From contig NZ_JACDXJ010000003.1 of the NCBI RefSeq assembly GCF_013520865.1, positions 62,001 through 126,000 of the forward strand: 64,000 nt of DNA. Direction: 5' to 3'. This document shows positions 1-64,000 of this stretch, piece after piece. Position 1 is the first letter of the stretch, and the number at the start of each line of letters is the position of its first letter. The notes under the pieces were generated by a model, which made no database searches, had not been told where the DNA came from, and saw nothing but the letters and a program-made list of their open reading frames with translations. Source of the DNA: Microvirga mediterraneensis (GTDB lineage Bacteria > Pseudomonadota > Alphaproteobacteria > Rhizobiales > Beijerinckiaceae). The position numbers and the translations under genes were made by a program.

Positions 1-50
1 TGACAGTTCCGCCGCCGAGATCGCTGCTCCACAGCGAAGGGCGGCGGAGC

Positions 51-329
51 CTACCAGCGCCGTATTCCTTCAGCCCCATCGCCCATCGAGAGGTGCCCGA
101 CGCGGTAAGCCCGGATGTTGGGGCCCTGCTCTATCTCCGATGCCGCACTCCAAAGCCTGAACCGGACCCGTGTCCACGTCGTCGGTTCAAAACCTGTAAC
201 TGAAGCAAGCGCGCTACCATGGCCTAGAACGGCAATCGCTTCGTCGCATTCGCGCCGCCGGATCTCATCGAGCGGCGCATAGGGCTCGATCGGGAGAATC
301 TCCCGTGTGGCGAACTGCGCCTCCGTCAA
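51..329 (-). pseudogene. Unrecognised protein fragment beside the Tni transposon
   Basis: An open frame of 92 codons whose only start near its 5' end is a TTG at 329. The frame stays open upstream into the transposon end at 342, so the visible part is probably the C-terminal piece of a gene cut by the insertion. It is acidic at the N-terminal side and has no motif I recognise. The first 50 bases of the window lie beyond its stop and show no gene. It could also be a spurious frame. Confidence 0.3.
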
Positions 330-341
330 GCCCGGCGCCGC

Positions 342-424
342 GCAGGTGTCGCTTTGCCTTTAACTCTGAGATTCGTCGCGTTGGGTGACGAAAAGCGATA
401 TTCTTTGCCCTTAAAGGTGAGATG
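342..424. repeat. Left end of Tni transposon: TIR plus transposase-binding repeats
   Basis: The terminal repeat is at 342-358. One subterminal motif copy runs inward from it, ending with CTGAGATT, and a second is at 400-424; read on the minus strand this second copy is ATCTCACCTTTAAGGGCAAAG. Two sites at this end against three at the other gives the end asymmetry typical of Tn7-like and Tn5053-like elements. Confidence 0.7.
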
Positions 425-428
425 CCGA

Positions 429-1286
429 TCAGGATTGTTCGCTGCTCCTTGATCTCAAGGTGCGAACTCGGTGCTGTATCCGGCACGCAATACGATCGAC
501 GGTGGCGAGCAATCGGGCCTCCCTGTGATAGGTCCGGAGCAAGGCGACCCTGGCGAAGTCATCGATACCAATGGTGAACAACGCCGCCTTGAGCAGCGGA
601 CGCTTCTGGACTGCGGCAATCGCGGCGAGGCAGAAGAGCCGGACTTCTGGATTATAGCTTTGCAGTGCCGCAGTAGGGGTTCCGCGAGCATTCTTGAGTG
701 CCATGGCAAAGGCAACGCCGCGCATTGCCCGTCGGATTTGACTAACGCTGTTTAGCGTCACTGCAGATCCAAGCAGGGCAGCACCCACGCGGGCACGATG
801 AAGCAACTGATCCGAAAGCAAGCCGATGCCAGGCTTGCCGAGTATCGGGGTCAGTAATGCTCCGCAGACCTGGCAGTCGACTGCCCATGCCCGTCGCCAA
901 TGTTTGAGCGCCAGACCCTGTCGCGAACAGTTTGGACACGTATGGAGCGGTACTTGCGCTGTCAGTGCGGCTTCGGTCTGGGTCAGGAGAGGAAACAGAA
1001 GTGACTGCACGCGGTCGACATCAGTACGAGCAAACGCAGCGATCCTTTCAGCAGCTTCTGTCTCAAGCGCGAAGTCGAGCATGATGGTATGACGACGGTC
1101 GATGCCGACGTGCGCAAGAAGATCGACCAAATTGCAGTAGTTGGCAGCGGCAAGCCGCGCGAGCCAGCCGGAAAGCAATTCGTCAGGGTGGGGCGAGACA
1201 GTCTTCGGCAGCGGGCGCAGCGTCAGGCTCCAGACTTTTCGAGCCGCCGCTGAACCGGTGCATGGCGTGACCAGACTGGCGTCCAT
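429..1286 (-). CDS. tniQ: TniQ family transposition protein
   Basis: TniQ/TnsD-family proteins take part in target selection for Tn7-like and Tn5053-like transposons. The N-terminal third has the family pattern LPKTVSPHPDELLSGWLAR, and two CxxC pairs (CPNC near residue 117 and CQVC near residue 138) form the expected zinc finger. At 285 residues it is a short TniQ rather than a long TnsD-like protein with an obvious site-specific DNA-binding domain. The start at 1286 lies 63 bp inside tniB; a later start is possible because no clear ribosome-binding site is visible. It is the last gene of tniA-tniB-tniQ. Confidence 0.85.
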   Translation of the reverse strand: MDASLVTPCTGSAAARKVWSLTLRPLPKTVSPHPDELLSGWLARLAAANYCNLVDLLAHVGIDRRHTIMLDFALETEAAERIAAFARTDVDRVQSLLFPLLTQTEAALTAQVPLHTCPNCSRQGLALKHWRRAWAVDCQVCGALLTPILGKPGIGLLSDQLLHRARVGAALLGSAVTLNSVSQIRRAMRGVAFAMALKNARGTPTAALQSYNPEVRLFCLAAIAAVQKRPLLKAALFTIGIDDFARVALLRTYHREARLLATVDRIACRIQHRVRTLRSRSSEQS

Positions 1287-2104
1287 TTGGTGATTACGTC
1301 ATCAGTGATGCATTCCTCGCCCGAGCGAATGGCATCGATGGAAAGATCCTTGACCAACGCGAAGATGCGCGATGTCACCCCACCGGTCAGCGCCAGCATC
1401 TGCTTGAGGGACTTGACCCTCAGATTGGACTTCTTCTGCAACGGCATGGCAGCGATGAGGGTCTGGATCATGTCCGAGAACTCGGCGTCGTCGCGCCAGT
1501 TCGGCAGGTGATGCTCATCCAGCCTTCGGGCAAGCTGGACATCCCCGCGAATGGCATCTACGGCCTCACTGACCCCCAAACAGACCAGCGACGCTTCAAG
1601 TTCATTGCTGAGGTAACGCAGGACATTCAGGAAGCGGCGCTGCTCGCGATGGGTCCCGGCCAATAGGTTGTGGACTTCGTCGATCATGATCATCCGCAGG
1701 CCGAGGTCGCGCAGGAGGGCTATGACACGAACCTCAAGAGAGGCGACGCTTTGTGCGCGTAAGCCCAGCGACGTTGCCGGCGCGCCAACGGCTGCGAGAA
1801 TGTGCAGATAGAACCGCCGCTCGTCTGGGGCCGGAGGCGCCTGCAACAAGAGCAGCGGTGTGTGGGTTATGCCTGCGACCGGATCATACTCCGGTGCGTA
1901 TCTGCGCGACAGGTTTCGGGCGATCATCGTCTTGCCAATGCCCGACGCACCATGAACCAGAAGGCCAGGCATCCGGGTTTGCCGTGGCGCTTCTATCAGG
2001 CTCTGCAACCTGTCCAGAACCTGCTCTGCGCGTGGAAAGCCGATCCAGATGTCCGATTGAATGAGGGCGATACGACCGTCTTCCCCAGTTCCGTCTGCTC
2101 TCAA
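1223..2104 (-). CDS. tniB: TniB AAA+ ATPase of the Tni transposon
   Basis: An ATP-dependent partner of the transposase, equivalent to TnsC. The Walker A stretch GASGIGKTMIAR and the Walker B MIMIDEVHNLLAG are clear, and the region that follows fits AAA+ sensor motifs. The longest frame opens at 2146, but a TTG at 2104 is favoured. It follows the tniA stop (2106-2108) by one base and has GGAG about 9 bases upstream. Its C-terminal end overlaps the beginning of tniQ. TniB normally forms filaments on DNA and passes the TniA-donor complex to the target. Confidence 0.88.
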   Translation of the reverse strand: MRADGTGEDGRIALIQSDIWIGFPRAEQVLDRLQSLIEAPRQTRMPGLLVHGASGIGKTMIARNLSRRYAPEYDPVAGITHTPLLLLQAPPAPDERRFYLHILAAVGAPATSLGLRAQSVASLEVRVIALLRDLGLRMIMIDEVHNLLAGTHREQRRFLNVLRYLSNELEASLVCLGVSEAVDAIRGDVQLARRLDEHHLPNWRDDAEFSDMIQTLIAAMPLQKKSNLRVKSLKQMLALTGGVTSRIFALVKDLSIDAIRSGEECITDDVITKWTPVWSRHAPVQRRLEKSGA

Positions 2105-2105
2105 G

Positions 2106-3740
2106 TCACCATCTCTCCACCTTGAACAGGGGCCGCGAGGTATCACCAGTGTCGACAGGGCGCAGCCCCTCGGGCGGTGGATCGGACCGGATTGAATCTT
2201 TCAGCGTACCTCGTCTTTCGCGGGATCGCCGTTCAGCCTTGGTCAGCCGTCGGCTTTCATCCGCGATCTGGCGTTGCTGATGGATCAACTGGGCAAGCAC
2301 CGTCTCATTGGACCCCTTCTTGCCCAAAGCACGACCCTTCTGCATGGCTTCGCGATATTCCCAAAGCGACACCGGCGGGATTTCCAGGTTGCGGTACCGC
2401 GCTTCGACACAACGTCCGCCTTCCAGTTCGACCCATATCGCAGAGAGGTCGCGGGGATCGTACCGCACGACCACTTTTCCATCCTTACGGCTGACATGCC
2501 CCGCCAGGGCATCCGCCCAATAGCGGATGCCGAACAGATGGATGCCGTCACGCCGAACCTGCCGCTGTTCACTTGGTAGGAAGCTCACTCGAAACGCATC
2601 CATGTCGACGGGAATGTCGCCCGACATTTCTCCAGACAGCGCCTCCCATTTGGCAACGGGAGTGCACCCAAGGCTCGAGTGAATGCTGTTGTTGTAACGG
2701 CAGATTTCCAAGGCGAACCAGCGATCGAACTCACTCAGGGTCATCGTGGCTATGGCTTCGGCGTTGTAGCTGCCTTTGGCGGCGACAGACGATTGCGTGG
2801 TCCCAGGTAAGAGATGAACGGCTCCCATCATTGTCCCGATCAGACGCTCGATGTGACCGCCGAAATGCGGGCTTCCCGGCGGCCTGTACACGAGACCGAT
2901 CCCCCATTCCGCGCAGGCCGTCTGAAACGCCCGTGATCGGAAGTCACGACCGTTGTCAACATGGATGCTGCGTGGTCTGCCCTGTGCTGGCCAAGGGACA
3001 TTGCTGTCTAACTCAGGTAGCAGTTCTGCCTTTGGTGCGACCGCCCTCGTAAGACAGAGAGCGATTGACAGGCGAGAGGGCGCCTCGAAGCTGACGTAGT
3101 AACCGGCCACCATCCGCGTCGCGATATCGATTGCAAGGGTCACCCAAGGTCGGCCAATGGGTTTGCGCTCGAAACTGTCGACAAGAATAATGTCCGCAGG
3201 CGTATGGTCGATCTGCACGACATCGAGCGGAAGGTTAGCCCGATTCGTGCCCGGCACGGGTCCAAACTTTTGACGTGCCGCCCTTGCGCCCTCTCGCGCC
3301 TTCATGACCTCGCGCTCATCCATCGCATCAAGCCGTCGCTGAATGGTTCGCCGTGTCGGCGCTTGCCAACTACGTTCACCACAAGCAATGCGGATCTCCA
3401 ACACAACCCGCGACAAGCTCGGACGCTCCCGCCTCAGGAAATAGCGGCGAAGATGCTCTTCGATAAGCTCTTCGACCGCGCTGGATATCACCGTGGTGCC
3501 GGCGCGGCGGCCGCGCTTCTGCGGCACCAACGCACTGGTTCGCCCGCCTTCCTCGGCAAGGCGCCGTATCCAACGCCAGACCGTCGCCCTACTGGCACCG
3601 AGCTCCCAAACCGCATCGCGAATGCCGGCTTCCAGACTGCCTGTGCCCGCAAGATATGCCTGAACAAGCGGACGCAGGACGGCGGCCCTCCGCAACGCTT
3701 CGACGCCAGCCGTCTCTGTCAGATCCCGTTCCCTCTCCAT
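2106..3740 (-). CDS. tniA: TniA DDE transposase (Mu/TnsB-type integrase)
   Basis: 544 residues, the usual length for TniA. N-terminal helix-turn-helix segments (the part around RATVWRWIRRLAEEGG) precede an rve integrase core carrying VVQIDHTPADI near residue 178 (first D), HVDNGRDF (second D) and GGHIERLIGTMM (catalytic E). A C-terminal Mu-type beta barrel and a basic tail follow. It catalyses strand transfer and binds the repeats at 342-424 and 3771-3890. It is the first gene of the transposition operon, starting about 30 bases from the innermost right-end repeat. Confidence 0.9.
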   Translation of the reverse strand: MERERDLTETAGVEALRRAAVLRPLVQAYLAGTGSLEAGIRDAVWELGASRATVWRWIRRLAEEGGRTSALVPQKRGRRAGTTVISSAVEELIEEHLRRYFLRRERPSLSRVVLEIRIACGERSWQAPTRRTIQRRLDAMDEREVMKAREGARAARQKFGPVPGTNRANLPLDVVQIDHTPADIILVDSFERKPIGRPWVTLAIDIATRMVAGYYVSFEAPSRLSIALCLTRAVAPKAELLPELDSNVPWPAQGRPRSIHVDNGRDFRSRAFQTACAEWGIGLVYRPPGSPHFGGHIERLIGTMMGAVHLLPGTTQSSVAAKGSYNAEAIATMTLSEFDRWFALEICRYNNSIHSSLGCTPVAKWEALSGEMSGDIPVDMDAFRVSFLPSEQRQVRRDGIHLFGIRYWADALAGHVSRKDGKVVVRYDPRDLSAIWVELEGGRCVEARYRNLEIPPVSLWEYREAMQKGRALGKKGSNETVLAQLIHQQRQIADESRRLTKAERRSRERRGTLKDSIRSDPPPEGLRPVDTGDTSRPLFKVERW

Positions 3741-3770
3741 CGCAGCCAGCCGTACGCCCCTGTAAACTCT

Positions 3771-3890
3771 GTCTCACCTTTAGGGGGAAAATTTCCCTTT
3801 TAAAGGCAAAATCTCACATTTAGCGGCAAAGGACTACCATTGATTTTGTTGAGTTCCTTATCTCGCCTTTAGGGGCAAAGCGACACCTGC
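3771..3890. repeat. Right end of Tni transposon: TIR plus three transposase-binding repeats
   Basis: Motif copies are at 3771-3791 (TCTCACCTTTAGGGGGAAAA), 3811-3832 (ATCTCACATTTAGCGGCAAA) and 3861-3890 (TCTCGCCTTTAGGGGCAAAG running into the terminal repeat). A partial fourth, TTTTAAAGGCAAAA, overlaps 3798-3811. They also occupy the region upstream of tniA, so TniA binding could repress its own promoter; that is inference. Confidence 0.7.
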
Positions 3891-4221
3891 CTTTGAACAC
3901 GCCATGCTCCGTCATTAATCCCAGGGAACAGTAGCTGAAACTCTGGAACAAAAAGTTTGCGACATGTGTGGACGCCCCGTGTGACGCAAGAAGAATCTTT
4001 GGATCGGTGCAGCGCGTGGTCAGGGCTGACATGTGTTCGGCCTTTGATGCGGCTCACATGCCGCGGGCCCGGATGGGAGTTCGCGGATCAGGTCCAAATC
4101 AGAACCACGTGCTTGAAGCACCTGTCGCAAAGCTGGTTTTCCTGATCCCGTCTCGTTGACCGTTGCGCCATCTCTCTCCTTCGATCTTCCCACGCCCCAG
4201 CAGCCCCCCCGCCGCGATGAC
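3891..4221. other. Gene-free stretch between Tni and the IS110 transposase
   Basis: No convincing coding frame. The part nearest the IS110 gene probably contains that element's downstream end and non-coding segment; a small inverted repeat (CACGTGCTTGAAGCACCTG) lies at 4107-4125. IS110-family elements carry a structured guide (bridge or seeker) RNA in a non-coding end, so this segment and 5248-5345 are the places to look for one. I could not fix the element boundaries. Confidence 0.4.
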
Positions 4222-5247
4222 TTATGCCGCCGCGACTGGAGCCTGATAAACCCCGCCTCTCGCCATGAGAGCCCAGATAATGCGGGCCATCTTGTTGGCC
4301 AACGCCACCCGCACCAGCATCGGCGGCTTACGCGCGACCATGCGCGCCATCCACGAGCCCGCGGGAGCCCCGTTGCGAGCCACCCACCGGACGACGGCAC
4401 CGGCGCCGATGATCAGCAGGCGACGCAAGGTCCGCTCGCCCATCTTGGAGGTCGCGCCCAGCTTCTGCTTGCCGCCGGTCGAATGCTGCAAGGGTGTGAG
4501 CCCCACCCAGGCGGCAAAGTCCCGCCCGCGCTTGAAGGTCTCAGCCGGTGGTGCCAGCGCCGCCAGAGCCACCGCGGTCACTGGACCGACGCCCGGGATA
4601 GTCATCAGCCGCCGCGCTGTCTCGTTCTCTTTCGCTCGTCGGGCGACCTCTTGGTCCAAGCCTGCAATCTTCTCATCCAGGCGATGGAGCGTCTCGATCA
4701 GCATCTGGAGGATCGGTCGGGCAATCTCAGGGATGGGTTCGTCCGGATCCTCAACAGCCCGCACGAGCTGATGCACATGAGCCGGGCCTTTGGCCACCAC
4801 GATGCCGAACTCGGTCAGGTGCCCACGTAGGGCGTTGATGATCTGGGTTCGCTGCCTGACCAGGAGATCGCGGGCCCGGAACACGAGGGTGGCGGCTTGG
4901 GCCTGCTCGCTCTTAGGCGCTACAAAGCGCATGGTCGGGCGCTGGGCCGCCTCGCAGATCGCTTCCGCATCCGCCGCATCGTTCTTCTGGCGCTTGACGA
5001 AAGGCTTCACGTAAGCCGGCGGGATCAGCCGGACCGTGTGACCCAGCCTGCCGATCTCGCGCGCCCAATGATGTGAGCTGCCGCAGGCCTCCATCGCCAC
5101 GGTGCAGGACGGCTGCGCTGCGAAGAACGCCAGAACCTGATGCCGCCGCAGCTTATTGCGGAACAGGACCGCTCCGGAGGCATCAGCTCCGTGCGCTTGA
5201 AAGACATTCTTCGCAAGATCCAAACCGATTGTGCTAACCTCTCCCAT
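4222..5247 (-). CDS. IS110 family transposase
   Basis: A DEDD-type transposase of about 341 residues. It opens MGEVSTIGLDLAKNVFQAHG, the RuvC-like N-terminal start with the first catalytic Asp (GLDLAK). DAADAEAI carries further acidic residues. The C-terminal transposase_20 domain reads IPGVGPVTAVALAA, then AAWVGLTPLQHSTGGK with the conserved serine region. A longer frame reaches 5298, but ATG at 5245-5247 is favoured because it gives the family's standard beginning. Elements of this family insert without long terminal inverted repeats, guided by an RNA encoded beside the transposase. Confidence 0.9.
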   Translation of the reverse strand: MGEVSTIGLDLAKNVFQAHGADASGAVLFRNKLRRHQVLAFFAAQPSCTVAMEACGSSHHWAREIGRLGHTVRLIPPAYVKPFVKRQKNDAADAEAICEAAQRPTMRFVAPKSEQAQAATLVFRARDLLVRQRTQIINALRGHLTEFGIVVAKGPAHVHQLVRAVEDPDEPIPEIARPILQMLIETLHRLDEKIAGLDQEVARRAKENETARRLMTIPGVGPVTAVALAALAPPAETFKRGRDFAAWVGLTPLQHSTGGKQKLGATSKMGERTLRRLLIIGAGAVVRWVARNGAPAGSWMARMVARKPPMLVRVALANKMARIIWALMARGGVYQAPVAAA

Positions 5248-5359
5248 GGACGCCTCCCTCAAGTGGTGCTCATCAACACCTCCACTTTGGCACACCAAGG
5301 CCGTTGGGGGGCGTCCACCCCATCAGATCCCTAATCTTTGGCATCATGTGAGGCGACCC

Positions 5360-6733
5360 TTAAGTCCAGCCTTTGAGCGCTAACCATTTGAGCGCCGACA
5401 GGCTCGGCATGAACAGGTACTCGCCGCCCTTCATGACGTTGAACGTCTGCACCCCATCAATGCGTTTGCGTGCCGGCGCTTGGGGGATCGTAAAGCGACC
5501 ATCCTCCTCATGCAGGCCCACGATCGGGTCGCGCTCCTCGCCGAGATCGACGAAATTGCCACGATTGATCCATTCCTGCTGCATGAACTCGATCGTGTCA
5601 TAGGCGCGCGCGCTGATGAAGATGAAGAAGATACCGCGATCACCCTTGGCATCGTCCTCGGGCGCGACGTCCTCAGAATAGACCGGACCGAAAGTCGAGG
5701 ACCGGCGTATGATCCGATGGATGTTGATGTCGGTCAGCAGGGTGAGCTCGGAGTCGCGCGGATTGAGGCGGCGCATATGGCAGCCAAGCGGCACGATCCG
5801 TCCCTTGGGATCGTCCTTGAAATTGAAGTCGTTATTGCGCTGCGGATCAGCGCCGAGTTCCGGGTCGTCATGATCCGGTGACAACGTCAGCGGAGCGCCG
5901 GAGCGCCAGCGGCCGAACATCTTGGCCGCGAGAAGCTCGCGCTCCTCGGCCGTCTCACCATGGGCCTTGAGGAAGGCATTAAAGCAGCCGACCCGGCTCT
6001 GAAACTTGCGCAGCACGACGAAGGTGCCGTTCTTCCCGAGCGCGGCGGGTTCGGGCATGCCAAGCGCATGACCGTTTTCGCTTTCATAGCCCAGGATGAA
6101 CTCGCCGGCCTTGATCGGACGTTCCTCGCCGGGAATGGGATCGACGCCGCTGCCTTCGACCGTGGGTTGCGAGATCGAGTCCCGGAAACCGAAGGGGTTC
6201 TTGGCACCATCCGGCGCACCGAAACGATGCTCGCCTAGCAGCGTCACGCCGGTGCTCTGGTCGAGCTCGGCGCGCGCCGTCGTCAGCGCCTTGTCGAGGG
6301 CTAAGTCGTCCACGGCGTAGATGGTTAGCGCCAGATGGCAGTTACCCGGCTTGAAAACGTCTTCCCAATGCTCTGGCGCGTTCGGGCCGAAATCGCGCAA
6401 CTGTTCGCGCCGTGCGGCCATGCCCTGCTGGAAGGGGAGAGGAAAGGTCTTGAGTTGGTCATCGGGGACGCCGAGCGCCTTGAGGCCTTCGAAGCTCAAC
6501 GCCGCGCCGATCCAGAAATCGAGATCCTCGCTCCAATTGTCGGCTGACGCGATATGCGGCGCAAGGCGGCCGAGCAGATCCCGCGCGCCGTCGGCCTCGT
6601 CGAAGTGGAGCATCGCATGGACGCCGACATAGGGCTCGGGCCGGCTGCGCAGGATCAGCGCCTGGATGTCATGAAGTTCGAGCGTGACGCTGTCGCGGCG
6701 GAAGCGCTCTTTCATTTTCTGCAGGATCGCCAT
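5360..6733 (-). CDS. DyP-type peroxidase
   Basis: A haem peroxidase of the dye-decolourising family, 457 residues from the preferred ATG at 6733. The family signature appears as NPFGFRDSISQP, in which the Asp corresponds to the distal residue of the GxxDG motif. The C-terminal half contains FFIFISARAYDTIEFMQQEW, typical of the haem-proximal region. The stop of the upstream gene (6738-6740) is four bases from this start, so the genes are almost certainly co-transcribed. No secretion or Tat signal is seen, suggesting a cytoplasmic protein. It is the last gene of the operon 8479-5360; the oxidant or substrate cannot be told from sequence. Confidence 0.85.
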   Translation of the reverse strand: MAILQKMKERFRRDSVTLELHDIQALILRSRPEPYVGVHAMLHFDEADGARDLLGRLAPHIASADNWSEDLDFWIGAALSFEGLKALGVPDDQLKTFPLPFQQGMAARREQLRDFGPNAPEHWEDVFKPGNCHLALTIYAVDDLALDKALTTARAELDQSTGVTLLGEHRFGAPDGAKNPFGFRDSISQPTVEGSGVDPIPGEERPIKAGEFILGYESENGHALGMPEPAALGKNGTFVVLRKFQSRVGCFNAFLKAHGETAEERELLAAKMFGRWRSGAPLTLSPDHDDPELGADPQRNNDFNFKDDPKGRIVPLGCHMRRLNPRDSELTLLTDINIHRIIRRSSTFGPVYSEDVAPEDDAKGDRGIFFIFISARAYDTIEFMQQEWINRGNFVDLGEERDPIVGLHEEDGRFTIPQAPARKRIDGVQTFNVMKGGEYLFMPSLSALKWLALKGWT

Positions 6734-6737
6734 CGCT

Positions 6738-7349
6738 TCAGCCCACCTTGTCGAGAAATTCGTCGACGGCGCGCTCCATGCGCTGTAGGCGCCGGACATC
6801 CACCACGGTTACCTGGGGATTGGCGACGAACCAGCCCGCCGCAGTGATCTGGTGTGAAGCAATAAAATCCTTGACCTTGGGGCTGGCGATACCCGGCCAT
6901 CCCTCAACCGAACTGAAAATGAGATCCATAAGGTCAGGGATCTTGGTCGCAAAATCGTTGATGTAGGTATCCCAATCGCCATCATAGGTCGTGGCAAAGA
7001 GGATGCGCGTGTCATTATCAAAGAAGACAAAGCGCATGTCGTGCAACGTGCCGACCTTCTGCGCGCCGTCGAAGTTGCCGCTGACCAGCCCAAAGATGCG
7101 CCGCAGCCGGTCCGCGCCACCCGGCTTCAGGGCGGCAATAGCGGTCAGTTCGGAGACGTTGCCCGACTGCGCGCCGACGCGGCCAGCGGAGCCCGCCGTA
7201 CCCTTGAGATCGGGATTATGTTTGGTGACCATCTGCTCGAGGGCGAGCTTGGCAAGTTGCGGCGCATCGCCGACAACCTCCTCGATCCTGCGCCGGATGG
7301 CCTGAAGGCGGGTTTCGTCGATCTGAGGGATTTCTTCGGTATCGGCCAT
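6738..7349 (-). CDS. Conserved protein of the DyP/catalase operon, function unknown
   Basis: 203 residues starting at an ATG with a strong AAAGGAGG site nine bases upstream. No catalytic motif is recognised. The middle (HDMRFVFFDNDTRILFATTYD) has the alternating hydrophobic pattern of a ferredoxin-like beta sheet, and similar proteins are seen beside DyP peroxidases and catalase-like proteins. Sitting between those two genes, it probably assists the same redox function; this is inference from context only. Confidence 0.75.
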   Translation of the reverse strand: MADTEEIPQIDETRLQAIRRRIEEVVGDAPQLAKLALEQMVTKHNPDLKGTAGSAGRVGAQSGNVSELTAIAALKPGGADRLRRIFGLVSGNFDGAQKVGTLHDMRFVFFDNDTRILFATTYDGDWDTYINDFATKIPDLMDLIFSSVEGWPGIASPKVKDFIASHQITAAGWFVANPQVTVVDVRRLQRMERAVDEFLDKVG

Positions 7350-7390
7350 GGCAGGCCTCCTTTCTCGAAATTTGGCGGGTTCGCGCAGGC

Positions 7391-8479
7391 TCAGTCCGGA
7401 ATGGCGGCGATGCTGGTCGGCTCGACCCGCGGCTGGGCGTTCATCTCGTGGCGATATCGCGTGGAACGCTCATAGGCGGCGATCCGCACGCGCATGATCG
7501 AGCCTAGCGGCTGATGCTCGCGAATGCCGTGCCAAGGGTTGAAGGACAGGACGTCGTCGCCATAGACGCGGCGCGCGGGCGAATAGGCGTCCTGGGGCGG
7601 AATGCACAGCGTTGCGATCGGCTGGTGCGGCGACAGGTCCTCCGGCCAGAGCACGGCCGCGTCCTCGACCGGCATCTTCTCGAGATCGGCACAGAGCTGT
7701 GCCCGGAGTTGATACTCGGCTCCATGCTCGCGAAAATGCTCGACCACCAGGTCGCGCATCGTGGAATCCTCGACGGCTCCGACATTCTGTCCCGCGAGCG
7801 CCCGCACATTCTCGGACAGGGGCGCCGCGCTGATCTTGGCAATGTAGTCGCCAAAGCGGATCGCCGCCATCGAGTGGTAGGTCTCACCCAGGAGATGAAC
7901 ATTGTCTCGGGCGAGGCCCCGCAGTGTCGCGCCCGGCTCGACGCCGACCGCCTCGACCGCCGCCTCGACGCCGCGCGCAACGCCGGCCATGGCGCGCTGA
8001 AGGAAGGCCGGATTCTGCGCATTCTTTTCGAGGAGACCGATGAGTTGGCGGTACTTGCCGATCGTTCCGAAGCTCAGGACCGGGATATTGACCAGCAGGA
8101 AATCCTGATTGCGTCCATCGTCTGCGGGCAAGAGCCGTTCGCCCTTGACCCCGAGCACCTTGATCGCCATGCCGCGCGGCGCGGGAATCACGTCGGAGTG
8201 AATGTCGCCGGGCGCCGAGGAGAGGCGGATGATCACCGGATAGGTTGCGGGGCGCCCGAATAGCCCCTGCCGCAGATGGGCCGGCAGTTCCGGCACGATC
8301 AGCTCGCCCTTCAAAAACCCATGGCTCTTGGCATGCGCGTCGCGCACTGCATGCCGATGTCGCTCGAAGGCCCGGCGATTTGTCGAAGCCATGACTTCGA
8401 GAATTTCGGCGGTGAGCCGGTCTTCGTCATCGCCAACGATCTCCACATCAGGGGAGTAGGAAATATAGGTTTCAGCCAA
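7391..8479 (-). CDS. Catalase-like haem protein (short, SrpA-like)
   Basis: A small catalase-family protein of about 362 residues, much shorter than classical catalases. The segment RHAVRDAHAKSHGFLKGEL carries the distal His region, and PVIIRLSSAPGDIHSD and AIKVLGVKGE match the catalase core. The usual proximal Tyr motif of full catalases is not clear at the C-terminal end. The frame extends to 8539, but a TTG at 8479 is preferred because AAAGGAG lies about six bases upstream. First gene of the three-gene redox operon, divergent from the TetR gene at 8635. It may have peroxidase or another haem-dependent oxidation activity rather than true catalase activity. Confidence 0.8.
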   Translation of the reverse strand: MAETYISYSPDVEIVGDDEDRLTAEILEVMASTNRRAFERHRHAVRDAHAKSHGFLKGELIVPELPAHLRQGLFGRPATYPVIIRLSSAPGDIHSDVIPAPRGMAIKVLGVKGERLLPADDGRNQDFLLVNIPVLSFGTIGKYRQLIGLLEKNAQNPAFLQRAMAGVARGVEAAVEAVGVEPGATLRGLARDNVHLLGETYHSMAAIRFGDYIAKISAAPLSENVRALAGQNVGAVEDSTMRDLVVEHFREHGAEYQLRAQLCADLEKMPVEDAAVLWPEDLSPHQPIATLCIPPQDAYSPARRVYGDDVLSFNPWHGIREHQPLGSIMRVRIAAYERSTRYRHEMNAQPRVEPTSIAAIPD

Positions 8480-8634
8480 GGCCACTCCTTTGCGCATGGA
8501 TTTGATGGCGAATGAACAATTTAGCCTTGAAATCGTCACCCGTTCAGAATATCAGATGATATCTGGTTTTCGGATCAACGCTGATTGATGACAAAGGTTT
8601 CAGCGGCGTGGCGGTTATTTAAGGACCAGCGGGC
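8480..8634. promoter_or_regulatory. Divergent promoter region with a candidate TetR operator
   Basis: The space between the catalase-like gene and the TetR gene holds the dyad CAGATGATATCTG at 8553-8565, with perfect 5-bp arms around a 3-bp centre. Reading leftwards, TTGATC and TGATAT, about 18 bases apart, could be the -35 and -10 of the redox operon, with the dyad lying in that spacer. TetR binding there would block the operon. The promoter assignment is by eye. Confidence 0.5.
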
Positions 8635-9252
8635 ATGCGGCCTACGCGCAAGGAAACACAGCGCCAGACCCGGGATCGGCTCATTGCGGCGGCACATGCG
8701 TCGATCGTCGAAGAAGGTGTGGCTGCGATGTCGATCCGCAACATCTGCAGCGCTGCCGGTCATTCGCAGGGGGCGTTCTATTCGAACTTCGCCAGCAAGG
8801 ATGACTTGCTGGTCGACATCCTGCAGAGCCACATACAGGATGAAGTGACGATCTTGCGCGATGTCGTCGCGCAATGCGTCGGGGACGATATCGAGGCGAC
8901 GCTCGAGGTGCTCGCCAACCGGCTTGCAAAGCTCGCCGAAGAGCCTCAATGGGCGCTGCTTTCGATCGAGCTGCAACTTCATGCGCGACGGGATCCGGCT
9001 TTTGCGGAGCGACACCGGGAGGGCAAGGCGGCTTGCTATCGGATGTTCGGAGAGCTTGTGGCCGACCTCGTCAGGCGTTTCTCGCTGCGGCCTGCCTTGC
9101 TGGCGGAGCAAACCAGCATCGGCCTCTACGCGCTTTGGATGGGGCTGGCTGTCCAGGGTGATGTCGAGGGTGCCATCCCCCGCGACGAGATGCTGGTCGG
9201 CTTTTTCCGCGCGATGGCGGGGCTGAAAGCTCGGGAGCCGGCTCTGTCATGA
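8635..9252 (+). CDS. TetR family transcriptional regulator
   Basis: 205 residues. The N-terminal TetR helix-turn-helix runs over residues 10-55 ([20 protein letters not shown], then [16 protein letters not shown], the characteristic recognition helix region). The C-terminal half is a helical ligand-binding and dimerisation domain without a known ligand motif. It lies divergent from the DyP/catalase operon and overlaps the following thioesterase gene by four bases (ATGA). It probably controls one or both operons through the dyad at 8553-8565. The acyl-CoA genes downstream make an acyl or acyl-CoA ligand plausible, but that is inference. Confidence 0.85.
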
Positions 9253-9731
9253 ACCAAGTCGGTTCCAAGCGCCGACGGATCGGCTGCGACGCTGCGGGAA
9301 CGCCGCTGCCCGGGAAGGTCAACGCAGAGCGCCGCTTCCACATGGCATTCAAGGCCGAAGAGGACGACATCGACGAGCTTGGGCACGTCAACAACGCGAC
9401 CCGGGTCGTCTGGATACAGGATGCGTCCGTCGCCCACTGGCTGGCCGCCGCGCGGTCAGGGGACCGCGACTGCTTCGTGACCGCGGTATTGCGCCACGAG
9501 GTCGACTATCGCGGCAACATACGGGCTGGCGATGAGGCGATCGCTGTCACCTGGGTGGACGGTGCCCCGCGCGGCGCGCGCTACGCGCTTCGGGTCGAGT
9601 TTACCGGCGCCGACGGGAAGGTGCTGGTGGCCTCCCGGTCGGAGTGGCCTCTGATCGACCGGCTGACCGGCAAGTCGGCCCGTGTGTCCGCCGAGATCGC
9701 CGCGCCATTTCTGAAGACGGACGAATTCTGA
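9249..9731 (+). CDS. Hotdog-fold acyl-CoA thioesterase (4HBT/YbgC-like)
   Basis: 160 residues with the YbgC/FatA-like pattern [20 protein letters not shown], in which the Asp/Glu and the HVNN pair mark the active-site helix of 4-hydroxybenzoyl-CoA-type thioesterases. It would hydrolyse an acyl-CoA to the free acid in the cytoplasm. Its ATG overlaps the TetR stop codon, and a dehydrogenase gene follows 30 bases later, so a short acyl-CoA metabolism operon was present before IS1182 cut it. Confidence 0.8.
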
Positions 9732-9761
9732 AGACGGACGAACGCAGCGAGAAGAGCACTC

Positions 9762-10115
9762 ATGACTGACATCAGCAAAGTTACGGTGCTCGGCACTGGC
9801 GTGCTCGGTAGCCAGATCGCGTTCCAGACCGCCTATAGCGGTTTCGATGTCGTTGCCTACGACATCAGTGAAGAGGCGCTGGCTCAAGCGCGTCTGCGGC
9901 TGGCAGGTCTCGTTGAGACCTATCGAAAGGAGGTTGTTGGGGCGGCCGGCGGCAAGGCGGACGATGCCCTGAAGCGTATTTCGCTATCCGCCGATCTCGC
10001 CGCGAGCGTGGCGGAAGCCGATCTGGTAGTCGAGGCAGTGCCCGAAGTGCTGGAGATCAAGCAGGCGCTCTACGGGAAGCTCGCGCAACTCGCGCCTGGA
10101 CGTGCTTCAGTTTAG
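9762..10115 (+). pseudogene. 3-hydroxyacyl-CoA dehydrogenase, N-terminal remnant cut by IS1182
   Basis: The Rossmann fold begins normally (VTVLGTGVLGSQIAFQTAYS with GxGxxG, acidic end of strand 2 at VVAYDIS). It continues to DLVVEAVPEVLEIK, the expected helix and strand of the NAD-binding domain. At about 10103 the frame enters the terminal repeat of an IS1182 element and stops at 10115, after 117 residues against about 280-320 for the family. Beyond the element, from 11931 on, I find no continuation of the gene, so the C-terminal catalytic domain appears to be deleted rather than displaced. Confidence 0.8.
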
Positions 10116-11930
10116 ATACTGCTGGCGAATGGGTTGGAGCGGTTGAAGCGGGGTCGGCGTTCAGGCTGTAGGGGGCTTGGATTTAGACCGGGAGGGTTCC
10201 CATGTCGCTCCGTCCGACCGTGAGCGGTGATGTTCCAACCTCGACCGCAAGCGTTGCCCGTGCAGCCTTTCCCCGTGGCAATCCTTATCTGCTCTTACGC
10301 GACCGCCTCGGGACAATTTTCACCGACGCCCAGTTCGCGCCTCTCTTCGCCCCTTGCGGACGGCCAGCCGAATGCCCGTGGCGACTGGCGCTGGTGACCT
10401 TGCTGCAGTTCGCCGATAACCTGTCCGACCGCCGGGCAGCCGATGCGGTCCGCAGCCGCATCGATTGGAAGTACCTTCTAGGACTGGAATTGACCGACCC
10501 TGGCTTCGATGCCTCTGTTCTGAGCGAATTCCGCAGTCGCCTGGTGGCAGGAGGGTTGGAAGAGCATCTCCTCGATACGCTTCTGGTCCTGTGCCGTGAG
10601 CACAAGCTGCTGACCGCCCGAGGCCGCCAGCGTACCGACTCCACGCATGTGCTCGGAGCCGTCCGTTCCCTGAACCGTCTCGCCTGCGTGACCGAGACCA
10701 TGCGGGCGGCCCTGAATGCTTTGGCCTCCGCCGCACCCGCGTGGTTGCGCGCTCATGCCAATCCCATCTGGATCCAGCGGTATAGCAAGCCGGCTGACGA
10801 CTATGATGTCCCACAGGGCGAAGCGAAGCGGCAGGTCCACGCTGAACAGATCGGGCACGATGGCCATCAGTTGCTCGCGGCGATCACAGCCCCTGACGCA
10901 CCAGCATGGTTGCGCGAGATCCCGGCTGTTGAGCTGCTGCGGCAGGTCTGGGTCCAGAATTTCTATCTCACCGACCAGGCTCAAACCGTAGAGCCTGGGG
11001 TCGGTGCATTCTCCGAGGCCACTCCCCGGGTGCGGTGGCGGACCGAGCATGAGGGATTTCCACCCTCCCTGCTGATGGCCGGATCACCCTACGATCCAGA
11101 GGTCCATTATGCCAAGAAGGGAACGACAGCCTGGATCGGCTACAAGGTGCATCTCACCGAGGCTTGCGACGAGGGCGGACCACACTTGATCACGCATGTG
11201 GAGGCCACGTCGGCACCTGTTGTCGATCTCGACGCTCTCGACGACATCCATGCGGCACTCGAGGCCAAGGGCCTGCTGCCCGATACTCATCTTGTCGACG
11301 CCGGTTATGTTGCGGCCGACCAACTTGTCGCCAGCCGGAAGAAGGGCGTCACGCTTTTAGGGCCGGCTCCCAAGGATTATCAGTGGCAGGCCCGTTCAGG
11401 TGAGGGCTTCACGGTGCAGGACTTTGTCCTCGACTGGGACCGGGAGGTGGCGACCTGCCCGGCCGGGCACGAGAGCAAGAGTTGGAGCCCTGATTATCAC
11501 CAAAGACGGACCGCGTTCAAAGTTCGCTTCTCGACAACAGATTGTCGCCCCTGTCCCTTGAAAGCACAGTGTACCCGAAGTGGGCGGCGGCTGCTCACGC
11601 TACGACCACGCGAGGAACACGAGACACTGGAGGCGGCTCGCCAGCGCGAGGAGCAGCTTGCCTTCTCAAAAGAGTATCGACAGCGCGCCGGCATTGAGGG
11701 AACGATTTCGGCGGGCGTCCGGGTCCTGCATCTACGGCGCTCACGCTACATCGGTCTCGCCAAGACGCATCTCCAGCATGTGCTGACGGCGGCCTCCATG
11801 AACCTCATCCGACTAGGAGCCGCACTCGCTGGCACTCTGCTCGCACGAACGCGGCAATCCGCATTTACCAAGCACATGATGGCTCCCACTCCGGCATGAG
11901 GAGTTCGCCAGCAGTATCTTAAGCGAAGCA
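10103..11930 (+). mobile_element. IS1182 family insertion sequence
   Basis: Imperfect 27-bp inverted repeats flank the transposase gene: 10103-10129 and 11904-11930 share TGCTTC at the outside and AGATACTGCTGGCGAA at the inside, with three mismatches between. The flanks (GGACG and ACTCC) show no target duplication, in keeping with loss of sequence on the right side. The insertion destroyed a 3-hydroxyacyl-CoA dehydrogenase gene. Confidence 0.75.
10202..11899 (+). CDS. IS1182 family transposase
   Basis: 565 residues with the IS1182 layout: an N-terminal DUF772-like domain (LVTLLQFADNLSDRRAADAV), a catalytic region with RTDSTHVLGAVRSL carrying the first Asp, HLVDAGYVAADQLV carrying the second, and a C-terminal AGIEGTISAGVRVLHLRRSR with the catalytic Glu. 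A cysteine cluster (CPAGHESKSW, then CRPCPLKAQC) before the last motif is usual for this family. The frame is intact, so the element may still be active. Confidence 0.9.
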   Translation: MSLRPTVSGDVPTSTASVARAAFPRGNPYLLLRDRLGTIFTDAQFAPLFAPCGRPAECPWRLALVTLLQFADNLSDRRAADAVRSRIDWKYLLGLELTDPGFDASVLSEFRSRLVAGGLEEHLLDTLLVLCREHKLLTARGRQRTDSTHVLGAVRSLNRLACVTETMRAALNALASAAPAWLRAHANPIWIQRYSKPADDYDVPQGEAKRQVHAEQIGHDGHQLLAAITAPDAPAWLREIPAVELLRQVWVQNFYLTDQAQTVEPGVGAFSEATPRVRWRTEHEGFPPSLLMAGSPYDPEVHYAKKGTTAWIGYKVHLTEACDEGGPHLITHVEATSAPVVDLDALDDIHAALEAKGLLPDTHLVDAGYVAADQLVASRKKGVTLLGPAPKDYQWQARSGEGFTVQDFVLDWDREVATCPAGHESKSWSPDYHQRRTAFKVRFSTTDCRPCPLKAQCTRSGRRLLTLRPREEHETLEAARQREEQLAFSKEYRQRAGIEGTISAGVRVLHLRRSRYIGLAKTHLQHVLTAASMNLIRLGAALAGTLLARTRQSAFTKHMMAPTPA

Positions 11931-12095
11931 ACTCCAGTCTTGTGGTGGCGCCGGGCAGACCGTTCGTCCATCTCCTTCGTCATCTCGCAGACCTCGGCGG
12001 GAAACTGCTGGTTACCTGACTGACGTCATCACCACATCCTCAGTGTTGATGGTTCATCCGAGCCGGTCCCGGAAACGCTCACGCGCAAGGTCGTC

Positions 12096-12854
12096 TCACA
12101 TCGCATGAGAGGCGCTCCGGGGCTTATAGCCATGACCACGAGCCAGCACCGCCCAGGCAATGCGGGCGAGCTTGTTGGCCAAGGCAATCACCAGCATGTT
12201 GCGGTGCAGCCGTCGTCCCGCGGCCTCGATCCAGGGCCACAGGCCGAGCCTCGCCCCATGCGGACGGCGCACCAGCACGATGTGGGCGGCCTGCACGAAC
12301 AGGGTCCGCAGGTACTTGTTGCCGCGTTTGGAGATCTTGCCCAGGATCGTGCGGTCACCGGTCGACTCCTGCTTCGGCACCAGCCCGAGCCAGGCGCCGA
12401 AGTCCCGCCCCTGCTTGAACCCAGCCCCGGTGCCAACCGCCGCCACGACGGCAGACGAGATGATCGGCCCCACGCCCGGCACACTCATGAGGCGATGGCA
12501 GTGCTCGTCTTGCACCGCCAGCGCTTCGATCTCGGCTGACACGGCACCAATGCGCTCGTCGAGCTGACGCCAATCTTCAGCCAAGTCGGCAATGAGGCGA
12601 ATGATGCGCAGCGACAGGGTCAGGTTCGTGATGTGATGATCCCATTGCATCCGGCAGGAGATGTAGGCCTCGGCACCGGCCTGCCCGTCAGCCGGGATCT
12701 CGATCCCCGCCTGCCGCAGCCGAAGAAGGGCAGCGTGGTAGCGTGCTCGCCAGCGGTCTCGGGTCTGCTGATCTGGTTGAGCCTCCCGGTCCAGTGCTCC
12801 ATGGGGAGGAAGGTGTTCTCCAAGGTGGTGACCAGCATCATTGACGCTTCCCAC
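12096..12854 (-). pseudogene. IS110/IS1111 family transposase, N-terminal part missing
   Basis: The C-terminal half matches the transposase_20 domain: LMSVPGVGPIISSAVVAAVG, then GRDFGAWLGLVPKQESTGDR and ALANKLARIAWAVLARG. Recognisable similarity starts at about residue 66 (RMQWDHHITNLTLSLRIIR). The RuvC-like N-terminal domain with its DEDD residues is absent, and the first 60 or so residues look like chance coding. It is a truncated copy, different from the IS110 gene at 4222-5247, and borders the alcohol dehydrogenase remnant. Confidence 0.75.
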
Positions 12855-12998
12855 AGCTGCGCGACGGCTCCTGCCTCCTTCAGCCAGCGGTACTTTTGAT
12901 CATCCAGGGCGCTCTTGATCAGGCCCACCGTGTCCGATGCGACCAGCGTGGAGGGGACACCGAATGGTATGGGTAACTGAAGCGGAATTAGAACCACG

Positions 12999-13268
12999 CC
13001 GCAGATAATTGTGAACGGACCCACCACCCGGTCGTTGAGCTTGTGCTTGGCCTCAGGCCCGACCTCGACGACCTCCCCCAATCATCTCGTGCCCCAGGAC
13101 GTCGCCGGGCAGCATCGCTGGGATGAGGTTGTGGAACAGGTGCAGGTCCGAGCCGCAGATGGCGCAGCTCGTCACCTTGACGATGGCGTCGCGCGGTTGC
13201 TCGATCTCAGGGTTCGTGACGGTGTCGCAGCGGATATCTTCCTTGCCGTGCTAAACCAAGGCTCGCAT
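12999..13268 (-). pseudogene. Zinc-dependent alcohol/formaldehyde dehydrogenase remnant
   Basis: Reading down from the ATG at 13268 (AAGGAGG upstream), the product is MRALV, then a TAG stop at 13251-13253 where the family has Trp. It resumes [19 protein letters not shown] and contains the zinc-binding [13 protein letters not shown] and [11 protein letters not shown] one-base insertion near 13083 shifts the frame, after which [14 protein letters not shown] and FTIICG can still be read. Similarity ends at about 12999 where IS-related sequence begins. A nonsense codon, a frameshift and loss of the C-terminal three quarters mean the gene is dead. The original was probably a glutathione-independent formaldehyde dehydrogenase-like MDR protein. 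Confidence 0.8.
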
Positions 13269-13404
13269 GCTTTCCTCCTTCATCCTGCCAAGATGTAGAA
13301 GCCCGCGCTTCCGGGAATGCTTCGGACCGAAGGGCATGTCTCTGCGGGGTGGTTTGTCGGATTCAAAAAACCTCAAACGTGAGCGAGCCTGACCACGTGC
13401 TAAT

Positions 13405-14391
13405 TTAGTTGTCTGGATGCGAGACCTCCTTGGCGTGAGCGACGACCTGGAGGGCTGGCGGCAAAGCATCTGAATCGGGCGGCTTGTAGCGGCGGTTGGC
13501 CAGCTTCGGCTCGGCGGTCAGTCGCCGTTGCACGACCTGTTCAGGTGAGACGCCCTTGAGCACGCGCTGACGTCTCCGGTTGTAGGCTTGGTTGAAGCCC
13601 TTGAGCAGCGTCTCCAGATCCCGGTGACTGTAGATGGTGATACCCAGCACCTCGCGCTGTACCCGTCCGTTGAAGCGTTCGACGAGACCGTTGGTTTGCG
13701 GCGTGTAGGGTTTGGTCTTGCGATGCTCCACCTTCAGCTTCCGGCAGGCATCCTCAAAGCCATCGGCGGTGAAGCACGAGCCGCGATCGGTCAGCACGTG
13801 CGTGACCCTGAAGTGGAAGGCGCGCACCGCCTCGGTCAGGAAAGCGACCGCGCTGGTGGCCAGCTCGTCGTCCTTGACTGCCAGGTGCACCCAGCGCGAG
13901 CAGCGGTCGATGGCCACATACAGAAAGCGCTTGCGTCTCTCGCCATTGGCGGTCCGCAGCTTGGGTAAGTGCTTGATGTCGATGTGGATGAAGCCGAGAT
14001 CGTAATCCTTGAACGTGCCGCTCTTGCGTTTGCGCTGCTGCGCCGGCGGCAGGCGGCCCAGCCCCTCAGCCTTGAGGATGCGGTAGACGGCATCGCGGTT
14101 GAGATGCGGCAGGAAGTGCGTGACGATGAAGGTCAGGTCATCGAGCGGAAAGCCGGTGGCCTGGCGCAGGGCACAGACGATGGCGCGCTCCTCGTCGGTG
14201 GCTTTCCAGGGCAGCTTGTGCGGCCGGCTGCTGTGGTCCTCGCAGTCCTTGGCCCCACGCTTGCGCCACTTGCGGATGGTCTCGGGGCTGACGCTGAAGC
14301 GCTGGGCCAGCACGCCGGTGGGCTCAGACGAGCGGGCGATCTCCTGGCGAACGGCTGGAGTGGTGCGGGCTTGCGGATGAAGGGAGTGCAT
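13405..14391 (-). CDS. IS481 family transposase
   Basis: About 328 residues from ATG 14391. The N-terminal helix-turn-helix (LAQRFSVSPETIRKWRKRG) is followed by an rve-type DDE core: DYDLGFIHIDIKHLP (first D), HVLTDRGSCFTADGF (second D) and TNGLVERFNGRVQREVL (E). The C-terminal LKGVSPEQVV is typical. The frame is complete. One terminus, TGTCTGGATGCGAGACC, is visible near 13408-13424. The other terminus appears shortened where the IS6-family element begins at 14416, so the element is probably no longer whole. Confidence 0.88.
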   Translation of the reverse strand: MHSLHPQARTTPAVRQEIARSSEPTGVLAQRFSVSPETIRKWRKRGAKDCEDHSSRPHKLPWKATDEERAIVCALRQATGFPLDDLTFIVTHFLPHLNRDAVYRILKAEGLGRLPPAQQRKRKSGTFKDYDLGFIHIDIKHLPKLRTANGERRKRFLYVAIDRCSRWVHLAVKDDELATSAVAFLTEAVRAFHFRVTHVLTDRGSCFTADGFEDACRKLKVEHRKTKPYTPQTNGLVERFNGRVQREVLGITIYSHRDLETLLKGFNQAYNRRRQRVLKGVSPEQVVQRRLTAEPKLANRRYKPPDSDALPPALQVVAHAKEVSHPDN

Positions 14392-14499
14392 CAGATCCTC
14401 CACCAAGGACGCGGCGGGTGATGTCACGGTAACCTGAAGAGGCCGCAATAGGGCCCACTTCGCGGGTTTCACGCGAGTACGCCCGCCGTGGCTTTCCAT

Positions 14500-15902
14500 G
14501 GAGCTATGACGGAATTTAGGTGACGGGGCCCGTCAGGCGGCGCTGTTTGTCGGCATCGGAATGACCTCGGTGCCGTCCTTAAACCTGACACCGGCGATGA
14601 CCTTCGGCAACTGGTTTTCGCCCATCAACCGACGCCAGCTTTTCGCGGCTGCCATCACCAGCTTGAACACCATCAGCCGGGCAGTGGTGGGCGACAACGA
14701 GCCCTTGGTGCGCACGGTCCGGTGCCGCACGGTAGCGAACACACTTTCGATGGGGTTCGTGGTCCGCAGATGGATCCAATGCTCAGCGGGCCAATCATAG
14801 AAAGCCAGTAATGCCCGCTGGTCCTTGCGCACGCACTCCACGGCCTTGGGATAGCGGGCTCCATAGGCATCCTCGAACAGATCGACAGCGACCTCGGCCT
14901 GGGCACGGGTCGGTGCAAGATAGATCTCGCGCAGGGCTGTCTTCATGCCCGGCTGTACCGATTTCGGTACCTTGTTGAGCACGTTGGCGGTCTTGTGCAG
15001 CCAGCACCGCTGATGATGCGTGCCGGGGAAGAGCTCGTCGAGCGCCTTCCAGAAGCCGAGAGCTCCATCCCCAACGGCAATCCGGGGCGCGATGGTCAGG
15101 CCCCGCCGCTTGATCTCGACCAGCAGTTCTCTCCAGCTCTGGGCGCTCTCGCGCACGCCGGCCTGGAAGCCGACGAGCTCCTTCTTACCTTCCGGTGTCG
15201 CGCCGATCAGCACCAGGATGCATTCAGCCTGATCCTCCATGCGAGCCTGAAGGTAGACGCCATCGGCCCAGACATAGACGTACCGACGCGCTGAGAGATC
15301 CCGTGCTTGCCAGCGCTCGTACTCGCCCTGCCATTCGCCGGTGAGCCGGGCGATCACAGGGGGCGAGAGGTTGGGCGCGTCCTTGCCGAGCAGGGCTGAG
15401 AGCGCCTCCTGGAAATCGCCGGTCGAGAGGCCGCGCAGGTAGAGGATCGGCAGCAGCGCATCCAAGCTCTTCGTTCGCCGGGCCCATTTCGGCAGGATCG
15501 CCGAGGTGAAGCGGATCCGGTCGGCCGCGCTGCTGGCACCGCGGTCGCGGATCTTGACCCGGCAGACCTCCACCGGGCCGATGCCGGTCTGGATCATGCG
15601 CTCGGGGCCATGGCCGTGCCGGACCAGGCGTTCACGTCCATCCGGCAGCTTCAGGTCTCGCATGCTGGACAGATAGGCCTCGGCCTCGATCTCGATGGCC
15701 TGGGCCAACAATTTGCGGGCACCGGCTCGTAGAATATCGGTCAGGGGATCGTCAACCGCATCGGGCTGACGTAGGCGTAAAACATTGCTAGTCTCGGTCA
15801 TAGGCGTATCGCTCTCTCGTAGAGGTTCTGGCAAGGCTTGATCACCCGCCTCGATACGCCGCCTTTCTCACACCGTCATCACCCAGTTCCCGCCATAGCT
15901 CC
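14500..15902 (-). mobile_element. IS256 family insertion sequence inside the IS6 transposase tail
   Basis: Ends read GGAGCTATGACGG at 14500 and, inverted, GGAGCTATGGCGG ending at 15902; the imperfect inverted repeat continues for about 25 bases. The 7-bp direct repeat TTTCCAT at 14493-14499 and 15903-15909 is the target duplication. Joining the flanks at that repeat continues the IS6 transposase reading frame. Confidence 0.78.
14533..15801 (-). CDS. IS256 family (Mutator-type) transposase
   Basis: About 422 residues from the ATG at 15801 (the frame also extends to 15834). Family motifs are YVYVWADGVYLQARMEDQ (first catalytic D), IAVGDGALGFWKALDELF (second D) followed by HQRCWLHKTANVL, the standard C/H signature, and HLRTTNPIESVFATVRHRT with the catalytic Glu. 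The frame is uninterrupted. Confidence 0.92.
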   Translation of the reverse strand: MTETSNVLRLRQPDAVDDPLTDILRAGARKLLAQAIEIEAEAYLSSMRDLKLPDGRERLVRHGHGPERMIQTGIGPVEVCRVKIRDRGASSAADRIRFTSAILPKWARRTKSLDALLPILYLRGLSTGDFQEALSALLGKDAPNLSPPVIARLTGEWQGEYERWQARDLSARRYVYVWADGVYLQARMEDQAECILVLIGATPEGKKELVGFQAGVRESAQSWRELLVEIKRRGLTIAPRIAVGDGALGFWKALDELFPGTHHQRCWLHKTANVLNKVPKSVQPGMKTALREIYLAPTRAQAEVAVDLFEDAYGARYPKAVECVRKDQRALLAFYDWPAEHWIHLRTTNPIESVFATVRHRTVRTKGSLSPTTARLMVFKLVMAAAKSWRRLMGENQLPKVIAGVRFKDGTEVIPMPTNSAA

Positions 15903-15978
15903 TTTCCATGCCGCCATAGCTTGGTGTCAAGCGAACCGAAGAATTGACCCCTTGGGCGAACTGAAGATTTGACCCCCC

Positions 15979-16782
15979 TCATTGCTTTGTGGCTGCCTCA
16001 GTTTCGAGGGCCGATCCGGCCTTCTGCAGCAGGCCGGATCGGCGCTTTTCGCGCAGCCGATAGCTATCGCCGCGGATGGTGATCACCGTCGAATGATGAA
16101 GCAGGCGATCCAAAATTGCCGTCGCCACCACGGCGTCCCCAAAAACCGACCCCCATTCGCCCACGGAGCGATTGGAGGTAATCAGGATCGAGCCCCGCTC
16201 GTAGCGGCGCGACACCAGCTGGAAGAACAGGTGCGCCGCATTGGCCTCAAACGGCAGGTAGCCGAGCTCGTCAATGATCAGCAGTTTCGGCCGTGCCAGG
16301 ATCGTCAGCTGCTTGTCGAGCACGCCGTCGTCATGGGCTTTGGCCAGCATCGCCACCAGCGTCGCGGCCGTGACGAACTGCACGCTGTAGGTCTGCCGGA
16401 TCGCCTCGCGCCCGAGCGCCACCGCCAGATGCGTCTTGCCGGTGCCCGGAGGCCCTAAGAGCAAGACCGCGTCACCATGCGCAATCCAGCGGCAGGTCGC
16501 CAACTCCCGGATCTGCCGCGGATCCAGCGACGGCTGCGCGTCAAAGTCAAAGCCGTCGAGTTCCCGCACGAACGGGAACTGGGCGATCTTGCTCGCCATG
16601 GCAATCCGCCGCTCGTCACGCCGTGCGATCTCGCGCCCGACCAGGAATGCCAGAGCCTCACGCAGGGTCATGTCGGAGCGGGCTGCTTCGTCCAGCAGCG
16701 TGTCGAGCTGGTCACGGATCGCCGTCAGCTTGAGCCGGTCGAGCATCGCCACCAGGGCTTCGTGATCAACACCCGTCATCAC
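15979..16782 (-). CDS. istB: IS21 helper ATPase IstB (copy 1)
   Basis: 267 residues of DnaC/IstB-type AAA+ ATPase that assembles on target DNA for the IstA transposase. Walker A is LLGPPGTGKTHLAVALG and Walker B is LLIIDELGYLPF; ITSNRSVGEWG follows as in other IstB proteins. The start is either GTG 16782 or ATG 16779; it overlaps the istA stop codon, so translation is coupled. Confidence 0.92.
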   Translation of the reverse strand: MMTGVDHEALVAMLDRLKLTAIRDQLDTLLDEAARSDMTLREALAFLVGREIARRDERRIAMASKIAQFPFVRELDGFDFDAQPSLDPRQIRELATCRWIAHGDAVLLLGPPGTGKTHLAVALGREAIRQTYSVQFVTAATLVAMLAKAHDDGVLDKQLTILARPKLLIIDELGYLPFEANAAHLFFQLVSRRYERGSILITSNRSVGEWGSVFGDAVVATAILDRLLHHSTVITIRGDSYRLREKRRSGLLQKAGSALETEAATKQ

Positions 16783-18068
16783 CAGCCTCCGCCCACCAGC
16801 GCCTCATACTCGGCCAGCGGCCGCAACAGGGCGGGAGGCGGACCGATCTCCGTCGGCGCCGATCGCACCGGTCCGGCAGCGCCAACCACACCGGCCAGAT
16901 GCGCACGCTCGACAATCCGTTGGCGGCGGCCCCGGCACAGGGCATGATCGGCCACCACCTCGCCGGCATGGCGCACGATCACGCGCCCGCCCAGCACCAC
17001 CACCTGGACGCTCTCCCCGATCAGCCGCCAGGGCACCGAGTAGCTGTTCGTGTCCAGATCGATGGCGCAGTCGGCCTGAACCTTGCGCACCAGATCCCGC
17101 AGCTGCCCGAACGGGGCTCGTCCGCCGAGGGGGCGCAGCGCCCCGGCCTCGTCCGCAAAGCGCTCCGCCGGAGCCACGCCGGTGGTGCCATGGACCCGCT
17201 GATCGGCGATCTCGCGCGTCCACCGGTCTAGATGCGCCTCGAGAGCCGCCCAGCTCTCGAAGCGGCGGCCGGCAATGGCATTCTTCTTGACGTAGCCGAC
17301 CCCGCGCTCGTCCTTGCCCTTGGTGCGCGCCCGGTAAGGCGCACAGGCGCGCGGGGTGAAGCCCCAGTAGCGGGCAAAGGCATGCAGCCGCCCGTTGAAC
17401 CGCACCTCCCGGGTGGCCGCATCGTGATGCTCGACAAGCGCCTTGGGATTGTCGAACAGCACCTCGGCCGGAACCCCGCCAAAGCGCAGAAAGGCGCCCT
17501 CCATCCCCTCGAACCAGTCCGCCTGGCGCTCGCGTAGCGAGGGGCGGATATGCAGCCTCCGTGAGTAGCCCAGCGTTGCCACGAACAGGTGCAGCCGCAC
17601 CCGCTCACCGCCGATCCAGACCCGCGTGTCGCCAAAGTCGATCTGCATCTGCTGGCCGGGGGCCGTCTCAAACCGCACGGTTGCGCGCATCTGCGCCTTC
17701 AGCTCCCGGCGCCAGCGCTGCACCCGCAGCTCGACCGAGCGCAGCCCGATGATGATCCCATGCTCGCTTGCCAGCTCCTGGCGCACCACGTCGGCATTGC
17801 CGCTATGGCGGAAGAAGCGCTCGCGCAGCCAGTCATCCAGCCCGTCGAATGCGCTCCGACGGACAGGCTTGCGGAACGCCACAGCCCCGCCCTCGCGCAA
17901 ATACCGCCGCACCGTGTTGCGTGCACAGCCGAACTCCTTCGCCAGCCGCTTGGCACCCCAGCCAAGCCCATGGAGCCGCAGCATCGCGGCCACCTCCTCA
18001 GCCTGAAGCATCTCGTCTCCCCGCATCGTGCGCGACAATGCAGGATCCACTGAAACCCCGGTCGACAT
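16779..18068 (-). CDS. istA: IS21 transposase IstA (copy 1)
   Basis: 429 residues. The N-terminal helix-turn-helix (GWGAKRLAKEFGCARNTVRR) precedes an rve DDE core with QQMQIDFGDTRVWIGG (first D), EVLFDNPKALV (second D) and KDERGVGYVKKNAI (catalytic E), then a C-terminal Mu-like domain. It is shorter than many IstA proteins (about 500), but all three catalytic positions are present. Upstream of and overlapping istB. Confidence 0.9.
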   Translation of the reverse strand: MSTGVSVDPALSRTMRGDEMLQAEEVAAMLRLHGLGWGAKRLAKEFGCARNTVRRYLREGGAVAFRKPVRRSAFDGLDDWLRERFFRHSGNADVVRQELASEHGIIIGLRSVELRVQRWRRELKAQMRATVRFETAPGQQMQIDFGDTRVWIGGERVRLHLFVATLGYSRRLHIRPSLRERQADWFEGMEGAFLRFGGVPAEVLFDNPKALVEHHDAATREVRFNGRLHAFARYWGFTPRACAPYRARTKGKDERGVGYVKKNAIAGRRFESWAALEAHLDRWTREIADQRVHGTTGVAPAERFADEAGALRPLGGRAPFGQLRDLVRKVQADCAIDLDTNSYSVPWRLIGESVQVVVLGGRVIVRHAGEVVADHALCRGRRQRIVERAHLAGVVGAAGPVRSAPTEIGPPPALLRPLAEYEALVGGGW

Positions 18069-18110
18069 CTATTTCTCCTCTGCCAAGGAGGGGGGCAGTT
18101 CTTCGTTTCG

Positions 18111-18803
18111 TCAGGGGGTCAGTTTCTCAGTTCGGCCAACAGCTTGGAGGCGGTGAAGGTGAGTGGCGAGGGCAGACCGGTATGAGTGAGGCGGAACGAA
18201 CAAGTTCCTGACGGCAGACAAGACTGAGGTGAACTGCTGCAGACCTCCTGCGGACCGGAAGCCCTGCATAATGCTCTCCCGCTTTCGCAACGGGAGATGC
18301 GAATTCTCAGCTCTGTTGTTTAAGCCCTTGTGGGACCGGTGCTCGACACCTGGCATGACTTGGCGCCTGGCGGCTCCGTATGAGGACAGCTTGTCGGTGA
18401 TGATGCGCTTTGGCACCAAGCCTTGCTTCTTCATTAGCCGGGTCAGCAGGCGCTTGGCCGCCTTGGTATCGCGTCGACCCTGGACGATCTCATCGAGCAC
18501 ATAGCCGTCCTGGTCGACAGCCCGCCAGAGCCAGTGTTTCCTGCCGGCGATGCTGACAACTACTTCATCCAGATGCCAAATGTCAGTCGGGCGTGGCGGC
18601 TTACGGCGGAGGCGCCGGGCATACTCCGGTCCGAACTTCTTACCCCAGCGCCGGATCGTCTCATAGGAGACGACGATGCCGCGCTCGAGCAGCATCTCCT
18701 CGACGAGCCTGAGGCTCAGAGGAAACCGGAAGTACAACCAAACAGCATGGGCGATGATCTGGGGCGGAAAGCGATGGCGCTTGTAGCTGACGGGCTTGGT
18801 CAT
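18111..18803 (-). pseudogene. IS6 family transposase, 3' end displaced by insertions
   Basis: The frame runs MTKPVSYKRHRFPPQIIAHA to HLHRLQA, with the IS6 catalytic pattern: DIWHLDEVVVSIAGRKHWLW (first D), RIITDKLSSYG (second D) and NNRAENSHLPLRKRE (E). At 18141 it runs into IS21 sequence and ends on an artificial tail. The true end (MAAWKATAGVLA then stop) lies beyond the IS21 and IS256 insertions, at about 15918-15903 and 14499-14470. All catalytic residues are upstream of the break, so some activity cannot be excluded. Confidence 0.85.
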
Positions 18804-18921
18804 GCCGCAGCTATTAGGCCACAAGCTGCTGACCAAGAGTTACCGTGACATCACCCCCAAAACCCCGTTGTGATGATCCATATCATCGCGGGCGAGCTAG
18901 AGTCGGCTCTGGGTCTTGGTC

Positions 18922-20599
18922 GTGTCAAAACGCTTTGGCAGAAGACAGCTTGCAGCCTTCGGGCTCCAAATCCCTTCACCATCACCGGCAAGCGCGGATT
19001 GGCTGATCGTCCATGGGATGAGGCTTCCATTGTCTCTGAAGTCAGGATTCGGCGCGTCACAGGCTTGATGACAGGAGCACAGCCCGGCCCCTAGGCCCTG
19101 AGGGCGGCCATCAGCGGCTGGATGCCCAGGATGTTCAACACCCGGGTGAGATTGTAGGCCAGCACGTGCAAGGCCATCTCGCCCCTCACCTTCGGCAGCC
19201 GCTTCAGCAGGAAGTGGGTGGCGCCCATGCGCATCTTGATCGTGCCAAACGGATGCTCGACCACCTCGCGCCGCTGGCGCATCGCGCCTGGGTTCAAATC
19301 AAGGCGGCTCTGGACCGCCTCCAGCACGTCTTCATGCTCCCAGCGCACGATCCGTCGCTCCTTGGCTGTCGTGCAGCAGCTCTTCAGCGGGCAGGTGTGA
19401 CAGGCGGTAGTCCAGTAGCGCCGCAGCGTCAGCCCGCGCTCGACGGTGCTGAAGTAGTACTTGAGCGTCTCGCCCGCCGGGCAGCGGTAGGCGTCCTCGT
19501 CAGGCAGATAGACGAAGTCCTGCTTGCCGAACCGGCCATCCGCTTTCGAGCCGGAGGTCATCGGCTTGGGCAAGGTGACGGTCACGCCCGCCTGGTCGCA
19601 CGCCAGGATCTCCTCGCTGTCCCAGTAGCCCCGGTCGGCCACCGCTTCGAGCGTCTCCACCTCGAGCACAGCCTTGGCCTCCTTGCCCATCGCGGAAAGC
19701 TGAGCACGGTCGCAGCCGTCGTTTGTCACCTCATGCGCCACAATGAGATGATGCTCAGTCTCGACCGCCACCTGCACATTGTAGCCGACCACGCCGGAGC
19801 CGCGCCCGCTGGTGGCCATCGAGCGGGCATCCGGATCGGTGAGCGAGATCTGCTGATCGGGAGAGGCCAGCATCTGCGCCTCCAACTCGGTCAGACGCTG
19901 CATCTCCTGCTCAAGCCGGGCAATCTTCTCCTTGAGGCGGGTCGTTCTGGCCGCCAGCGCTTCTGTTGGGTCGTGCCGGTCAGCGGTGTCGAGTTGCCGG
20001 AGATAACGCGCTACGCTCTCCTCAATTTGGGCCCGGCGGCGCTCGACCTTGGCTCGCGTGAAGTTCTTATCGCGATTGTTGACGGCCTTGAACTTGGAGC
20101 CATCAATGGCCACGCTGGCGGTGTTCAACAGCCCCAGCTTGCGGCACAGGGTGACAAACTGGGCGCAGACCTGACGGATCGCCCGGCCACTGTCCTTGCG
20201 GAAATTGGCGATGGTCTTGTGATCGGGCATCAGCCGGCCGGTGAGCCACATCAGCTCGACATTGCGACCAGCCTCCCGCTCCAGGCGCCGGCTTGACTGC
20301 ACCCGGTTGAGATAGCCGTAGATGTACAGCTTGAGCAGGATGGCCGGATGGTACGACGGGCGTCCGGTGGCTTCGGGCATAACACCGTCAAAGCCAAGCG
20401 CTCGCAGATCGAGCGCATCGACAAACGCGTCGATGACGCGCACCGGGTTGTTCTCATCAACCCAGTCTTCCAGACTTTCGGGAAACAGGGTGGTCTGGCT
20501 GCGATCCACGCCTTCAACAAAGCGTCTCATCGGATCCCCCAAACAAGGCTGGGCTATCCTACCACTCCCTGCCCTGTCCCGCCGCCAGCGTTTTTACAC
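18922..20599 (-). mobile_element. Second IS1182 family element
   Basis: Ends are proposed from a shared imperfect inverted repeat: GTGTCAAAACGCT at 18922 and, on the other strand, GTGTAAAAACGCT ending at 20599. They enclose the transposase gene 19091-20530. The 250 bases between the IS6 end and the transposase stop (18857-19090) have no other gene. The exact ends are uncertain. Confidence 0.6.
19091..20530 (-). CDS. IS1182 family transposase (second type)
   Basis: 479 residues from the ATG at 20530, which has GGGGGA upstream. It contains the DUF772 region (GRPSYHPAILLKLYIYGYLN), the first catalytic Asp in NTASVAIDGSKFKAVNN, the second in EAVADRGYWDSEEIL, and EVVEHPFGTIKMRMG with the Glu. A cysteine cluster (CPAGETLKYYF, CHTCPLKSCC) is placed as in other IS1182 proteins. 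It is only distantly similar to the copy at 10202-11899. A central coiled-coil stretch lies around residues 190-215. Confidence 0.92.
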   Translation of the reverse strand: MRRFVEGVDRSQTTLFPESLEDWVDENNPVRVIDAFVDALDLRALGFDGVMPEATGRPSYHPAILLKLYIYGYLNRVQSSRRLEREAGRNVELMWLTGRLMPDHKTIANFRKDSGRAIRQVCAQFVTLCRKLGLLNTASVAIDGSKFKAVNNRDKNFTRAKVERRRAQIEESVARYLRQLDTADRHDPTEALAARTTRLKEKIARLEQEMQRLTELEAQMLASPDQQISLTDPDARSMATSGRGSGVVGYNVQVAVETEHHLIVAHEVTNDGCDRAQLSAMGKEAKAVLEVETLEAVADRGYWDSEEILACDQAGVTVTLPKPMTSGSKADGRFGKQDFVYLPDEDAYRCPAGETLKYYFSTVERGLTLRRYWTTACHTCPLKSCCTTAKERRIVRWEHEDVLEAVQSRLDLNPGAMRQRREVVEHPFGTIKMRMGATHFLLKRLPKVRGEMALHVLAYNLTRVLNILGIQPLMAALRA

Positions 20600-20776
20600 A
20601 ACCAGGGTCACGAACTGCCCTTCAGCTTGGCCTTGTGAAGGTCCGCTCTTCGTTCCTGACCTGCCCTCCCCCTCCGACTGTTCGTCAATATCCAGCGAGC
20701 AGTTATCGGTCCCCTGCCCTACCCTCACCATCACAGCAGAAGCCACATCGATCTCAGCAAGGCTTCTCTCACTCAA
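20594..20776 (-). CDS. Possible small protein truncated by IS1182
   Basis: A 60-codon frame starting at TTG 20776, with GGAG four bases upstream, running into the right end of the second IS1182. The product begins MSERSLAEIDVASAVMVRVG and is rich in Ser, Gly and Glu afterwards; I do not recognise it. It may be the beginning of a gene cut by the insertion or a chance frame. Confidence 0.2.
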   Translation of the reverse strand: MSERSLAEIDVASAVMVRVGQGTDNCSLDIDEQSEGEGRSGTKSGPSQGQAEGQFVTLVV

Positions 20777-21147
20777 GTTCTCCGAACCTCACGTATTCCG
20801 AAAGCTACGCGCCGTCACGACAGCTAAGCATTTGATATAGCTAGGTTGGCTTACAACAGAGGAAGCTAAACCGGAATTGACTACGGCGTGGCCTTAGGGC
20901 GCGCGCTATTTTCTCGAACGGTATCGTAAGTGGCTTCGATAGGGATCTGATCGCGGAGACTTGTGTCGGCCTCTTGTCATCCGCCGCTCCGCTAAAACCT
21001 TTGTTTTCAAAGCATTTTCGCCCGTCGTGGGGAAGCCCTTCCCATGTGCACTGGTTAGCGAATTGGATTAAAAGACGTCTTCAAACGATCCTTTTCTCAT
21101 GATCACAAAGTATGTACAAAGACCCTAAATCTGTCTAGAATTGACAC
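20777..21147. other. Gene-free region upstream of the resolvase
   Basis: No coding frame of interest. The last 100 bases are AT-richer than the surroundings, with runs such as ATTGGATTAAAAGACG and AAAGTATGTACAAAGACC. They probably hold the promoter and the res or binding site of the recombinase that starts at 21148. I could not delimit repeat sub-sites by eye. Confidence 0.35.
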
Positions 21148-22056
21148 ATGGCTCCCTCCCCTACTCGGCAACGCCTGATTGGTTACGCCCGCGTCTCAAC
21201 TGAGGAGCAGGCAACCGACGCCCAGCTCGACGAACTCAAGGCTGCCGGCTGCGCAGTCATCCACCAGGAGCACGGATCCGGCGCCTCCCGAACCCGGCCA
21301 GTTCTCTCCCGGCTCATCCGCGGGATCTTAAAGGGCGAAGTCCTCGTGGTTGTTCGGCTTGATCGTTTGGCCCGGTCGGTCAGCCATCTGCTCGAAGTGA
21401 TCGAGACGCTTGAGGAGAAAGGTGCCCACTTCAAATCCCTCCGAGATCCGATCGACACGTCGACCCCGCAAGGCATGTTCTCTCTGCAGGTCCTGGGCGC
21501 CGTTGCTCAGCTGGAGCGATCACTCATCTCGGAGCGCACAAAGGCTGGGATGAAGGCGGCAGTGGCCAAGGGGAAGAGGCCGGGAAACCCTGGATTGCGT
21601 GAGGGACGGCCGGAGGCGATCCGCAAGACTGCCCTCGCCCGCGATCGGGTTTATCTGGGCGACCTTTTGACGGCGGCCAATTCCTTCCTTCCCGTTGTCC
21701 GTCAGATGCGGCCGGACCATAGCTGGCGAGATGTCGTCCAGGTGCTGAATGCACGAGGCCAGCGGTGGACGGATCAAAGCCTCCGGAGGGCAGTCAAGCG
21801 ATTGGTCGCCGAGCGGATGGCTGAGCCGGAGTTGTTACGGAAAGCCGGAAGACGGCCGCCGGACGATCGCATCATGACCCTGATTGCCGGCATCGCGATC
21901 TCCAATCCGACCCTCACCCTGCGTGAGATCGGCGCTCAGCTGGAAGGGATGCGAGAACGGACGCCACGAGGCGGGAGAGAATGGAAGGCCAGCTCGGTCA
22001 AATTCCAACTCGACCGGGCCCGCAAAATGGGCCTCGCAGTCCCTGACATCCAGTGA
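21148..22056 (+). CDS. Serine recombinase (resolvase/invertase family)
   Basis: 302 residues. The N-terminal resolvase domain shows IGYARVSTEEQATDAQLDEL with the nucleophilic Ser in ARVST, VVVRLDRLARS with the conserved Arg pair, and QLERSLISERTKAG leading into the long E helix. The region after residue 150 is longer than in a plain Tn3 resolvase. It carries recombinase-type DNA-binding helices (SWRDVVQVLNARGQRWT and LTLREIGAQLEG). It could resolve plasmid multimers or transposon cointegrates; no adjacent transposase matches it directly. Confidence 0.88.
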   Translation: MAPSPTRQRLIGYARVSTEEQATDAQLDELKAAGCAVIHQEHGSGASRTRPVLSRLIRGILKGEVLVVVRLDRLARSVSHLLEVIETLEEKGAHFKSLRDPIDTSTPQGMFSLQVLGAVAQLERSLISERTKAGMKAAVAKGKRPGNPGLREGRPEAIRKTALARDRVYLGDLLTAANSFLPVVRQMRPDHSWRDVVQVLNARGQRWTDQSLRRAVKRLVAERMAEPELLRKAGRRPPDDRIMTLIAGIAISNPTLTLREIGAQLEGMRERTPRGGREWKASSVKFQLDRARKMGLAVPDIQ

Positions 22057-22125
22057 TCGCGCTGCGGTCACCAGATTTTGCGTGCGAAGCGCGACACCTG
22101 GATAGCTTGTGCCACCCTTGGTAGA

Positions 22126-22734
22126 TCATGACGACCTGCCAGCAGGTCGTGGACAGGTCGCCGGCAGGTCAAACTGACCTACAAGCCACTGTTTCGATAG
22201 CCGCGACTGCGCTTCCACTCGAACCGGCTCTCCAGAGCTGCGAGCGCCCTCCCCTGATTTTCGTAGATCTCTACACGTTGGTGGAGGGGCCTCCCGATCC
22301 CGCCGCACTCGCCGACTCATGCCGCTGCAAGGGTCCTGCCTGCCCCCAGCCGCTCCCCACGTTTCCCCCGAGCCCATAGATGCCACCAGCCCGCCGGCAA
22401 CCCGAGGAGGGGCATCACCAAGAGGCGACCCGCCTCTGCCGGTGCCTTTTGGCCGGAGCCCCCTCCCCTGCCCTCGAGCGAGCCTGCGGTTCACGAGCCG
22501 CGTAGCCTCTACCACGAGATAGGCCAGTTCCTGATCGCTCATGCTATCCAGGAGCTCATCGATCTCGTGCCTTGTTGCCTTCGCGCCGAGCGTGCCCAAC
22601 GACACCGGCTCCTGCGCCTCGGTCTCCTCAAGCACTGGCTTCGGCGGGGCAGTCCGTCGTGTCGGTTTGGAGGGTGGCGGAGGTGCCCCGAACAGGTCTC
22701 CCTGTCGCTCATCGTGGACCAGGTTTCGCGCCAT
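22126..22734 (-). CDS. Plasmid protein of unknown function
   Basis: 202 residues from an ATG with GGAGG four bases upstream. The first 85 residues look genuine: MARNLVHDERQGDLFGAPPP, a Pro-rich linker, then ATRHEIDELLDSMSDQELAYL, an amphipathic helical region. The C-terminal half is Gly/Arg-rich and of low complexity and may be out of frame after a mutation. I recognise no family. It lies between the serine recombinase and the decayed tyrosine recombinase. Confidence 0.45.
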   Translation of the reverse strand: MARNLVHDERQGDLFGAPPPPSKPTRRTAPPKPVLEETEAQEPVSLGTLGAKATRHEIDELLDSMSDQELAYLVVEATRLVNRRLARGQGRGLRPKGTGRGGSPLGDAPPRVAGGLVASMGSGETWGAAGGRQDPCSGMSRRVRRDREAPPPTCRDLRKSGEGARSSGEPVRVEAQSRLSKQWLVGQFDLPATCPRPAGRSS

Positions 22735-22989
22735 GCCACCTCCAGCCTCATCTCGCTTCGTTAACCATACTTGGTTGTGGACCTGTCCAGAGCAATCTCG
22801 CCGCCGTACCTACCGAAGCTGACCTGTAACAAAGTGGCTCTCGCCCGGATGTTCCGACAGATCGGGTACCGTGAGCCCGCCTGCAGATCGTTCTGTTTCC
22901 ACCATAGTCCCGCCAAGTCATTGCGATCAGCCGGGACGGACACCGGTCGCCAGTTCCGCATTTCAAATTTGGCCCGCAAAGCAACTCAA

Positions 22990-23985
22990 CGCTCTGTCGA
23001 CCGGGCTTCCCATGGCGTCAGCCGATCGCTATGTCGAAGTCCTGACCAATGCCGATGTGGCCACCCTCAAGCCTCTCGCTAATAACGGAATGAGCGCAAA
23101 CACGCTCCGCTCTCGCCTCCGACCTCGCCTTATCTTGAGGCTAGTGCCGCGCCGCGACCGGACGCCCGCTGGCGTGGCTGGCAGATCCCGAACTCGTCTT
23201 GAAGTTCATTGCCCACCGCCGCTTGGACCGCACGATCCTCAAGGTCAGAGAACCCCATGCTCCCAAAACCCTGTCCTGGCGTCTGTCGAATTGATCGACC
23301 CTGTATCAAGGGAAAGGCGGTGGGGCGCCGTTCGATGATCCCAGCATCAAGAAGGCTCTCTGTCTGGCCATGAATGCCTCCACTCGGGAGCCCCGGCGCA
23401 AGAGCATCAAACCCGTCGCCCGCGACATTCTGAAACGACCTTTGGCCTCTTCTGGTTGAACAAGAGCCATAGACCCAAGTGATCGGGCAATCCTCCTGAT
23501 TGCGTTTGCCGCCGGCGGACGGCAGCGCAGTGAGGTCGCGAGCCTGCAGCATTCCCGGATCAGTATAGTGGAACCGATCAAGCTGCGGCCGACCGATCCT
23601 GCATCGCCTACAGTGTTCTGTATTCGCATCGCGCTCGGCCGGACAAAAACCAAAACCGCAGGGCAGAGTGCCTTCGTGTTTGCAGCTGTCCCCGCGGCGC
23701 TGGCGCTATATGAATGGGTTCGATTTGCGGAGATCACATCTGAACCAGTCTTCTGGGTAGCGCGGAAAGATGGCTCTGTTGGTGAGACCCCGCTGCCCCC
23801 GCAGTCGGTCGCCTTGATTCTGAAAAGGTGTGCCACTTGGCCGGGCTTGATCCAGCCGACTTCAGTGTCCATGGACTGCGATCTGGCCTTATGACTCAGG
23901 CCGGACGGAATGGGATCCCACTCGTAGATGACATGCGGCAGCTTGGTCACAAATCGGTTCAACAGGCGGGGGGCTAATACGACGA
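22990..23985 (+). pseudogene. Tyrosine recombinase (phage integrase family), decayed
   Basis: Pieces of one integrase can be read in different frames. The N-terminal SAM-like core contains NTLRSRLRP/ALASDLAYLEA, then LKFIAHHRLDRTILKVREPH. The catalytic domain follows as AILLIAFAAGGRQRSEVASL (first Arg), CIRIALGRTKTKTA, PPQSVALILKR, then VHGLRSGLMTQAG (HxxR) and LGHKSVQQAGG. The codon expected for the catalytic Tyr region reads TAA then TACGACGAG, so a stop sits just before it. At least three frame changes and internal stops make the gene non-functional. Confidence 0.8.
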
Positions 23986-24089
23986 GCAGGAACATGCCCA
24001 GAGTAACTCTGTCCGCATATGCATTTGAACGTCGGGCTTGGCAATTTTGGAGCGATCGATATGCCCTTGCCCAGTGGCGCTTTTGACCC

Positions 24090-24475
24090 ATTGCCTGCGG
24101 GCAATGTCCATCCGATATGGGCCTGAATCATGTCCGACTTTCCACACCCAGTTCCGATCAGACCCGTTGCCCGCGGGCAATCAAGCTCTTCTCAGGACAG
24201 GGGAGGATGATCAAAATCGCTGGAGAGCCGACCAACCCTGTTGCCCGTGGGCAATCTCTGTCCCGATCGAGGCCGCTGAACTCCTGGCGACTTGGTGATC
24301 CGTCAGTGTCGAGACCCATTGCCCGCGGGCAATATACCTCGCTAAGCGCAGAGCAGGGCCCCGTTAACCATACCAATCTGCCCGTTGCCTATGAGCAATG
24401 GCCATCGAAAGTGACCACCTCGGCATCGCTCCAACGGCCGCGGCACGGAAACTTGGCCCATTGCCCGCGGGCAAT
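24090..24475. repeat. parS: Array of six parS-like 16-bp palindromes upstream of repA
   Basis: Six copies of RTTGCCCGCGGGCAAT occur at 24090-24105, 24166-24181, 24240-24255, 24318-24333, 24384-24399 and 24460-24475. Four are near perfect and the one at 24384 is the most divergent (TTGCCTATGAGCAA). Start-to-start distances are 76, 74, 78, 66 and 76 bases. All match the inner part of the repABC parS consensus GTTNNNNGCNNNNAAC, sharing TT, central GC or its variant, and AA. They are the likely centromere bound by RepB, the ParB-type protein encoded at 25878. Regular spacing near seven helical turns would place the sites on one face of the DNA. Confidence 0.8.
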
Positions 24476-24617
24476 GCTCTCCTTGCACGGGACAGTATGG
24501 GAGGGCAGGATAGGCCAGATGCAGCGCAAAAACGACGGATTCTGAAAAATTTGCGCGTCTTTTCGGTTTCTGGCGATCTCTTTAACTCACCGTTAACGCA
24601 GTGCAGGCGAACTAGCG

Positions 24618-24638
24618 ATCAGCGCAAAATTTGCTGAT
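24618..24638. promoter_or_regulatory. Dyad upstream of repA, candidate RepA/RepB operator
   Basis: Perfect 6-bp arms ATCAGC and GCTGAT flank a 9-bp AT-rich centre (GCAAAATTT), 38 bases before the repA start. A further inverted repeat with GCGCAAA and TTTGCGC arms lies at about 24521-24558. repABC operons are autorepressed by RepA with RepB at sites like these; the assignment here is by position. Confidence 0.5.
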
Positions 24639-24675
24639 CTCGGCCAATTCCGAGCGGCAATGCTAGGAGCCCTCA

Positions 24676-25878
24676 ATGTCAGCACTCGAGCAATCTACTG
24701 TCGATCCAGTGGTCGCGCCTATCGAAGAAAACAACCGTGCGCAGATCTCCCTCGATGCCGAACTGCTAGCGACCGAACTCCAGAAGCACACGCAACGCAT
24801 CTTCCCGCCCGTTGCCCAGAAGGCAATCCGTCGATTCTCCTCCGCCGAAGCAGCCAATTTCTTGGGCATTCATGAAGGCTATCTTCGTCAACTGGCCGTT
24901 GATGGGAAGGCGCCCCTTCCTGATATTCAGCCGAACGGGAAGCGCACATTCTCGGTTGAAGAGATCAACGCGGTTCGCGAATTCCTCGACAGCAATCAGT
25001 CAAACCGGCGCTATATCCCTCATCGTACGGCCGGCGAAAAACTCCAGGTGATCTCGGTCATCAATTTCAAAGGCGGTAGCGCGAAAACCACGACTGCTGC
25101 CCACCTCTCTCAGTATCTGGCCCTACGAGGCTACCGTGTTCTCGCAATTGACCTCGACCCGCAGGCAAGCCTTTCGACCTTATTTGGCCAACAGCCGGAA
25201 CTTGATGTATTGCCTAACGAGACTCTCTATGGGGCGCTACGCTATGACAGCTATCGCACGTCTATCGAGGAGATCATTCGCGCGACCTATCTTCCAGGTC
25301 TGCACTTCATCCCTGGCAACCTTGAACTCATGGAGTTTGAGACAACCACCCCCGTTGCTAAAGAAGTGCGAACATTCTTCCTACGCATTACCGAGGCATT
25401 ACAGCCGGTAGAGTCCGAGTACGACATTGTCGTGATGGATTGTCCCCCGAACCTTGGATATCTCACAATGGCGGCGCTCTCTGCTGCCACCTCGCTTCTC
25501 GTAACCGTTCATCCCCAGATGCTCGACGTGCTGTCGATGGCTCAGTTCCTGAAAATGGTTGGCGACACTGTAAACCTGTTCGGAAATAGACGCCCCGACT
25601 ATGACTGGCTTCGCTACCTTATCACACGTCATGAGCCCAACGACGGTCCTCAAAACCAAATGGTCACGTGGATGCGTTCGCTCTTCGAGCATCGGGTCCT
25701 ACAAAACCCAGTTCTGAAAAGCACTGCGATCGCGGACTCTGGCCTTACGAAGCAGACCCTTTACGAAGTGGACCGAACCAAATTTACCAAGAGCACGTAC
25801 GACCGAGCGCTCGAGTCGCTCGATCTCGTGAATGGCGAAATCGAAGCCAACATCCGTCGCGCCTGGGGGAGGCAATAA
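24676..25878 (+). CDS. repA: RepA, ParA-type plasmid partition ATPase
   Basis: 400 residues, the usual repABC RepA size. An N-terminal helix-turn-helix region (FSSAEAANFLGIHEGYLRQL) precedes the deviant Walker A KGGSAKTTT at residues 132-140. LAIDLDPQASLSTLFG follows, and then VMDCPPNLGYLTMAAL (Walker B). AGGAG lies about eight bases before the ATG. The stop codon overlaps the repB start (TAATG), so the two are translationally coupled. RepA segregates the replicon by acting on RepB-parS complexes and represses its own operon. Confidence 0.93.
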   Translation: MSALEQSTVDPVVAPIEENNRAQISLDAELLATELQKHTQRIFPPVAQKAIRRFSSAEAANFLGIHEGYLRQLAVDGKAPLPDIQPNGKRTFSVEEINAVREFLDSNQSNRRYIPHRTAGEKLQVISVINFKGGSAKTTTAAHLSQYLALRGYRVLAIDLDPQASLSTLFGQQPELDVLPNETLYGALRYDSYRTSIEEIIRATYLPGLHFIPGNLELMEFETTTPVAKEVRTFFLRITEALQPVESEYDIVVMDCPPNLGYLTMAALSAATSLLVTVHPQMLDVLSMAQFLKMVGDTVNLFGNRRPDYDWLRYLITRHEPNDGPQNQMVTWMRSLFEHRVLQNPVLKSTAIADSGLTKQTLYEVDRTKFTKSTYDRALESLDLVNGEIEANIRRAWGRQ

Positions 25879-27011
25879 TGGCCCGCAACGTACTGAATCC
25901 TGCCGCTAAAGACCTCGGAACAACGTCCGCCCCTGCACCTAATCCGGTTGCGGATCAACAAGCGGCCCTTGTTGAGGCCATCACTGGACACGGCGGCGCG
26001 CCGGTTGCCCCACGGCCGAATCGTCCTTTCGCAAACCGTCCTCACGTCAAGAGCCCTGTCGCTGGGGGAGAGCAAGGCGGTCCATCTGGCAGTGATATTC
26101 CGACAATTTCTCGACAGGCTGCTCCTGTTATGACCTCCCAACAGAGAGTCATGGCCGATACGCTCAACGCGGTGAACCGTGTTGATGAACTTGAGGAGCA
26201 ACTCCGGTCAGGTCATGCAATTGTCGACCTTGACCCTGCTGTGATTGACGCCTCGTTCGTTCCAGATCGCATGGCCCCCTCGGAAGAAGCCCATAGGGAG
26301 CTTGTTCAGGCGATCAAGGCAGACGGACAGATCGTACCCATTCTAGTTCGTCCCCATCCGGTGGAGCAGGGGCGCTACCAGGTTGCCTACGGGCACAGGC
26401 GCCTCCGGGCTGTAACCGAACTCGGCATGAAGGTTCGCGCGGTTGTACGTGAACTTACCGATGAGCAGTTGGTTGTCGCGCAGGGTCAGGAGAATAACGC
26501 CCGAACGAACCTCAGTTTCATCGAGAAAGCTCGCTTCGCAATGCAACTAGAGCAGCGCGGCTTCCGCCGCGACGTCATCATGCAGGCTCTTTGCGTTGAT
26601 CGCCCGAGGGTCTCACAAATGATCAAGTTCGCATCGAGCATTCCAATAGAACTGATTAATGCCATTGGGCCAGCACCAGGTATCGGACGGAGAAAGTGGG
26701 AGGATTTTGCTGCGCTGATCACGAAGGGCAATGTCGATAAAGCTCGGCACGCAATTGAGCGCGCCGAGAATTCGGGTCGCGACAGTGATGCAAAGTTTGA
26801 GGCAGCCTACAAGGCGCTTACCACCAAAGCTGACATCGCCCGGCCTGAAGTCTGGACGGCTCCCGACGGTGCCCGCTTCGCGAGGTACACCGAGACCGAC
26901 GAGAAATTCACACTGACGATTGACCGCAAACTATCGCCGCGCTTCGGCAAGTTCCTCGTCAGCCGCTTGGAGCAACTCTACAACGAGTTTCAGGCCGCAG
27001 ACAAAGAGTGA
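25878..27011 (+). CDS. repB: RepB, ParB-type plasmid partition protein
   Basis: 377 residues from the ATG that overlaps the repA stop. The ParB/Srx domain is plain: ILVRPHPVEQGRYQVAYGHR with the GHRRLRA element of the CTP-binding pocket and ENNARTNLSFIEKARFA. The helix-turn-helix FRRDVIMQALCVDRPRVSQM then provides parS recognition. The C-terminal end should dimerise. The N-terminal 90 residues are Pro- and Ala-rich and disordered, as in other RepB proteins, and carry the RepA-contacting tip. It is not followed by repC, which is unusual. Confidence 0.92.
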   Translation: MARNVLNPAAKDLGTTSAPAPNPVADQQAALVEAITGHGGAPVAPRPNRPFANRPHVKSPVAGGEQGGPSGSDIPTISRQAAPVMTSQQRVMADTLNAVNRVDELEEQLRSGHAIVDLDPAVIDASFVPDRMAPSEEAHRELVQAIKADGQIVPILVRPHPVEQGRYQVAYGHRRLRAVTELGMKVRAVVRELTDEQLVVAQGQENNARTNLSFIEKARFAMQLEQRGFRRDVIMQALCVDRPRVSQMIKFASSIPIELINAIGPAPGIGRRKWEDFAALITKGNVDKARHAIERAENSGRDSDAKFEAAYKALTTKADIARPEVWTAPDGARFARYTETDEKFTLTIDRKLSPRFGKFLVSRLEQLYNEFQAADKE

Positions 27012-27545
27012 GATTTCTTCGCCACTTCGATCCAGCATCGCTTCGGTCACCGCTCACAGCGAGATTGAGGCGATGCTCCATCAAAAAACTAGTGACTATC
27101 CGGCAGTTGCTGCAATGAATTGAGCAGCCTCCGTCTCATGTACGCCGGACCAAGGGCACCAAATAGCAGCAGAGGTCGGGTAGGGGACGCGAGCTCTTAA
27201 GAACTGTTATTCGCAAATGATATTCTGTACATAGTTAGAAGTTGTGTTTGATCGATTGTTTTAAAACGTTTCTCAGGGCAGTTTGTTAATCAACGGGACG
27301 GAGGAGAGCTTCTCTCAGGGTGGCGAAAATGGCTTAGAATACAGATTGTGGAGCCGCTTCGCGCCTTGGCAGCGTGCTGCAGCCCCACCCAGAGCTATTT
27401 CCCTGTCGCAGCAGTTGCGAGCTCTGCGGATGCCACTGCGAAGACGGCTTGGTAGCGTACTCCTTCATTGTAGCTATACCTTGCTTCGCTTCCATTAGCT
27501 AAGCTAGTGCTTACGACATCAACAGCTTAGCTTGAGGGTGCAGGC
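27012..27545. other. Gene-free region after repB where repC would be expected
   Basis: About 530 bases with no recognisable gene and lower GC in 27200-27290. An inverted repeat, AGCTAAGC and GCTTAGCT, lies at about 27499-27533, immediately before the DUF1612 gene, and may be its operator. No RepC fragment was found here, so repC has either moved or was never in this position. Confidence 0.45.
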
Positions 27546-28703
27546 ATGGCTTTCGGCAGCAGGGTAGGGGACTACGACGAGGAGCCTTTGGTTCCGCGCA
27601 CCTATGCCCTGCCGGAGTTGCCATGGGAGGCGATTGCCGGCCGGCTCGAGCCGATCACGATCCGCATCCTCCGGTTTGACGCCCGTCTGGAGGCCTCCGG
27701 GCTTGCCGCTGGCTGGCAGTCGCGCTGCGATATGACCGAGGCGGTGCGGGCCCTGCTGCTGGATGGCCATCTCGTGGATGTCGGTGATCTCGTCCTGCAC
27801 GATGCCGGCATGGACGTGCGCCACCCCCCCCACGAACCCACCCGCGCCGCAGCCGCCCTGCGCGCCCGCCGCACCGCCCTGGCCCGCAAGGCGCCCTGGC
27901 CGCTGTCGATCGACGGCCTCGCGGCCCTGCGCGGCATCGGCCCCGTGGCCGAGGACAGGCCCACCCGGGCCAAGAGCAAGAAGGCGGATCCGAAGGATGA
28001 GGACGCCTACCCGCCCTATGCCCATGATGCCGATCCCTGGAAGGCGCACTTTGCCGAGATCGATGCTCTCTTGGACCGCACCAGCAAGGTGCTCGCCGGC
28101 GAGACCCCGCTGCCGAAGAGCCGCTCGCACCTGGTCTATGACCCCGATCAGGACGAAGCTGAAGCCGAGGACCTATGGCTCGATGTGGTCAAGCGCACCA
28201 GCGGCTGGCCGGCGATTGCCGCAGCCGCGGTGGCGTGGAACGCGTGGCTCGATCTCAACCTTTACGCCCGCTTGCCGTGGCTCGGCCTGATCATGGCAGC
28301 ATCCATCCTGCGGGCGAGGGGGCTCACCCACCACCTGCTGCCGCTGGCCGCCGGCTTCAAGCAGTCGAAGTTCCGGCCGCAGGGCAGGGAAGGTGCCCTG
28401 GAGAAGCTCGAGGGCTTCTGCCAGGTGCTGGAGGAGGCACTTGTTCTCGCCCACAAGGATCTCGACCGGCTCATCCTCGCCCGCGAGCTGATGAACAGGG
28501 TGACAAAGACCTGCCGCTCCAACTCGAAGCTGCCGGAACTGGTCGAGCTGTTCCTGTCGCGGCCGCTGGTGACGGTGCCGCTCGGGGCCAAGCTGCTCAA
28601 GGTCACGCCCAAAGCCGTCGACCTGATGCTGGCCCAGCTCGGCGGCGCCCTGCCAAGGGAGCTCACCGGCCGAACCCGCTACAGAGCCTGGGGCATCGTG
28701 TAA
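27546..28703 (+). CDS. DUF1612 helix-turn-helix plasmid protein (RHE_PE00001 family)
   Basis: 385 residues of a protein family frequent on plasmids of Rhizobiales. The N-terminal domain begins LPELPWEAIAGRLEPITIRI and contains RCDMTEAVRALLLDGHLVDV. The C-terminal 60 residues hold a helix-turn-helix (GAKLLKVTPKAVDLMLAQLG) followed by the conserved ending RTRYRAWGI. The function is not established; DNA binding is likely. The centre (residues 130-190) is a charged linker. Located directly after the repAB region. Confidence 0.85.
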   Translation: MAFGSRVGDYDEEPLVPRTYALPELPWEAIAGRLEPITIRILRFDARLEASGLAAGWQSRCDMTEAVRALLLDGHLVDVGDLVLHDAGMDVRHPPHEPTRAAAALRARRTALARKAPWPLSIDGLAALRGIGPVAEDRPTRAKSKKADPKDEDAYPPYAHDADPWKAHFAEIDALLDRTSKVLAGETPLPKSRSHLVYDPDQDEAEAEDLWLDVVKRTSGWPAIAAAAVAWNAWLDLNLYARLPWLGLIMAASILRARGLTHHLLPLAAGFKQSKFRPQGREGALEKLEGFCQVLEEALVLAHKDLDRLILARELMNRVTKTCRSNSKLPELVELFLSRPLVTVPLGAKLLKVTPKAVDLMLAQLGGALPRELTGRTRYRAWGIV

Positions 28704-29009
28704 GGATTACATACCGCTCTCTTCAAGGGCACACTCTGGCAGCTTCTCCAGCAGGACATCGCGCTCGTTCCATGGTCCGCCGTCTTCGCTTGTTCGCCTT
28801 CGTTGTGCTCGCTCTGTATGTCTGCGCGCTTGCCGTGCTGTTCGTGAACCAGCGCAACCTGCGGATTCCGACGAAGCCGTCCACTTCCTCCAATCTGAAG
28901 CCGCCCAGGCATTCCGATTTCAAGCCGTCCATGGTTCCGAGGTGAAGTCGTCCACCTTGGTGCCGATATCCGGGTCGGTGATGGATGGTGGTTTAGGGGT
29001 TTGTCCTGG

Positions 29010-29756
29010 TCAAGCGTCGAATTCGGCGCGGTGGGTCTTTCGCAGGCTCTCGCCTGTGAGATTGATGCGATAGGCGTTGTGGACGACCCGGTCGAGGATG
29101 GCGTCGGCAAGGGTCGGAATGCTACCGATCATCTCGTACCATTTCTCGACCGGCACCTGACTGGTGATCAGGAGCGAGCCGGCATCGTAACGGTCCTCAA
29201 CGATCTCGAGCAGGTCGCGCTGCTGCTCGCCGGTGAGCGGCTCAGGGCCCCAATCGTCCAGCACGAGCAGTTTGGCCCGAGCAATCGTGCGCAACAGGCG
29301 AGAGTAGCGGCCGTGGTTGCGGGCGAGATCGAGCGCCGCAAACAGGCGCGGAACGCGGTGATACAGAACCGAGAGATCATCCCGACAGGCGCGGTGTGCG
29401 AGGGCGCAGGCGAGCCAACTCTTGCCGACCCCGCACGGTCCGGTGATCAGAAGATTGCGCCGCTCCCGGATCCAGTCGCAGGATGCCAGCTTGAGAAAGA
29501 GCGCTCGGTCGAGACCGCGGGCGGTCCGGAAGTCGACATCCTCGACACTGGCGGGATGACGCAGTTTGGCCGCCTTGGCGCGAGCCTCGAAGCGCTTCTG
29601 CCGGCGTTGCGTCACCTCGTGATCGAGGATCAGGCCGAGCCATTCCGCATGGCCGAGCGCATCGGCCTCAGGGGTGGCGCTGAGCGCCTTGAACCCCTTG
29701 GCCATACCGTGCAGGCCAAGGTCATGGAGCTGGTCGAGGGTGGGATGGGTCAACAT
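29010..29756 (-). CDS. istB: IS21 helper ATPase IstB (copy 2)
   Basis: About 248 residues from ATG 29756, giving the standard beginning MLTHPTLDQLHDLGLHGMAK. Walker A is LLITGPCGVGKSWLACAL and Walker B is LLVLDDWGPEPL, with ITSQVPVEKWYEM following. It loads on target DNA and directs IstA. Preceded by istA with a short gap. Confidence 0.92.
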   Translation of the reverse strand: MLTHPTLDQLHDLGLHGMAKGFKALSATPEADALGHAEWLGLILDHEVTQRRQKRFEARAKAAKLRHPASVEDVDFRTARGLDRALFLKLASCDWIRERRNLLITGPCGVGKSWLACALAHRACRDDLSVLYHRVPRLFAALDLARNHGRYSRLLRTIARAKLLVLDDWGPEPLTGEQQRDLLEIVEDRYDAGSLLITSQVPVEKWYEMIGSIPTLADAILDRVVHNAYRINLTGESLRKTHRAEFDA

Positions 29757-29769
29757 GGTCGGTCTCCTG

Positions 29770-31308
29770 TTAGTGGAAATACCCCGGTCCGCGGACATTG
29801 GGGTGGGTGATGACGGGAGTGTCGGCGGCCTTGGCGGGAGCGCGGTCGCGGTAGGTGTCGAGGAGCGAGACGATGCTCTTGTAGGTTAGCGCCCGGATCG
29901 TCAGAGCCCGTTCGGCGACTGCCTCGACGCGCTCCTTCGGGATGCCGCGCATGTGCTGGAGCACGCCAATGCAGGTGCGAAAGCCCTGCTCAGGGTGACG
30001 CCGCGCGGCCAGGATCGCCGCAATCAGCATCTCGGTGTTCGGGCCGATCGCGGCGGCCCAGGAGCGGAAGCGCTCGGGCGACCAGGCGGCATAGCGGCGA
30101 TGCGAACTCGGCATGTGCTCGGCACTTGTGCCATGCGCCCGTCCTGCGTAACGCCGCGCGTGGGCAGCGACGCGTCCACCCTTGTGAAAGGCTTCGACGG
30201 TGCGCTGGGTCACCCGCACGTCGACCTGCTGGCCGATGAGGCCAAACGGCACCGAATAGAAGAAACCCTCGACCTCGATGTGATAGTCGAGCCCGACCCG
30301 GGCGAGCTGCCATTGCGCGAAGACGTAGTCCTCCGCCGGCAGTGGTGCGAGAACCGGCTTCTCGATGGTCTCGAACAACTGTCGCCGGCTGACGCCGAGA
30401 CGACGCATGGGCACGCTGTTCATGCGCTCGACAGCCTCAGCGATCGCCGCGTTGGCTTCCTGGAGCGAGAAGAAGGTGCGGTTACGCAGGCGGCCGAGAA
30501 TGTAGAATTGGGCAAAGCGGACTCCGGACTCAACTTTTGCCTTATCCTTCGGGCGACGTGGTCGGGCTGGCAGAATTCCGACCTCGTAATGGGCCGCCAT
30601 CTTGCCGTAGCTGCGGTTGATCTCGGGATCGTAGAACGAGGCCTTGTGGACGCCGCTCTTCAGGTTGTCCGGGACGATGAGCTTGGTCACGCCGCCATGA
30701 AACCGGAACATCCGCACATGGGCCTCAATCCAATCCGGCAGGGTCTGGGTCCAGGTGGCTTCGGCATAGGTCAGGTTGGAGGCGCCGAGCACGGCGACGA
30801 AGATCTCGGCGTGGCGGATCTCGCCGGTGAGCGGATCGACGATGGGCAGCTTCTTGCCCGAGTAATCCACGAACACCTTGTCGCCGGCGACGTGATGCTG
30901 GCGCATGGTCGGCGTCAGGCGGCGCTCGAAGGAGCGGAACAGGTCGCAGAACCGCGAGTAGCCGTAGCCGCTGGGATAGTCCGCCAGGTACTCCTCGTGC
31001 AGGATAGCGATGCTGACGCCCGGCCGCTTCAACTCCTGCACCAGACTTGCCCAATCCGGCTCGGGACGACGTCGCGTGCCGATCCGGGCGCCCGCCCGGG
31101 CGAACAGCGTCTCCTCCAGGGCCGCGTCGGTCAGGTCCTCTGGCAGCGGCCAGGCCAGCCCGGCCGCCTTGGCCCGCTTGATCGCGTCTCGCACGGTGGA
31201 GCGCGCCGCGCCAACGGTCCGGCCGATCTCCCGATCGCTGGTCCCGCTCGCATGAAGACGCAGAACTTGCCGCATCTGTCGCATGGTCATCTCTCTGTTT
31301 GCCGGCAT
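29770..31308 (-). CDS. istA: IS21 transposase IstA (copy 2)
   Basis: About 512 residues from the ATG at 31308 (MPANREMTMRQMRQVLRLHA). It has an N-terminal helix-turn-helix (SDREIGRTVGAARSTVRDAI), then the rve core: GDKVFVDYSGKKLPIVD (first D), TKLIVPDNLKSGV (second D) and KDKAKVESGVRFAQ (catalytic E). The C-terminal Mu-like domain is complete. All three catalytic residues and full length suggest an active transposase. Confidence 0.92.
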   Translation of the reverse strand: MPANREMTMRQMRQVLRLHASGTSDREIGRTVGAARSTVRDAIKRAKAAGLAWPLPEDLTDAALEETLFARAGARIGTRRRPEPDWASLVQELKRPGVSIAILHEEYLADYPSGYGYSRFCDLFRSFERRLTPTMRQHHVAGDKVFVDYSGKKLPIVDPLTGEIRHAEIFVAVLGASNLTYAEATWTQTLPDWIEAHVRMFRFHGGVTKLIVPDNLKSGVHKASFYDPEINRSYGKMAAHYEVGILPARPRRPKDKAKVESGVRFAQFYILGRLRNRTFFSLQEANAAIAEAVERMNSVPMRRLGVSRRQLFETIEKPVLAPLPAEDYVFAQWQLARVGLDYHIEVEGFFYSVPFGLIGQQVDVRVTQRTVEAFHKGGRVAAHARRYAGRAHGTSAEHMPSSHRRYAAWSPERFRSWAAAIGPNTEMLIAAILAARRHPEQGFRTCIGVLQHMRGIPKERVEAVAERALTIRALTYKSIVSLLDTYRDRAPAKAADTPVITHPNVRGPGYFH

Positions 31309-32486
31309 CGCGTTCCTCTCTGTGGAGAGGTCGAAATGCCCCAATCGGATGACCCGGTGCAGCACGGTTCTTCCGCCTGATCCCTGGACGGGATCAAATC
31401 GGAAGGGTGGACGGCTTCAGTTCGGAAGGGTGGACGGGATCAAATCGGAACCGTGGACGACTTCAAGTCGGTACACATGGACGGATTGCGTCGGAATCTG
31501 CACAACCTGCTCTATCCAGCTTCCGACCGGCGCAGCACCGCCGCCGAAGCGGGGCTTTCCGACTTCCAGGATCTGATCCTCCAGACGCCAGATGGCGAAC
31601 GGCTTGTCGCATGGTGGAAACCGGCGCAGCCCGGCAAGGCGCTGATCCTGTACTTCCATGGCAACGGCGGCAGTCTCTGGAACGGACGCCTGCGCGCTCA
31701 GGCGCTGACGGCCTCCGGCCGCGGGCTGCTCATGGTTAGCTATCGCGGCTACTCCGGCTCGACCGGCTCGCCCACGGAAATGGGGCTCCACACGGACGCC
31801 CGCACTGCCTATGACTGGGTGCGGCAATCCTACGAGGCCTCGCGGCTGGTCGCCTATGGCGAGTCCCTCGGCACCGGGGTGGCGGTGCGCCTGGCGAGTG
31901 AGCAGCCGCTGGCCGGTCTCATCCTCGACGCGCCCTACACCTCCACCGCCGATGGGGCCAGCCTCACCTACTGGTATGTGCCCGTCTCCTGGCTGATGCT
32001 GGACCAGTTCCGCTCGCTCGACATCATCCAGCAGGTGAAGGCGCCGATCCTGATCCTGCACGGCACGGATGATCGCACCATTCCCTTTGCCTTCGGCGGG
32101 CGGCTGTATGCGGCCGCTCCCGAGCCGAAGCACTTCGTCCGCATCGAGGGCGGGAGCCATAGCCGCAATCTCGAGCAGGGCGGGATGGCGGCGGTGGAGG
32201 ACTTCCTCGCGGCCGTGGAGACCCAGCGGCCAGACCGCTCCTCCGGCACTGTCACGCCACCATAAGCACCGTAGGCCACCATCTCGCGATGACTTCCCGG
32301 CATCAGGGCGAGGGCTGAGGTATCCTTGTTCGACCAATCCCACTGTGCTGTATAGGGCAGGGCAATCAGGAGATGGATGCTTGAACAAGCATCAGCCCAC
32401 AAGCCGTGCTTGAGGATCGTTCTTTGGCGCTTCTCGAAGACACTCTTCAAGGACACGACTTTCAGCCGATTAGGCCCGCGTACGCC

Positions 32487-33086
32487 ATGTTGACCTTGGA
32501 ACGCCCTACCTCGCTCGAACAGATCATCAAGAAGAGCCGGTTCGTCGCGACAGGCGGCCCGGTTGCGGGCGAGCAGGCCGCCAAGGACTTCATCGCCGCT
32601 CACGCCGATCCAGGAGCCAATCACAACTGCTGGGCTTGGCGGGTGGGGCAGAGCTATCGCAGCAGCGATGATGGCGAGCCCAGCGGCACCGCCGGCAAGC
32701 CAATCCTGCAGGCGATTGATCGGCTATCCCTCGACAATGTCGCTGTTGTCGTGACCCGCTGGTTTGGAGGGGTTCTTCTCGGCAGCGGTGGCCTGATCCG
32801 GGCTTACGGCGGGACCGCGGCCACCTGTCTGCGGGCAGGCAAGCTGGTCGCGATCGTAGCCGTTCACGAAGCCACCATCACCGTAACCTTTTCCGATCTG
32901 GCGCTTGTGCAGGCGCGGCTCGCCAGCAGTGCCGGTGTTCAGATCCGCCAGGAGAGCTTCACCGAGACAGGTGCAACGCTGACGGTGGGCCTCCCCGAAG
33001 CGAGTGCCCCGCAGATCGTCCACATGATCATGGACATCACCAGCGGCCGGGCATCGATTGTGATGGATCCCTGCACCGCGATCTGA
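32487..33086 (+). CDS. YigZ/IMPACT family protein
   Basis: About 199 residues from the ATG at 32487. The N-terminal UPF0029/IMPACT domain has KKSRFVATGGPV, NHNCWAWRVG and DDGEPSGTAGKPILQAI, then VTRWFGGVLLGSGGLIRAYG, which is the family signature. A C-terminal DUF1949-like ferredoxin fold follows. Relatives are linked to translation control, but the bacterial role is poorly known. The frame extends upstream to 32406 without similarity. It is an unusual resident of a plasmid region. Confidence 0.88.
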   Translation: MLTLERPTSLEQIIKKSRFVATGGPVAGEQAAKDFIAAHADPGANHNCWAWRVGQSYRSSDDGEPSGTAGKPILQAIDRLSLDNVAVVVTRWFGGVLLGSGGLIRAYGGTAATCLRAGKLVAIVAVHEATITVTFSDLALVQARLASSAGVQIRQESFTETGATLTVGLPEASAPQIVHMIMDITSGRASIVMDPCTAI

Positions 33087-33168
33087 TCTGGGATCGGCAA
33101 CAGCGGGTCGGTAAGATCTGTCCGCTACGGCTATTGGCTCTGCCATTGGTGCAGGCGAGATTCGGATC

Positions 33169-33687
33169 ATGAGAGCACTCGTTGGCATCAGCACCATGCT
33201 CGTTCTCCTGTCCATGGGAGCGGCGGCGGACGGCACAAGTCTCGCCGGCTCCCTCTGGCAATGCACCCGAGCCTCGGACCAGTCTCAGTTCGTGATCACC
33301 TTCTACCCCGGCGGAGGAGTAGGCGGCGGCGAACTGCAGGATGAGGAGGTAAGCCCCTACATCTTCGATGCCTCCCGTACCAAGCCCGGGGAGTGGCCAG
33401 GCAAGTGGGAACAGACAGGCCATCGCTTCACCCGGGCGTTTCCGGATCAGGACATGCGGATTGAGGGGAGCGTCCGAGGACCTGGACAGCCTGCTGCGCG
33501 GCTCACCGGCACCGAAACCTCGCCAGGAGGAGGGTCTGCTGCGGCGTGCACGGCCTTATCCAGATTGCCAAAGATCGGGGAGGGGTTGGTGATCCCCAGA
33601 GACAGCCGCTTCATCGATCTGGATGGAGAGGAGGGGACCCTGAAGGTGTCGGCGGGTGTCTCGCTCCAGGAGCAAGGGGCCCGCTAG
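33169..33687 (+). CDS. Exported small protein, function unknown
   Basis: 172 residues with an N-terminal signal peptide (MRALVGISTMLVLLSMGAAA, cleavage expected near residue 20). The mature part has LAGSLWQCTRASDQSQFVIT and repeated Gly-rich turns and two Cys; it is probably a small beta-rich periplasmic protein. No named domain is recognised. It begins 82 bases after the YigZ gene in the same direction. Confidence 0.55.
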   Translation: MRALVGISTMLVLLSMGAAADGTSLAGSLWQCTRASDQSQFVITFYPGGGVGGGELQDEEVSPYIFDASRTKPGEWPGKWEQTGHRFTRAFPDQDMRIEGSVRGPGQPAARLTGTETSPGGGSAAACTALSRLPKIGEGLVIPRDSRFIDLDGEEGTLKVSAGVSLQEQGAR

Positions 33688-33751
33688 AAGCCGGCAGCTG
33701 GGCGAGGGGCTGAGCCTTGGGAAGGCCCCGCCTGATGCCCATATATGGTTC

Positions 33752-34195
33752 ATGCCGCCCAAGGGTTCTTCACCACGCACCCTCGACCTGTTCGAGGTCA
33801 CTCTGACCATCCCGACGCCCTCGGCTGAACCGGCTCCTGTTCCGGCTGACCCACCAAGGCTGGTCAGCCTGTCCGATGCTCAACTGGCCCAGCAGTTGAG
33901 CCATGTCGTCAGTGAAGTGCCGCGCCGACTGGAGAAGGGCAGGGGCAACCGCCCGGAGCTCGAGGCGGCGGTAACACAGGCCAAAGTGTCCTTAAGTCGG
34001 CTTGTGCCAGAACCTGCAAAGCACACCAACTCCTCGCGCTCCCGAAAGACCTCTTCGGTGCTGCAGGAAGGGCAGCGCAAGGCAGTCAGAGCCGCCCTTC
34101 TCGCCGGCGTAGCACCGACTCAAGTAGCCAAGCACTTCGGTCTGTCGCTGGCCACCGTGCGCAAGTTGCTCGATAAGGAGGGTAGGGGGTCTTGA
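33752..34195 (+). CDS. Small protein with a C-terminal helix-turn-helix
   Basis: About 147 residues from ATG 33752. The frame opens at 33656 but the added residues are low complexity, and no good ribosome-binding site marks either start. A Pro-rich N-terminal linker and a central helical region precede RKAVRAALLAGVAPTQVAKH and FGLSLATVRKLLDKEG, a resolvase-like helix-turn-helix. Probably a DNA-binding plasmid protein; no family name can be given. Confidence 0.5.
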   Translation: MPPKGSSPRTLDLFEVTLTIPTPSAEPAPVPADPPRLVSLSDAQLAQQLSHVVSEVPRRLEKGRGNRPELEAAVTQAKVSLSRLVPEPAKHTNSSRSRKTSSVLQEGQRKAVRAALLAGVAPTQVAKHFGLSLATVRKLLDKEGRGS

Positions 34196-34358
34196 AGGAG
34201 AGGGCATAGGATTGCCGACGAACAACGGGATAGGAGCTTGCAAAGCTTCCTGCTCATTCGCCCGTCCCAAAGCCTGTCGCTCGAATATCATCTCTGCCTC
34301 CGCCACTGGCGCAGTCGACCCATGACGCAAGAGCCTGCTCGCTTCCGAGAAGCACCTC

Positions 34359-34652
34359 ATGAACGATGATGATTTCGAGCAGTTGATCGCCAGCTTGGGC
34401 GAGGTTCTCGCCTGCACGGACAACAGCCAGAGCCTGGGAGGTGGCCTGAGGCTGCCCTCCGCCACTGACGTAGCCGCAATCCGCAAAAAAACTGGTCTGT
34501 CTCAAGCCGATTTCGCACGCCGGACCAGCGTCCCCGTGGCAACAATCCGGAATTGGGAGCAGGGCCGGCGGCTCCCTCAAGGACCGGCGCGGGTTCTGCT
34601 GGCCCTGCTCGATCGCAACCCACGGATCGTGGAGGACACCCTTAGCCGGTGA
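34359..34652 (+). CDS. XRE family antitoxin-like regulator (NadS/HigA type), no toxin seen
   Basis: 97 residues. After a short acidic N-terminus, residues 37-85 form an XRE helix-turn-helix: ATDVAAIRKKTGLSQADFAR, then SVPVATIRNWEQGRRLP and PARVLLALLDRNP. This is the NadS/HigA-like antitoxin pattern, in which a RelE/HigB toxin gene would normally lie upstream. Only 163 bases separate it from the previous gene and they contain no toxin sequence, so it is an orphan or a relic of a toxin-antitoxin pair. Confidence 0.75.
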   Translation: MNDDDFEQLIASLGEVLACTDNSQSLGGGLRLPSATDVAAIRKKTGLSQADFARRTSVPVATIRNWEQGRRLPQGPARVLLALLDRNPRIVEDTLSR

Positions 34653-34690
34653 ATGCTCCGCCTGACCGACGGTGCTTGCTCTGCCGCAGG

Positions 34691-34783
34691 TCACCAGGCT
34701 TGTGAGGGCATGCCAAAGTGCCCATTGGCGAGCTGCCGGGCCCGTGCCGTGATCTCCTCTTCCGTGAAGCGCTCAGGCGCCAT
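34691..34783 (-). CDS. Possible 30-residue protein
   Basis: A very short frame from the ATG at 34783 with AGGGAGAG about six bases upstream. The product MAPERFTEEEITARARQLAN plus ten residues has an amphipathic, charged helix that looks coding. It lies in a 220-base gap otherwise without genes. I do not recognise it. Confidence 0.3.
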   Translation of the reverse strand: MAPERFTEEEITARARQLANGHFGMPSQAW

Positions 34784-34875
34784 TTGTGCTCTCCCTGCCA
34801 CGAGCGGGAATGATGCCGGGCGAGTGTGACAGGATGGTGGTAGGGCTGAGTGGCCGCCACGATCGGCTACGTTGA

Positions 34876-35094
34876 TCAGCCTTCGTTACGCGTCCAGTTC
34901 TCGATCGCTTCCCTCAAACCTGCAGGCAAGTCGATTGGTGCCGTATCGGCAAGATTGCCGCTCGACGCTCCCAGCTCCGAGAGCAGCGCCTGGTACTTCT
35001 CTAGCTTTGGCTCCTGCGTCGCGTCAAAGCCTTCCGCTGTCACATCGCCTGGAGTGCCCCCGAACAGGCAGAGGAGTGCAAGGATAGCGCGCAT
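34876..35094 (-). CDS. Small exported protein, function unknown
   Basis: 72 residues with a short signal-like start (MRAILALLCLFGG) and an acidic mature part (LEKYQALLSELGASSGNLAD). GGAAGGATT stands eight bases before the ATG. No family recognised. Confidence 0.45.
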   Translation of the reverse strand: MRAILALLCLFGGTPGDVTAEGFDATQEPKLEKYQALLSELGASSGNLADTAPIDLPAGLREAIENWTRNEG

Positions 35095-35259
35095 GGATCG
35101 AATCCTTCCGAGACCACAGTAGGATTGCGTACCGTGGCATTTTCACGGCTGGAGGGGTGTGCGGCAAGGCCCGCTAGGTCGGGGGCTATCCTCAGCCGGT
35201 ACTCGCTGGACCGGCATCTGCCGGCTGGGTGAATAAGCCCGGCCGAGAGGCTGGTGTGC

Positions 35260-35541
35260 CTAATACTGCCATCTTGCTTTTATCGCTTCGGAGGCGACTG
35301 GATCTATGTTGTACCAGAAGGCCGTGTTGTTCTTGGAGTCGACGACATAGAGCTTATCGTTGGCGTCCATGGCGCCCCAAACGTATTGAGCAGCCTGCTC
35401 AGCCGTGTAGTTCGATTGCACGTACCAAAAGGATTCAGTTACTTTGGCCCAGTTGCCAAGTTGCTTAATTCTCTCAGAAACCTTCGGATAGTTTTGACCA
35501 TACCTCTGTAGGTCATAAGTAATGTGGAGGTTGTTCGCCAA
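35260..35541 (-). CDS. SinR-like / Cas2-fold small protein
   Basis: 93 residues starting with TTG at 35541, supported by AAGGAGA seven bases upstream. NLHITYDLQRYGQNYPKVSE, LGNWAKVTESFWYVQSNYTA and AMDANDKLYVVDSKNNTAFW match small proteins annotated as SinR-like. Their layout (beta strand ending in YDL, then an interrupted ferredoxin fold) resembles Cas2 and VapD. The Asp in TYDL is where Cas2/VapD nucleases carry a catalytic Asp. No CRISPR locus or partner gene is present. It could be an orphan toxin or nuclease; activity is not demonstrable from sequence. Confidence 0.65.
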   Translation of the reverse strand: MANNLHITYDLQRYGQNYPKVSERIKQLGNWAKVTESFWYVQSNYTAEQAAQYVWGAMDANDKLYVVDSKNNTAFWYNIDPVASEAIKARWQY

Positions 35542-35639
35542 TCGATTCTCCTTGTGGGTGGCAGGAACATCCTCGCAGAGACAGAGCGAGCAACAAGGCT
35601 AGAAGCGTTAACCATGCTCACGTGTCCTCGCTTTTCACA

Positions 35640-35663
35640 GGCTGTGCCGTCGAAGGCACAGCC
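35640..35663. terminator. Perfect 9-bp hairpin before the tRNA-like gene
   Basis: GGCTGTGCC and GGCACAGCC surround the 6-base loop GTCGAA. There is no T-run on either side, so it may be a factor-dependent terminator or another RNA structure. It lies between the Cas2-like gene's promoter side and the tRNA at 35698. Confidence 0.35.
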
Positions 35664-35697
35664 AATCGGCCGAGGGTGGGCACAATGGCCAGAGGTG

Positions 35698-35771
35698 GGG
35701 TCCGTAGCTCGAGGTTAGAGCGGGCCGCCCATAATGGTCTGGTTGGGGGGCAAGTCCCTCCGGGCCCACCA
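35698..35771 (+). tRNA. Degenerate tRNA with CAT anticodon
   Basis: A cloverleaf can be drawn. The acceptor arms GGGTCCG and CGGGCCC pair fully with one G-T. The D stem is GCTC/GAGC around a short GAGGTTA loop. The anticodon stem GGCCG/TGGTC surrounds CCCATAA with CAT in the centre, and the T stem is followed by discriminator A and an encoded CCA. It resembles alphaproteobacterial tRNA-Ile2/Met (CAT). Deviations are a C instead of T at position 33, a shortened D loop, and a T loop in which the usual GTTCAAGTC reads GGCAAGTC, one base short. These changes suggest a decayed or specialised plasmid copy. Confidence 0.6.
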
Positions 35772-35870
35772 GCTCTGTAACTCAGTCAGACCTGAGCTAG
35801 GCTCAGGACCTATTAATTTGGGCTGAGGTGTGATCCAGAGCCTCGTTTGAGGAGGCTCTGAATAGGTGAT

Positions 35871-36419
35871 TTGTTTTTGCTCAGTGAGCACCAGATGGCG
35901 CGGATTTCTCCGCATTTCCCGCTGGCTCATGGCGTGCCGCGTGTGGATGACCGGCGCGTGGTCAGCGGGATCGTGTATGTCATCCGCAACAGCTTGCAGT
36001 GGAAGGATGCGCCCAAAGCGTATGGGCTACACAAGACATTGTACAACAGGTTCATGCGATGGAGCCGGCTGGGTGTCTTCGACCGGATCTTCGCCGCTCT
36101 GGCCGGTGAAGGTCCCAAGCCCGAGCGGATCATGATCGATGCTACCCACCTGAAGGCGCACCGCACCGCGGCGAGCCTGCTCAAAAAGGGGATGTTCCCT
36201 GTCGTATCGGGCGCACCAAAGGCGGGCTGAACTCCAAGCTCCATGCCGTCTGCGATAGTGCCGGCAAGCCGATCATCCGGCTTTTATCGGAAGGTCAGAT
36301 GAGCGACCATAAGGGCGCACAGCTCAGGAACTCAGGCTCGACTCCACCCTCATCGAACCGAACTCGGAATATGCCGCTATCGCTGAGCGGCGGATCTTCG
36401 GTGTTGCACCTATTGTAGT
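35871..36419 (+). pseudogene. IS5 family transposase, frameshifted and truncated
   Basis: The first frame reads HGVPRVDDRRVVSGIVYVIR, DAPKAYGLHKTLYNRFMRW and MIDATHLKAHRTAASL, the normal start of an IS5 (IS427-like) transposase with its first catalytic Asp. At about 36200 the frame shifts; IGRTKGGLNSKLHAVCDSAG is read in the next frame. Similarity stops near 36340, before the second and third catalytic residues. Sequence upstream (AGGACCTATTAA near 35806-35817, and an inverted repeat AGAGCCTC/GAGGCTCT near 35840) is probably the element's left end. Confidence 0.8.
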
Positions 36420-36446
36420 GGCTGCGGAATGATCAGGGGGTTTTCG

Positions 36447-37316
36447 TTAGTCGTGGAAGTGCTTGTGTGGCCCTGTAGCGAACTGCTCCGTTTGCCTAAG
36501 CATTCGCCATGCTTCTCGGATTTCAGTCGTAAGGCTTTCTCGCAAAGCTGCTCGAGCCCCGTCCCAGCGGATCCGTGCTGGGGTCATATTCGCACGTATC
36601 GATGCATCTTCTTCAGCTGTGATGTCGTCTTCCCCTTCTTCATAGTCGGGGCCGGTAGTCTGGAGTCTGAAGGCACGACCCAACTCCTCCATAGCGTGGA
36701 TGAGCTGGCTGAGAGCCTCAGTAGCCTCATTCCTACGGGAGTTAAGTTCGGAATACTCCGGATGTCGGTTCGAGATAGCAGTCAGGAACTCGTTGAGAGA
36801 TTTCAGATCTCGAATGGTGTCCCAGCACTTCTCTTCCCACATGGTATAAGTATTCGGCCAGTCGTGTCGGTCGTCATACAGGCTAACGACCGAGCGGATT
36901 GCATAATCGAGCCCAGCTGCGGCGCCGATACGCTCCGCTTCCTCTTCATAAGATTGGGAAATTTCCAAGAGTGCAGGCCTGGACGATGCGGCGGTCTGCC
37001 GAGCCATTTCGGTCAGCTGTCTCCTAACCGGGACAGATGCGAGCCAAGCGGCAGCCAAGGCAGCCAAGCCCGTAAGGAGCGTTTGGTATCGATTGAGCCA
37101 GTACTCGAAGCAGCCTGCCGCACCACTCTGCTTTATCGCGGCCGCTCCCGCCCCACCCGAACAAAAGGCAGTCGCGCCGCTGTAGATGGCGACAGCTCCC
37201 AGGATCAATGCGGCCGCACAGAGAACCCCCCAGAACTTGGTTGCAGCCCACTGATCCACTTCCAACCCCCAAGGCATCATTGCATAGGGAGGCTGTATTG
37301 ACGGGTGCTCCGTCAA
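36447..37316 (-). CDS. Membrane protein of unknown function
   Basis: 289 residues starting at TTG 37316, directly after the TGA of the gene upstream (TGATTG), with GAGGGAG before it, so the pair is translationally coupled. Two membrane segments are visible: FWGVLCAAALILGAVAIYSG near residues 29-48 and LLTGLAALAAAWLASVPV near residues 80-97. The remaining 190 residues are soluble and helical, with several Trp and many acidic residues near residue 225 (DYEEGEDDITAEED). No family recognised. Confidence 0.6.
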   Translation of the reverse strand: MTEHPSIQPPYAMMPWGLEVDQWAATKFWGVLCAAALILGAVAIYSGATAFCSGGAGAAAIKQSGAAGCFEYWLNRYQTLLTGLAALAAAWLASVPVRRQLTEMARQTAASSRPALLEISQSYEEEAERIGAAAGLDYAIRSVVSLYDDRHDWPNTYTMWEEKCWDTIRDLKSLNEFLTAISNRHPEYSELNSRRNEATEALSQLIHAMEELGRAFRLQTTGPDYEEGEDDITAEEDASIRANMTPARIRWDGARAALRESLTTEIREAWRMLRQTEQFATGPHKHFHD

Positions 37317-37544
37317 TCAAGCTCCCTCACCGGATGGACCAGACAGCTTCTGAGCTTTGCGGGCCCGGGGTGCGTACTTGTATTTGCGCTTCGGCTTGGC
37401 ATCTTTCCCCAGGCGGAGGCGAGCTTCGGCGACACCATCCTTCAATGAGGCAAGCGCCAGGCGCATGATCATCTCGGCTCGGGTGACACCTGCTCCCTTC
37501 GCGAGGATGTTCACCAGGGATAGGTCCTCACCCGCAATGTCCAC
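37317..37544 (-). CDS. Small ribbon-helix-helix-like protein
   Basis: About 75 residues from GTG 37544. The start may lie a few codons upstream, since RLTVDIAGEDLSLVNILAKG followed by VTRAEMIMRLALASL has the strand-helix-helix pattern of ribbon-helix-helix DNA-binding proteins; an ATT codon at 37562 is the only start-like codon after the in-frame TAG. The C-terminal tail is strongly basic. Its stop directly precedes the membrane protein gene, so it may regulate that operon. Confidence 0.5.
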   Translation of the reverse strand: MDIAGEDLSLVNILAKGAGVTRAEMIMRLALASLKDGVAEARLRLGKDAKPKRKYKYAPRARKAQKLSGPSGEGA

Positions 37545-37570
37545 AGTCAGCCGGCGCCGGAGAATCTAAT

Positions 37571-37894
37571 TCAAGTATCCGGGTCTGGCGGAGGTTCCGT
37601 TAGCAGTTATCCACCTTTCCATCCGGCACATACCTGAATCGTGATGCTGGATTGCAGGTCGAAGCTCGGCTCGATTACTGCGCAGCATCGAATCAAGTGC
37701 GTAACTCAGAATCACTCGGAACCTGACTTTTACATGCGAATTGACTCGGCCTTTTCAGCTAAATGATTCTAGCTAAAGAAGTTTCCCACCGCTGAATCGA
37801 TCTATTGTGAATGGATTCTTGACGCGCGACTCCACAGCCAACTCAGAATCGGGCATTTCTCGTAACTGTCACAAGTGCGATGGGGTGGAGTGCC
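37571..37894. other. Gene-free AT-rich region upstream of the repC unit
   Basis: About 320 bases without a gene, between divergent small RHH-type genes. AGCTAAA occurs twice (near 37758 and 37772) with TGATTCTAGCTAAAG between, a possible regulatory repeat. No iteron array is seen. Confidence 0.35.
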
Positions 37895-38107
37895 ATGCCT
37901 GACGTGAAAGGGATCGAGCGTGTTCAGCGCCTCAGGAAAGCCCGCCGCCAGCGGGGTGACCGGGAGATGAACGTCTGGGTTCCACAGTTGATTGGGGCTG
38001 CAATCGACCAAGCTGTTGAGAGCGGCCGCTTCAAGACACGCCAGGACGCCATCAACCACGCCCTTGAGACCACCTTTGTTCGGAAGGAGCCAAACACGGT
38101 GACGTAA
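37895..38107 (+). CDS. Small ribbon-helix-helix protein upstream of repC
   Basis: 70 residues from ATG 37895 with GGAG five bases upstream. MNVWVPQLIGAAIDQAVESG followed by FKTRQDAINHALETTFV is a CopG-like strand-helix-helix. It lies 172 bases before repC and directly next to the antisense RNA candidate, so a role in copy-number control is plausible but not shown. In a standard repABC operon this position is occupied by the end of repB. Confidence 0.6.
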   Translation: MPDVKGIERVQRLRKARRQRGDREMNVWVPQLIGAAIDQAVESGRFKTRQDAINHALETTFVRKEPNTVT

Positions 38108-38112
38108 CCTAG

Positions 38113-38190
38113 GCAAAGCAAAAGGCCCACGAAGCTGGGAACTTCGAGGGCCTTTGGAGTCCACCGAGGGGTGGGCATAGATTGTATCGC
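38113..38190 (-). ncRNA. incA: Candidate counter-transcribed RNA (ctRNA) controlling repC
   Basis: On the minus strand, a TTGACA box at 38221-38226 and CATAAG at 38197-38202 are 18 bases apart. About 35 bases after the predicted start comes a hairpin (38121-38155) with arms AAAGGCCC-TCGAAG and CTTCG-T-GGGCCTTT, followed by TTTTGCTTTG. This is a normal intrinsic terminator for a transcript of about 75-80 nt antisense to the repC leader. repABC plasmids encode such an antisense RNA, with the same layout, just before repC, where it limits RepC synthesis and determines incompatibility. Confidence 0.7.
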
Positions 38191-38196
38191 AACATT

Positions 38197-38226
38197 CTTA
38201 TGCCATCCCAACAAACTGACTGTCAA
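38197..38226 (-). promoter_or_regulatory. Promoter of the candidate ctRNA
   Basis: Consensus -35 TTGACA (38226 to 38221), an 18-base spacer and -10 CATAAG (38202 to 38197), reading on the minus strand. The perfect -35 fits the strong constitutive promoters known for repABC ctRNAs. Confidence 0.6.
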
Positions 38227-38278
38227 GAGCATCGTTTTCGGTGAACGCTCCCGCTTTGCCCTCAACATGGAGGGACTG

Positions 38279-39433
38279 ATGCAGCTTGCATCGTCAGGAG
38301 GCCGGCGGCTGAGACATGCCGCTCTGGCCGCAAGAAAACTTGCGCTCGAAGCCGAGCGTACAGTTACACGTAAAGAACTCTCGGCCGCTGCCCGGGACGC
38401 CGGCAAGGCGCTTGACCTCAGGCCAGCCCAGCGGGCGGTGCTCTCGGAACTGGTGGCCTGCTGGGGCGAGCAGGAGTGGGAGCGGCTGCTGGTCTGGCCC
38501 TCCAACGACTACCTCATGAGCCGCACTGGCCTGACCGAGCGGGCAATCCGGCGCATCCTGCGCCAGCTGGTCGACCTGCAGCTGCTGGCCCCCAAGGACT
38601 CGCCCAACGGCAAGCGCTATGCCGTCAAGGATCTGGCTGGGCAGGTGGTGGATGCCTTCGGGTTCGACCTGACCCCGATCTATGCCCGCCGGGGCGATTG
38701 GGCGGCGATGCTCATCGAACAGAAGCAGCTGCGCGAGGTGCAGAAGCGGGCCTTCGACGAGGTCACCATCTGCCGCCGCGCAACCGAGGAGGCCCTGAGT
38801 GCCCTGGCCGAGCACTTCCCGGATGTGGACCGCTCCGAGATCGAGACCCGGCTGAAAGCGCTCCAGGCACGTACGCCGACCCGGTCCAGGGTTACGCTGC
38901 CGGCCGATCTTCTGGATGCGTGGCAGCTGTTGAGAACTGACGTTGAAGAAGTCTTCTATGAAGCGGGCAAAGCCGGACTCGGAGTCCGTCACACTAATAA
39001 CAACAACGGATCTCCTAGTGAGCCTTGTAACAAGGGCTTTCCGAAGAAAGCTGAAGCGGTTCGTTCAACCGAACAAACCTCGGAGCAGCTATCACCGGAA
39101 TTGATCCTGGAGGCCTGCCCCACCTTGAGCGACTACGGCCAGCCCGTGCGGGATCTGGCCGACATCGTTTCGGCTGGCCGCTACCTGCGGGCCGCGCTCG
39201 GGGCCCATGAAAGCGCCTGGGCCGAGGCGGTGGAGGACATCGGCACTGTCAGGGCGGCCATTGCGGTGATCTACGTGCTGCAGCTCTACGAGGATGACGT
39301 AGCCAAGAACGGCGGCGAGAGCCGGATCAAGAACCCAGGCGGCTACTTCCGCGCCCTCACGCGCATGGTCAAAGCCGGCAAGATCGACCTCGCCGTCGAG
39401 CTCCTCGCCATGAGGAGGCGACGGATGTCATAG
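38279..39433 (+). CDS. repC: RepC, plasmid replication initiator
   Basis: 384 residues from ATG 38279, chosen because GGAGGG lies five bases upstream; the frame also has an ATG at 38267 and is open from 38171. The N-terminal RepC domain has GRRLRHAALAARKLAL, LDLRPAQRAVLSEL and VWPSNDYLMSRTGLTERAIR, a winged helix, then DSPNGKRYAVKDL and AFGFDLTPI, all typical of RepC. The C-terminal domain (AHESAWAEAVEDIG, RIKNPGGYFRALTRM) is complete. A low-complexity linker near residues 234-280 separates them. RepC binds the origin inside its own gene. It lies 11 kb from repAB. Confidence 0.9.
   Translation: MQLASSGGRRLRHAALAARKLALEAERTVTRKELSAAARDAGKALDLRPAQRAVLSELVACWGEQEWERLLVWPSNDYLMSRTGLTERAIRRILRQLVDLQLLAPKDSPNGKRYAVKDLAGQVVDAFGFDLTPIYARRGDWAAMLIEQKQLREVQKRAFDEVTICRRATEEALSALAEHFPDVDRSEIETRLKALQARTPTRSRVTLPADLLDAWQLLRTDVEEVFYEAGKAGLGVRHTNNNNGSPSEPCNKGFPKKAEAVRSTEQTSEQLSPELILEACPTLSDYGQPVRDLADIVSAGRYLRAALGAHESAWAEAVEDIGTVRAAIAVIYVLQLYEDDVAKNGGESRIKNPGGYFRALTRMVKAGKIDLAVELLAMRRRRMS
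38980..39090. other. oriV: Candidate replication origin (oriV) inside repC
   Basis: The linker-coding part of repC is AT-richer than the rest (CACACTAATAACAACAACGG). It contains the dyad CGGTTCGTTCAACCG at about 39056-39070. In repABC plasmids the origin lies in an AT-rich segment within repC, often with a dyad. Position and composition agree; nothing more can be shown here. Confidence 0.45.
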
Positions 39434-39518
39434 GAACGAGCCGTGCGCGTCGAGATGACGACTAGTCAGCGTGCCGGGTGTCAGAGAGGGCGGGAATGGA
39501 GAACGAGGAGTGAAAGGT

Positions 39519-39767
39519 ATGGTGTTGATTTCAACCGTCGTGGGCGGGCTCTTCCTCTACGTGATTTTCGAGCGGCACCTGAAAAAAGCTCTGCATCGGA
39601 CGCATGACCAGCGCAAAGCTATCGAGATTGGCACGCTGGTGATCGCGATTGCTGCCATGGTGCTGGCGGCGGGCAGCCTAGCCTACGCGCTGACAGCAAC
39701 CGACGCTCTTGAGGAGCGTCTAATGGCGCTCGAAAAGGCTGCACGGAATCTCCCTCAGGGGAGATAG
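39519..39767 (+). CDS. Small two-span membrane protein
   Basis: 82 residues from the ATG at 39519 (GAGGAGTGAAAGG upstream). Two membrane segments: MVLISTVVGGLFLYVIF and IGTLVIAIAAMVLAAGSLAY, separated by a basic loop (RHLKKALHRTHDQRK), with a short acidic helix after. Function unknown. Confidence 0.55.
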   Translation: MVLISTVVGGLFLYVIFERHLKKALHRTHDQRKAIEIGTLVIAIAAMVLAAGSLAYALTATDALEERLMALEKAARNLPQGR

Positions 39768-39938
39768 TAACTACGTGGATGAGGGTAGGAGAGACGTAGC
39801 TCCTGGACAAGCGATTTGGACCTGTGAGTTACTACGCTGACATTTCAAAGGCCGGGCATCACTGTTGTGAATCAGTACTGCTGAACTGATTCAAGACTTT
39901 GATTGGACCGCAGCACATGGGTTGCGCAACATGGAGGC

Positions 39939-40190
39939 ATGTTTCAAGACACGATCCAGTACCTGGTGCTCGACAGGTGTGACCCCACCCGCAACATGGC
40001 TCGCTACTACGTCCTGTCGCTCGAACCCAGCCTGTTCGGTGATGCCACTTTGATCCGCGAGTGGGGTCGTCTCGGCCAGCCGGGGCAGAGGAGGATCGAG
40101 CTCTACGAAAACCAGTCACGTGCTGTAGAAGCCCTCGAGACCTGGCTCCAGCGAAAGCAACGCCGCGGCTACCTGCTGCGAAGCGGGTAG
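39939..40190 (+). CDS. Stand-alone WGR domain protein
   Basis: About 83 residues. RYYVLSLEPSLFGDATLIRE then WGRLGQPGQRRIELYENQ is the WGR motif, followed by the helix AVEALETWLQRKQRRGYL, so the protein is essentially one WGR domain. In poly(ADP-ribose) polymerases the domain binds nucleic acid. Stand-alone copies are common on plasmids of Rhizobiales, where their role is unclear. ATG 39939 is the first start that gives the normal domain beginning. Confidence 0.8.
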   Translation: MFQDTIQYLVLDRCDPTRNMARYYVLSLEPSLFGDATLIREWGRLGQPGQRRIELYENQSRAVEALETWLQRKQRRGYLLRSG

Positions 40191-40270
40191 GGACAAGAGT
40201 AACCCGGCGACGTTGAGTTCATCGGTCTTCTTCCAAATTGGAGCCCTTCTTTCATGCCGGTTTGATCGAC

Positions 40271-40528
40271 CTATGCGAACGGGTTCTTGACCTGCTGTGG
40301 TGCCTCTGTGGGACCACTTTCATCAGGCAGGGCTTTATCCTGCTCCAGGGCTTTCACGATAGCGTCGACAGCTGTCTTCAGTGCCTTCGCTTGCTTGAGG
40401 CCGTTCTTATCCCGCATCACATCGAGCGAGCCATAGAGGGCGACTTTGTCGGTGCCGTTCTCGATGGTGAACTCGCCTATACTGAGAGAGGCGCTGTCAT
40501 CTGAGAACGGCTGAAACTTCTTTGTCAT
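40271..40528 (-). CDS. Small conserved-looking protein in the nuclease operon
   Basis: 85 residues. FSDDSASLSIGEFTIENGTD and KVALYGSLDVMRDKNGLKQA form a predicted two- to three-stranded sheet followed by a helix; the tail is Pro/Glu-rich. Its ATG overlaps the stop of the endonuclease gene by four bases, so it is made together with the nuclease. No signal peptide, which suggests a cytoplasmic partner, possibly an inhibitor of the nuclease. That is inference from linkage alone. Confidence 0.55.
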   Translation of the reverse strand: MTKKFQPFSDDSASLSIGEFTIENGTDKVALYGSLDVMRDKNGLKQAKALKTAVDAIVKALEQDKALPDESGPTEAPQQVKNPFA

Positions 40529-41424
40529 GGGCGGCGTCCAAACTGATCAATGGCCTCAAGGATGCCTCCAATGAACCCGTCCTGTGATGGGGCAGGGCTC
40601 TGTTCCTGAGCGTCTGCTTGAGGCGGAGGTCTACGGGTGTTTCTTCCGGGTCCTTTTGATCTTCGGAGCTGGGGAGCTGGCAGGTTCAGGATGCTTTGCT
40701 TGATGTCCGGTTGCAGCTGAGGGAATGGGTCTATGCCAGACAGCTGCTGCAACTCAGCAAGCGAGATAATCCTGTACTCGTCACCCTCCTGGTTGGGCGT
40801 GAGATAAGCCGCTCCAGCGTTCAGCGTCGGATCAAAGACGGCTTTCGCGATGTGGGTTGGTACCAGCACACGTCCCTTAAGAGCCTGAAGGTTCTCGCCC
40901 TGGAAGAGAGGGCCAGTCACCACGTAGATTTCCTGCCGCTCCGAGTAATCGCGCACGGCGCGTTCTATGCTCTCCCATAGATTGCGATTGTTGTCGGAGT
41001 TCTGCGGCACCATGTTGGCCAAGGAAAAGGACTCATCCATTCCTTGAGGGATGGTCATGTCTCCCGCTGGTGCCATGTGGCCGCGATCGAAACCGCTCCG
41101 GACATAGTCGGACAGTTCAGCTCTCTCGTCGGGAGGAAGATTGGGATCTGCGTGGAAGTTGTTGACCCGGTTCAGGGCACGAGCGCCGCTTGCTCGCCTG
41201 GGGGTGAGGTGCTCGGCTACCCAAAGGGGTGTCCGGGTAAGCCCGGAGTGGAGCAACGCAAACTCCGTGTAACAGATTTGCCGGGTCTTGGGCGTAAGCT
41301 TCGGATTGGCGAGAACAGGAGCGGTCCCGCCGAAGAAATGCTGAGGGCAAGCTGCCGCTGCGGCGTCGGAGACGACGAGAGCCACCACGAGAACAAGGGC
41401 AGGAAAGGGGTTGGGCAGTCTCAC
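40525..41424 (-). CDS. Exported DNA/RNA non-specific endonuclease (NUC1 family)
   Basis: About 299 residues from GTG 41424, which overlaps the stop of the gene upstream (GTGA) and has TGAGG before it. A signal peptide (FPALVLVVALVVSDAAAAAC) leads into the nuclease domain, with the active-site motif FDRGHMAPAGDM and the metal-binding Asn region NMVPQNSDNNRNLW. Two Cys (ACPQHF and QICYTE) could form a disulfide. The C-terminal 60 residues are Pro-rich. It would degrade DNA or RNA in the periplasm or outside the cell. Middle gene of a three-gene overlapping operon. Confidence 0.88.
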   Translation of the reverse strand: MRLPNPFPALVLVVALVVSDAAAAACPQHFFGGTAPVLANPKLTPKTRQICYTEFALLHSGLTRTPLWVAEHLTPRRASGARALNRVNNFHADPNLPPDERAELSDYVRSGFDRGHMAPAGDMTIPQGMDESFSLANMVPQNSDNNRNLWESIERAVRDYSERQEIYVVTGPLFQGENLQALKGRVLVPTHIAKAVFDPTLNAGAAYLTPNQEGDEYRIISLAELQQLSGIDPFPQLQPDIKQSILNLPAPQLRRSKGPGRNTRRPPPQADAQEQSPAPSQDGFIGGILEAIDQFGRRP

Positions 41425-41651
41425 AGTGGCCTCATGAAGCGAGCAAGTCTGGACAGGAGCATCGCCGGTCCATTCCACACCAGCAAAGCATGCTTTTTGA
41501 GAGCATTGCTGTCTCCACCCCTCTGTCCCGGAGGGACGCCCCGCCTGGAGTCAGGGATCCGGCGAAGCCCGTAGCGCTTCAACTCGGCCTCGCTCAGGAT
41601 TCGCTTTGGAATCCGGCGTGAGCGCGGCCTCAGCGGGTTGTCCTTGCTCAT
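41421..41651 (-). CDS. Small basic protein leading the nuclease operon
   Basis: 76 residues from ATG 41651. It is strikingly basic (NPLRPRSRRIPKRILSEAEL, LRRIPDSRRGVPPGQRGG) and ends in a hydrophobic stretch (HALLVWNGPAMLLSRLARFM). No family recognised. Its TGA overlaps the GTG of the endonuclease, so translation is coupled. Confidence 0.5.
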   Translation of the reverse strand: MSKDNPLRPRSRRIPKRILSEAELKRYGLRRIPDSRRGVPPGQRGGDSNALKKHALLVWNGPAMLLSRLARFMRPL

Positions 41652-41966
41652 CGAGGCACCTCTCTCGCAGGTGAATACAGTCTTCTTAGGTTCCCGATGC
41701 TCCACTTCAATGAGCGCACAACCCGATTGATGATCGGCTTCGGGCTGAATTAAGCCCAAAGCGGCCATCGAAATTAAATAACATAAACGGGGTGTGCCGC
41801 ATCCTCGGTAAGCAAAATTCCAAGTGCTGCGATGCCCAAGTTAATTAGGAGGCTTCAAATCGCGCTACGGCTGCAAGCTAACAAGCGAGTGTGCCACTTA
41901 AGCTATAGCGCCTCGAAGCCGAAATATGGCAATCTGGTGGCAAGTTCTGCCGGGCAAGGAAGTTTC

Positions 41967-43427
41967 ATGATGCGTTGGGTTCTTCTGGTAATCGCCTTCT
42001 TTACCATGGCGGAACCAGCGGTTGCTCAACGCCGCCCTCCTGGATACCAGCAGGCCGAGCAGAGCTTTTCCCAGCTGACCGTCGACGAGCGGATCAAGCT
42101 TCAGATCCTGCTGACGGCTAACGGCTACTGGCCGGCCGTTCCGAACGTGAACTTCAGCAACCGGCTCTTCGAGGCCATTACCAACTACCAGCGGGACTAC
42201 GGACGCATCCCGAACGGGGCCGTTGATGCGGACCTGTTCGGGCAGGTGCTCAACAGCGCAATGCCTCTGTTGCAGACGTGGAACTTGCGCGCCATTCCGC
42301 ACCCGACCCGCGGCCGTCCGATCTGGGTGCCGCTCGGCCTCGGACTGGTTGCCAAGAGAGACGAGAACGGCATTGCCTGGTCGGACCCCCAGGGCAGGGC
42401 ATCCTTGGCCTACTCGTATTTCGGCGGCACGACGCTCGTCGCAAACTACCAGAGTGTCCTCGACAAGGTCCTGTCCGAGGGCGGCAGGGTTCACTACAAG
42501 ATCTTGAAGCCGGGCTTCTTCGTCGTCTCGATGTCAACCGCCAATGGTCTCGACGCCTATATCCGGTTCCATGAGGATGGGCGTGGGGTGCTGGGCTTCT
42601 TCCTGTTCTGGAAAGGCAGCGAATCCCACCTCCACATGGAGCGGGTGGCAACCCTCATCTCCGGGTCCTTCTGGGCAACCATGACAGGAGCTCCCTTCAC
42701 CGAGGCCCCGACGATGACCCCGCCCCAAGAGACAGTTGCGGTCGCTCGTCCCGCAGAGCCCAAAGCTCCCGCGCCAACTCCGAAGTCGGAGCCTGACGAA
42801 AAGGGCCCATCCTCCGGTACCGGCTTCTTCGTGTCCCGGGACGGACATGTGCTGACGAACGCCCATGTCGTGGATCGCTGCTCATCCATCAATGTCAAGG
42901 CTGAAAACGGTGACGTGGTCTCCGGGAGGGTTCTCGCCAAGGACACCACCAATGACCTTGCTCTCCTCAGAACGGCTTTGAGGCCCAGCAAGGTCGCCGG
43001 TGTTCGGCTGGGTATCCGGCTCGGCGAAGGAGTAGCGGCCTTTGGCTTCCCGCTGACCACGCTTCTCTCCAGCTCAGGCAACTTCACCCTTGGGAATGTC
43101 ACGGCCCTTTCCGGGCTCAAGGATGACAGCCGATACCTCCAGGTCTCCGCCCCGGTGCAGCCGGGGAACTCGGGCGGTCCGCTCTTTGATCAGAACGGCA
43201 ATGTCGTGGGTGTTGTCTCGGCCAAACTCAACGCTCTCAATGTCATGGTCGCGACGAACGGGGACATTCCTCAGAACGTCAACTTCGCCATCAAGGGTTC
43301 ATTGGCAGTCAGCTTCCTGGAGAGCAATCAGGTCGTCGTTGAGCAGGGCACGGCGGGCCAGGCCATGGCCCCTGCCGACCTCGCTGACCAGGCCAAGCAG
43401 GTCAGCGTGCTGATACGGTGCGAGTAA
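41967..43427 (+). CDS. Exported trypsin-like serine protease with N-terminal peptidoglycan-binding-like region
   Basis: 486 residues from the first of two ATGs, with AAGGAAG upstream. The signal peptide is MRWVLLVIAFFTMAEPAVAQ. Next comes a helical repeat region (LTVDERIKLQILLTANGYWP, FEAITNYQRDYGRIPNGAVD) like peptidoglycan_binding_1. A Pro/Ala-rich linker (residues about 245-275) separates it from an HtrA-type catalytic domain with the triad in TNAHVVDRC (His), NDLALLRT (Asp) and QPGNSGGPLFD (Ser). No PDZ domain follows. It is divergent from the nuclease operon and upstream of the SNase gene; a cell-envelope protease is likely. Confidence 0.88.
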   Translation: MMRWVLLVIAFFTMAEPAVAQRRPPGYQQAEQSFSQLTVDERIKLQILLTANGYWPAVPNVNFSNRLFEAITNYQRDYGRIPNGAVDADLFGQVLNSAMPLLQTWNLRAIPHPTRGRPIWVPLGLGLVAKRDENGIAWSDPQGRASLAYSYFGGTTLVANYQSVLDKVLSEGGRVHYKILKPGFFVVSMSTANGLDAYIRFHEDGRGVLGFFLFWKGSESHLHMERVATLISGSFWATMTGAPFTEAPTMTPPQETVAVARPAEPKAPAPTPKSEPDEKGPSSGTGFFVSRDGHVLTNAHVVDRCSSINVKAENGDVVSGRVLAKDTTNDLALLRTALRPSKVAGVRLGIRLGEGVAAFGFPLTTLLSSSGNFTLGNVTALSGLKDDSRYLQVSAPVQPGNSGGPLFDQNGNVVGVVSAKLNALNVMVATNGDIPQNVNFAIKGSLAVSFLESNQVVVEQGTAGQAMAPADLADQAKQVSVLIRCE

Positions 43428-43484
43428 TCAGAAGCAGAAGATCAGCCGACGTTTCCTGACAATTCAAAGATGCCATATGGAGAA

Positions 43485-44165
43485 ATGAGCTTGCATTCCG
43501 CTGTCCTCGCTCTTGCCTTCATCGCTTTGACATCGCCGGTTTTGGCTCAGCCCCTCTCGGGCCAAGCTGACGTTGTCGATGTGGACACCGTTGCCATCCG
43601 AGGCGAGAAAACCCGCATCCGGCTGTATGGCGTTGACGGTCCGGAAAGCCAGCAGACCTGCAATGACGGTTCTGGAGCCCGGTATCTCTGCGGGTCAAAA
43701 GCCGCTGATGCGCTTGCGTCGATCATCGGCCGTAACGGGCGGGTAGCCTGCAAGGAGCAGGACCGGGATCGTTACGGCCGCATCGTCGCCACCTGCGAGG
43801 CCAATGGCCGGGACATTGCCGGTGAGTTGATCCGGCAGGGCTGGGCGGTCGAGTACACTCAATATTCCGACGGCCGCTATTCCGACGAGGAGAAGGAAGC
43901 CCAGCGCGCCAAGCGCGGTCTGTGGGCGGGCACCTTCGTCAAGCCATGGGACTGGCGCCGCGGTGAGAGGCTGCCCAACGAGGCCTCAACAGGATCGGAT
44001 CGCAAGTGCGCCATCAAGGGCAACATCTCAGGCTCGGAGCGGATCTACCATTTGCCTGGCAGCCGCCACTATGCCCGCACAACCATCGATGAAGCCAAGG
44101 GCGAGCGCTGGTTTTGCGCTGAAGATGAAGCCAAGGCCGCCGGTTGGCGGGCGCCAAGAGGGTAG
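43485..44165 (+). CDS. Exported staphylococcal-nuclease-like thermonuclease
   Basis: 226 residues from ATG 43485. A signal peptide (HSAVLALAFIALTSPVLAQP) precedes an SNase domain. IRLYGVDGPESQQTC contains the catalytic Arg and Asp of the OB fold. EQDRDRYGRIVATC and LIRQGWAVEYTQYS, then YSDEEKEAQRAKRGLW, are family hallmarks. A C-terminal extension with CAIKGNISGSERIYHLPGSR is a DNA-entry-nuclease-like extra domain seen in many alphaproteobacterial relatives. It would cleave extracellular or periplasmic nucleic acid in a Ca-dependent way. Confidence 0.88.
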   Translation: MSLHSAVLALAFIALTSPVLAQPLSGQADVVDVDTVAIRGEKTRIRLYGVDGPESQQTCNDGSGARYLCGSKAADALASIIGRNGRVACKEQDRDRYGRIVATCEANGRDIAGELIRQGWAVEYTQYSDGRYSDEEKEAQRAKRGLWAGTFVKPWDWRRGERLPNEASTGSDRKCAIKGNISGSERIYHLPGSRHYARTTIDEAKGERWFCAEDEAKAAGWRAPRG

Positions 44166-44177
44166 GGGGAGAACGCA

Positions 44178-44468
44178 ATGCTGAAGTCGCTTATCTTTGG
44201 GCTGATGTTGGTAGGAAGCCAACTTGGATCCGCGCTCGCCTTCGATCAACCTGGCTCGTCGCCTCTTCTCGAAAGGCTGGAGAACCTGCGACCCTTCCAG
44301 GTCGCTCAAGCCAGATCCTGCAAGGCAGCCAGCACGTGCCGGGAAGCTGTCCAGATGTGGTGTGGTGGCTACCGACGGGCCGATGGCGACAATGACGGCA
44401 TCCCTTGCGAGAACGTCTGTAGTTCACGCTCGGAAGTCGAGCGAATCAAGAGCGAAATCGGCTGTTAA
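44178..44468 (+). CDS. Exported Excalibur-domain protein
   Basis: 96 residues with a signal peptide (LIFGLMLVGSQLGSALAF) and a C-terminal Excalibur calcium-binding motif: CREAVQMWCGGYRRADGDND then GIPCENVC. The DxDxDGxxCE core is as known. Excalibur domains are often fused to or encoded beside SNase-type nucleases, and here the gene starts 13 bases after the SNase gene, so the two probably form a pair. Confidence 0.85.
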   Translation: MLKSLIFGLMLVGSQLGSALAFDQPGSSPLLERLENLRPFQVAQARSCKAASTCREAVQMWCGGYRRADGDNDGIPCENVCSSRSEVERIKSEIGC

Positions 44469-44746
44469 AGCCCTGTCTCAATTCAGATTATTGCGTTCGT
44501 AGAAGCCGACTGAAGGCGAGATGACCGCCATGGAAGTGGCGCCGAGCTGCGGAGCGTTAACCTGCTCAGTGCTTGGATCGAGAATATCGGGCCAATGGCA
44601 AGTAGCCAGTCTTAATGGCAAAGCGTTCTGTGTTGCCTACAATCTACGCTAAGCGAATTCCTGCCACTATGAGGGCAGCCTCCAGTTGATGGGTGTCTTA
44701 AGTTGAGATTTAGTTCAGGAGATTTCTCTCCTGATTATGGTTTCCA
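44469..44746. other. Gene-free region upstream of the large helicase gene
   Basis: 278 bases of lower GC with no frame of interest. It must contain the promoter of the defence-like gene at 44747. The last 60 bases (AAGTTGAGATTTAGTTCAGG, then AGATTTCTCTCCTGATTATG) are AT-rich; TTGAGA and TGATTATGG could belong to it, but I see no clear operator. Confidence 0.3.
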
Positions 44747-47700
44747 ATGTCACTTGTAGAAGAGGCTTCCGTCTTTCAGAGCAATCTGCCACTTGAGACG
44801 AAACTTGATCGGGCAAGGATGGAGCTCCTGGACCTCTCGGCCAGGAACCGCCTTTTGAATATTCCGAGGTTTTCCAAGAGCGCAAAGACGATCGAGATCG
44901 TCGACGAGAAGTCCTCTGAGATTTTCCGGCTGCTGGTGCGGGACGGAAAGGCCTTCACTTTTGTCCCAGGGCGCGAGGATCGCGACGGAGCGGAGGAGGA
45001 GGATCCATCCTCAGTCGAGCTGACGCAGCCGGAAGAGACAGACGAGATCGACGAGCGCGGGGTATCGCGGCGCCATGCTGACACGAAACTTCAGACGCGG
45101 ATGACCCCGAAGGGACTTCAGAAGCGCCTGCTCGATCTCTACTACGATGCGCGCACGCTCGAGGAGGAGCAGGGCGTCAATATCCTCTTCCTCGCGCTGG
45201 GAACGCTGAAGTGGATAGATCCCAACAACAAGGACAATATCCGGTACGCCCCGCTGATCCTGCTCCCCGTCAGCCTTGATCGCGGCACGGCGGGCGAGAA
45301 ATTTCGCCTGCGGTGGAGGCAGGAGGATCCGGCCTCAAACCTCTCCCTAGAAGCCTATCTCGACCGGGTGCACGCCCTGAAGCTCCCGGAGTTTGAGCCA
45401 GGAGATGACCTCGACCCGGCAGCGTACATAGCCGAGGTTGCCGATGCGGTCTCGACGAAGCGGGAATGGTCAGTAAACCCTGATGATGTCGTCCTCGGCT
45501 TCTTCTCCTTCGCCAAGTTCCTGATGTACCGGGATCTTGATCCCGAAAGCTGGCCGGCGGACAGCAAGCTGACGGAGCAGCCCCTCATCCGCGGACTGCT
45601 TGCGGACGGTTTCTCAGCGCGCGATGAGCTGCTCTCCGAGGATGTGAACATCGATGCTCACATCTCACCATCGGAGATGCTGCACATTGTTGACAGCGAT
45701 GGCTCGCAGACGCTCGCCGTCCACGATGTGCGCAAGGGCCGCAACCTTGTCATCCAAGGCCCGCCCGGGACGGGCAAGTCACAGACCATCGCGAACGTGA
45801 TAGCATCCGCCGTCGCGGATGGAAAGACGGTCCTCTTCGTTGCCGAGAAGATGGCGGCCTTGGAGGTCGTGAAACGACGCCTCGACCAGGCGGGTGTCGG
45901 CGACGCATGCCTTGAACTCCATAGCAACAAAGCAAACAAACGAATCCTCCTTGAGGAGCTGCGCCGGACATGGGATCTCGGCTCGCCACGGGGAGAGTTC
46001 CCCGGATCGTTGACGGGCAGATTGGTCGAGGCCCGGGATGTACTGAACGGACACGCCACGCGGCTGCACCGTCGTCACGCTCCCTCGGAGCTCAGCCCTT
46101 ACCAAGTGCTTGGGCATCTCGTCCGCTTGAGACAGGCAGGCCAGCGTCCCGTCGACCTGACACTGGATGGACCAACAACGTGGTCGCCGGACGATCTTAG
46201 CGAGCGTCGTCGCATCCTGCATGAGCTGGTTCAGCGGGTCGAGGACATCGGGTTACCGGCTCGTCATCCCTGGCACGGGGTTGGCCTCGACATGATCCTC
46301 CCGACCACGCTCGAGCGGCTGGTTCCCCGGATCGAAGGGCTGAAGGCACGCACCGATGCACTGCGCGTCGAAATCGGCGAGCTTGCCCGCACACTCGAGC
46401 ACCCGGACCCCGGCACCTTCGACGACATCGTGCCGCTTCGCGAGCTGGCGGATGTCCTGGCGGCCGCACCAACCCTGTCCGCCGATGCCCTCGCGGCTTC
46501 TGTCTGGGACGAACATGCGGATGGAATTCGAGGGCTCGTCGCCTTGGGCTTCGATTTTGAGCGGAGGTCAAGAGAGCTTGCGCCATCCGTTCCCGCCGAA
46601 GCCCTCCAAACCTCAGTCGATGGCTTGGAGGCGCAGCTCGCATGGCTGCCCCAGGATTTTCCGGCTAGCGCCTTTGACCGGATGCGCAGACTGGCGGACC
46701 TGTTGCCGCGCCTGTGGACCGATGCGGAGCGGCTGAAGCGGGAATTGGGAGCAACAGGCGAGGTCGACACCTTCGCTGCGGTCTCGCGTCTCGTGTCGAT
46801 GGGCGAGCGGGTTGCCGCTGCGCCGGACGCCAGTCCCGAGGCTTTCGCGGCAGCCATTTGGGATCAGGGTGTCGAGCAGGCTGGCGATCTTACTGACGCT
46901 GTTGCGGTTCTCGAGACCGTTCGTGCCCAAGTCGGTGACCGTCTCCTTGACGTGGCCTGGAACACCGACGTCGCTGCCGCACGGCAGGCGCTCGCGATGC
47001 ACACCGGGCTGTTCCGGTACTTCAGCGGCGATTGGCGCAAGGCCAAGGCGTTAGTCCGGACGATCGTCCGAACCCCAGACATGCCAGCGCCTGAACTGAT
47101 TGAACTGCTCGATCAGCTCATGAAGGGCCAAGCCGCAGCGAAAGCCATCAGGGACGGGGATGCATTCGGCCGTTCGGCCTTCGGCGCCGACTGGCGTGGG
47201 GAGCGTTCGGCGTCAGCGCCCTTGGGAGCCCTCGTGGCATGGATGAGGACACTGCGCGGTCTCGGCGCCGAACCGCGTCTGATCGCAGGCCGGCTCGCGG
47301 AGCGATCCGAGGTGCGGGAGCGCTCGGCTCAGCTTCAGCGGGTACTCGATGAGATCTCGCCCCTGCTGAAGTCGCTCTGGTCCGATCTCGGGTCCGTCGC
47401 GCCGGCTGCCTTCGACGGTGCGGCATCGATCGAGCACGTGAACCTCGGGATCGTCGATGGTCGCGTCCGGGCGCTCGTGGCGGCCGATGACCTGAGCCGG
47501 CAGGTTCTGCGCACCATGCCCGAGCGGTTGCCGGAACGCCTCGAGTTGATCCGCTCGCTGTTTGCCTGGCAGCAGGTGGCTCGCGCGCTCGCCGAGCGCG
47601 GTGATTTGGGACGCTCTGCGTTCGGAGAGGCATGGAATGGGATCTTCTCAGATTGGGAGCGCTTATCAGCTGCTGTGGACTGGATCACTCGGCACGGATC

Positions 47701-50338
47701 GCTGCGCTTCCTCGCGGCGCGGCTCCCGGAACGACAGGAGATCGCTGATCGGAGCCAGCGCGCCGAGAAGGATGCAAACAGTATCTCGTCGGACCTTCGC
47801 GAGCTCCTCTCTTCCTTGAAGAGCGGACCGACCCCGCTGTTCGGAGTGGCTTCCGACGGTGCCATGCCTCTGTCGGGCCTATCGGACCGGCTCGGGCTCT
47901 GGCTTGCAAATACCGAGCAGCTTTCCAAGTGGGTGTCGTATCGCGAGCGCGCGGATCGCGGCCACGCATTGGGTCTCGGCAACATCATCGACCATCTCGC
48001 CGACGGCAGGCTTGAGACCGCTGCCGCACATGCGACTTTCGAGATGGCGTACTATGAGGCCATACTGGCGGAGTTCGTGGCGAAGGAGCCGGATCTCGGC
48101 CGGTTCGACGGCAACCTCCATGGCCGGCTCGCCCGGGAGTTCGCGAACCTCGATCGGGAGCGCATCAAGGCGGCGAGCTTGGAAGTCGTGCGTGCCCATC
48201 ATCGCCGGATCCCATCGCGTGACGGTGGAGTAGGCCCCGTCGGGGTCCTTCGGGCGGAGATGGCCCGCCGGCGCGGCCACATGCCGATCCGCCAGCTCAT
48301 GCAAAGGGCCGGTCCCGCTGTTCAGGCTTTGAAGCCCGTCCTGATGATGAGCCCGTTGTCCGTCGCGCAATTCCTGACACCCGGGCGCATGACTTTCGAC
48401 CTCCTCGTCATGGACGAGGCCAGTCAGATTCAGCCCGTCGACGCACTCGGTGCGATCGCGCGGTGCCGGCAAGTCGTTGTCGTCGGGGACGAGCGGCAGC
48501 TCCCACCAACGAAGTTCTTCGCGAAGATGACCGGGGGGCAGGCTGAGGATGATGACGGCGAGGGCGCTCAGGTCGCGGACATCGAGAGCATCCTTGGACT
48601 ATTCTCGGCAAGAGGTCTTCCCCAGCGCATGCTGCGCTGGCACTACCGCAGCCGGCATCAGTCTCTGATCGCGGTCTCAAACAGCCAGTTCTACGAGAAC
48701 AAACTCTTCATCGTGCCCAGCCCCTACACCCAGGAAGCTGGGATGGGATTGCGGTTCCACCACGTTCCCAACGGCATTTTTGACTCTGGAGGGACCGGGA
48801 CGAATGCGATCGAGGCGCGGACCGTAGCCGAGGCGATCATCCGGCATGCCAAGAGCCATCCCGGCCTTTCCCTCGGCGTGGCGACCTTCTCGGTGTCTCA
48901 GCGCCGAGCCATTCAGGATGAACTCGAGATCCTCAGGCGGCTCAATCCCGACACCGAAGACTTCTTCCACGCCCATCCGAGCGAGCCGTTCTTCGTGAAG
49001 AATCTCGAAAACGTGCAGGGTGATGAGCGCGATGTGATCATGATCTCGGTGGGCTATGCCAGGAATGCCCAGGGCTACATGGCCATGCGCTTCGGTCCAT
49101 TGGGTGCCGACGGAGGCGAGCGCCGGCTGAACGTCCTGATCAGCCGTGCGAAGCGGCGCTGCGAGGTGTTCTCCTCCATTACGGACGAGGACATCGATCT
49201 TGAACGGGCAAAGGGCAAGGGCGTCTTCGCGTTCAAGCTCTTCCTGCATTACGCCCGTACCGGCCGTCTCTCGGTGGCGCAGACGAGCGGGCGAGAGGCG
49301 GACAGCGTCTTCGAGGAGCAGGTCGCGAGCGCGCTCCAGGCGCGCGGTTACCAAGTCCATCCGCAGGTTGGCATTGCCGGCTTCTTCATCGACCTCGCAA
49401 TCGCGGACCCGGAGCGTCCCGGCAGATACCTCATTGGCATCGAATGTGATGGTGCGGCCTACCACAGTTCGAGGTCGGCCCGGGACCGCGACAGATTGCG
49501 TCAGGCGGTCCTGGAGGATCACGGGTGGATCATTCACCGGATCTGGAGCACCGACTGGTTCCAGCGGCCACAGGAGCAGTTGGAGCGCACCATCGCGGCA
49601 ATCGAGGCTGCCAAAGTCGAACTCGACGAACGCATTGAACTCGGCGCCCGTCGCCATCGCGCGGTACCCGTGGAGGTTGTGACAGTCGAGCGGGCAGACG
49701 TAACCGAAATCGGTCTGGTCGATGTTGTAGAGGATGGGCTCGCCGAGCGACTCTACGTCGAGGCAACGCCTTCCCGACCCGGGACATACGAACTGCACGA
49801 GACGCCTGTCGGGATCATGGCTGACCTGGTCGATCAGGTGGTCAAGGTGGAAACTCCTGTCCACATCGACGAGGTGGTCACGCGACTGAGAGGCGCCTGG
49901 AACCTGCAACGGGCTGGAGCAAGGATCCAGGCTGCTGTCGAAGAGGGTGTGAAACTGGCCGTCTCACGGGGACGTATCGAGCGGAAGGGACCATTCCTGT
50001 TCCTCCCGGAAGCGGACACGAGACTTCGCGACCGACGGAACGTGATGTCACCTGGGTTGCGCAAGCCCGAGATGATCTCACCAAGTGAGATTGCTGTCGG
50101 TGTCGTTCAGGTTGTGACGACGAACCTCGGAGCGACCGATGAGGAGATTGCCCTGAGCATCTCGCGCCTTCTCGGCTTCAAAGCGACTAGCGCACAACTC
50201 AAAGCGATCATCGGCCAAGTGGTTGATGGACTTCTTATTGAGGGGAAGCTGGTTCGAGACGGAGTTATGCTGACCCTGGCGTCGTCCGCAACAGAAGTGG
50301 GAGCCCCGCGAGCAGCCGAACAACTTGTCCCCGGGTAA
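44747..50338 (+). CDS. Giant SF1 helicase with DUF4011, Vsr-like nuclease and DUF3320 domains
   Basis: 1863 residues. Order of parts: N-terminal DUF4011 (LDLSARNRLLNIPR near residue 28); helicase Walker A GPPGTGKSQTIANVIA near residue 338; a long coiled-coil-rich insertion (about 400-1130); Walker B-type LLVMDEASQIQPVDALG near 1220 with VVGDERQLPPTKFF; ENVQGDERDVIMISVGYA and RRLNVLISRAKRRCEVF near 1463 (motifs V-VI). A Vsr/PD-(D/E)XK-type domain (IGIECDGAAYHSSRSARDRD near 1564, with WIIHRIWSTDWF) follows. A DUF3320-like region (residues about 1670-1790) ends it. Proteins of this build are COG1112-type Upf1-like helicases found in bacterial defence islands. It probably unwinds and cleaves invading nucleic acid; the target is unknown. 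Confidence 0.9.
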   Translation: MSLVEEASVFQSNLPLETKLDRARMELLDLSARNRLLNIPRFSKSAKTIEIVDEKSSEIFRLLVRDGKAFTFVPGREDRDGAEEEDPSSVELTQPEETDEIDERGVSRRHADTKLQTRMTPKGLQKRLLDLYYDARTLEEEQGVNILFLALGTLKWIDPNNKDNIRYAPLILLPVSLDRGTAGEKFRLRWRQEDPASNLSLEAYLDRVHALKLPEFEPGDDLDPAAYIAEVADAVSTKREWSVNPDDVVLGFFSFAKFLMYRDLDPESWPADSKLTEQPLIRGLLADGFSARDELLSEDVNIDAHISPSEMLHIVDSDGSQTLAVHDVRKGRNLVIQGPPGTGKSQTIANVIASAVADGKTVLFVAEKMAALEVVKRRLDQAGVGDACLELHSNKANKRILLEELRRTWDLGSPRGEFPGSLTGRLVEARDVLNGHATRLHRRHAPSELSPYQVLGHLVRLRQAGQRPVDLTLDGPTTWSPDDLSERRRILHELVQRVEDIGLPARHPWHGVGLDMILPTTLERLVPRIEGLKARTDALRVEIGELARTLEHPDPGTFDDIVPLRELADVLAAAPTLSADALAASVWDEHADGIRGLVALGFDFERRSRELAPSVPAEALQTSVDGLEAQLAWLPQDFPASAFDRMRRLADLLPRLWTDAERLKRELGATGEVDTFAAVSRLVSMGERVAAAPDASPEAFAAAIWDQGVEQAGDLTDAVAVLETVRAQVGDRLLDVAWNTDVAAARQALAMHTGLFRYFSGDWRKAKALVRTIVRTPDMPAPELIELLDQLMKGQAAAKAIRDGDAFGRSAFGADWRGERSASAPLGALVAWMRTLRGLGAEPRLIAGRLAERSEVRERSAQLQRVLDEISPLLKSLWSDLGSVAPAAFDGAASIEHVNLGIVDGRVRALVAADDLSRQVLRTMPERLPERLELIRSLFAWQQVARALAERGDLGRSAFGEAWNGIFSDWERLSAAVDWITRHGSLRFLAARLPERQEIADRSQRAEKDANSISSDLRELLSSLKSGPTPLFGVASDGAMPLSGLSDRLGLWLANTEQLSKWVSYRERADRGHALGLGNIIDHLADGRLETAAAHATFEMAYYEAILAEFVAKEPDLGRFDGNLHGRLAREFANLDRERIKAASLEVVRAHHRRIPSRDGGVGPVGVLRAEMARRRGHMPIRQLMQRAGPAVQALKPVLMMSPLSVAQFLTPGRMTFDLLVMDEASQIQPVDALGAIARCRQVVVVGDERQLPPTKFFAKMTGGQAEDDDGEGAQVADIESILGLFSARGLPQRMLRWHYRSRHQSLIAVSNSQFYENKLFIVPSPYTQEAGMGLRFHHVPNGIFDSGGTGTNAIEARTVAEAIIRHAKSHPGLSLGVATFSVSQRRAIQDELEILRRLNPDTEDFFHAHPSEPFFVKNLENVQGDERDVIMISVGYARNAQGYMAMRFGPLGADGGERRLNVLISRAKRRCEVFSSITDEDIDLERAKGKGVFAFKLFLHYARTGRLSVAQTSGREADSVFEEQVASALQARGYQVHPQVGIAGFFIDLAIADPERPGRYLIGIECDGAAYHSSRSARDRDRLRQAVLEDHGWIIHRIWSTDWFQRPQEQLERTIAAIEAAKVELDERIELGARRHRAVPVEVVTVERADVTEIGLVDVVEDGLAERLYVEATPSRPGTYELHETPVGIMADLVDQVVKVETPVHIDEVVTRLRGAWNLQRAGARIQAAVEEGVKLAVSRGRIERKGPFLFLPEADTRLRDRRNVMSPGLRKPEMISPSEIAVGVVQVVTTNLGATDEEIALSISRLLGFKATSAQLKAIIGQVVDGLLIEGKLVRDGVMLTLASSATEVGAPRAAEQLVPG

Positions 50339-50373
50339 TCGCTGGGGTGAAACGTCCAGGAAGATTCAGAGTT

Positions 50374-50410
50374 CTGGCGCCGTTGTCGCTTATCCCGATA
50401 ACGGCGCCAG
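50374..50410. terminator. Strong 15-bp hairpin after the helicase gene
   Basis: CTGGCGCCGTTGTCG and CGATAACGGCGCCAG pair over 15 positions with one G-T around the loop CTTATCC, 36 bases after the helicase stop. No T-run follows on either strand, so it may be a Rho-dependent or attenuating structure, or an RNA-stabilising element between helicase and nuclease genes. Confidence 0.45.
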
Positions 50411-50613
50411 CATGTCTGGCTGACCTGATCCGAGAACATTCAACCCTGAGTGCGTAAGCGAATAATCCGGTTTGGAGGTCGGCATGACCGGGGCGGGTAT
50501 GTACCCGACTAAGGCCGGGGGTGTGAAAACCGGGGAAAAGTATGCGCCCGGGTTGCTCGGCGGAATGCTGAACGGCCAAGGTTGGCTCCCGTCCGGAGCA
50601 ACACGAGTCCAGC

Positions 50614-51849
50614 GTGAACTTCTCCTTTCTGCATGCTGCTGACCTTCACCTCGGCAGCCCTCTGCTTGGCCTTTCGGTCAAGGATCCCGAGATTGCACGG
50701 CGCTTCGCCTCTGCCAGCCGGGAGGCGTTCCGTTCCCTGATCGACCAAGCAATCAGCGCGAAGGTGGCTTTCGCCGTCATTGCGGGGGACATCTACGATG
50801 GCGAGTGGAAGGACAATACTGTCGGGCTGTTCTTTAACCGGGAGATCTCCCGGCTGACCCGCGAAGGGATTCCAGTCTACGTCGTCAAAGGCAACCACGA
50901 TGCGGAAAGTGTCGTCACCAAGACGATGCCGAAACCCGAGGGGGTGACCGTCTTCGGCACCAGGAAGGCGGAGACCCACCGCATTGAGCACCTGAAGGTC
51001 GCAGTTCATGGCTGGAGCTATGAGGACCGCGCGACCGCGGCCGACTTTAGCCTCAGATACCCGGCCCCGGTGCCGGGCTGGTTCAACATCGGTGTCCTGC
51101 ACTCCTCGTGCGAGGGCAAGTCGGCGCATGCCACCTACGCTCCGTGCACGGTTCAGGAACTGGCGGCCCATGAATACCAGTACTGGGCGCTCGGTCACAT
51201 TCATGAGCACAGAGTGCTCAGCCAGAACCCTTGGATGGTCTACCCGGGGAATCTGCAAGGCAGGAGTGTCCGTGAATGCGGGGCGAAGGGCGCGGTGATT
51301 GTGGAAGTCAGGGATGGGGAGGTCCGCACGGTCGAAAGGGTCATTGTGGACAGCGCCCGGTGGGCAGCAATCGCTGTCGATGTTTCGAGCCTTGCAACTG
51401 ATGCCGAAATTGCAGCTGCCATCCGCAGGGAAGCCGAGAGCGCTACCGCTGACCTCGGTGAGCGCCTTCTCGCCTTGCGCATCACACTCACGGGTGAAAC
51501 CCCCTTGCATGACCATCTGAGGGCTGCGGGCGGCACGTTGCGCGACGAGTTGCAGGCGGTGCTCCATCACATTCACGAGGATATATGGTTCGAGAAGCTG
51601 GAGATCCGGACCTCGGCTCCGGCGGTGCCGAAGAGGGACCAGTTGGGTGGTCTGGACCCCGTCGCGATGCTCGCAGGCCTCTCCGATGACGCGGAACTGC
51701 GGCAGTCAGCTCACGAGATTGTGGGCGCATTGCTGGAAAAGCTTCCGCAGTCGTTCGCGGGGACTCCGGAACTGAACGACTTGGACATACTGATAGCTGA
51801 GGCGCAAAGCCTCGTCGTGGCACGGGCCATGGCTGGAAAGGCAGCTTGA
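50614..51849 (+). CDS. YhaO/SbcD-like metallophosphoesterase (DNA repair exonuclease)
   Basis: 411 residues from GTG 50614. Calcineurin-type phosphoesterase motifs are in order: LHAADLHLGSPL (D, H), VIAGDIYDG (D), VVKGNHDAES (NH), VLHSSCEGK (H) and ALGHIHEHRV (GHxH). These bind the two metal ions of Mre11/SbcD nucleases. The C-terminal 120 residues would contact the ATPase partner, encoded three bases downstream. It is likely the nuclease subunit of a YhaON-type complex. It lies 275 bases after the helicase gene on the same strand. Confidence 0.88.
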   Translation: MNFSFLHAADLHLGSPLLGLSVKDPEIARRFASASREAFRSLIDQAISAKVAFAVIAGDIYDGEWKDNTVGLFFNREISRLTREGIPVYVVKGNHDAESVVTKTMPKPEGVTVFGTRKAETHRIEHLKVAVHGWSYEDRATAADFSLRYPAPVPGWFNIGVLHSSCEGKSAHATYAPCTVQELAAHEYQYWALGHIHEHRVLSQNPWMVYPGNLQGRSVRECGAKGAVIVEVRDGEVRTVERVIVDSARWAAIAVDVSSLATDAEIAAAIRREAESATADLGERLLALRITLTGETPLHDHLRAAGGTLRDELQAVLHHIHEDIWFEKLEIRTSAPAVPKRDQLGGLDPVAMLAGLSDDAELRQSAHEIVGALLEKLPQSFAGTPELNDLDILIAEAQSLVVARAMAGKAA

Positions 51850-51852
51850 TCG

Positions 51853-54800
51853 ATGCGACTGCGTAGTCTTGATCTCGAACGCTACGGCTCCTTCACCAGC
51901 AAGCGCTTGACCTTTAGGACCGACGCACTCCTGCATGTCGTCTACGGACCGAATGAGGCAGGCAAGAGCACGTGCCTGTCCGCTATCGCGGACCTGCTGT
52001 TTGGTTTCCAGAAGAGTACCGCCTTCGGCTTCCTGCACGACAGCAAGGACCTTCTCATCGGCGCCACCGTGGCGCGGGAGGATGGTGCTGCGCTGCCGTT
52101 CAGGCGCCGCAAGGGATACAAGCGCACACTCATTGATGCACACGGCGAGGAACTTGCAGACGATGCACTTGCCCCGTTCCTTGGAGGCATCGGCCGTGAG
52201 GTCTTCCTGCGCGCTTTCGGCCTAAACGCGGCGACCCTCCGCGCAAGCGCGAAGGAACTGGGCGACAGCGATGGCGACCTCGCGACGGCATTGTTTACAG
52301 CGGCTTCCGGCCTGCGCGGATTTTCCGACATTCGCTCCCAATTGGACGCAGATGCGGCCAAATTGTTCGCCCCTCGCGCCAGGGACCGTCGCCTGCACCA
52401 AGCGCTTGGTCAGTATGAGGCTGCCCGCAAGACGATCAAGGACAAGGAGCTTCGCAGCAGCGACTACAAGGCGATCCTCTCGGAAATTGCCAGCGCCGAG
52501 GCGCGCCTGCACGAAATCAGTGAGCTAAAGGCCAACGGCATCGCGGAGCTCGCTCGGCTCAAGCGGCTCAAGGCTGCACAACCCCTTATCCGCCAGATTG
52601 ATACTGAGATCGAGCGTTTGGAGGGCTTCAGAGCACTCCCGCAGATCAGCAATGTCACCTTGAGGGAGCTCGAGACGGCTCTCGACCAGCATGACGAGGC
52701 GATCCGAGACTTGGAGAAGTCACGCCTTGAAGAGCGGGAGATCGAGCTGGAGCACGACAGCATTCGCGTCGATGACGCGCTTGTTGCCCAATCAGCCAGG
52801 ATCGACGGTTTGTATTCCCGCATCGAGGCCTATCGCCTGGCGCTGCGCGACCGCCCGAGGGTCCAGGCCGAGGCGTCTAGGCTGGAAGCGGATCTCGCTG
52901 ATCTAGGCGCGAGGCTCGGCTGCGGACCTGCGAAGGACCTCGCTGAAGGGCGTCCAACGGATGCCGGGCTGGCCCGGGTCCAGGAACTCATGGATCAAGG
53001 CCGCTCCTTGCTGGAACGGCTGACCACAACTCGAGACACTTTGAGCGCGGAGGAAGCCACACTTAAGGCCCACGCCGGACGCCGCGCCCAAACTGATGCG
53101 CCCGTCGATCCGGCTCCATTCCGCAGTCGCATGGCCGCCCTGAAACCCGACCTCAAGAAGGTCGAGAGCGGTAGGGCAGCGGCCGAGACGCTTGCAAGGG
53201 ATATCCGTACCCTCCGCGAGGAAGCGGCTCGTCTGAGGCCTTCGATTGACAATCTGGAGGCGCTTGCCGCCGCTCCGCTACCGTCTACCGAGGACATCGA
53301 GCGTTATCGCTCTACCCTGGATGAGCTCGCCGCGCGTTCGGCGCAGAAAACCGATCGGGTCAGGTCGTGTGAGGCAGGAGTCGAACAACTCCGGGCTCAG
53401 CTCACCACGCTTCGTCGGGAGGGGGACGTGCCCACGCGGGAGCGACTGGATGCCGCGAGGACGGAGCGCTGGGAGGCATGGAGTCTGATTCGCTCCGCGT
53501 TGTTCGGCGAGCGGGCACTTCAGGCAGAGAAAGTTGCCGAACGTGTCTCCCGGTTCGAGCAACTCGTATCCGACGCCGATCGACTGGCGGACGACATCGC
53601 CGCCGATGCCGAGCGGGACTTTGCGATAGCGGATCTCAATCGCAGGCTGGAACAGGAAACCACAAAGGGAGCCGAGCTTGCCCGCGGTTTGGAAGAGATC
53701 GAGCGCGCACGTGCGTCCGGGTTGGCCGGGTGGGAGGAGCTTTGGTCTCCCACCGGCGTCGTTCCGCTTGAGCCGAGGGACATGAAATCCTGGCGCAGCG
53801 CGGTGACCTCGCTTCTGGAGCGCCGAGATACCCTCCGTGAGAGACATGACGAACAGGCTGCCATTGAGGAGCACGGCCGCGCGCTGCTGGTGCCATTGAA
53901 CGGACTCGCGAGCGAGCTCAGGCTCGCACCCTATGAGGGGGCGGATGTCCTGATCATGGCCCGGTACGTGGAGGAGGCGATCGAGGCTCTGGCCAGGAAC
54001 TGGGCGGAGGCCCGGGAGGACGAAGCACTCCTTGCAGAGACCCGAAGACGAATAGGGGACCTCCAACAGGCTCAGGAGCAGGGCGAGCAGGCTTGCGCGG
54101 AATGGCGGGTGTGCTTCGATAGAGCGGTGGCGGCAATCGGCCTGAAGCCGGGTGCGTCGCTGGCCGAAGCTGCGGCCGCCAGCGCCGCATGGCAGCGGCT
54201 GCCCAGCCTTCAGAAGGAACTCGACAGCCTCCGCAAGCGCGTCCGCGGAATGGAGCGGGATACGATCGGGCCGTTTGAGAGCGAGGCGCGGGCGGTCATT
54301 ACCGCCCTGGCTCCGGACCTGACCTCGCTTCCTCTCGACAGCGCGGTGAAGGAGCTCCAAGCTCGCGTCGGCGAGGCGAAGAAGGCCAGAGTTCTCCGTG
54401 AGGACCTAGGCATGCGGCTCACCCGTGCACGCGCCAAAGTTCGCACCACGGGTGAAGTCCGCGAGCGCGTGCAGAAAGCACTGGCGGAAGCAGCGTCTGC
54501 GGTGGATCAGCCGGCCGAAGCGGACCTGAGATCGCTGATTGGTGATATCAAGGCCCGTTCGGAGATCGAGGCTTTGCTCCGAGGACTTCGCCAGCAGCTA
54601 GGCGCAGCTACGGAGCAGCATAGCGAAGCAGAGTTGCGGGCAGCGCTCACCGATTTCGATGCTGATCGTGCCGAGGCTGAGCTCATTCGGCTTACCGAAG
54701 CGAACACCCAACTCGACCAGGAAGGCAAGGAGGTCTACGCCGTCAGAGATCGGCACCAAACACGCTTGGCCGAAATCGAAGGCGGCGTTGGCGCCGAGGA

Positions 54801-55374
54801 GGCCCACCAGATGCGCCACGTTGCCGAGGCCGAGATTGCGGAGACCGCGAGGGAATACCTAGTCCACAAGCTGGGCTCTCTCCTGATCGGTGCCGCCCTT
54901 GCCCGGCATCATGCGAAGAACCAGAGCCCCTTGATGACGAGAGCGGGTATTCTGTTCAATGCGCTGACCGCCGGAGCATTCACTGGCCTGGAGCAAGCAA
55001 TCGGGGATGATGACGTTCCCCGCCTCATTGCCCGGCGCGCTTCCGGGACAACGCTCACCACAGGCGAGATGAGCGAGGGAACTGTCGACCAACTCTATCT
55101 TGCACTGCGTCTTGCCTACCTACAGGACTACGCATCGAGGGCCGAGGCTGTCCCCTTCATCGGCGATGATCTGTTCGCGACGTTCGATGATGAGCGGGCA
55201 GGTCATGGTCTGGAGACCTTGGCGAGTTTCGGTCTCGCCGTACAGCCGATCCTGTTCACGCACCATTCCCACATCGTTGAGATCGCACGGAGGCGGCTTG
55301 GGTCAAAGGTTGACGTAGTGGACCTCAGCGACGTTCAGCTAGCCGCTCCAGCACGGGTCGCCCTAGCTGGCTAA
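51853..55374 (+). CDS. YhaN/SbcC-like AAA ATPase
   Basis: 1173 residues. The N-terminal ABC head has Walker A YGPNEAGKST (residues 31-40) and the YhaN-type beginning MRLRSLDLERYGSFTSKRLT. Two long coiled-coil arms (about 170-520 and 560-960) enclose a hinge. The C-terminal head closes with MTRAGILFNALTAGAFTGLE, LSEGTVDQLYLA-type signature (TTGEMSEGTVDQLYLALRLA), Walker B FIGDDLFATFDDER and the switch FTHHSHIV. With the YhaO-like protein it should form an SMC-type DNA-end-processing complex. The gene begins three bases after the yhaO stop. Confidence 0.9.
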   Translation: MRLRSLDLERYGSFTSKRLTFRTDALLHVVYGPNEAGKSTCLSAIADLLFGFQKSTAFGFLHDSKDLLIGATVAREDGAALPFRRRKGYKRTLIDAHGEELADDALAPFLGGIGREVFLRAFGLNAATLRASAKELGDSDGDLATALFTAASGLRGFSDIRSQLDADAAKLFAPRARDRRLHQALGQYEAARKTIKDKELRSSDYKAILSEIASAEARLHEISELKANGIAELARLKRLKAAQPLIRQIDTEIERLEGFRALPQISNVTLRELETALDQHDEAIRDLEKSRLEEREIELEHDSIRVDDALVAQSARIDGLYSRIEAYRLALRDRPRVQAEASRLEADLADLGARLGCGPAKDLAEGRPTDAGLARVQELMDQGRSLLERLTTTRDTLSAEEATLKAHAGRRAQTDAPVDPAPFRSRMAALKPDLKKVESGRAAAETLARDIRTLREEAARLRPSIDNLEALAAAPLPSTEDIERYRSTLDELAARSAQKTDRVRSCEAGVEQLRAQLTTLRREGDVPTRERLDAARTERWEAWSLIRSALFGERALQAEKVAERVSRFEQLVSDADRLADDIAADAERDFAIADLNRRLEQETTKGAELARGLEEIERARASGLAGWEELWSPTGVVPLEPRDMKSWRSAVTSLLERRDTLRERHDEQAAIEEHGRALLVPLNGLASELRLAPYEGADVLIMARYVEEAIEALARNWAEAREDEALLAETRRRIGDLQQAQEQGEQACAEWRVCFDRAVAAIGLKPGASLAEAAAASAAWQRLPSLQKELDSLRKRVRGMERDTIGPFESEARAVITALAPDLTSLPLDSAVKELQARVGEAKKARVLREDLGMRLTRARAKVRTTGEVRERVQKALAEAASAVDQPAEADLRSLIGDIKARSEIEALLRGLRQQLGAATEQHSEAELRAALTDFDADRAEAELIRLTEANTQLDQEGKEVYAVRDRHQTRLAEIEGGVGAEEAHQMRHVAEAEIAETAREYLVHKLGSLLIGAALARHHAKNQSPLMTRAGILFNALTAGAFTGLEQAIGDDDVPRLIARRASGTTLTTGEMSEGTVDQLYLALRLAYLQDYASRAEAVPFIGDDLFATFDDERAGHGLETLASFGLAVQPILFTHHSHIVEIARRRLGSKVDVVDLSDVQLAAPARVALAG

Positions 55375-55481
55375 GGAGCGGCGGGGAAAACAGTCCAGCA
55401 TTGCTACGATGACTGGATTGGCGATATGCTGCGGCAGTCGGCAGACGCTCCTCCCTTGCTGGTGAAATGAGTCATAAAGTA

Positions 55482-56429
55482 CTACGACATCTTGCGTCCC
55501 ACCGATGTAGCGGCCATGGTGGCCTGCGGGCGTTTCCAATAGCCTAAAGTCAACGCCTCATGGCGGTTGAAGAAGGTTTCAAAGTAAAAGATGTGTCCAT
55601 CCCCATTCCGGTCTTGGAGAACCACTTCCTCCTGACCGAGGCTGCCGCCCTGTTGAGCCCCGGAGTAGCCAGCGATGACCTCGAAGAGCTGACGTTCCGA
55701 AATTCCGCCGAACTGTTCCCGGAACGGGGGCGACTCGACGCAATAACGACAGGGGTTCGCGGCGTCGAAGTCGGGTTTGCGTCGGGAGGGGTGCGGGTGG
55801 CCGGTGACGAGTGCGACCATGGGGCGATTGCCGTGGGCCTGCTCCGCAAACCGCCAAAGGGTAGACGTTAGCGTGTTGCCGAATCCCTTGCTCAAGGCCT
55901 TGACCAACTCGAGTCCCGGAGCCGACGCGGCTGCCTCGGCCCGGAAGCGATCGGCTAGAAAGAGGAGCTGACCAGCGGCGTAGTTGGCTTCGGCCTCCAT
56001 GATCTCGTGGCAGGCTGGGGAAAGAGTCTGCTCGGTGTCGCCGAACATCATGCCAGCATGCCAGGGAATAAGGTCGTGGCCGATTTCGTGGGCCTCGTTC
56101 CAACGGTGCTTGAGCTGGGGAAGGTCCTTGTCGAGCAGGATCCGCTTCTGGTCTGGGAGATAGAGCGCCTTGAGGTTCAAGGAGCGGACGGCATCCAGGA
56201 GGATGGTCGGCCGCAGGAGAACCTGCTGCCCGGCGACCTTCAGGCGGGACAAGGTCTCCCGCAAAATCCCATCGTCCGTCGTGCTGTAGTAGTCCCGATC
56301 AAGCTTGAGGAGTTCCCGGACGACGCGCAGATCGATCGGCGGCTCAGGATTGCCCAATCCCTTGAGGACCTTGGCGACCTGTCCGTCGATGTCAGCGATC
56401 GTGCGTGCCCCAAGCCTGACGTTTCTCAC
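55482..56429 (-). CDS. ImmA/IrrE-type zinc metallopeptidase
   Basis: 315 residues from GTG 56429, overlapping the XRE stop by four bases. The zinc motif is HEIGHD (in RWNEAHEIGHDLIPWHAG, near residue 115), and EIMEAEANYAAGQLLF supplies the third ligand Glu. Residues 1-200 are the COG2856 domain; an extra C-terminal region (from about 205) contains HPHPSRRKPDF and CRYCVE and has no assigned role. Such peptidases cleave an adjacent XRE regulator, as in ImmA-ImmR and the CapP-CapH pair of CBASS loci. The substrate is probably the protein encoded just upstream. Confidence 0.85.
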   Translation of the reverse strand: MRNVRLGARTIADIDGQVAKVLKGLGNPEPPIDLRVVRELLKLDRDYYSTTDDGILRETLSRLKVAGQQVLLRPTILLDAVRSLNLKALYLPDQKRILLDKDLPQLKHRWNEAHEIGHDLIPWHAGMMFGDTEQTLSPACHEIMEAEANYAAGQLLFLADRFRAEAAASAPGLELVKALSKGFGNTLTSTLWRFAEQAHGNRPMVALVTGHPHPSRRKPDFDAANPCRYCVESPPFREQFGGISERQLFEVIAGYSGAQQGGSLGQEEVVLQDRNGDGHIFYFETFFNRHEALTLGYWKRPQATMAATSVGRKMS

Positions 56430-56935
56430 TTCACCCGTTTCGGCTCCTGTTCGCTCAGGACGGCCACGAACGCCTCCAAAGCCGAGCTCTCCTCCGGCGT
56501 CAGCTTTTGCACGGATTCGGATCGCGCTGCAAATCGAACGGCTTCCTGACGCAAGCCAGCATCATTGGCCGCGGCTAGCCCGGCCAGTTGCATGAGGCGC
56601 CGTTGCGGCACCTCAAAGGTCTGTGCAAGCTTGAATACAGTCCGTGGCTCAGGAACGTGATGAACATCATCCTCGATCACGAGCAACTCGCTTGGGTCGA
56701 TATCCGCCGCCTCCGCCAGCTGCTCCATCGAGTAGCCGTGGCGCCGGCGCATCAGGTTCACGAACTTTCCGAAAGCGATACGGGTCTCTTCGATAGCGGC
56801 GGTCGGTGCGATCGACGGACGCCCTTCCGGCGCCGGATCGAACGCGAGTTGACCGGCGCCGACGGCTGCGTCGCCTTCACGGCGCGCCCGAGCCATCCAC
56901 CAATCTTTGCTCCGCTCCAATCTCATCGTCCTCAC
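56426..56935 (-). CDS. XRE family transcriptional regulator paired with the peptidase
   Basis: 169 residues from GTG 56935; this start is favoured because it gives the same 4-nt overlap (GTGA) as the other junctions of the operon, with GAGGAGG just before it. The helix-turn-helix lies at residues 52-110: FGKFVNLMRRRHGYSMEQLA, DIDPSELLVIEDDVHHVPEP. A 50-residue N-terminal extension and a C-terminal helical part (LTPEESSALEAFVAVLSEQE) flank it. It is a likely repressor and likely substrate of the ImmA-type peptidase that overlaps its end. Confidence 0.83.
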   Translation of the reverse strand: MRTMRLERSKDWWMARARREGDAAVGAGQLAFDPAPEGRPSIAPTAAIEETRIAFGKFVNLMRRRHGYSMEQLAEAADIDPSELLVIEDDVHHVPEPRTVFKLAQTFEVPQRRLMQLAGLAAANDAGLRQEAVRFAARSESVQKLTPEESSALEAFVAVLSEQEPKRVK

Positions 56936-57555
56936 TCCTCCTCGAGGAACGCGCGAGCCTGCTCGGCAGTCATCTCGAAGTATGTTAGATTCTGGTAGGC
57001 TTGGTCTGCTCCTAGATCAGTCATCCCGCATCTCCGCCGGTAGAAATCCTCTGCCTGCGGCAGCGAGTGGAGCCCGATCCGGCCCTTGAACCCCTCGTCC
57101 TCGCTCAAAGCAACCGCTGCCGTAACGAGCGCGGTGCCGACGCCGCGCAGGCGCGGCATGGACCCAAGCTCCGGTCGGTTCCAGGGGGCCACCTCAAGGT
57201 AATCTATGTACACGAGCGGCTTACCTGCCTGACTTGGCCCCCGGCAGGACTTCGTCAGGTCGATCTGCGCCAAGCCCTGCGTCTCGCCTTGCGCGACGAC
57301 GCTGAACCCGCGGAAGGCCAGCAGGCCCTGGACCTGGGCCGTCTTCTGCGCCCAGTTCCAGTGCCAGCTCTGCGGCCACTGACCCATGGGCACCCCTTTG
57401 CGGGCGAGTTCCTGCAAGACCGCGAACAGCTCAGGCTGCCACTTGGTCTGCCAGTCGTCGAGCTGCGCCTGCTCGATCGCGTCGCGCAGCTCGGCTTCGA
57501 CGCTATCCCCCGTCGCGACGTCTTGAAGATAGATGGTCAAGACCTGGACCGTCAT
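56932..57555 (-). CDS. GNAT family acetyltransferase
   Basis: 207 residues from ATG 57555 (ATGA overlap with the RHH gene). The acetyl-CoA-binding loop appears as LRGVGTALVTAAVALSEDEG, a QxxGxG/A variant, after VYIDYLEVAPWN (strand 4). FYRRRCGMTDLG completes the fold. The N-terminal 90 residues are an added helical, Trp-rich part (GQWPQSWHWNWAQK) not seen in small GNAT toxins. With the RHH gene upstream it could be a toxin-antitoxin pair, but GNAT toxins are usually near 170 residues. It could also acetylate a defence component. Confidence 0.8.
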   Translation of the reverse strand: MTVQVLTIYLQDVATGDSVEAELRDAIEQAQLDDWQTKWQPELFAVLQELARKGVPMGQWPQSWHWNWAQKTAQVQGLLAFRGFSVVAQGETQGLAQIDLTKSCRGPSQAGKPLVYIDYLEVAPWNRPELGSMPRLRGVGTALVTAAVALSEDEGFKGRIGLHSLPQAEDFYRRRCGMTDLGADQAYQNLTYFEMTAEQARAFLEEE

Positions 57556-57764
57556 AGGAGCATCAGCTCCGCCTTCTCCTTGGTCGCCTCGTTCTCAAAA
57601 AGGAGTTTCTCGCCCTTTTCAACCCGCGCCTCGACCGTCTGGTACAGGCGCAGCGCCTGCCGGAGCACGGCGGTCTTAGAGATGTCCTTGCGGGCCGACA
57701 GGTCGTCGAGGGCCCGCATCTCAGCGTCGGTGAGGTTGAGCGTCATGGTGCGCTTTGCCGTCAT
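57552..57764 (-). CDS. Ribbon-helix-helix regulator or antitoxin
   Basis: 70 residues from ATG 57764 (GGAGG six bases before); the frame also opens at 57803. RTMTLNLTDAEMRALDDLSA followed by ISKTAVLRQALRLYQTVE is a clear strand-helix-helix. The tail is Glu/Lys-rich and could bind a partner. First gene of the operon RHH-GNAT-XRE-ImmA, divergent from the CBASS genes and 117 bases or more from their start. It may bind the dyad at 57819-57832. Confidence 0.75.
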   Translation of the reverse strand: MTAKRTMTLNLTDAEMRALDDLSARKDISKTAVLRQALRLYQTVEARVEKGEKLLFENEATKEKAELMLL

Positions 57765-57921
57765 CTCATCCTCCGTCCTTCTGCCCTCATATACGAAATT
57801 CAAAGGTTAATGTCAACGTTCCATAGCTGGAATAAGCATATTGAATAGCTAAAAAATAGCCATTATATGATGGTGGCAAGAGCCGCCGACACCGGATCGC
57901 CGGCTGACAGGAGTTGAGGCT
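57765..57921. promoter_or_regulatory. Divergent control region between the RHH operon and CBASS
   Basis: AT-rich compared with its surroundings. For CBASS, TTGAAT at 57841-57846 and TATATG at 57864-57869 are 17 bases apart, and AGGAG lies before the ATG at 57922. The palindrome TTCCATAGCTGGAA (57819-57832) is just upstream of that -35, well placed for a regulator bound by the RHH or XRE protein. A second small repeat, ATAGCTA with AATAGCC, overlaps the spacer. Confidence 0.55.
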
Positions 57922-58887
57922 ATGGGGCGGCAGCATATAGGCCACGATGAGATCGCCGCCTTCGCGCAGGACAAGGTGAACCTGCCGAAGGAGAAGGCTG
58001 ATGAATACCGGGCGCAAGCGCGCCGTCTGCGTGAGAAGCTGGAGGGCTACCTCAATGAGCACCCGGACTTCACGCTCAAGAAGATGATGCTTTCAGGGAG
58101 CCTCGCTAAAGGAACGGCGCTCCGGTCGCTCAACGACATCGATGTCGCCTGCTACATCAGCGGCGCCGAGGCCCCCCACGACATCCGGGCGTTGCTCGAC
58201 TATCTCGCCGAGCGCCTGCGCAAGGCCTTCCCGAACTTCAGCGCGGATCAGGTCAAGCCGCAGACCTACTCCGTCACGGTCTCGTTCCGGGGCACCGGTC
58301 TCGACGTCGATGTCGTGCCGATCCTCTATGACGGCAACTCGCAGTGGTACGGCAATCTCGTCAGCCAGGATGATGGCTCGTTCCTGAAAACGAGCATTCC
58401 GCTCCACCTCGAGTTCGCGGGGAAGAGGAAGCGCTGCCAGGAAAAACACTTCGCGCAGGTCGTCCGGCTCGCCAAGTTCTGGGCGCGCCGCATGAAGCAG
58501 GAGCGTGACGGCTTCCGCTTCAAGTCGTTCATGATCGAGATGGTGCTGGCGAAGTTGTGTGACGACGGGCTCGACTTCTCCGACTATCCCGAGGCGCTCC
58601 AACACTTTTTCACCTACATCGCACGGAGCGATTTCCGCGAGCGGATCGTTTTTCCCGACTATTACCGGCCCTCGTCGGTAGGAGCGTTGACGGATACGGT
58701 GCAGATCATCGATCCGGTGAACGCCCAAAACAATGTCGCCCGCCTATACACGGCGGCCAATGCGGACGCGATCGTTGACGCTGCTCTGGACGCAGGCGAC
58801 GCGATCGACGCAGCCCTCGCCGCCCCAACCAAGCAGCTGACCGTTGCCTACTGGCAGAAGGTCCTCGGCTCATCGTTCCACGCGTGA
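57922..58887 (+). CDS. CBASS CD-NTase (cyclic oligonucleotide synthase)
   Basis: 321 residues. The nucleotidyltransferase core shows GSLAKGTALRSLNDIDVACY: GS at 59-60 and metal-binding Asp72 and Asp74. The third acidic site is in LDVDVVPILYDG (Asp128/130). A helical C-terminal domain follows, with HFAQVVRLAKFWARRMKQ. All catalytic residues are present, so an active enzyme making a cyclic nucleotide second messenger is expected. HORMA and TRIP13 genes downstream place it in a type III CBASS operon, where HORMA binding activates the synthase. The exact cyclic product cannot be deduced. Confidence 0.88.
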   Translation: MGRQHIGHDEIAAFAQDKVNLPKEKADEYRAQARRLREKLEGYLNEHPDFTLKKMMLSGSLAKGTALRSLNDIDVACYISGAEAPHDIRALLDYLAERLRKAFPNFSADQVKPQTYSVTVSFRGTGLDVDVVPILYDGNSQWYGNLVSQDDGSFLKTSIPLHLEFAGKRKRCQEKHFAQVVRLAKFWARRMKQERDGFRFKSFMIEMVLAKLCDDGLDFSDYPEALQHFFTYIARSDFRERIVFPDYYRPSSVGALTDTVQIIDPVNAQNNVARLYTAANADAIVDAALDAGDAIDAALAAPTKQLTVAYWQKVLGSSFHA

Positions 58888-58896
58888 GGACCGGCA

Positions 58897-59412
58897 GTGT
58901 CTTATAGCTACAGCTACACCGAAAGCTCGACGTTCACCATTACGCATGCGCGCCACATGGCGGCGAAGGTTGCGACAGACCTGAAGCGCATGCAGCGCCT
59001 TTACGGGCACCCGTCTGACAGAGAAATTGCCGACTATGAGGCAGAAGTCATAGAACTCCTGAAAGCCGGCTATCTCGGCACAGTCACCTACGGGTTCCGG
59101 CGCGACGGCAACTGGATCGAACCGACTCTACGCTATACGGCGCACGATCTCGCAGGCGGGTCGGCCAACGACGACGATCCAGGCAAGATCCGCCCGGGCG
59201 CGGATGTCGCCGGTGCCGTCTTTTACAACTATCTGACATACAGCGCCGCCTGGGATCTGCTGCCCTCGGAGGAAAAGGACGCCTTCAAGAAGCGCATGCC
59301 CTTCTATCGCACCGGTGCGCCTGAGCCTGGAATCACGGGCTATCTCACGGACGACCGCACGTACTCTTCAGGCGGTCGCGCCCTCAACCGTTCGAGCGTA
59401 CGGAGTTACTGA
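58897..59412 (+). CDS. CBASS bacterial HORMA domain protein (family 1, Cap7-like)
   Basis: 171 residues from GTG 58897, with GAGGA six bases upstream. SYTESSTFTITHARHMAAKV, ATDLKRMQRLYGHPSDREIA and VTYGFRRDGNWIEPTLRYTA match the bacterial HORMA family found beside CD-NTases. In known systems the HORMA protein senses a peptide ligand, closes around it and activates the CD-NTase; the C-terminal safety-belt region here ends GYLTDDRTYSSGGRALNRSS. Its TGA overlaps the ATG of the ATPase gene (TGATG). Confidence 0.82.
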   Translation: MSYSYSYTESSTFTITHARHMAAKVATDLKRMQRLYGHPSDREIADYEAEVIELLKAGYLGTVTYGFRRDGNWIEPTLRYTAHDLAGGSANDDDPGKIRPGADVAGAVFYNYLTYSAAWDLLPSEEKDAFKKRMPFYRTGAPEPGITGYLTDDRTYSSGGRALNRSSVRSY

Positions 59413-60353
59413 TGAACACGAAGCCCTCCCTCGACGAGCTCTTTGAGCGTCGGGTCACCTATCCGGATTTCGAGCCGCAAGGCCGGCTTGCGCGCCTTGT
59501 AGGGCTCGATGAGCAAAAGAGCCGGCTCACCAAGATCCTTGGCCTTCTCGTCAACCCCGGCGGCCTTGAGGCCTGGGCCAAGCGTTATCATCCCGAGTCG
59601 CAACAGGTTCTCGACACGGTCCTGCGCCGCCCACCCTTGGTGGTCCTAGCCGGTGACGTCGGGTCCGGCAAGACCGAACTCGCTGAAACCATTGGTGATG
59701 CGGTCGCGCGCCAGGAAGACATCGACATCACGCTCTTCCCGTTGAGTCTCTCGACGCGCGGTCAGGGCCGGGTCGGCGAAATGACCCAGCTGCTGACGGC
59801 AGCCTTTGACTACACCATTGCCGAGGCGACACGGCTGAAGTCAGCCAGTGGGCGGTCGCGCGGCGCGGTTATCCTGCTCGTCGACGAGGCCGATGCGCTC
59901 GCCCAGTCCCGCGAGGCCGCGCAAATGCATCATGAGGATCGTGCCGGGGTGAATGCCTTTATCCGCGGCATTGATCGCATCGCTAATGCAAAGCTCCCCG
60001 CCGCGGTCATTATGTGCACGAACCGCTTGAGCGCGCTTGATCCTGCGGTTCGCCGCCGCGCCGCTGAGGTACTGAGCTTCGCACGGCCGGACGACGAGCA
60101 GCGCCGTTTCGTGCTTTCGAGCCGTCTTGAGGCCTTCGGAATCGGTCGTCATCATGTCGACGCGCTTGTGTCCGCTACCGGGCCTCAACGCGGGATCCGC
60201 GAGCACGGATTTACGTTTTCCGACCTGACGCAGCGCCTCCTGCCGGCGATTGTGCTCGATGCCTATCCTTCACGCGCCGTTGACGGGTCGCGTGCCGTCG
60301 ACATCGCACTCGAGATAGTGCCGACACCTCCGTTCCGCGATGCCAGCAACTGA
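59412..60353 (+). CDS. CBASS TRIP13/Pch2-like AAA+ ATPase (Cap6-like)
   Basis: 313 residues. Walker A is VVLAGDVGSGKTELAET (residues 81-88 carry the P-loop), Walker B is AVILLVDEADALAQSREA (residues 152-162), and IMCTNRLSALDPAVRRRAAE supplies sensor and arginine-finger positions. TRIP13-type ATPases pull on the N-terminus of HORMA proteins and open them, turning signalling off. It is translationally coupled to the HORMA gene. Confidence 0.88.
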   Translation: MNTKPSLDELFERRVTYPDFEPQGRLARLVGLDEQKSRLTKILGLLVNPGGLEAWAKRYHPESQQVLDTVLRRPPLVVLAGDVGSGKTELAETIGDAVARQEDIDITLFPLSLSTRGQGRVGEMTQLLTAAFDYTIAEATRLKSASGRSRGAVILLVDEADALAQSREAAQMHHEDRAGVNAFIRGIDRIANAKLPAAVIMCTNRLSALDPAVRRRAAEVLSFARPDDEQRRFVLSSRLEAFGIGRHHVDALVSATGPQRGIREHGFTFSDLTQRLLPAIVLDAYPSRAVDGSRAVDIALEIVPTPPFRDASN

Positions 60354-60362
60354 AGCCCGTCC

Positions 60363-61904
60363 ATGACCCAGGCCGTGACCGTGCGCCGTGATGGCGACAC
60401 CTTCCAAGCCCGCCTGTTCTGGTGGCATGCCGCACGGCTGCTCGACCCCGGGAGCCCCATCATCCGGGTCGGGTTCGAGAACGGGCCCAAGAGCTTCGAT
60501 GACATCTGGGTCGAGTACGACCCGAAGCGGAGCGCGCAGGACCAATACGGCGCGCCCCTCCGGCGCGAGCACGTTCAATGCAAGTGGCATGTTTCTCCGG
60601 ACACCTATGGCTACAGCCACCTGATCGACCCTGAATTCATCAATGCGAACACGCGCTCGCTCTTGCAGCGAGCTCGCGACGCCCAGCTCGCGTACGCGCC
60701 TGACGGCATTGGTGTCCGCTTTAAGCTCCTCACCAACTGGCGGCTCGATCGAGCTGATCCCCTACGCCAGATGATCGGGACACGCTCGGGTGCCATACGG
60801 CTGGAGCGGCTCTACGGTTCCGCTACGGACAACAGCAAGGCGGGAGCTGTCCGAAAGGCATGGCGTGACCATCTCGGACTGGATGAGGAGGAACTGAGGG
60901 TCCTTGCGCGCACCCTGGCGTTCGGCGAGGCCACGGACACACTCGACGGCCTTCGAGACAACCTCGACGTCTTGTTCGCCTATGTCGGATTGCGCCGCAT
61001 TCCAAGGAACGAGAGCGCGTTCCCCTATGATGACGTGGTGTTCCAGTGGATGGCGCAAGACCGGCTTGAGTTCGACCGCAAAAGCTTCCCGGCGATCTGT
61101 GACCGCGACGGCCTCCTGGGACAAGGCGAAGGCCGCCGCCACGTCTATGGAGTGAAGTCGTTCGAGCATCCGATCGACCGGCTGGAGGAGCGCTGCCACC
61201 AAGTCCTCGACCTGATCCCCGCTTTCGACGAACGCTACATCCGCAGCGAGGCGGATTGGGGGGATGCACTCTACCCGGCACTGCGAGCATTTTTGCTCTC
61301 CGCTGCGCGGGATCAGTCTAAGTTGCGACTCGCATTGGACGCACACGCCACCTTGGCCTTCGCCGCAGGTTCGGTGCTGAACATCAAGTCTGGCCGGCAT
61401 GTGGAGTTGGAGCAACGCACCACGGGAGAACGAATCTGGGCGGCCGACGATTTCCCTCCTGATGTCAATTGGGCCAGCTTAGAGGCAGAAGTCGTCGAAC
61501 TCGACCCTCAACGTCCTGATCTGGCCATCGCGGTGAGCCTCACCCACGACATCGCGCCAGATGTGCGGCGTTATCTCAGCGCTACCGTTCCCACGGTCGG
61601 GCGATTGCTCATGCTGACGCCCAGCACGGGGCCTGGCGCCCAGTCCGTCGCATGCGGGCGACATGCCTTCGAACTCGCGGAGGCCGCCACCCGGATGGTC
61701 AGGGAAGCACGTGGCTCGAGCCCAGTGGCGGCAGTGCACCTGTTCGTCGCGGCGCCCAATGGCTTCACCTTCTTCCTCGGTCAGCGTCAGCCGGTACTCG
61801 GCCCCGTCCGACTCTACGAGTTCGATTTCGAGGGAGGGAGGGACAGATCCTACACACCGAGCCTAACTCTGCCGATTTCGACCCGGACCGGTGATCCTGT
61901 GTAA
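60363..61904 (+). CDS. CBASS effector: nuclease-like domain fused to SAVED (Cap4-like)
   Basis: 513 residues. The N-terminal part contains FDDIWVEYDPK and REHVQCKWHVSPD, where Asp46/47 and QxK at 72-74 fit a PD-(D/E)XK-type nuclease core like that of Cap4. The C-terminal half (from about residue 310) is a SAVED ligand-binding domain: LAIAVSLTHDIAPDVRRYLS, CGRHAFELAEAATRMVREAR, AVHLFVAAPNGFTFFLGQ and GPVRLYEFDFEGG. SAVED binds the cyclic nucleotide, after which the nuclease degrades DNA, killing the infected cell. Last gene of the CBASS operon, nine bases after the ATPase gene. Confidence 0.87.
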   Translation: MTQAVTVRRDGDTFQARLFWWHAARLLDPGSPIIRVGFENGPKSFDDIWVEYDPKRSAQDQYGAPLRREHVQCKWHVSPDTYGYSHLIDPEFINANTRSLLQRARDAQLAYAPDGIGVRFKLLTNWRLDRADPLRQMIGTRSGAIRLERLYGSATDNSKAGAVRKAWRDHLGLDEEELRVLARTLAFGEATDTLDGLRDNLDVLFAYVGLRRIPRNESAFPYDDVVFQWMAQDRLEFDRKSFPAICDRDGLLGQGEGRRHVYGVKSFEHPIDRLEERCHQVLDLIPAFDERYIRSEADWGDALYPALRAFLLSAARDQSKLRLALDAHATLAFAAGSVLNIKSGRHVELEQRTTGERIWAADDFPPDVNWASLEAEVVELDPQRPDLAIAVSLTHDIAPDVRRYLSATVPTVGRLLMLTPSTGPGAQSVACGRHAFELAEAATRMVREARGSSPVAAVHLFVAAPNGFTFFLGQRQPVLGPVRLYEFDFEGGRDRSYTPSLTLPISTRTGDPV

Positions 61905-61955
61905 GCGCGCTGGTGCGCCATGGAGGACATGTTGGGACCTACGACTCGATTGTCG

Positions 61956-62669
61956 CTAGCTTACCTTTGCTTCGACGATGCGGAGCAGATGACTGGCGAC
62001 AATCAGCATCTCGGCTGCTTCTTGAGGATCTCTGAGGTCAGTCCTGCGATGGCTTCGGGGATTCTTGAAGTAACCGACTGCGCCCGCTGCAAAAAACTGC
62101 AGAGCTTCGCGTTCTCCTTCCGGCTCTTCCATGTCGGCGAGCGGACCACTTCGCTTATCGAAGGCTTTCATCACAAGTGGCCTGCCGTGTTCGCTCTCTC
62201 CGGCCTCGGCAGCCTCTCGAATGGCGATCTCAACAGTTTTGAAGGCTTCGAAGACAGCCGCCTCATAGTGACCGGTGTTGAAAATGTCCAGGCATGTTCT
62301 CCGTATGCTCGGGTGCAACATGAAATCAGGTAAGATCTCCCGAAGCCGCATGATGTTGAGTGTCTCGCGAGTGAAGGAGCGCCCTGCTCGCGAAAGCTGA
62401 AAGAAGCTGCGCGACTGCTCGATATCCGGAACTATGAGGAGCATCCGCCTCGCCCAAGCGAGTGCCTCCGAGACCACCAGATACAACTCCGTACGCCGGG
62501 AACTCGCCCACTCCGTGCGGTACTCATGAATGATTGCTTGTGGCACAGTCGCATCTTGAGGGTGCGTTTCCTCGTAAGTCTGAAGGTAAAAGACGATCTC
62601 GGAACCGAGATCCTCGGGCGATGCACTCAGCAGGTCGTCCAAGGTTGGAAAGCGCTCGCGAAAGGCCAT
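61956..62669 (-). CDS. TIGR02391 (Ymh-like) family protein
   Basis: 237 residues. The C-terminal domain has the family pattern: LHPSIRRTCLDIFNTGHYEA, AVFEAFKTVEIAIREAAEAG, LVMKAFDKRSGPLADME and AVGYFKNPRSHRRTDL. The N-terminal 110 residues are helical with no assigned domain. TIGR02391 proteins are common in genomic islands, often beside restriction or abortive-infection genes, and resemble HEPN-type folds in length and helix content; the function is not established. Convergent with the CBASS operon, whose stop is 52 bases away. Confidence 0.8.
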   Translation of the reverse strand: MAFRERFPTLDDLLSASPEDLGSEIVFYLQTYEETHPQDATVPQAIIHEYRTEWASSRRTELYLVVSEALAWARRMLLIVPDIEQSRSFFQLSRAGRSFTRETLNIMRLREILPDFMLHPSIRRTCLDIFNTGHYEAAVFEAFKTVEIAIREAAEAGESEHGRPLVMKAFDKRSGPLADMEEPEGEREALQFFAAGAVGYFKNPRSHRRTDLRDPQEAAEMLIVASHLLRIVEAKVS

Positions 62670-63177
62670 AGTCCCATCCAGTAGATTCGGCTGTTATCAG
62701 AGGTACCATGGGGTATATGGTGACTGCGGTCCCATGGCACTTCGACGAAAGGCCAAGCAGCTTTAAGCCATGGGAAGATTATGCAACTTTCGGCTGGGCA
62801 GGATCTAGGGCTCCACAGTCGGCAGTGGACGGTCAAGTCATCTCCTGCTGGCCTTGGACTGGATAAAACGATAAGCCGTTCTGCCGCGGCTGCGTTGAAG
62901 TGCTGCTCCTAATCGCCTTTGATGACGCGGGGAAGCGCGCCTGAGACGATGAAGATGACGTCGACCGTTCGAGAGACTTGAGCCCGTGAACTCCGAATTG
63001 ATTGACCAGACGAGCGGCCAGCGGTCGGCGTATTCGGCTAAGCCGGTACGTACAGTCCAGTGGCAACGCCATGGAGTGGGACGTTGGTGACTGGGGATTG
63101 CCCGCTTTCGGCGAGGCGCCGCCTCTCATACAGTCGCGGTAGTTTTCAAATCATGCAGAGGCTGGCATAGCCGAGGG
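62670..63177. other. Gene-free region between two defence-like genes
   Basis: About 500 bases without a convincing frame. CCATGG occurs three times within 62706-62770, and CCCATGG with a neighbouring ACTTCGAC-rich stretch suggests small repeats. Rare remnants such as VDVIFIVSGALPRVIKGD can be read on the minus strand near 62925-62975 but are too short to name. Probably decayed sequence plus the divergent promoters of 61956-62669 and 63178-63798. Confidence 0.35.
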
Positions 63178-63798
63178 ATGATGGACAAGCCGACCACCGC
63201 GATTTCCGAGTTCATGAACAACCAAGTGCTGCCAGAGCTCGGACTGCCCGACGACCGAATGCCGGAGGCCGAAGTGGCCCTGCGGCTCGCCGAGTTCATC
63301 CTGTCGCTCCCCGGATCGGGAACGATGGCCAGCGTCGCGATCGACGGGGCCAGCATCAAGGTCGGTGACGCGGTCATATTCGACATCGGACGCTTCATGG
63401 CCGGCACTGGATGGGAGCAGACCAAGGAGCCGCAGGTTGGCCGGAACGCCTGGACCGGCGCTTACCGGCGCGGCGACAAGACCATTCGCGTACACTCGCG
63501 GCCCGGCAAAGGCGACGTGGTCGCCACGGTTGACGGCCGCCGCATCGTCGCTGAATGCAAGAAGGGTCCGCTCGTTCGTAAGCCTGGAAGTCCTGAGTAC
63601 CCGCTCCTCACCACGGCGTTCGGCCAGGCGCTCCTGTTCGACGTCTCTGCCGACGACATCGTGGTCGCCGCAGTGCCGGACACGCCTGTCTTCCGCAAGC
63701 TCGCGGAGAGCTGGCGAAGCCGTCCGCTCGTCAGGCGGGCCGGCATCCGGATCGCCCTCGTGGCCCGTGACGGTGCGGTCTCGGGGCTCGACCTGTAG
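63178..63798 (+). CDS. Possible PD-(D/E)XK nuclease-fold protein, function unknown
   Basis: 206 residues; ATG at 63178 or 63181 after CGAGGG. The first 75 residues are helical. GKGDVVATVDGRRIVAECKK forms a beta hairpin with D, E and K spaced as in a PD-(D/E)XK site (GDxxA then ExK), followed by a helix (LTTAFGQALLFD) and strands ending VAAVPDTPVFRKLAESW and IALVARDG. This order fits a restriction-endonuclease-like fold, but I cannot place it in a named family. It stands alone at the edge of the defence region. Confidence 0.55.
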   Translation: MMDKPTTAISEFMNNQVLPELGLPDDRMPEAEVALRLAEFILSLPGSGTMASVAIDGASIKVGDAVIFDIGRFMAGTGWEQTKEPQVGRNAWTGAYRRGDKTIRVHSRPGKGDVVATVDGRRIVAECKKGPLVRKPGSPEYPLLTTAFGQALLFDVSADDIVVAAVPDTPVFRKLAESWRSRPLVRRAGIRIALVARDGAVSGLDL

Positions 63799-64000
63799 TG
63801 GGCACAGGATTCGGTAGCGCACGATAGAGGGGCACTCCGTCGCCCTAGGGAGTTGCGGCATGCGAAGGTCGTTCTTGGGCGTGCGCATAATGGGGATCTT
63901 GCGTGCCTACGACGCCAGTGCGTCACGCCGGATCTTGACGGGTTGCGTCGGGACATACACCAGCCTCCGGTGCCAGTCGCACCAGCTCGATCCCTCGGGT
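63799..64000. other. Last 200 bases, no gene recognised
   Basis: No start-to-stop frame with a familiar product. A frame on the minus strand enters from the right edge (RGIELVRLAPEAGVCPDATR then a stop at about 63928) and might be the end of a gene lying outside the window. Confidence 0.3.

Follow-up and report, generated by a model that had tools for sequence, protein, structure and literature searches.

A conserved RHH-GNAT-XRE-ImmA gene block and its tandem operator face CBASS, Bub and other immune operons

In the window, i.e., the 64,000-nucleotide stretch of Microvirga mediterraneensis DNA to which all positions refer, a block of four genes encoding an RHH, a GNAT, an XRE and an ImmA protein starts back-to-back with a CBASS operon, which raises the question of whether the block controls the operon it faces and by which of its proteins it would do so. 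Our analysis revealed that the block is real and conserved, and that it is controller-like and faces several kinds of immune operon.

Gene content of the block and of the facing operon

The block and its payload, the operon facing it, are organized as follows:

57764-55482, minus strand: RHH-GNAT-XRE-ImmA block, transcribed divergently from a CBASS operon of the HORMA/TRIP13 type whose effector is a SAVED nuclease
57552-57764, minus strand: RHH (CopG-type) protein, 70 aa (Pfam RHH_1, 22.1 bits, cut-off 20.5)
56932-57555, minus strand: GNAT-family acetyltransferase, 207 aa (Pfam just below cut-offs; AF2 model)
56426-56935, minus strand: XRE-family HTH protein (HTH_19, 6.4e-14)
55482-56429, minus strand: ImmA/IrrE (M78) metallopeptidase with a CapP/PprI-like fold (Peptidase_M78)
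57922-58887, plus strand: payload gene 1, CBASS CD-NTase (cyclase; PADLOC Cyclase 7e-148, NCBIfam CBASS_cyclase_a 3.5e-126)
58897-59412, plus strand: payload gene 2, bacterial HORMA (bacHORMA_1, 1e-66)
59412-60353, plus strand: payload gene 3, TRIP13-like AAA ATPase (PADLOC TRIP13, 1.4e-135)
60363-61904, plus strand: payload gene 4, SAVED-PDDEXK effector nuclease (PADLOC Effector 8.5e-218, SAVED_PDDEXK 1.2e-192)

As claimed in the initial annotation, the ORF coordinates revealed an overlap of exactly 4 nt at every junction of the block, and the divergent operon that starts back-to-back with it is CBASS by domain, PADLOC and NCBIfam matches, with CD-NTase, HORMA, TRIP13 and effector combined in one operon of the HORMA/TRIP13 type. 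Among relatives of the block, such overlaps are common, yet not strict, being possible at 57 of 70 RHH-GNAT, 45 of 70 GNAT-XRE and 21 of 70 XRE-ImmA junctions. Further defence-like genes were also seen near the block.

The RHH gene was listed as an ORF at 57552-57803 with a TTG start at 57803. Since this TTG lies upstream of the predicted -10 of the RHH operon itself, while the ATG at 57764 is preceded by GGAGG (57774-57770) and agrees with the starts of relatives, the latter was preferred, resulting in a protein of 70 aa. Its ribbon (MTLNLT) and its C-terminal tail are kept among relatives, and RHH_1 was the only match, with none to DUF1778 at E<=0.1. The GNAT protein scored 22.6 bits against Acetyltransf_10 (cut-off 23.6) and 20.6 bits against Acetyltransf_1 (cut-off 20.7), and its AF2 model (pLDDT 94) displayed a GNAT fold. 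A fold search with this model did not separate toxin from non-toxin GNATs, and a PDB search with the sequence profile yielded no chain at E<=0.1. As in RHH-GNAT type II TA systems, the RHH gene is located upstream of the GNAT gene and overlaps it. At a little under even odds, GNAT would be a toxin-like partner of RHH.

The XRE protein carries an additional N-terminal segment of about 45 aa, which is conserved in an alignment of 21 sequences (KEWW..A..E....GAG). In ImmA, the zinc motif HExxH is intact in 69 of 70 copies, the one exception being a truncated copy, and residues H114, E115 and H118 are conserved. CapH and CapP are said to have been described by Lau in 2022 as the XRE repressor and M78 peptidase of CBASS and Bub operons. 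The proposal that XRE and ImmA follow this scheme held, in that an HTH protein and an adjacent M78 peptidase, whose fold matches CapP over nearly its full length, lie beside an immune operon. By analogy, ImmA-XRE would probably act as a CapH-CapP-like sensor of DNA damage.

Distribution of the block and payload census

A total of 1224 GNAT relatives were found at E<=1e-3 among 2092 candidates. Of plasmid records, 51 matched GNAT; at least 18 of the matches listed were proteobacterial, and the same 18 matched XRE and were all among the 19 that matched RHH. The remaining GNAT plasmid records among the matches listed were cyanobacterial (about 33-40% identical), and RHH was not detected in the four cyanobacterial GNAT loci that were fetched (L011, L020-L022). 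A scan of GTDB species genomes led from 179 pattern matches to 146 relatives, of which the best 80 were kept; judged by record titles, these include Alpha-, Beta- and Gammaproteobacteria, Gemmatimonadota, Planctomycetes and Myxococcota as well as an acidobacterium and a rhodothermal MAG. Scanning viral_contigs resulted in 17 pattern matches, none of them a relative. Overall, the block is rare: three of 61 near relatives matched, one of them weakly (1.8e-4), as did two of 385 genomes of the class and two of 397 of the order, the window's own genome counted in each. In the class and order scans, GNAT and RHH were found in the same genomes.

Profile annotation of 105 records revealed GNAT in 104, RHH in 99, XRE in 94, ImmA in 89, the cyclase in 33, ThiF in 51 and DUF6527 in 50. 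The census was drawn from the best 80 genome loci and the plasmid loci, picked by GNAT similarity, and comprised 70 distinct complete blocks after duplicates and one truncated copy had been dropped; the search for conserved blocks proposed in the initial annotation did recover them beside immune operons. Multiubiquitin-ThiF-DUF6527 operons were called Bub by gene content, with the label taken from PMC13373217. Of the blocks, 35 faced Bub, 23 CBASS and two JAB/Bil-like operons, while ten faced no payload recognized by profiles. Of the JAB/Bil-like loci, L019 revealed weak matches to BilC (1.4e-12) and BilD (3.3e-09), and L017 a multiubiquitin gene and a JAB-like gene that was matched only by a profile built in this analysis. 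Among the ten without a profile payload, one block faced a TIR protein (L066), one an MBL protein of a candidate defence family (L077) and one a DUF2188 protein (L018), four had a Bub operon tail-to-tail after ImmA (L013, L094, L100, L102), and three showed no recognized payload (L060, L083, L095). The 16 of 18 plasmid records that were fetched comprised three CBASS, eight Bub, two JAB/Bil-like and two DUF2188 loci and one locus in which insertion sequences occupy the divergent side.

The initial annotation had held that a block found mostly away from CBASS, and with no tie to the divergent promoter, would be an independent system. The former was indeed found, and a CBASS-specific module was rejected with Bub faced by 35 of 70 copies and CBASS by 23; for the latter, the contrary was seen at the sequence level, as set out below. 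Frequent free swapping of payloads was also rejected. Payload labels on a GNAT tree (a quick tree with several long branches) needed seven changes against a mean of 29.6 after shuffling, and across 23 CBASS loci cyclase distances correlated with those of RHH, GNAT, XRE and ImmA (Spearman 0.80-0.88, shared ancestry uncorrected), so that block and payload seem to travel mostly together with a few switches between payload types. Within the block, distance correlations, likewise uncorrected for shared ancestry, were 0.79 for GNAT-XRE, 0.73 for GNAT-ImmA, 0.68 for ImmA-XRE, 0.63 for ImmA-RHH, 0.56 for GNAT-RHH and 0.51 for RHH-XRE.

A tandem operator that tracks the RHH gene

The region between block and payload, upstream of RHH, contains TRGCYA boxes arrayed in tandem and repeated every 11 bp. 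Its positions and the predicted promoters in the window are:

57857-57862: operator box 1, TAGCCA, within the predicted CBASS -35/-10 spacer
57846-57851: operator box 2, TAGCTA, 11 bp from box 1 and sharing one base, the last, with the predicted CBASS -35
57835-57840: operator register position 3, AGCATA, no recognisable box in the window
57824-57829: operator register position 4, TAGCTG (5/6), 22 bp from box 2, overlapped by a dyad at 57819-57832
57841-57869, plus strand: predicted CBASS promoter, read by eye (TTGAAT 57841-57846, 17-bp spacer, TATATG 57864-57869)
57788-57816, minus strand: predicted RHH-operon promoter, read by eye (TTGACA 57816-57811, 17-bp spacer, TATATG 57793-57788)

The evidence for this operator is strong. 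Of 80 distinct upstream regions, 63 contained a strict box pair with the 11-bp period, compared to a total of about 0.03 expected from shuffling; in random windows from the same loci, which could overlap the operator itself, it occurred in 51 of 4000. Grouped by divergent payload, the pair was found in 23 of 24 CBASS, 33 of 37 Bub, one of two JAB/Bil, the single TIR and none of one MBL regions, and in five of 15 regions where no divergent payload was recognized. At least one TAGCTA was present in 12 of the 17 regions lacking the strict pair. Consecutive TAGCTA boxes (n=55) were spaced by 11 bp in 40 cases, by 22 in six, by 33 in three, by 44 in two and by other distances in four. A search of the 5.35-Mb genome for the stricter pattern WTRGCYAWNNNWTRGCYAW gave a single site, upstream of the block, and none for its reversed control.

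Since a consensus sigma-70 scanner revealed no promoter over 57700-57960, the promoters were called by visual inspection, together with conservation. On the payload strand of 63 aligned arrays, the bases of TTGAA (-35) are kept in 37-59 and those of TATAT (-10) in 37-55, which places the boxes in the spacer between these two predicted elements of the payload promoter. Elements like the predicted RHH-operon promoter also occur in many relatives. The dyad TTCCATAGCTGGAA (57819-57832), pointed out earlier next to the CBASS -35, is present; as a free-standing element it was rejected, as it overlaps TAGCTG (57824-57829) at register position 4 of the array. As payload promoters of different classes hold the boxes and the strict pattern is unique in the genome, a shared controller fits better than an independent system.

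Natural variants of the locus indicated which gene the operator follows. The strict pair is present in L074, which harbors only RHH and GNAT, and also in L114, where RHH without GNAT, XRE and ImmA faces a Bub operon; L078, built like L074, has a single TAGCTA. Of the plasmid records that have the cyclase but not the block (n=53), six CBASS loci lacking RHH (L105-L110, cyclases 72-81% identical) were scanned as whole loci, and none of the six contains the strict pair; L108 has one lone TAGCCA, 218 bp before the cyclase. Their regulators are WYL proteins in three and an XRE-ImmA pair in one, while two have none annotated beside the cyclase. The array persists after loss of the other genes and its strict pair is missing from the six loci without RHH, which suggests RHH as the protein that binds it. 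MetJ/CopG-type proteins are known to occupy tandem boxes cooperatively as RHH dimers. No second conserved operator or XRE-type site was seen by eye in the upstream regions. Judged from sequence, RHH likely binds this operator and acts as a repressor, probably of both the payload operon and its own; the conserved operator in the divergent region points to RHH repressing the payload promoter.

Proposed mechanism, competing explanations and known controllers

Taken together, we propose, with a probability of roughly 0.6, that the block serves immune operons as a mobile controller, combining an RHH repressor, an ImmA-XRE damage sensor and a toxin-like GNAT. RHH dimers would occupy adjacent TRGCYA boxes, which follow each other at one helical turn (11 bp), and with the main pair inside the payload -35/-10 spacer they would shut off CBASS or, elsewhere, Bub, Bil-like and TIR operons, while the flanking boxes would probably allow RHH to repress its own operon, too. 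DNA damage (ssDNA) may activate ImmA as in CapH-CapP and DdrO-PprI, and activated ImmA would cleave XRE and thereby relieve control. GNAT would most likely be a toxin-like acetyltransferase neutralized by RHH, following the logic of TacAT, and the GNAT-RHH complex may set how tightly RHH holds the promoter. A bolder version, possible but doubtful, is that of a TA pair turned master switch, in which one RHH neutralizes GNAT and silences the facing immune operon (CBASS, Bub, Bil-like or TIR) via the 11-bp TRGCYA array; once RHH control is lost, because ImmA-XRE senses damage or a phage shuts off its host, GNAT and immune operon would be released together as two layers under one sensor.

GNAT might instead be a regulator that acetylates conserved lysines of RHH (or XRE) and tunes DNA binding by acetyl-CoA, making the block a two-input switch for damage and metabolism. 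In line with this, K43 and K77 of RHH (83-aa ORF numbering) vary in at most one of the 70 copies, GNAT and RHH co-occur tightly, and the fold matches of GNAT include the protein acetyltransferases RimL, RimJ and PatZ. However, K43 occupies a position at which contacts of RHH proteins to DNA are common, so that its conservation needs no acetylation, and the RHH-only locus L114 keeps the operator without GNAT, which leaves this reading rather unlikely. Unlikely, too, is that RHH-GNAT is an independent TA pair merely travelling with XRE-ImmA, with the boxes being nothing but its autoregulatory operator. RHH-GNAT does stand alone in L074 and L078, RHH-GNAT-XRE occurs with no ImmA or payload detected in L055, L059 (a short contig) and L090, and RHH-GNAT gene pairs were listed earlier as TA-like in parts of PMC2701414, which favoured antibiotic resistance as their role. 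Yet the box pair lies within the predicted payload promoter, whose -35/-10 columns are conserved, at CBASS and Bub loci, and in L114 RHH without its three partners faces a Bub operon with boxes.

A true CapH-CapP system with two accessory genes, in which XRE would repress the payload and RHH only itself, has the CapP fold match on its side, as well as the scheme of XRE and ImmA beside CBASS or Bub known from sections of PMC13373217. We consider it quite improbable, as the PADLOC capH profile matched XRE only at E 0.0087, capP matched ImmA with 48.7 bits (1.6e-13) over residues 98-201 only, compared to 274 bits (1.9e-82) for a Thauera peptidase, and the operator that was found tracks RHH, with no XRE-type site seen. 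Finally, the block might lie beside the payload by chance, as part of a defence island, and have no role for it; despite the other defence-like genes nearby, this is hardly credible given the operator statistics and the fact that 63 of the 70 distinct copies diverge from a recognized payload.

The proposed controller shares features with several known systems. As with CapH-CapP, an HTH protein and an ImmA peptidase adjoin the payload promoter, and a Thauera CBASS (cyclase 75% identical) harbors an XRE-ImmA pair at the position of the block. Unlike in CapH-CapP, RHH and GNAT genes are added upstream, the operator follows RHH, XRE has its N-terminal segment, and the sequences are distant (BLASTP: 22% over 92 aa and 23% over 94 aa). 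TacA/AtaR antitoxins are of the DUF1778 type; compared to TacAT, AtaRT and KacAT, the RHH of the block belongs to RHH_1, its GNAT is without a PDB match by sequence profile, and the pair is tied to XRE-ImmA and an immune operon. In contrast to IrrE/PprI-DdrO of Deinococcus, the block is operon-local and includes RHH and GNAT, with cleavage of XRE being only inferred. Like CapK-CapS and CapW, as far as sections of PMC13373217 describe them, it seems to be a mobile controller at promoters of different immune operons, and in L105-L107 WYL genes, as in CapW, occupy its position; unlike in these systems, GHKL kinase, STAS-wHTH and WYL domains are absent from the four proteins at E<=0.1.

No paper describing RHH-GNAT-XRE-ImmA with CBASS or Bub was among the matches listed in our literature searches, while a mention in the CapH-CapP paper or in two Bub papers is possible. 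The main text of PMC13373217 contains neither acetyltransferase nor RHH or ribbon-helix-helix, the word acetyltransferase is absent from PMC1779556, and the GNATs in parts of PMC12839542 and PMC10853773 belong to BREX-related and Dnd systems rather than to this block. The block looks like a further variant of the known Cap-type controllers, with no description met in the literature searched. Controllers of immune operons such as CapW, CapH-CapP and CapK-CapS are an active field, to which the block would add another class; among those met here, it alone has an RHH operator and an acetyltransferase. The mechanism lends itself to direct tests, as the operator is compact and in its strict form unique in the genome, and as natural deletion variants exist (RHH only, RHH-GNAT only). 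According to parts of PMC13373217, 219 of 544 Bub operons have CapW or CapH-CapP and 59 have CapK-CapS; some of these 219 may carry the present block, since its last two genes resemble CapH-CapP, and in our census sample it faces Bub more often than CBASS.

Genes around the block and CBASS

The RHH-GNAT-XRE-ImmA block and the divergent CBASS operon are flanked by further genes, some of them defence-like:

44747-50338, plus strand: DUF4011 / AAA / REase_MTES_1575 / DUF3320 helicase-nuclease of 1863 aa, a further defence-like gene
50614-55374, plus strand: SbcD/SbcC-like pair of a metallophosphoesterase and an AAA_27 ATPase, tail-to-tail with the ImmA gene
61956-62669, minus strand: Hypoth_ymh protein with a weak Aga_HEPN match, directly past the CBASS operon

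A related metallophosphoesterase/AAA_27 pair also lies tail-to-tail with the ImmA gene in two comparison loci (L012 and L064), in which the payload is Bub, while a fragment matching the Hypoth_ymh protein was found in Microvirga lupini (L065).

Reduced forms of the block

This M. lupini locus resembles in its layout another locus from the genus of the window (L002), which suggests that L002 may also be M. lupini and that the window belongs to Microvirga. Both display a split GNAT gene as well as a cyclase ORF that stops early (268 vs 321 aa). The block in both loci is a decaying copy, in which RHH and an upstream box are retained. Two Planctomycetes loci carry, as their third ORF, the XRE N-terminal segment only:

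L091, 9580-9777: XRE N-terminal segment
L088, 9542-9790: XRE N-terminal segment

Since these ORFs possess the KEWF/EKWF...GAG motif and lack the HTH, a possible separate role of the XRE N-terminal segment is suggested.

GNAT relatives and other controllers

GNATs about 35% identical to that of the window were identified on four cyanobacterial plasmids (L011, L020, L021, and L022), where no RHH was detected with the GNAT and a gene of about 520-540 bp follows it in all four. On one of them (L011), a DNA methyltransferase gene is located back-to-back with the GNAT, with a DISARM drmD gene nearby.

Four loci (L105-L107 and L109) harbor a related CBASS core under WYL or XRE-ImmA control, with DUF6602 or NucC as effector in place of SAVED; controller and effector may thus change together. 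One further locus revealed the following arrangement, and thus two related controllers in a single locus:

L013, 8428-12073: Bub operon and its own divergent XRE-ImmA pair, tail-to-tail beside an RHH-GNAT-XRE-ImmA block
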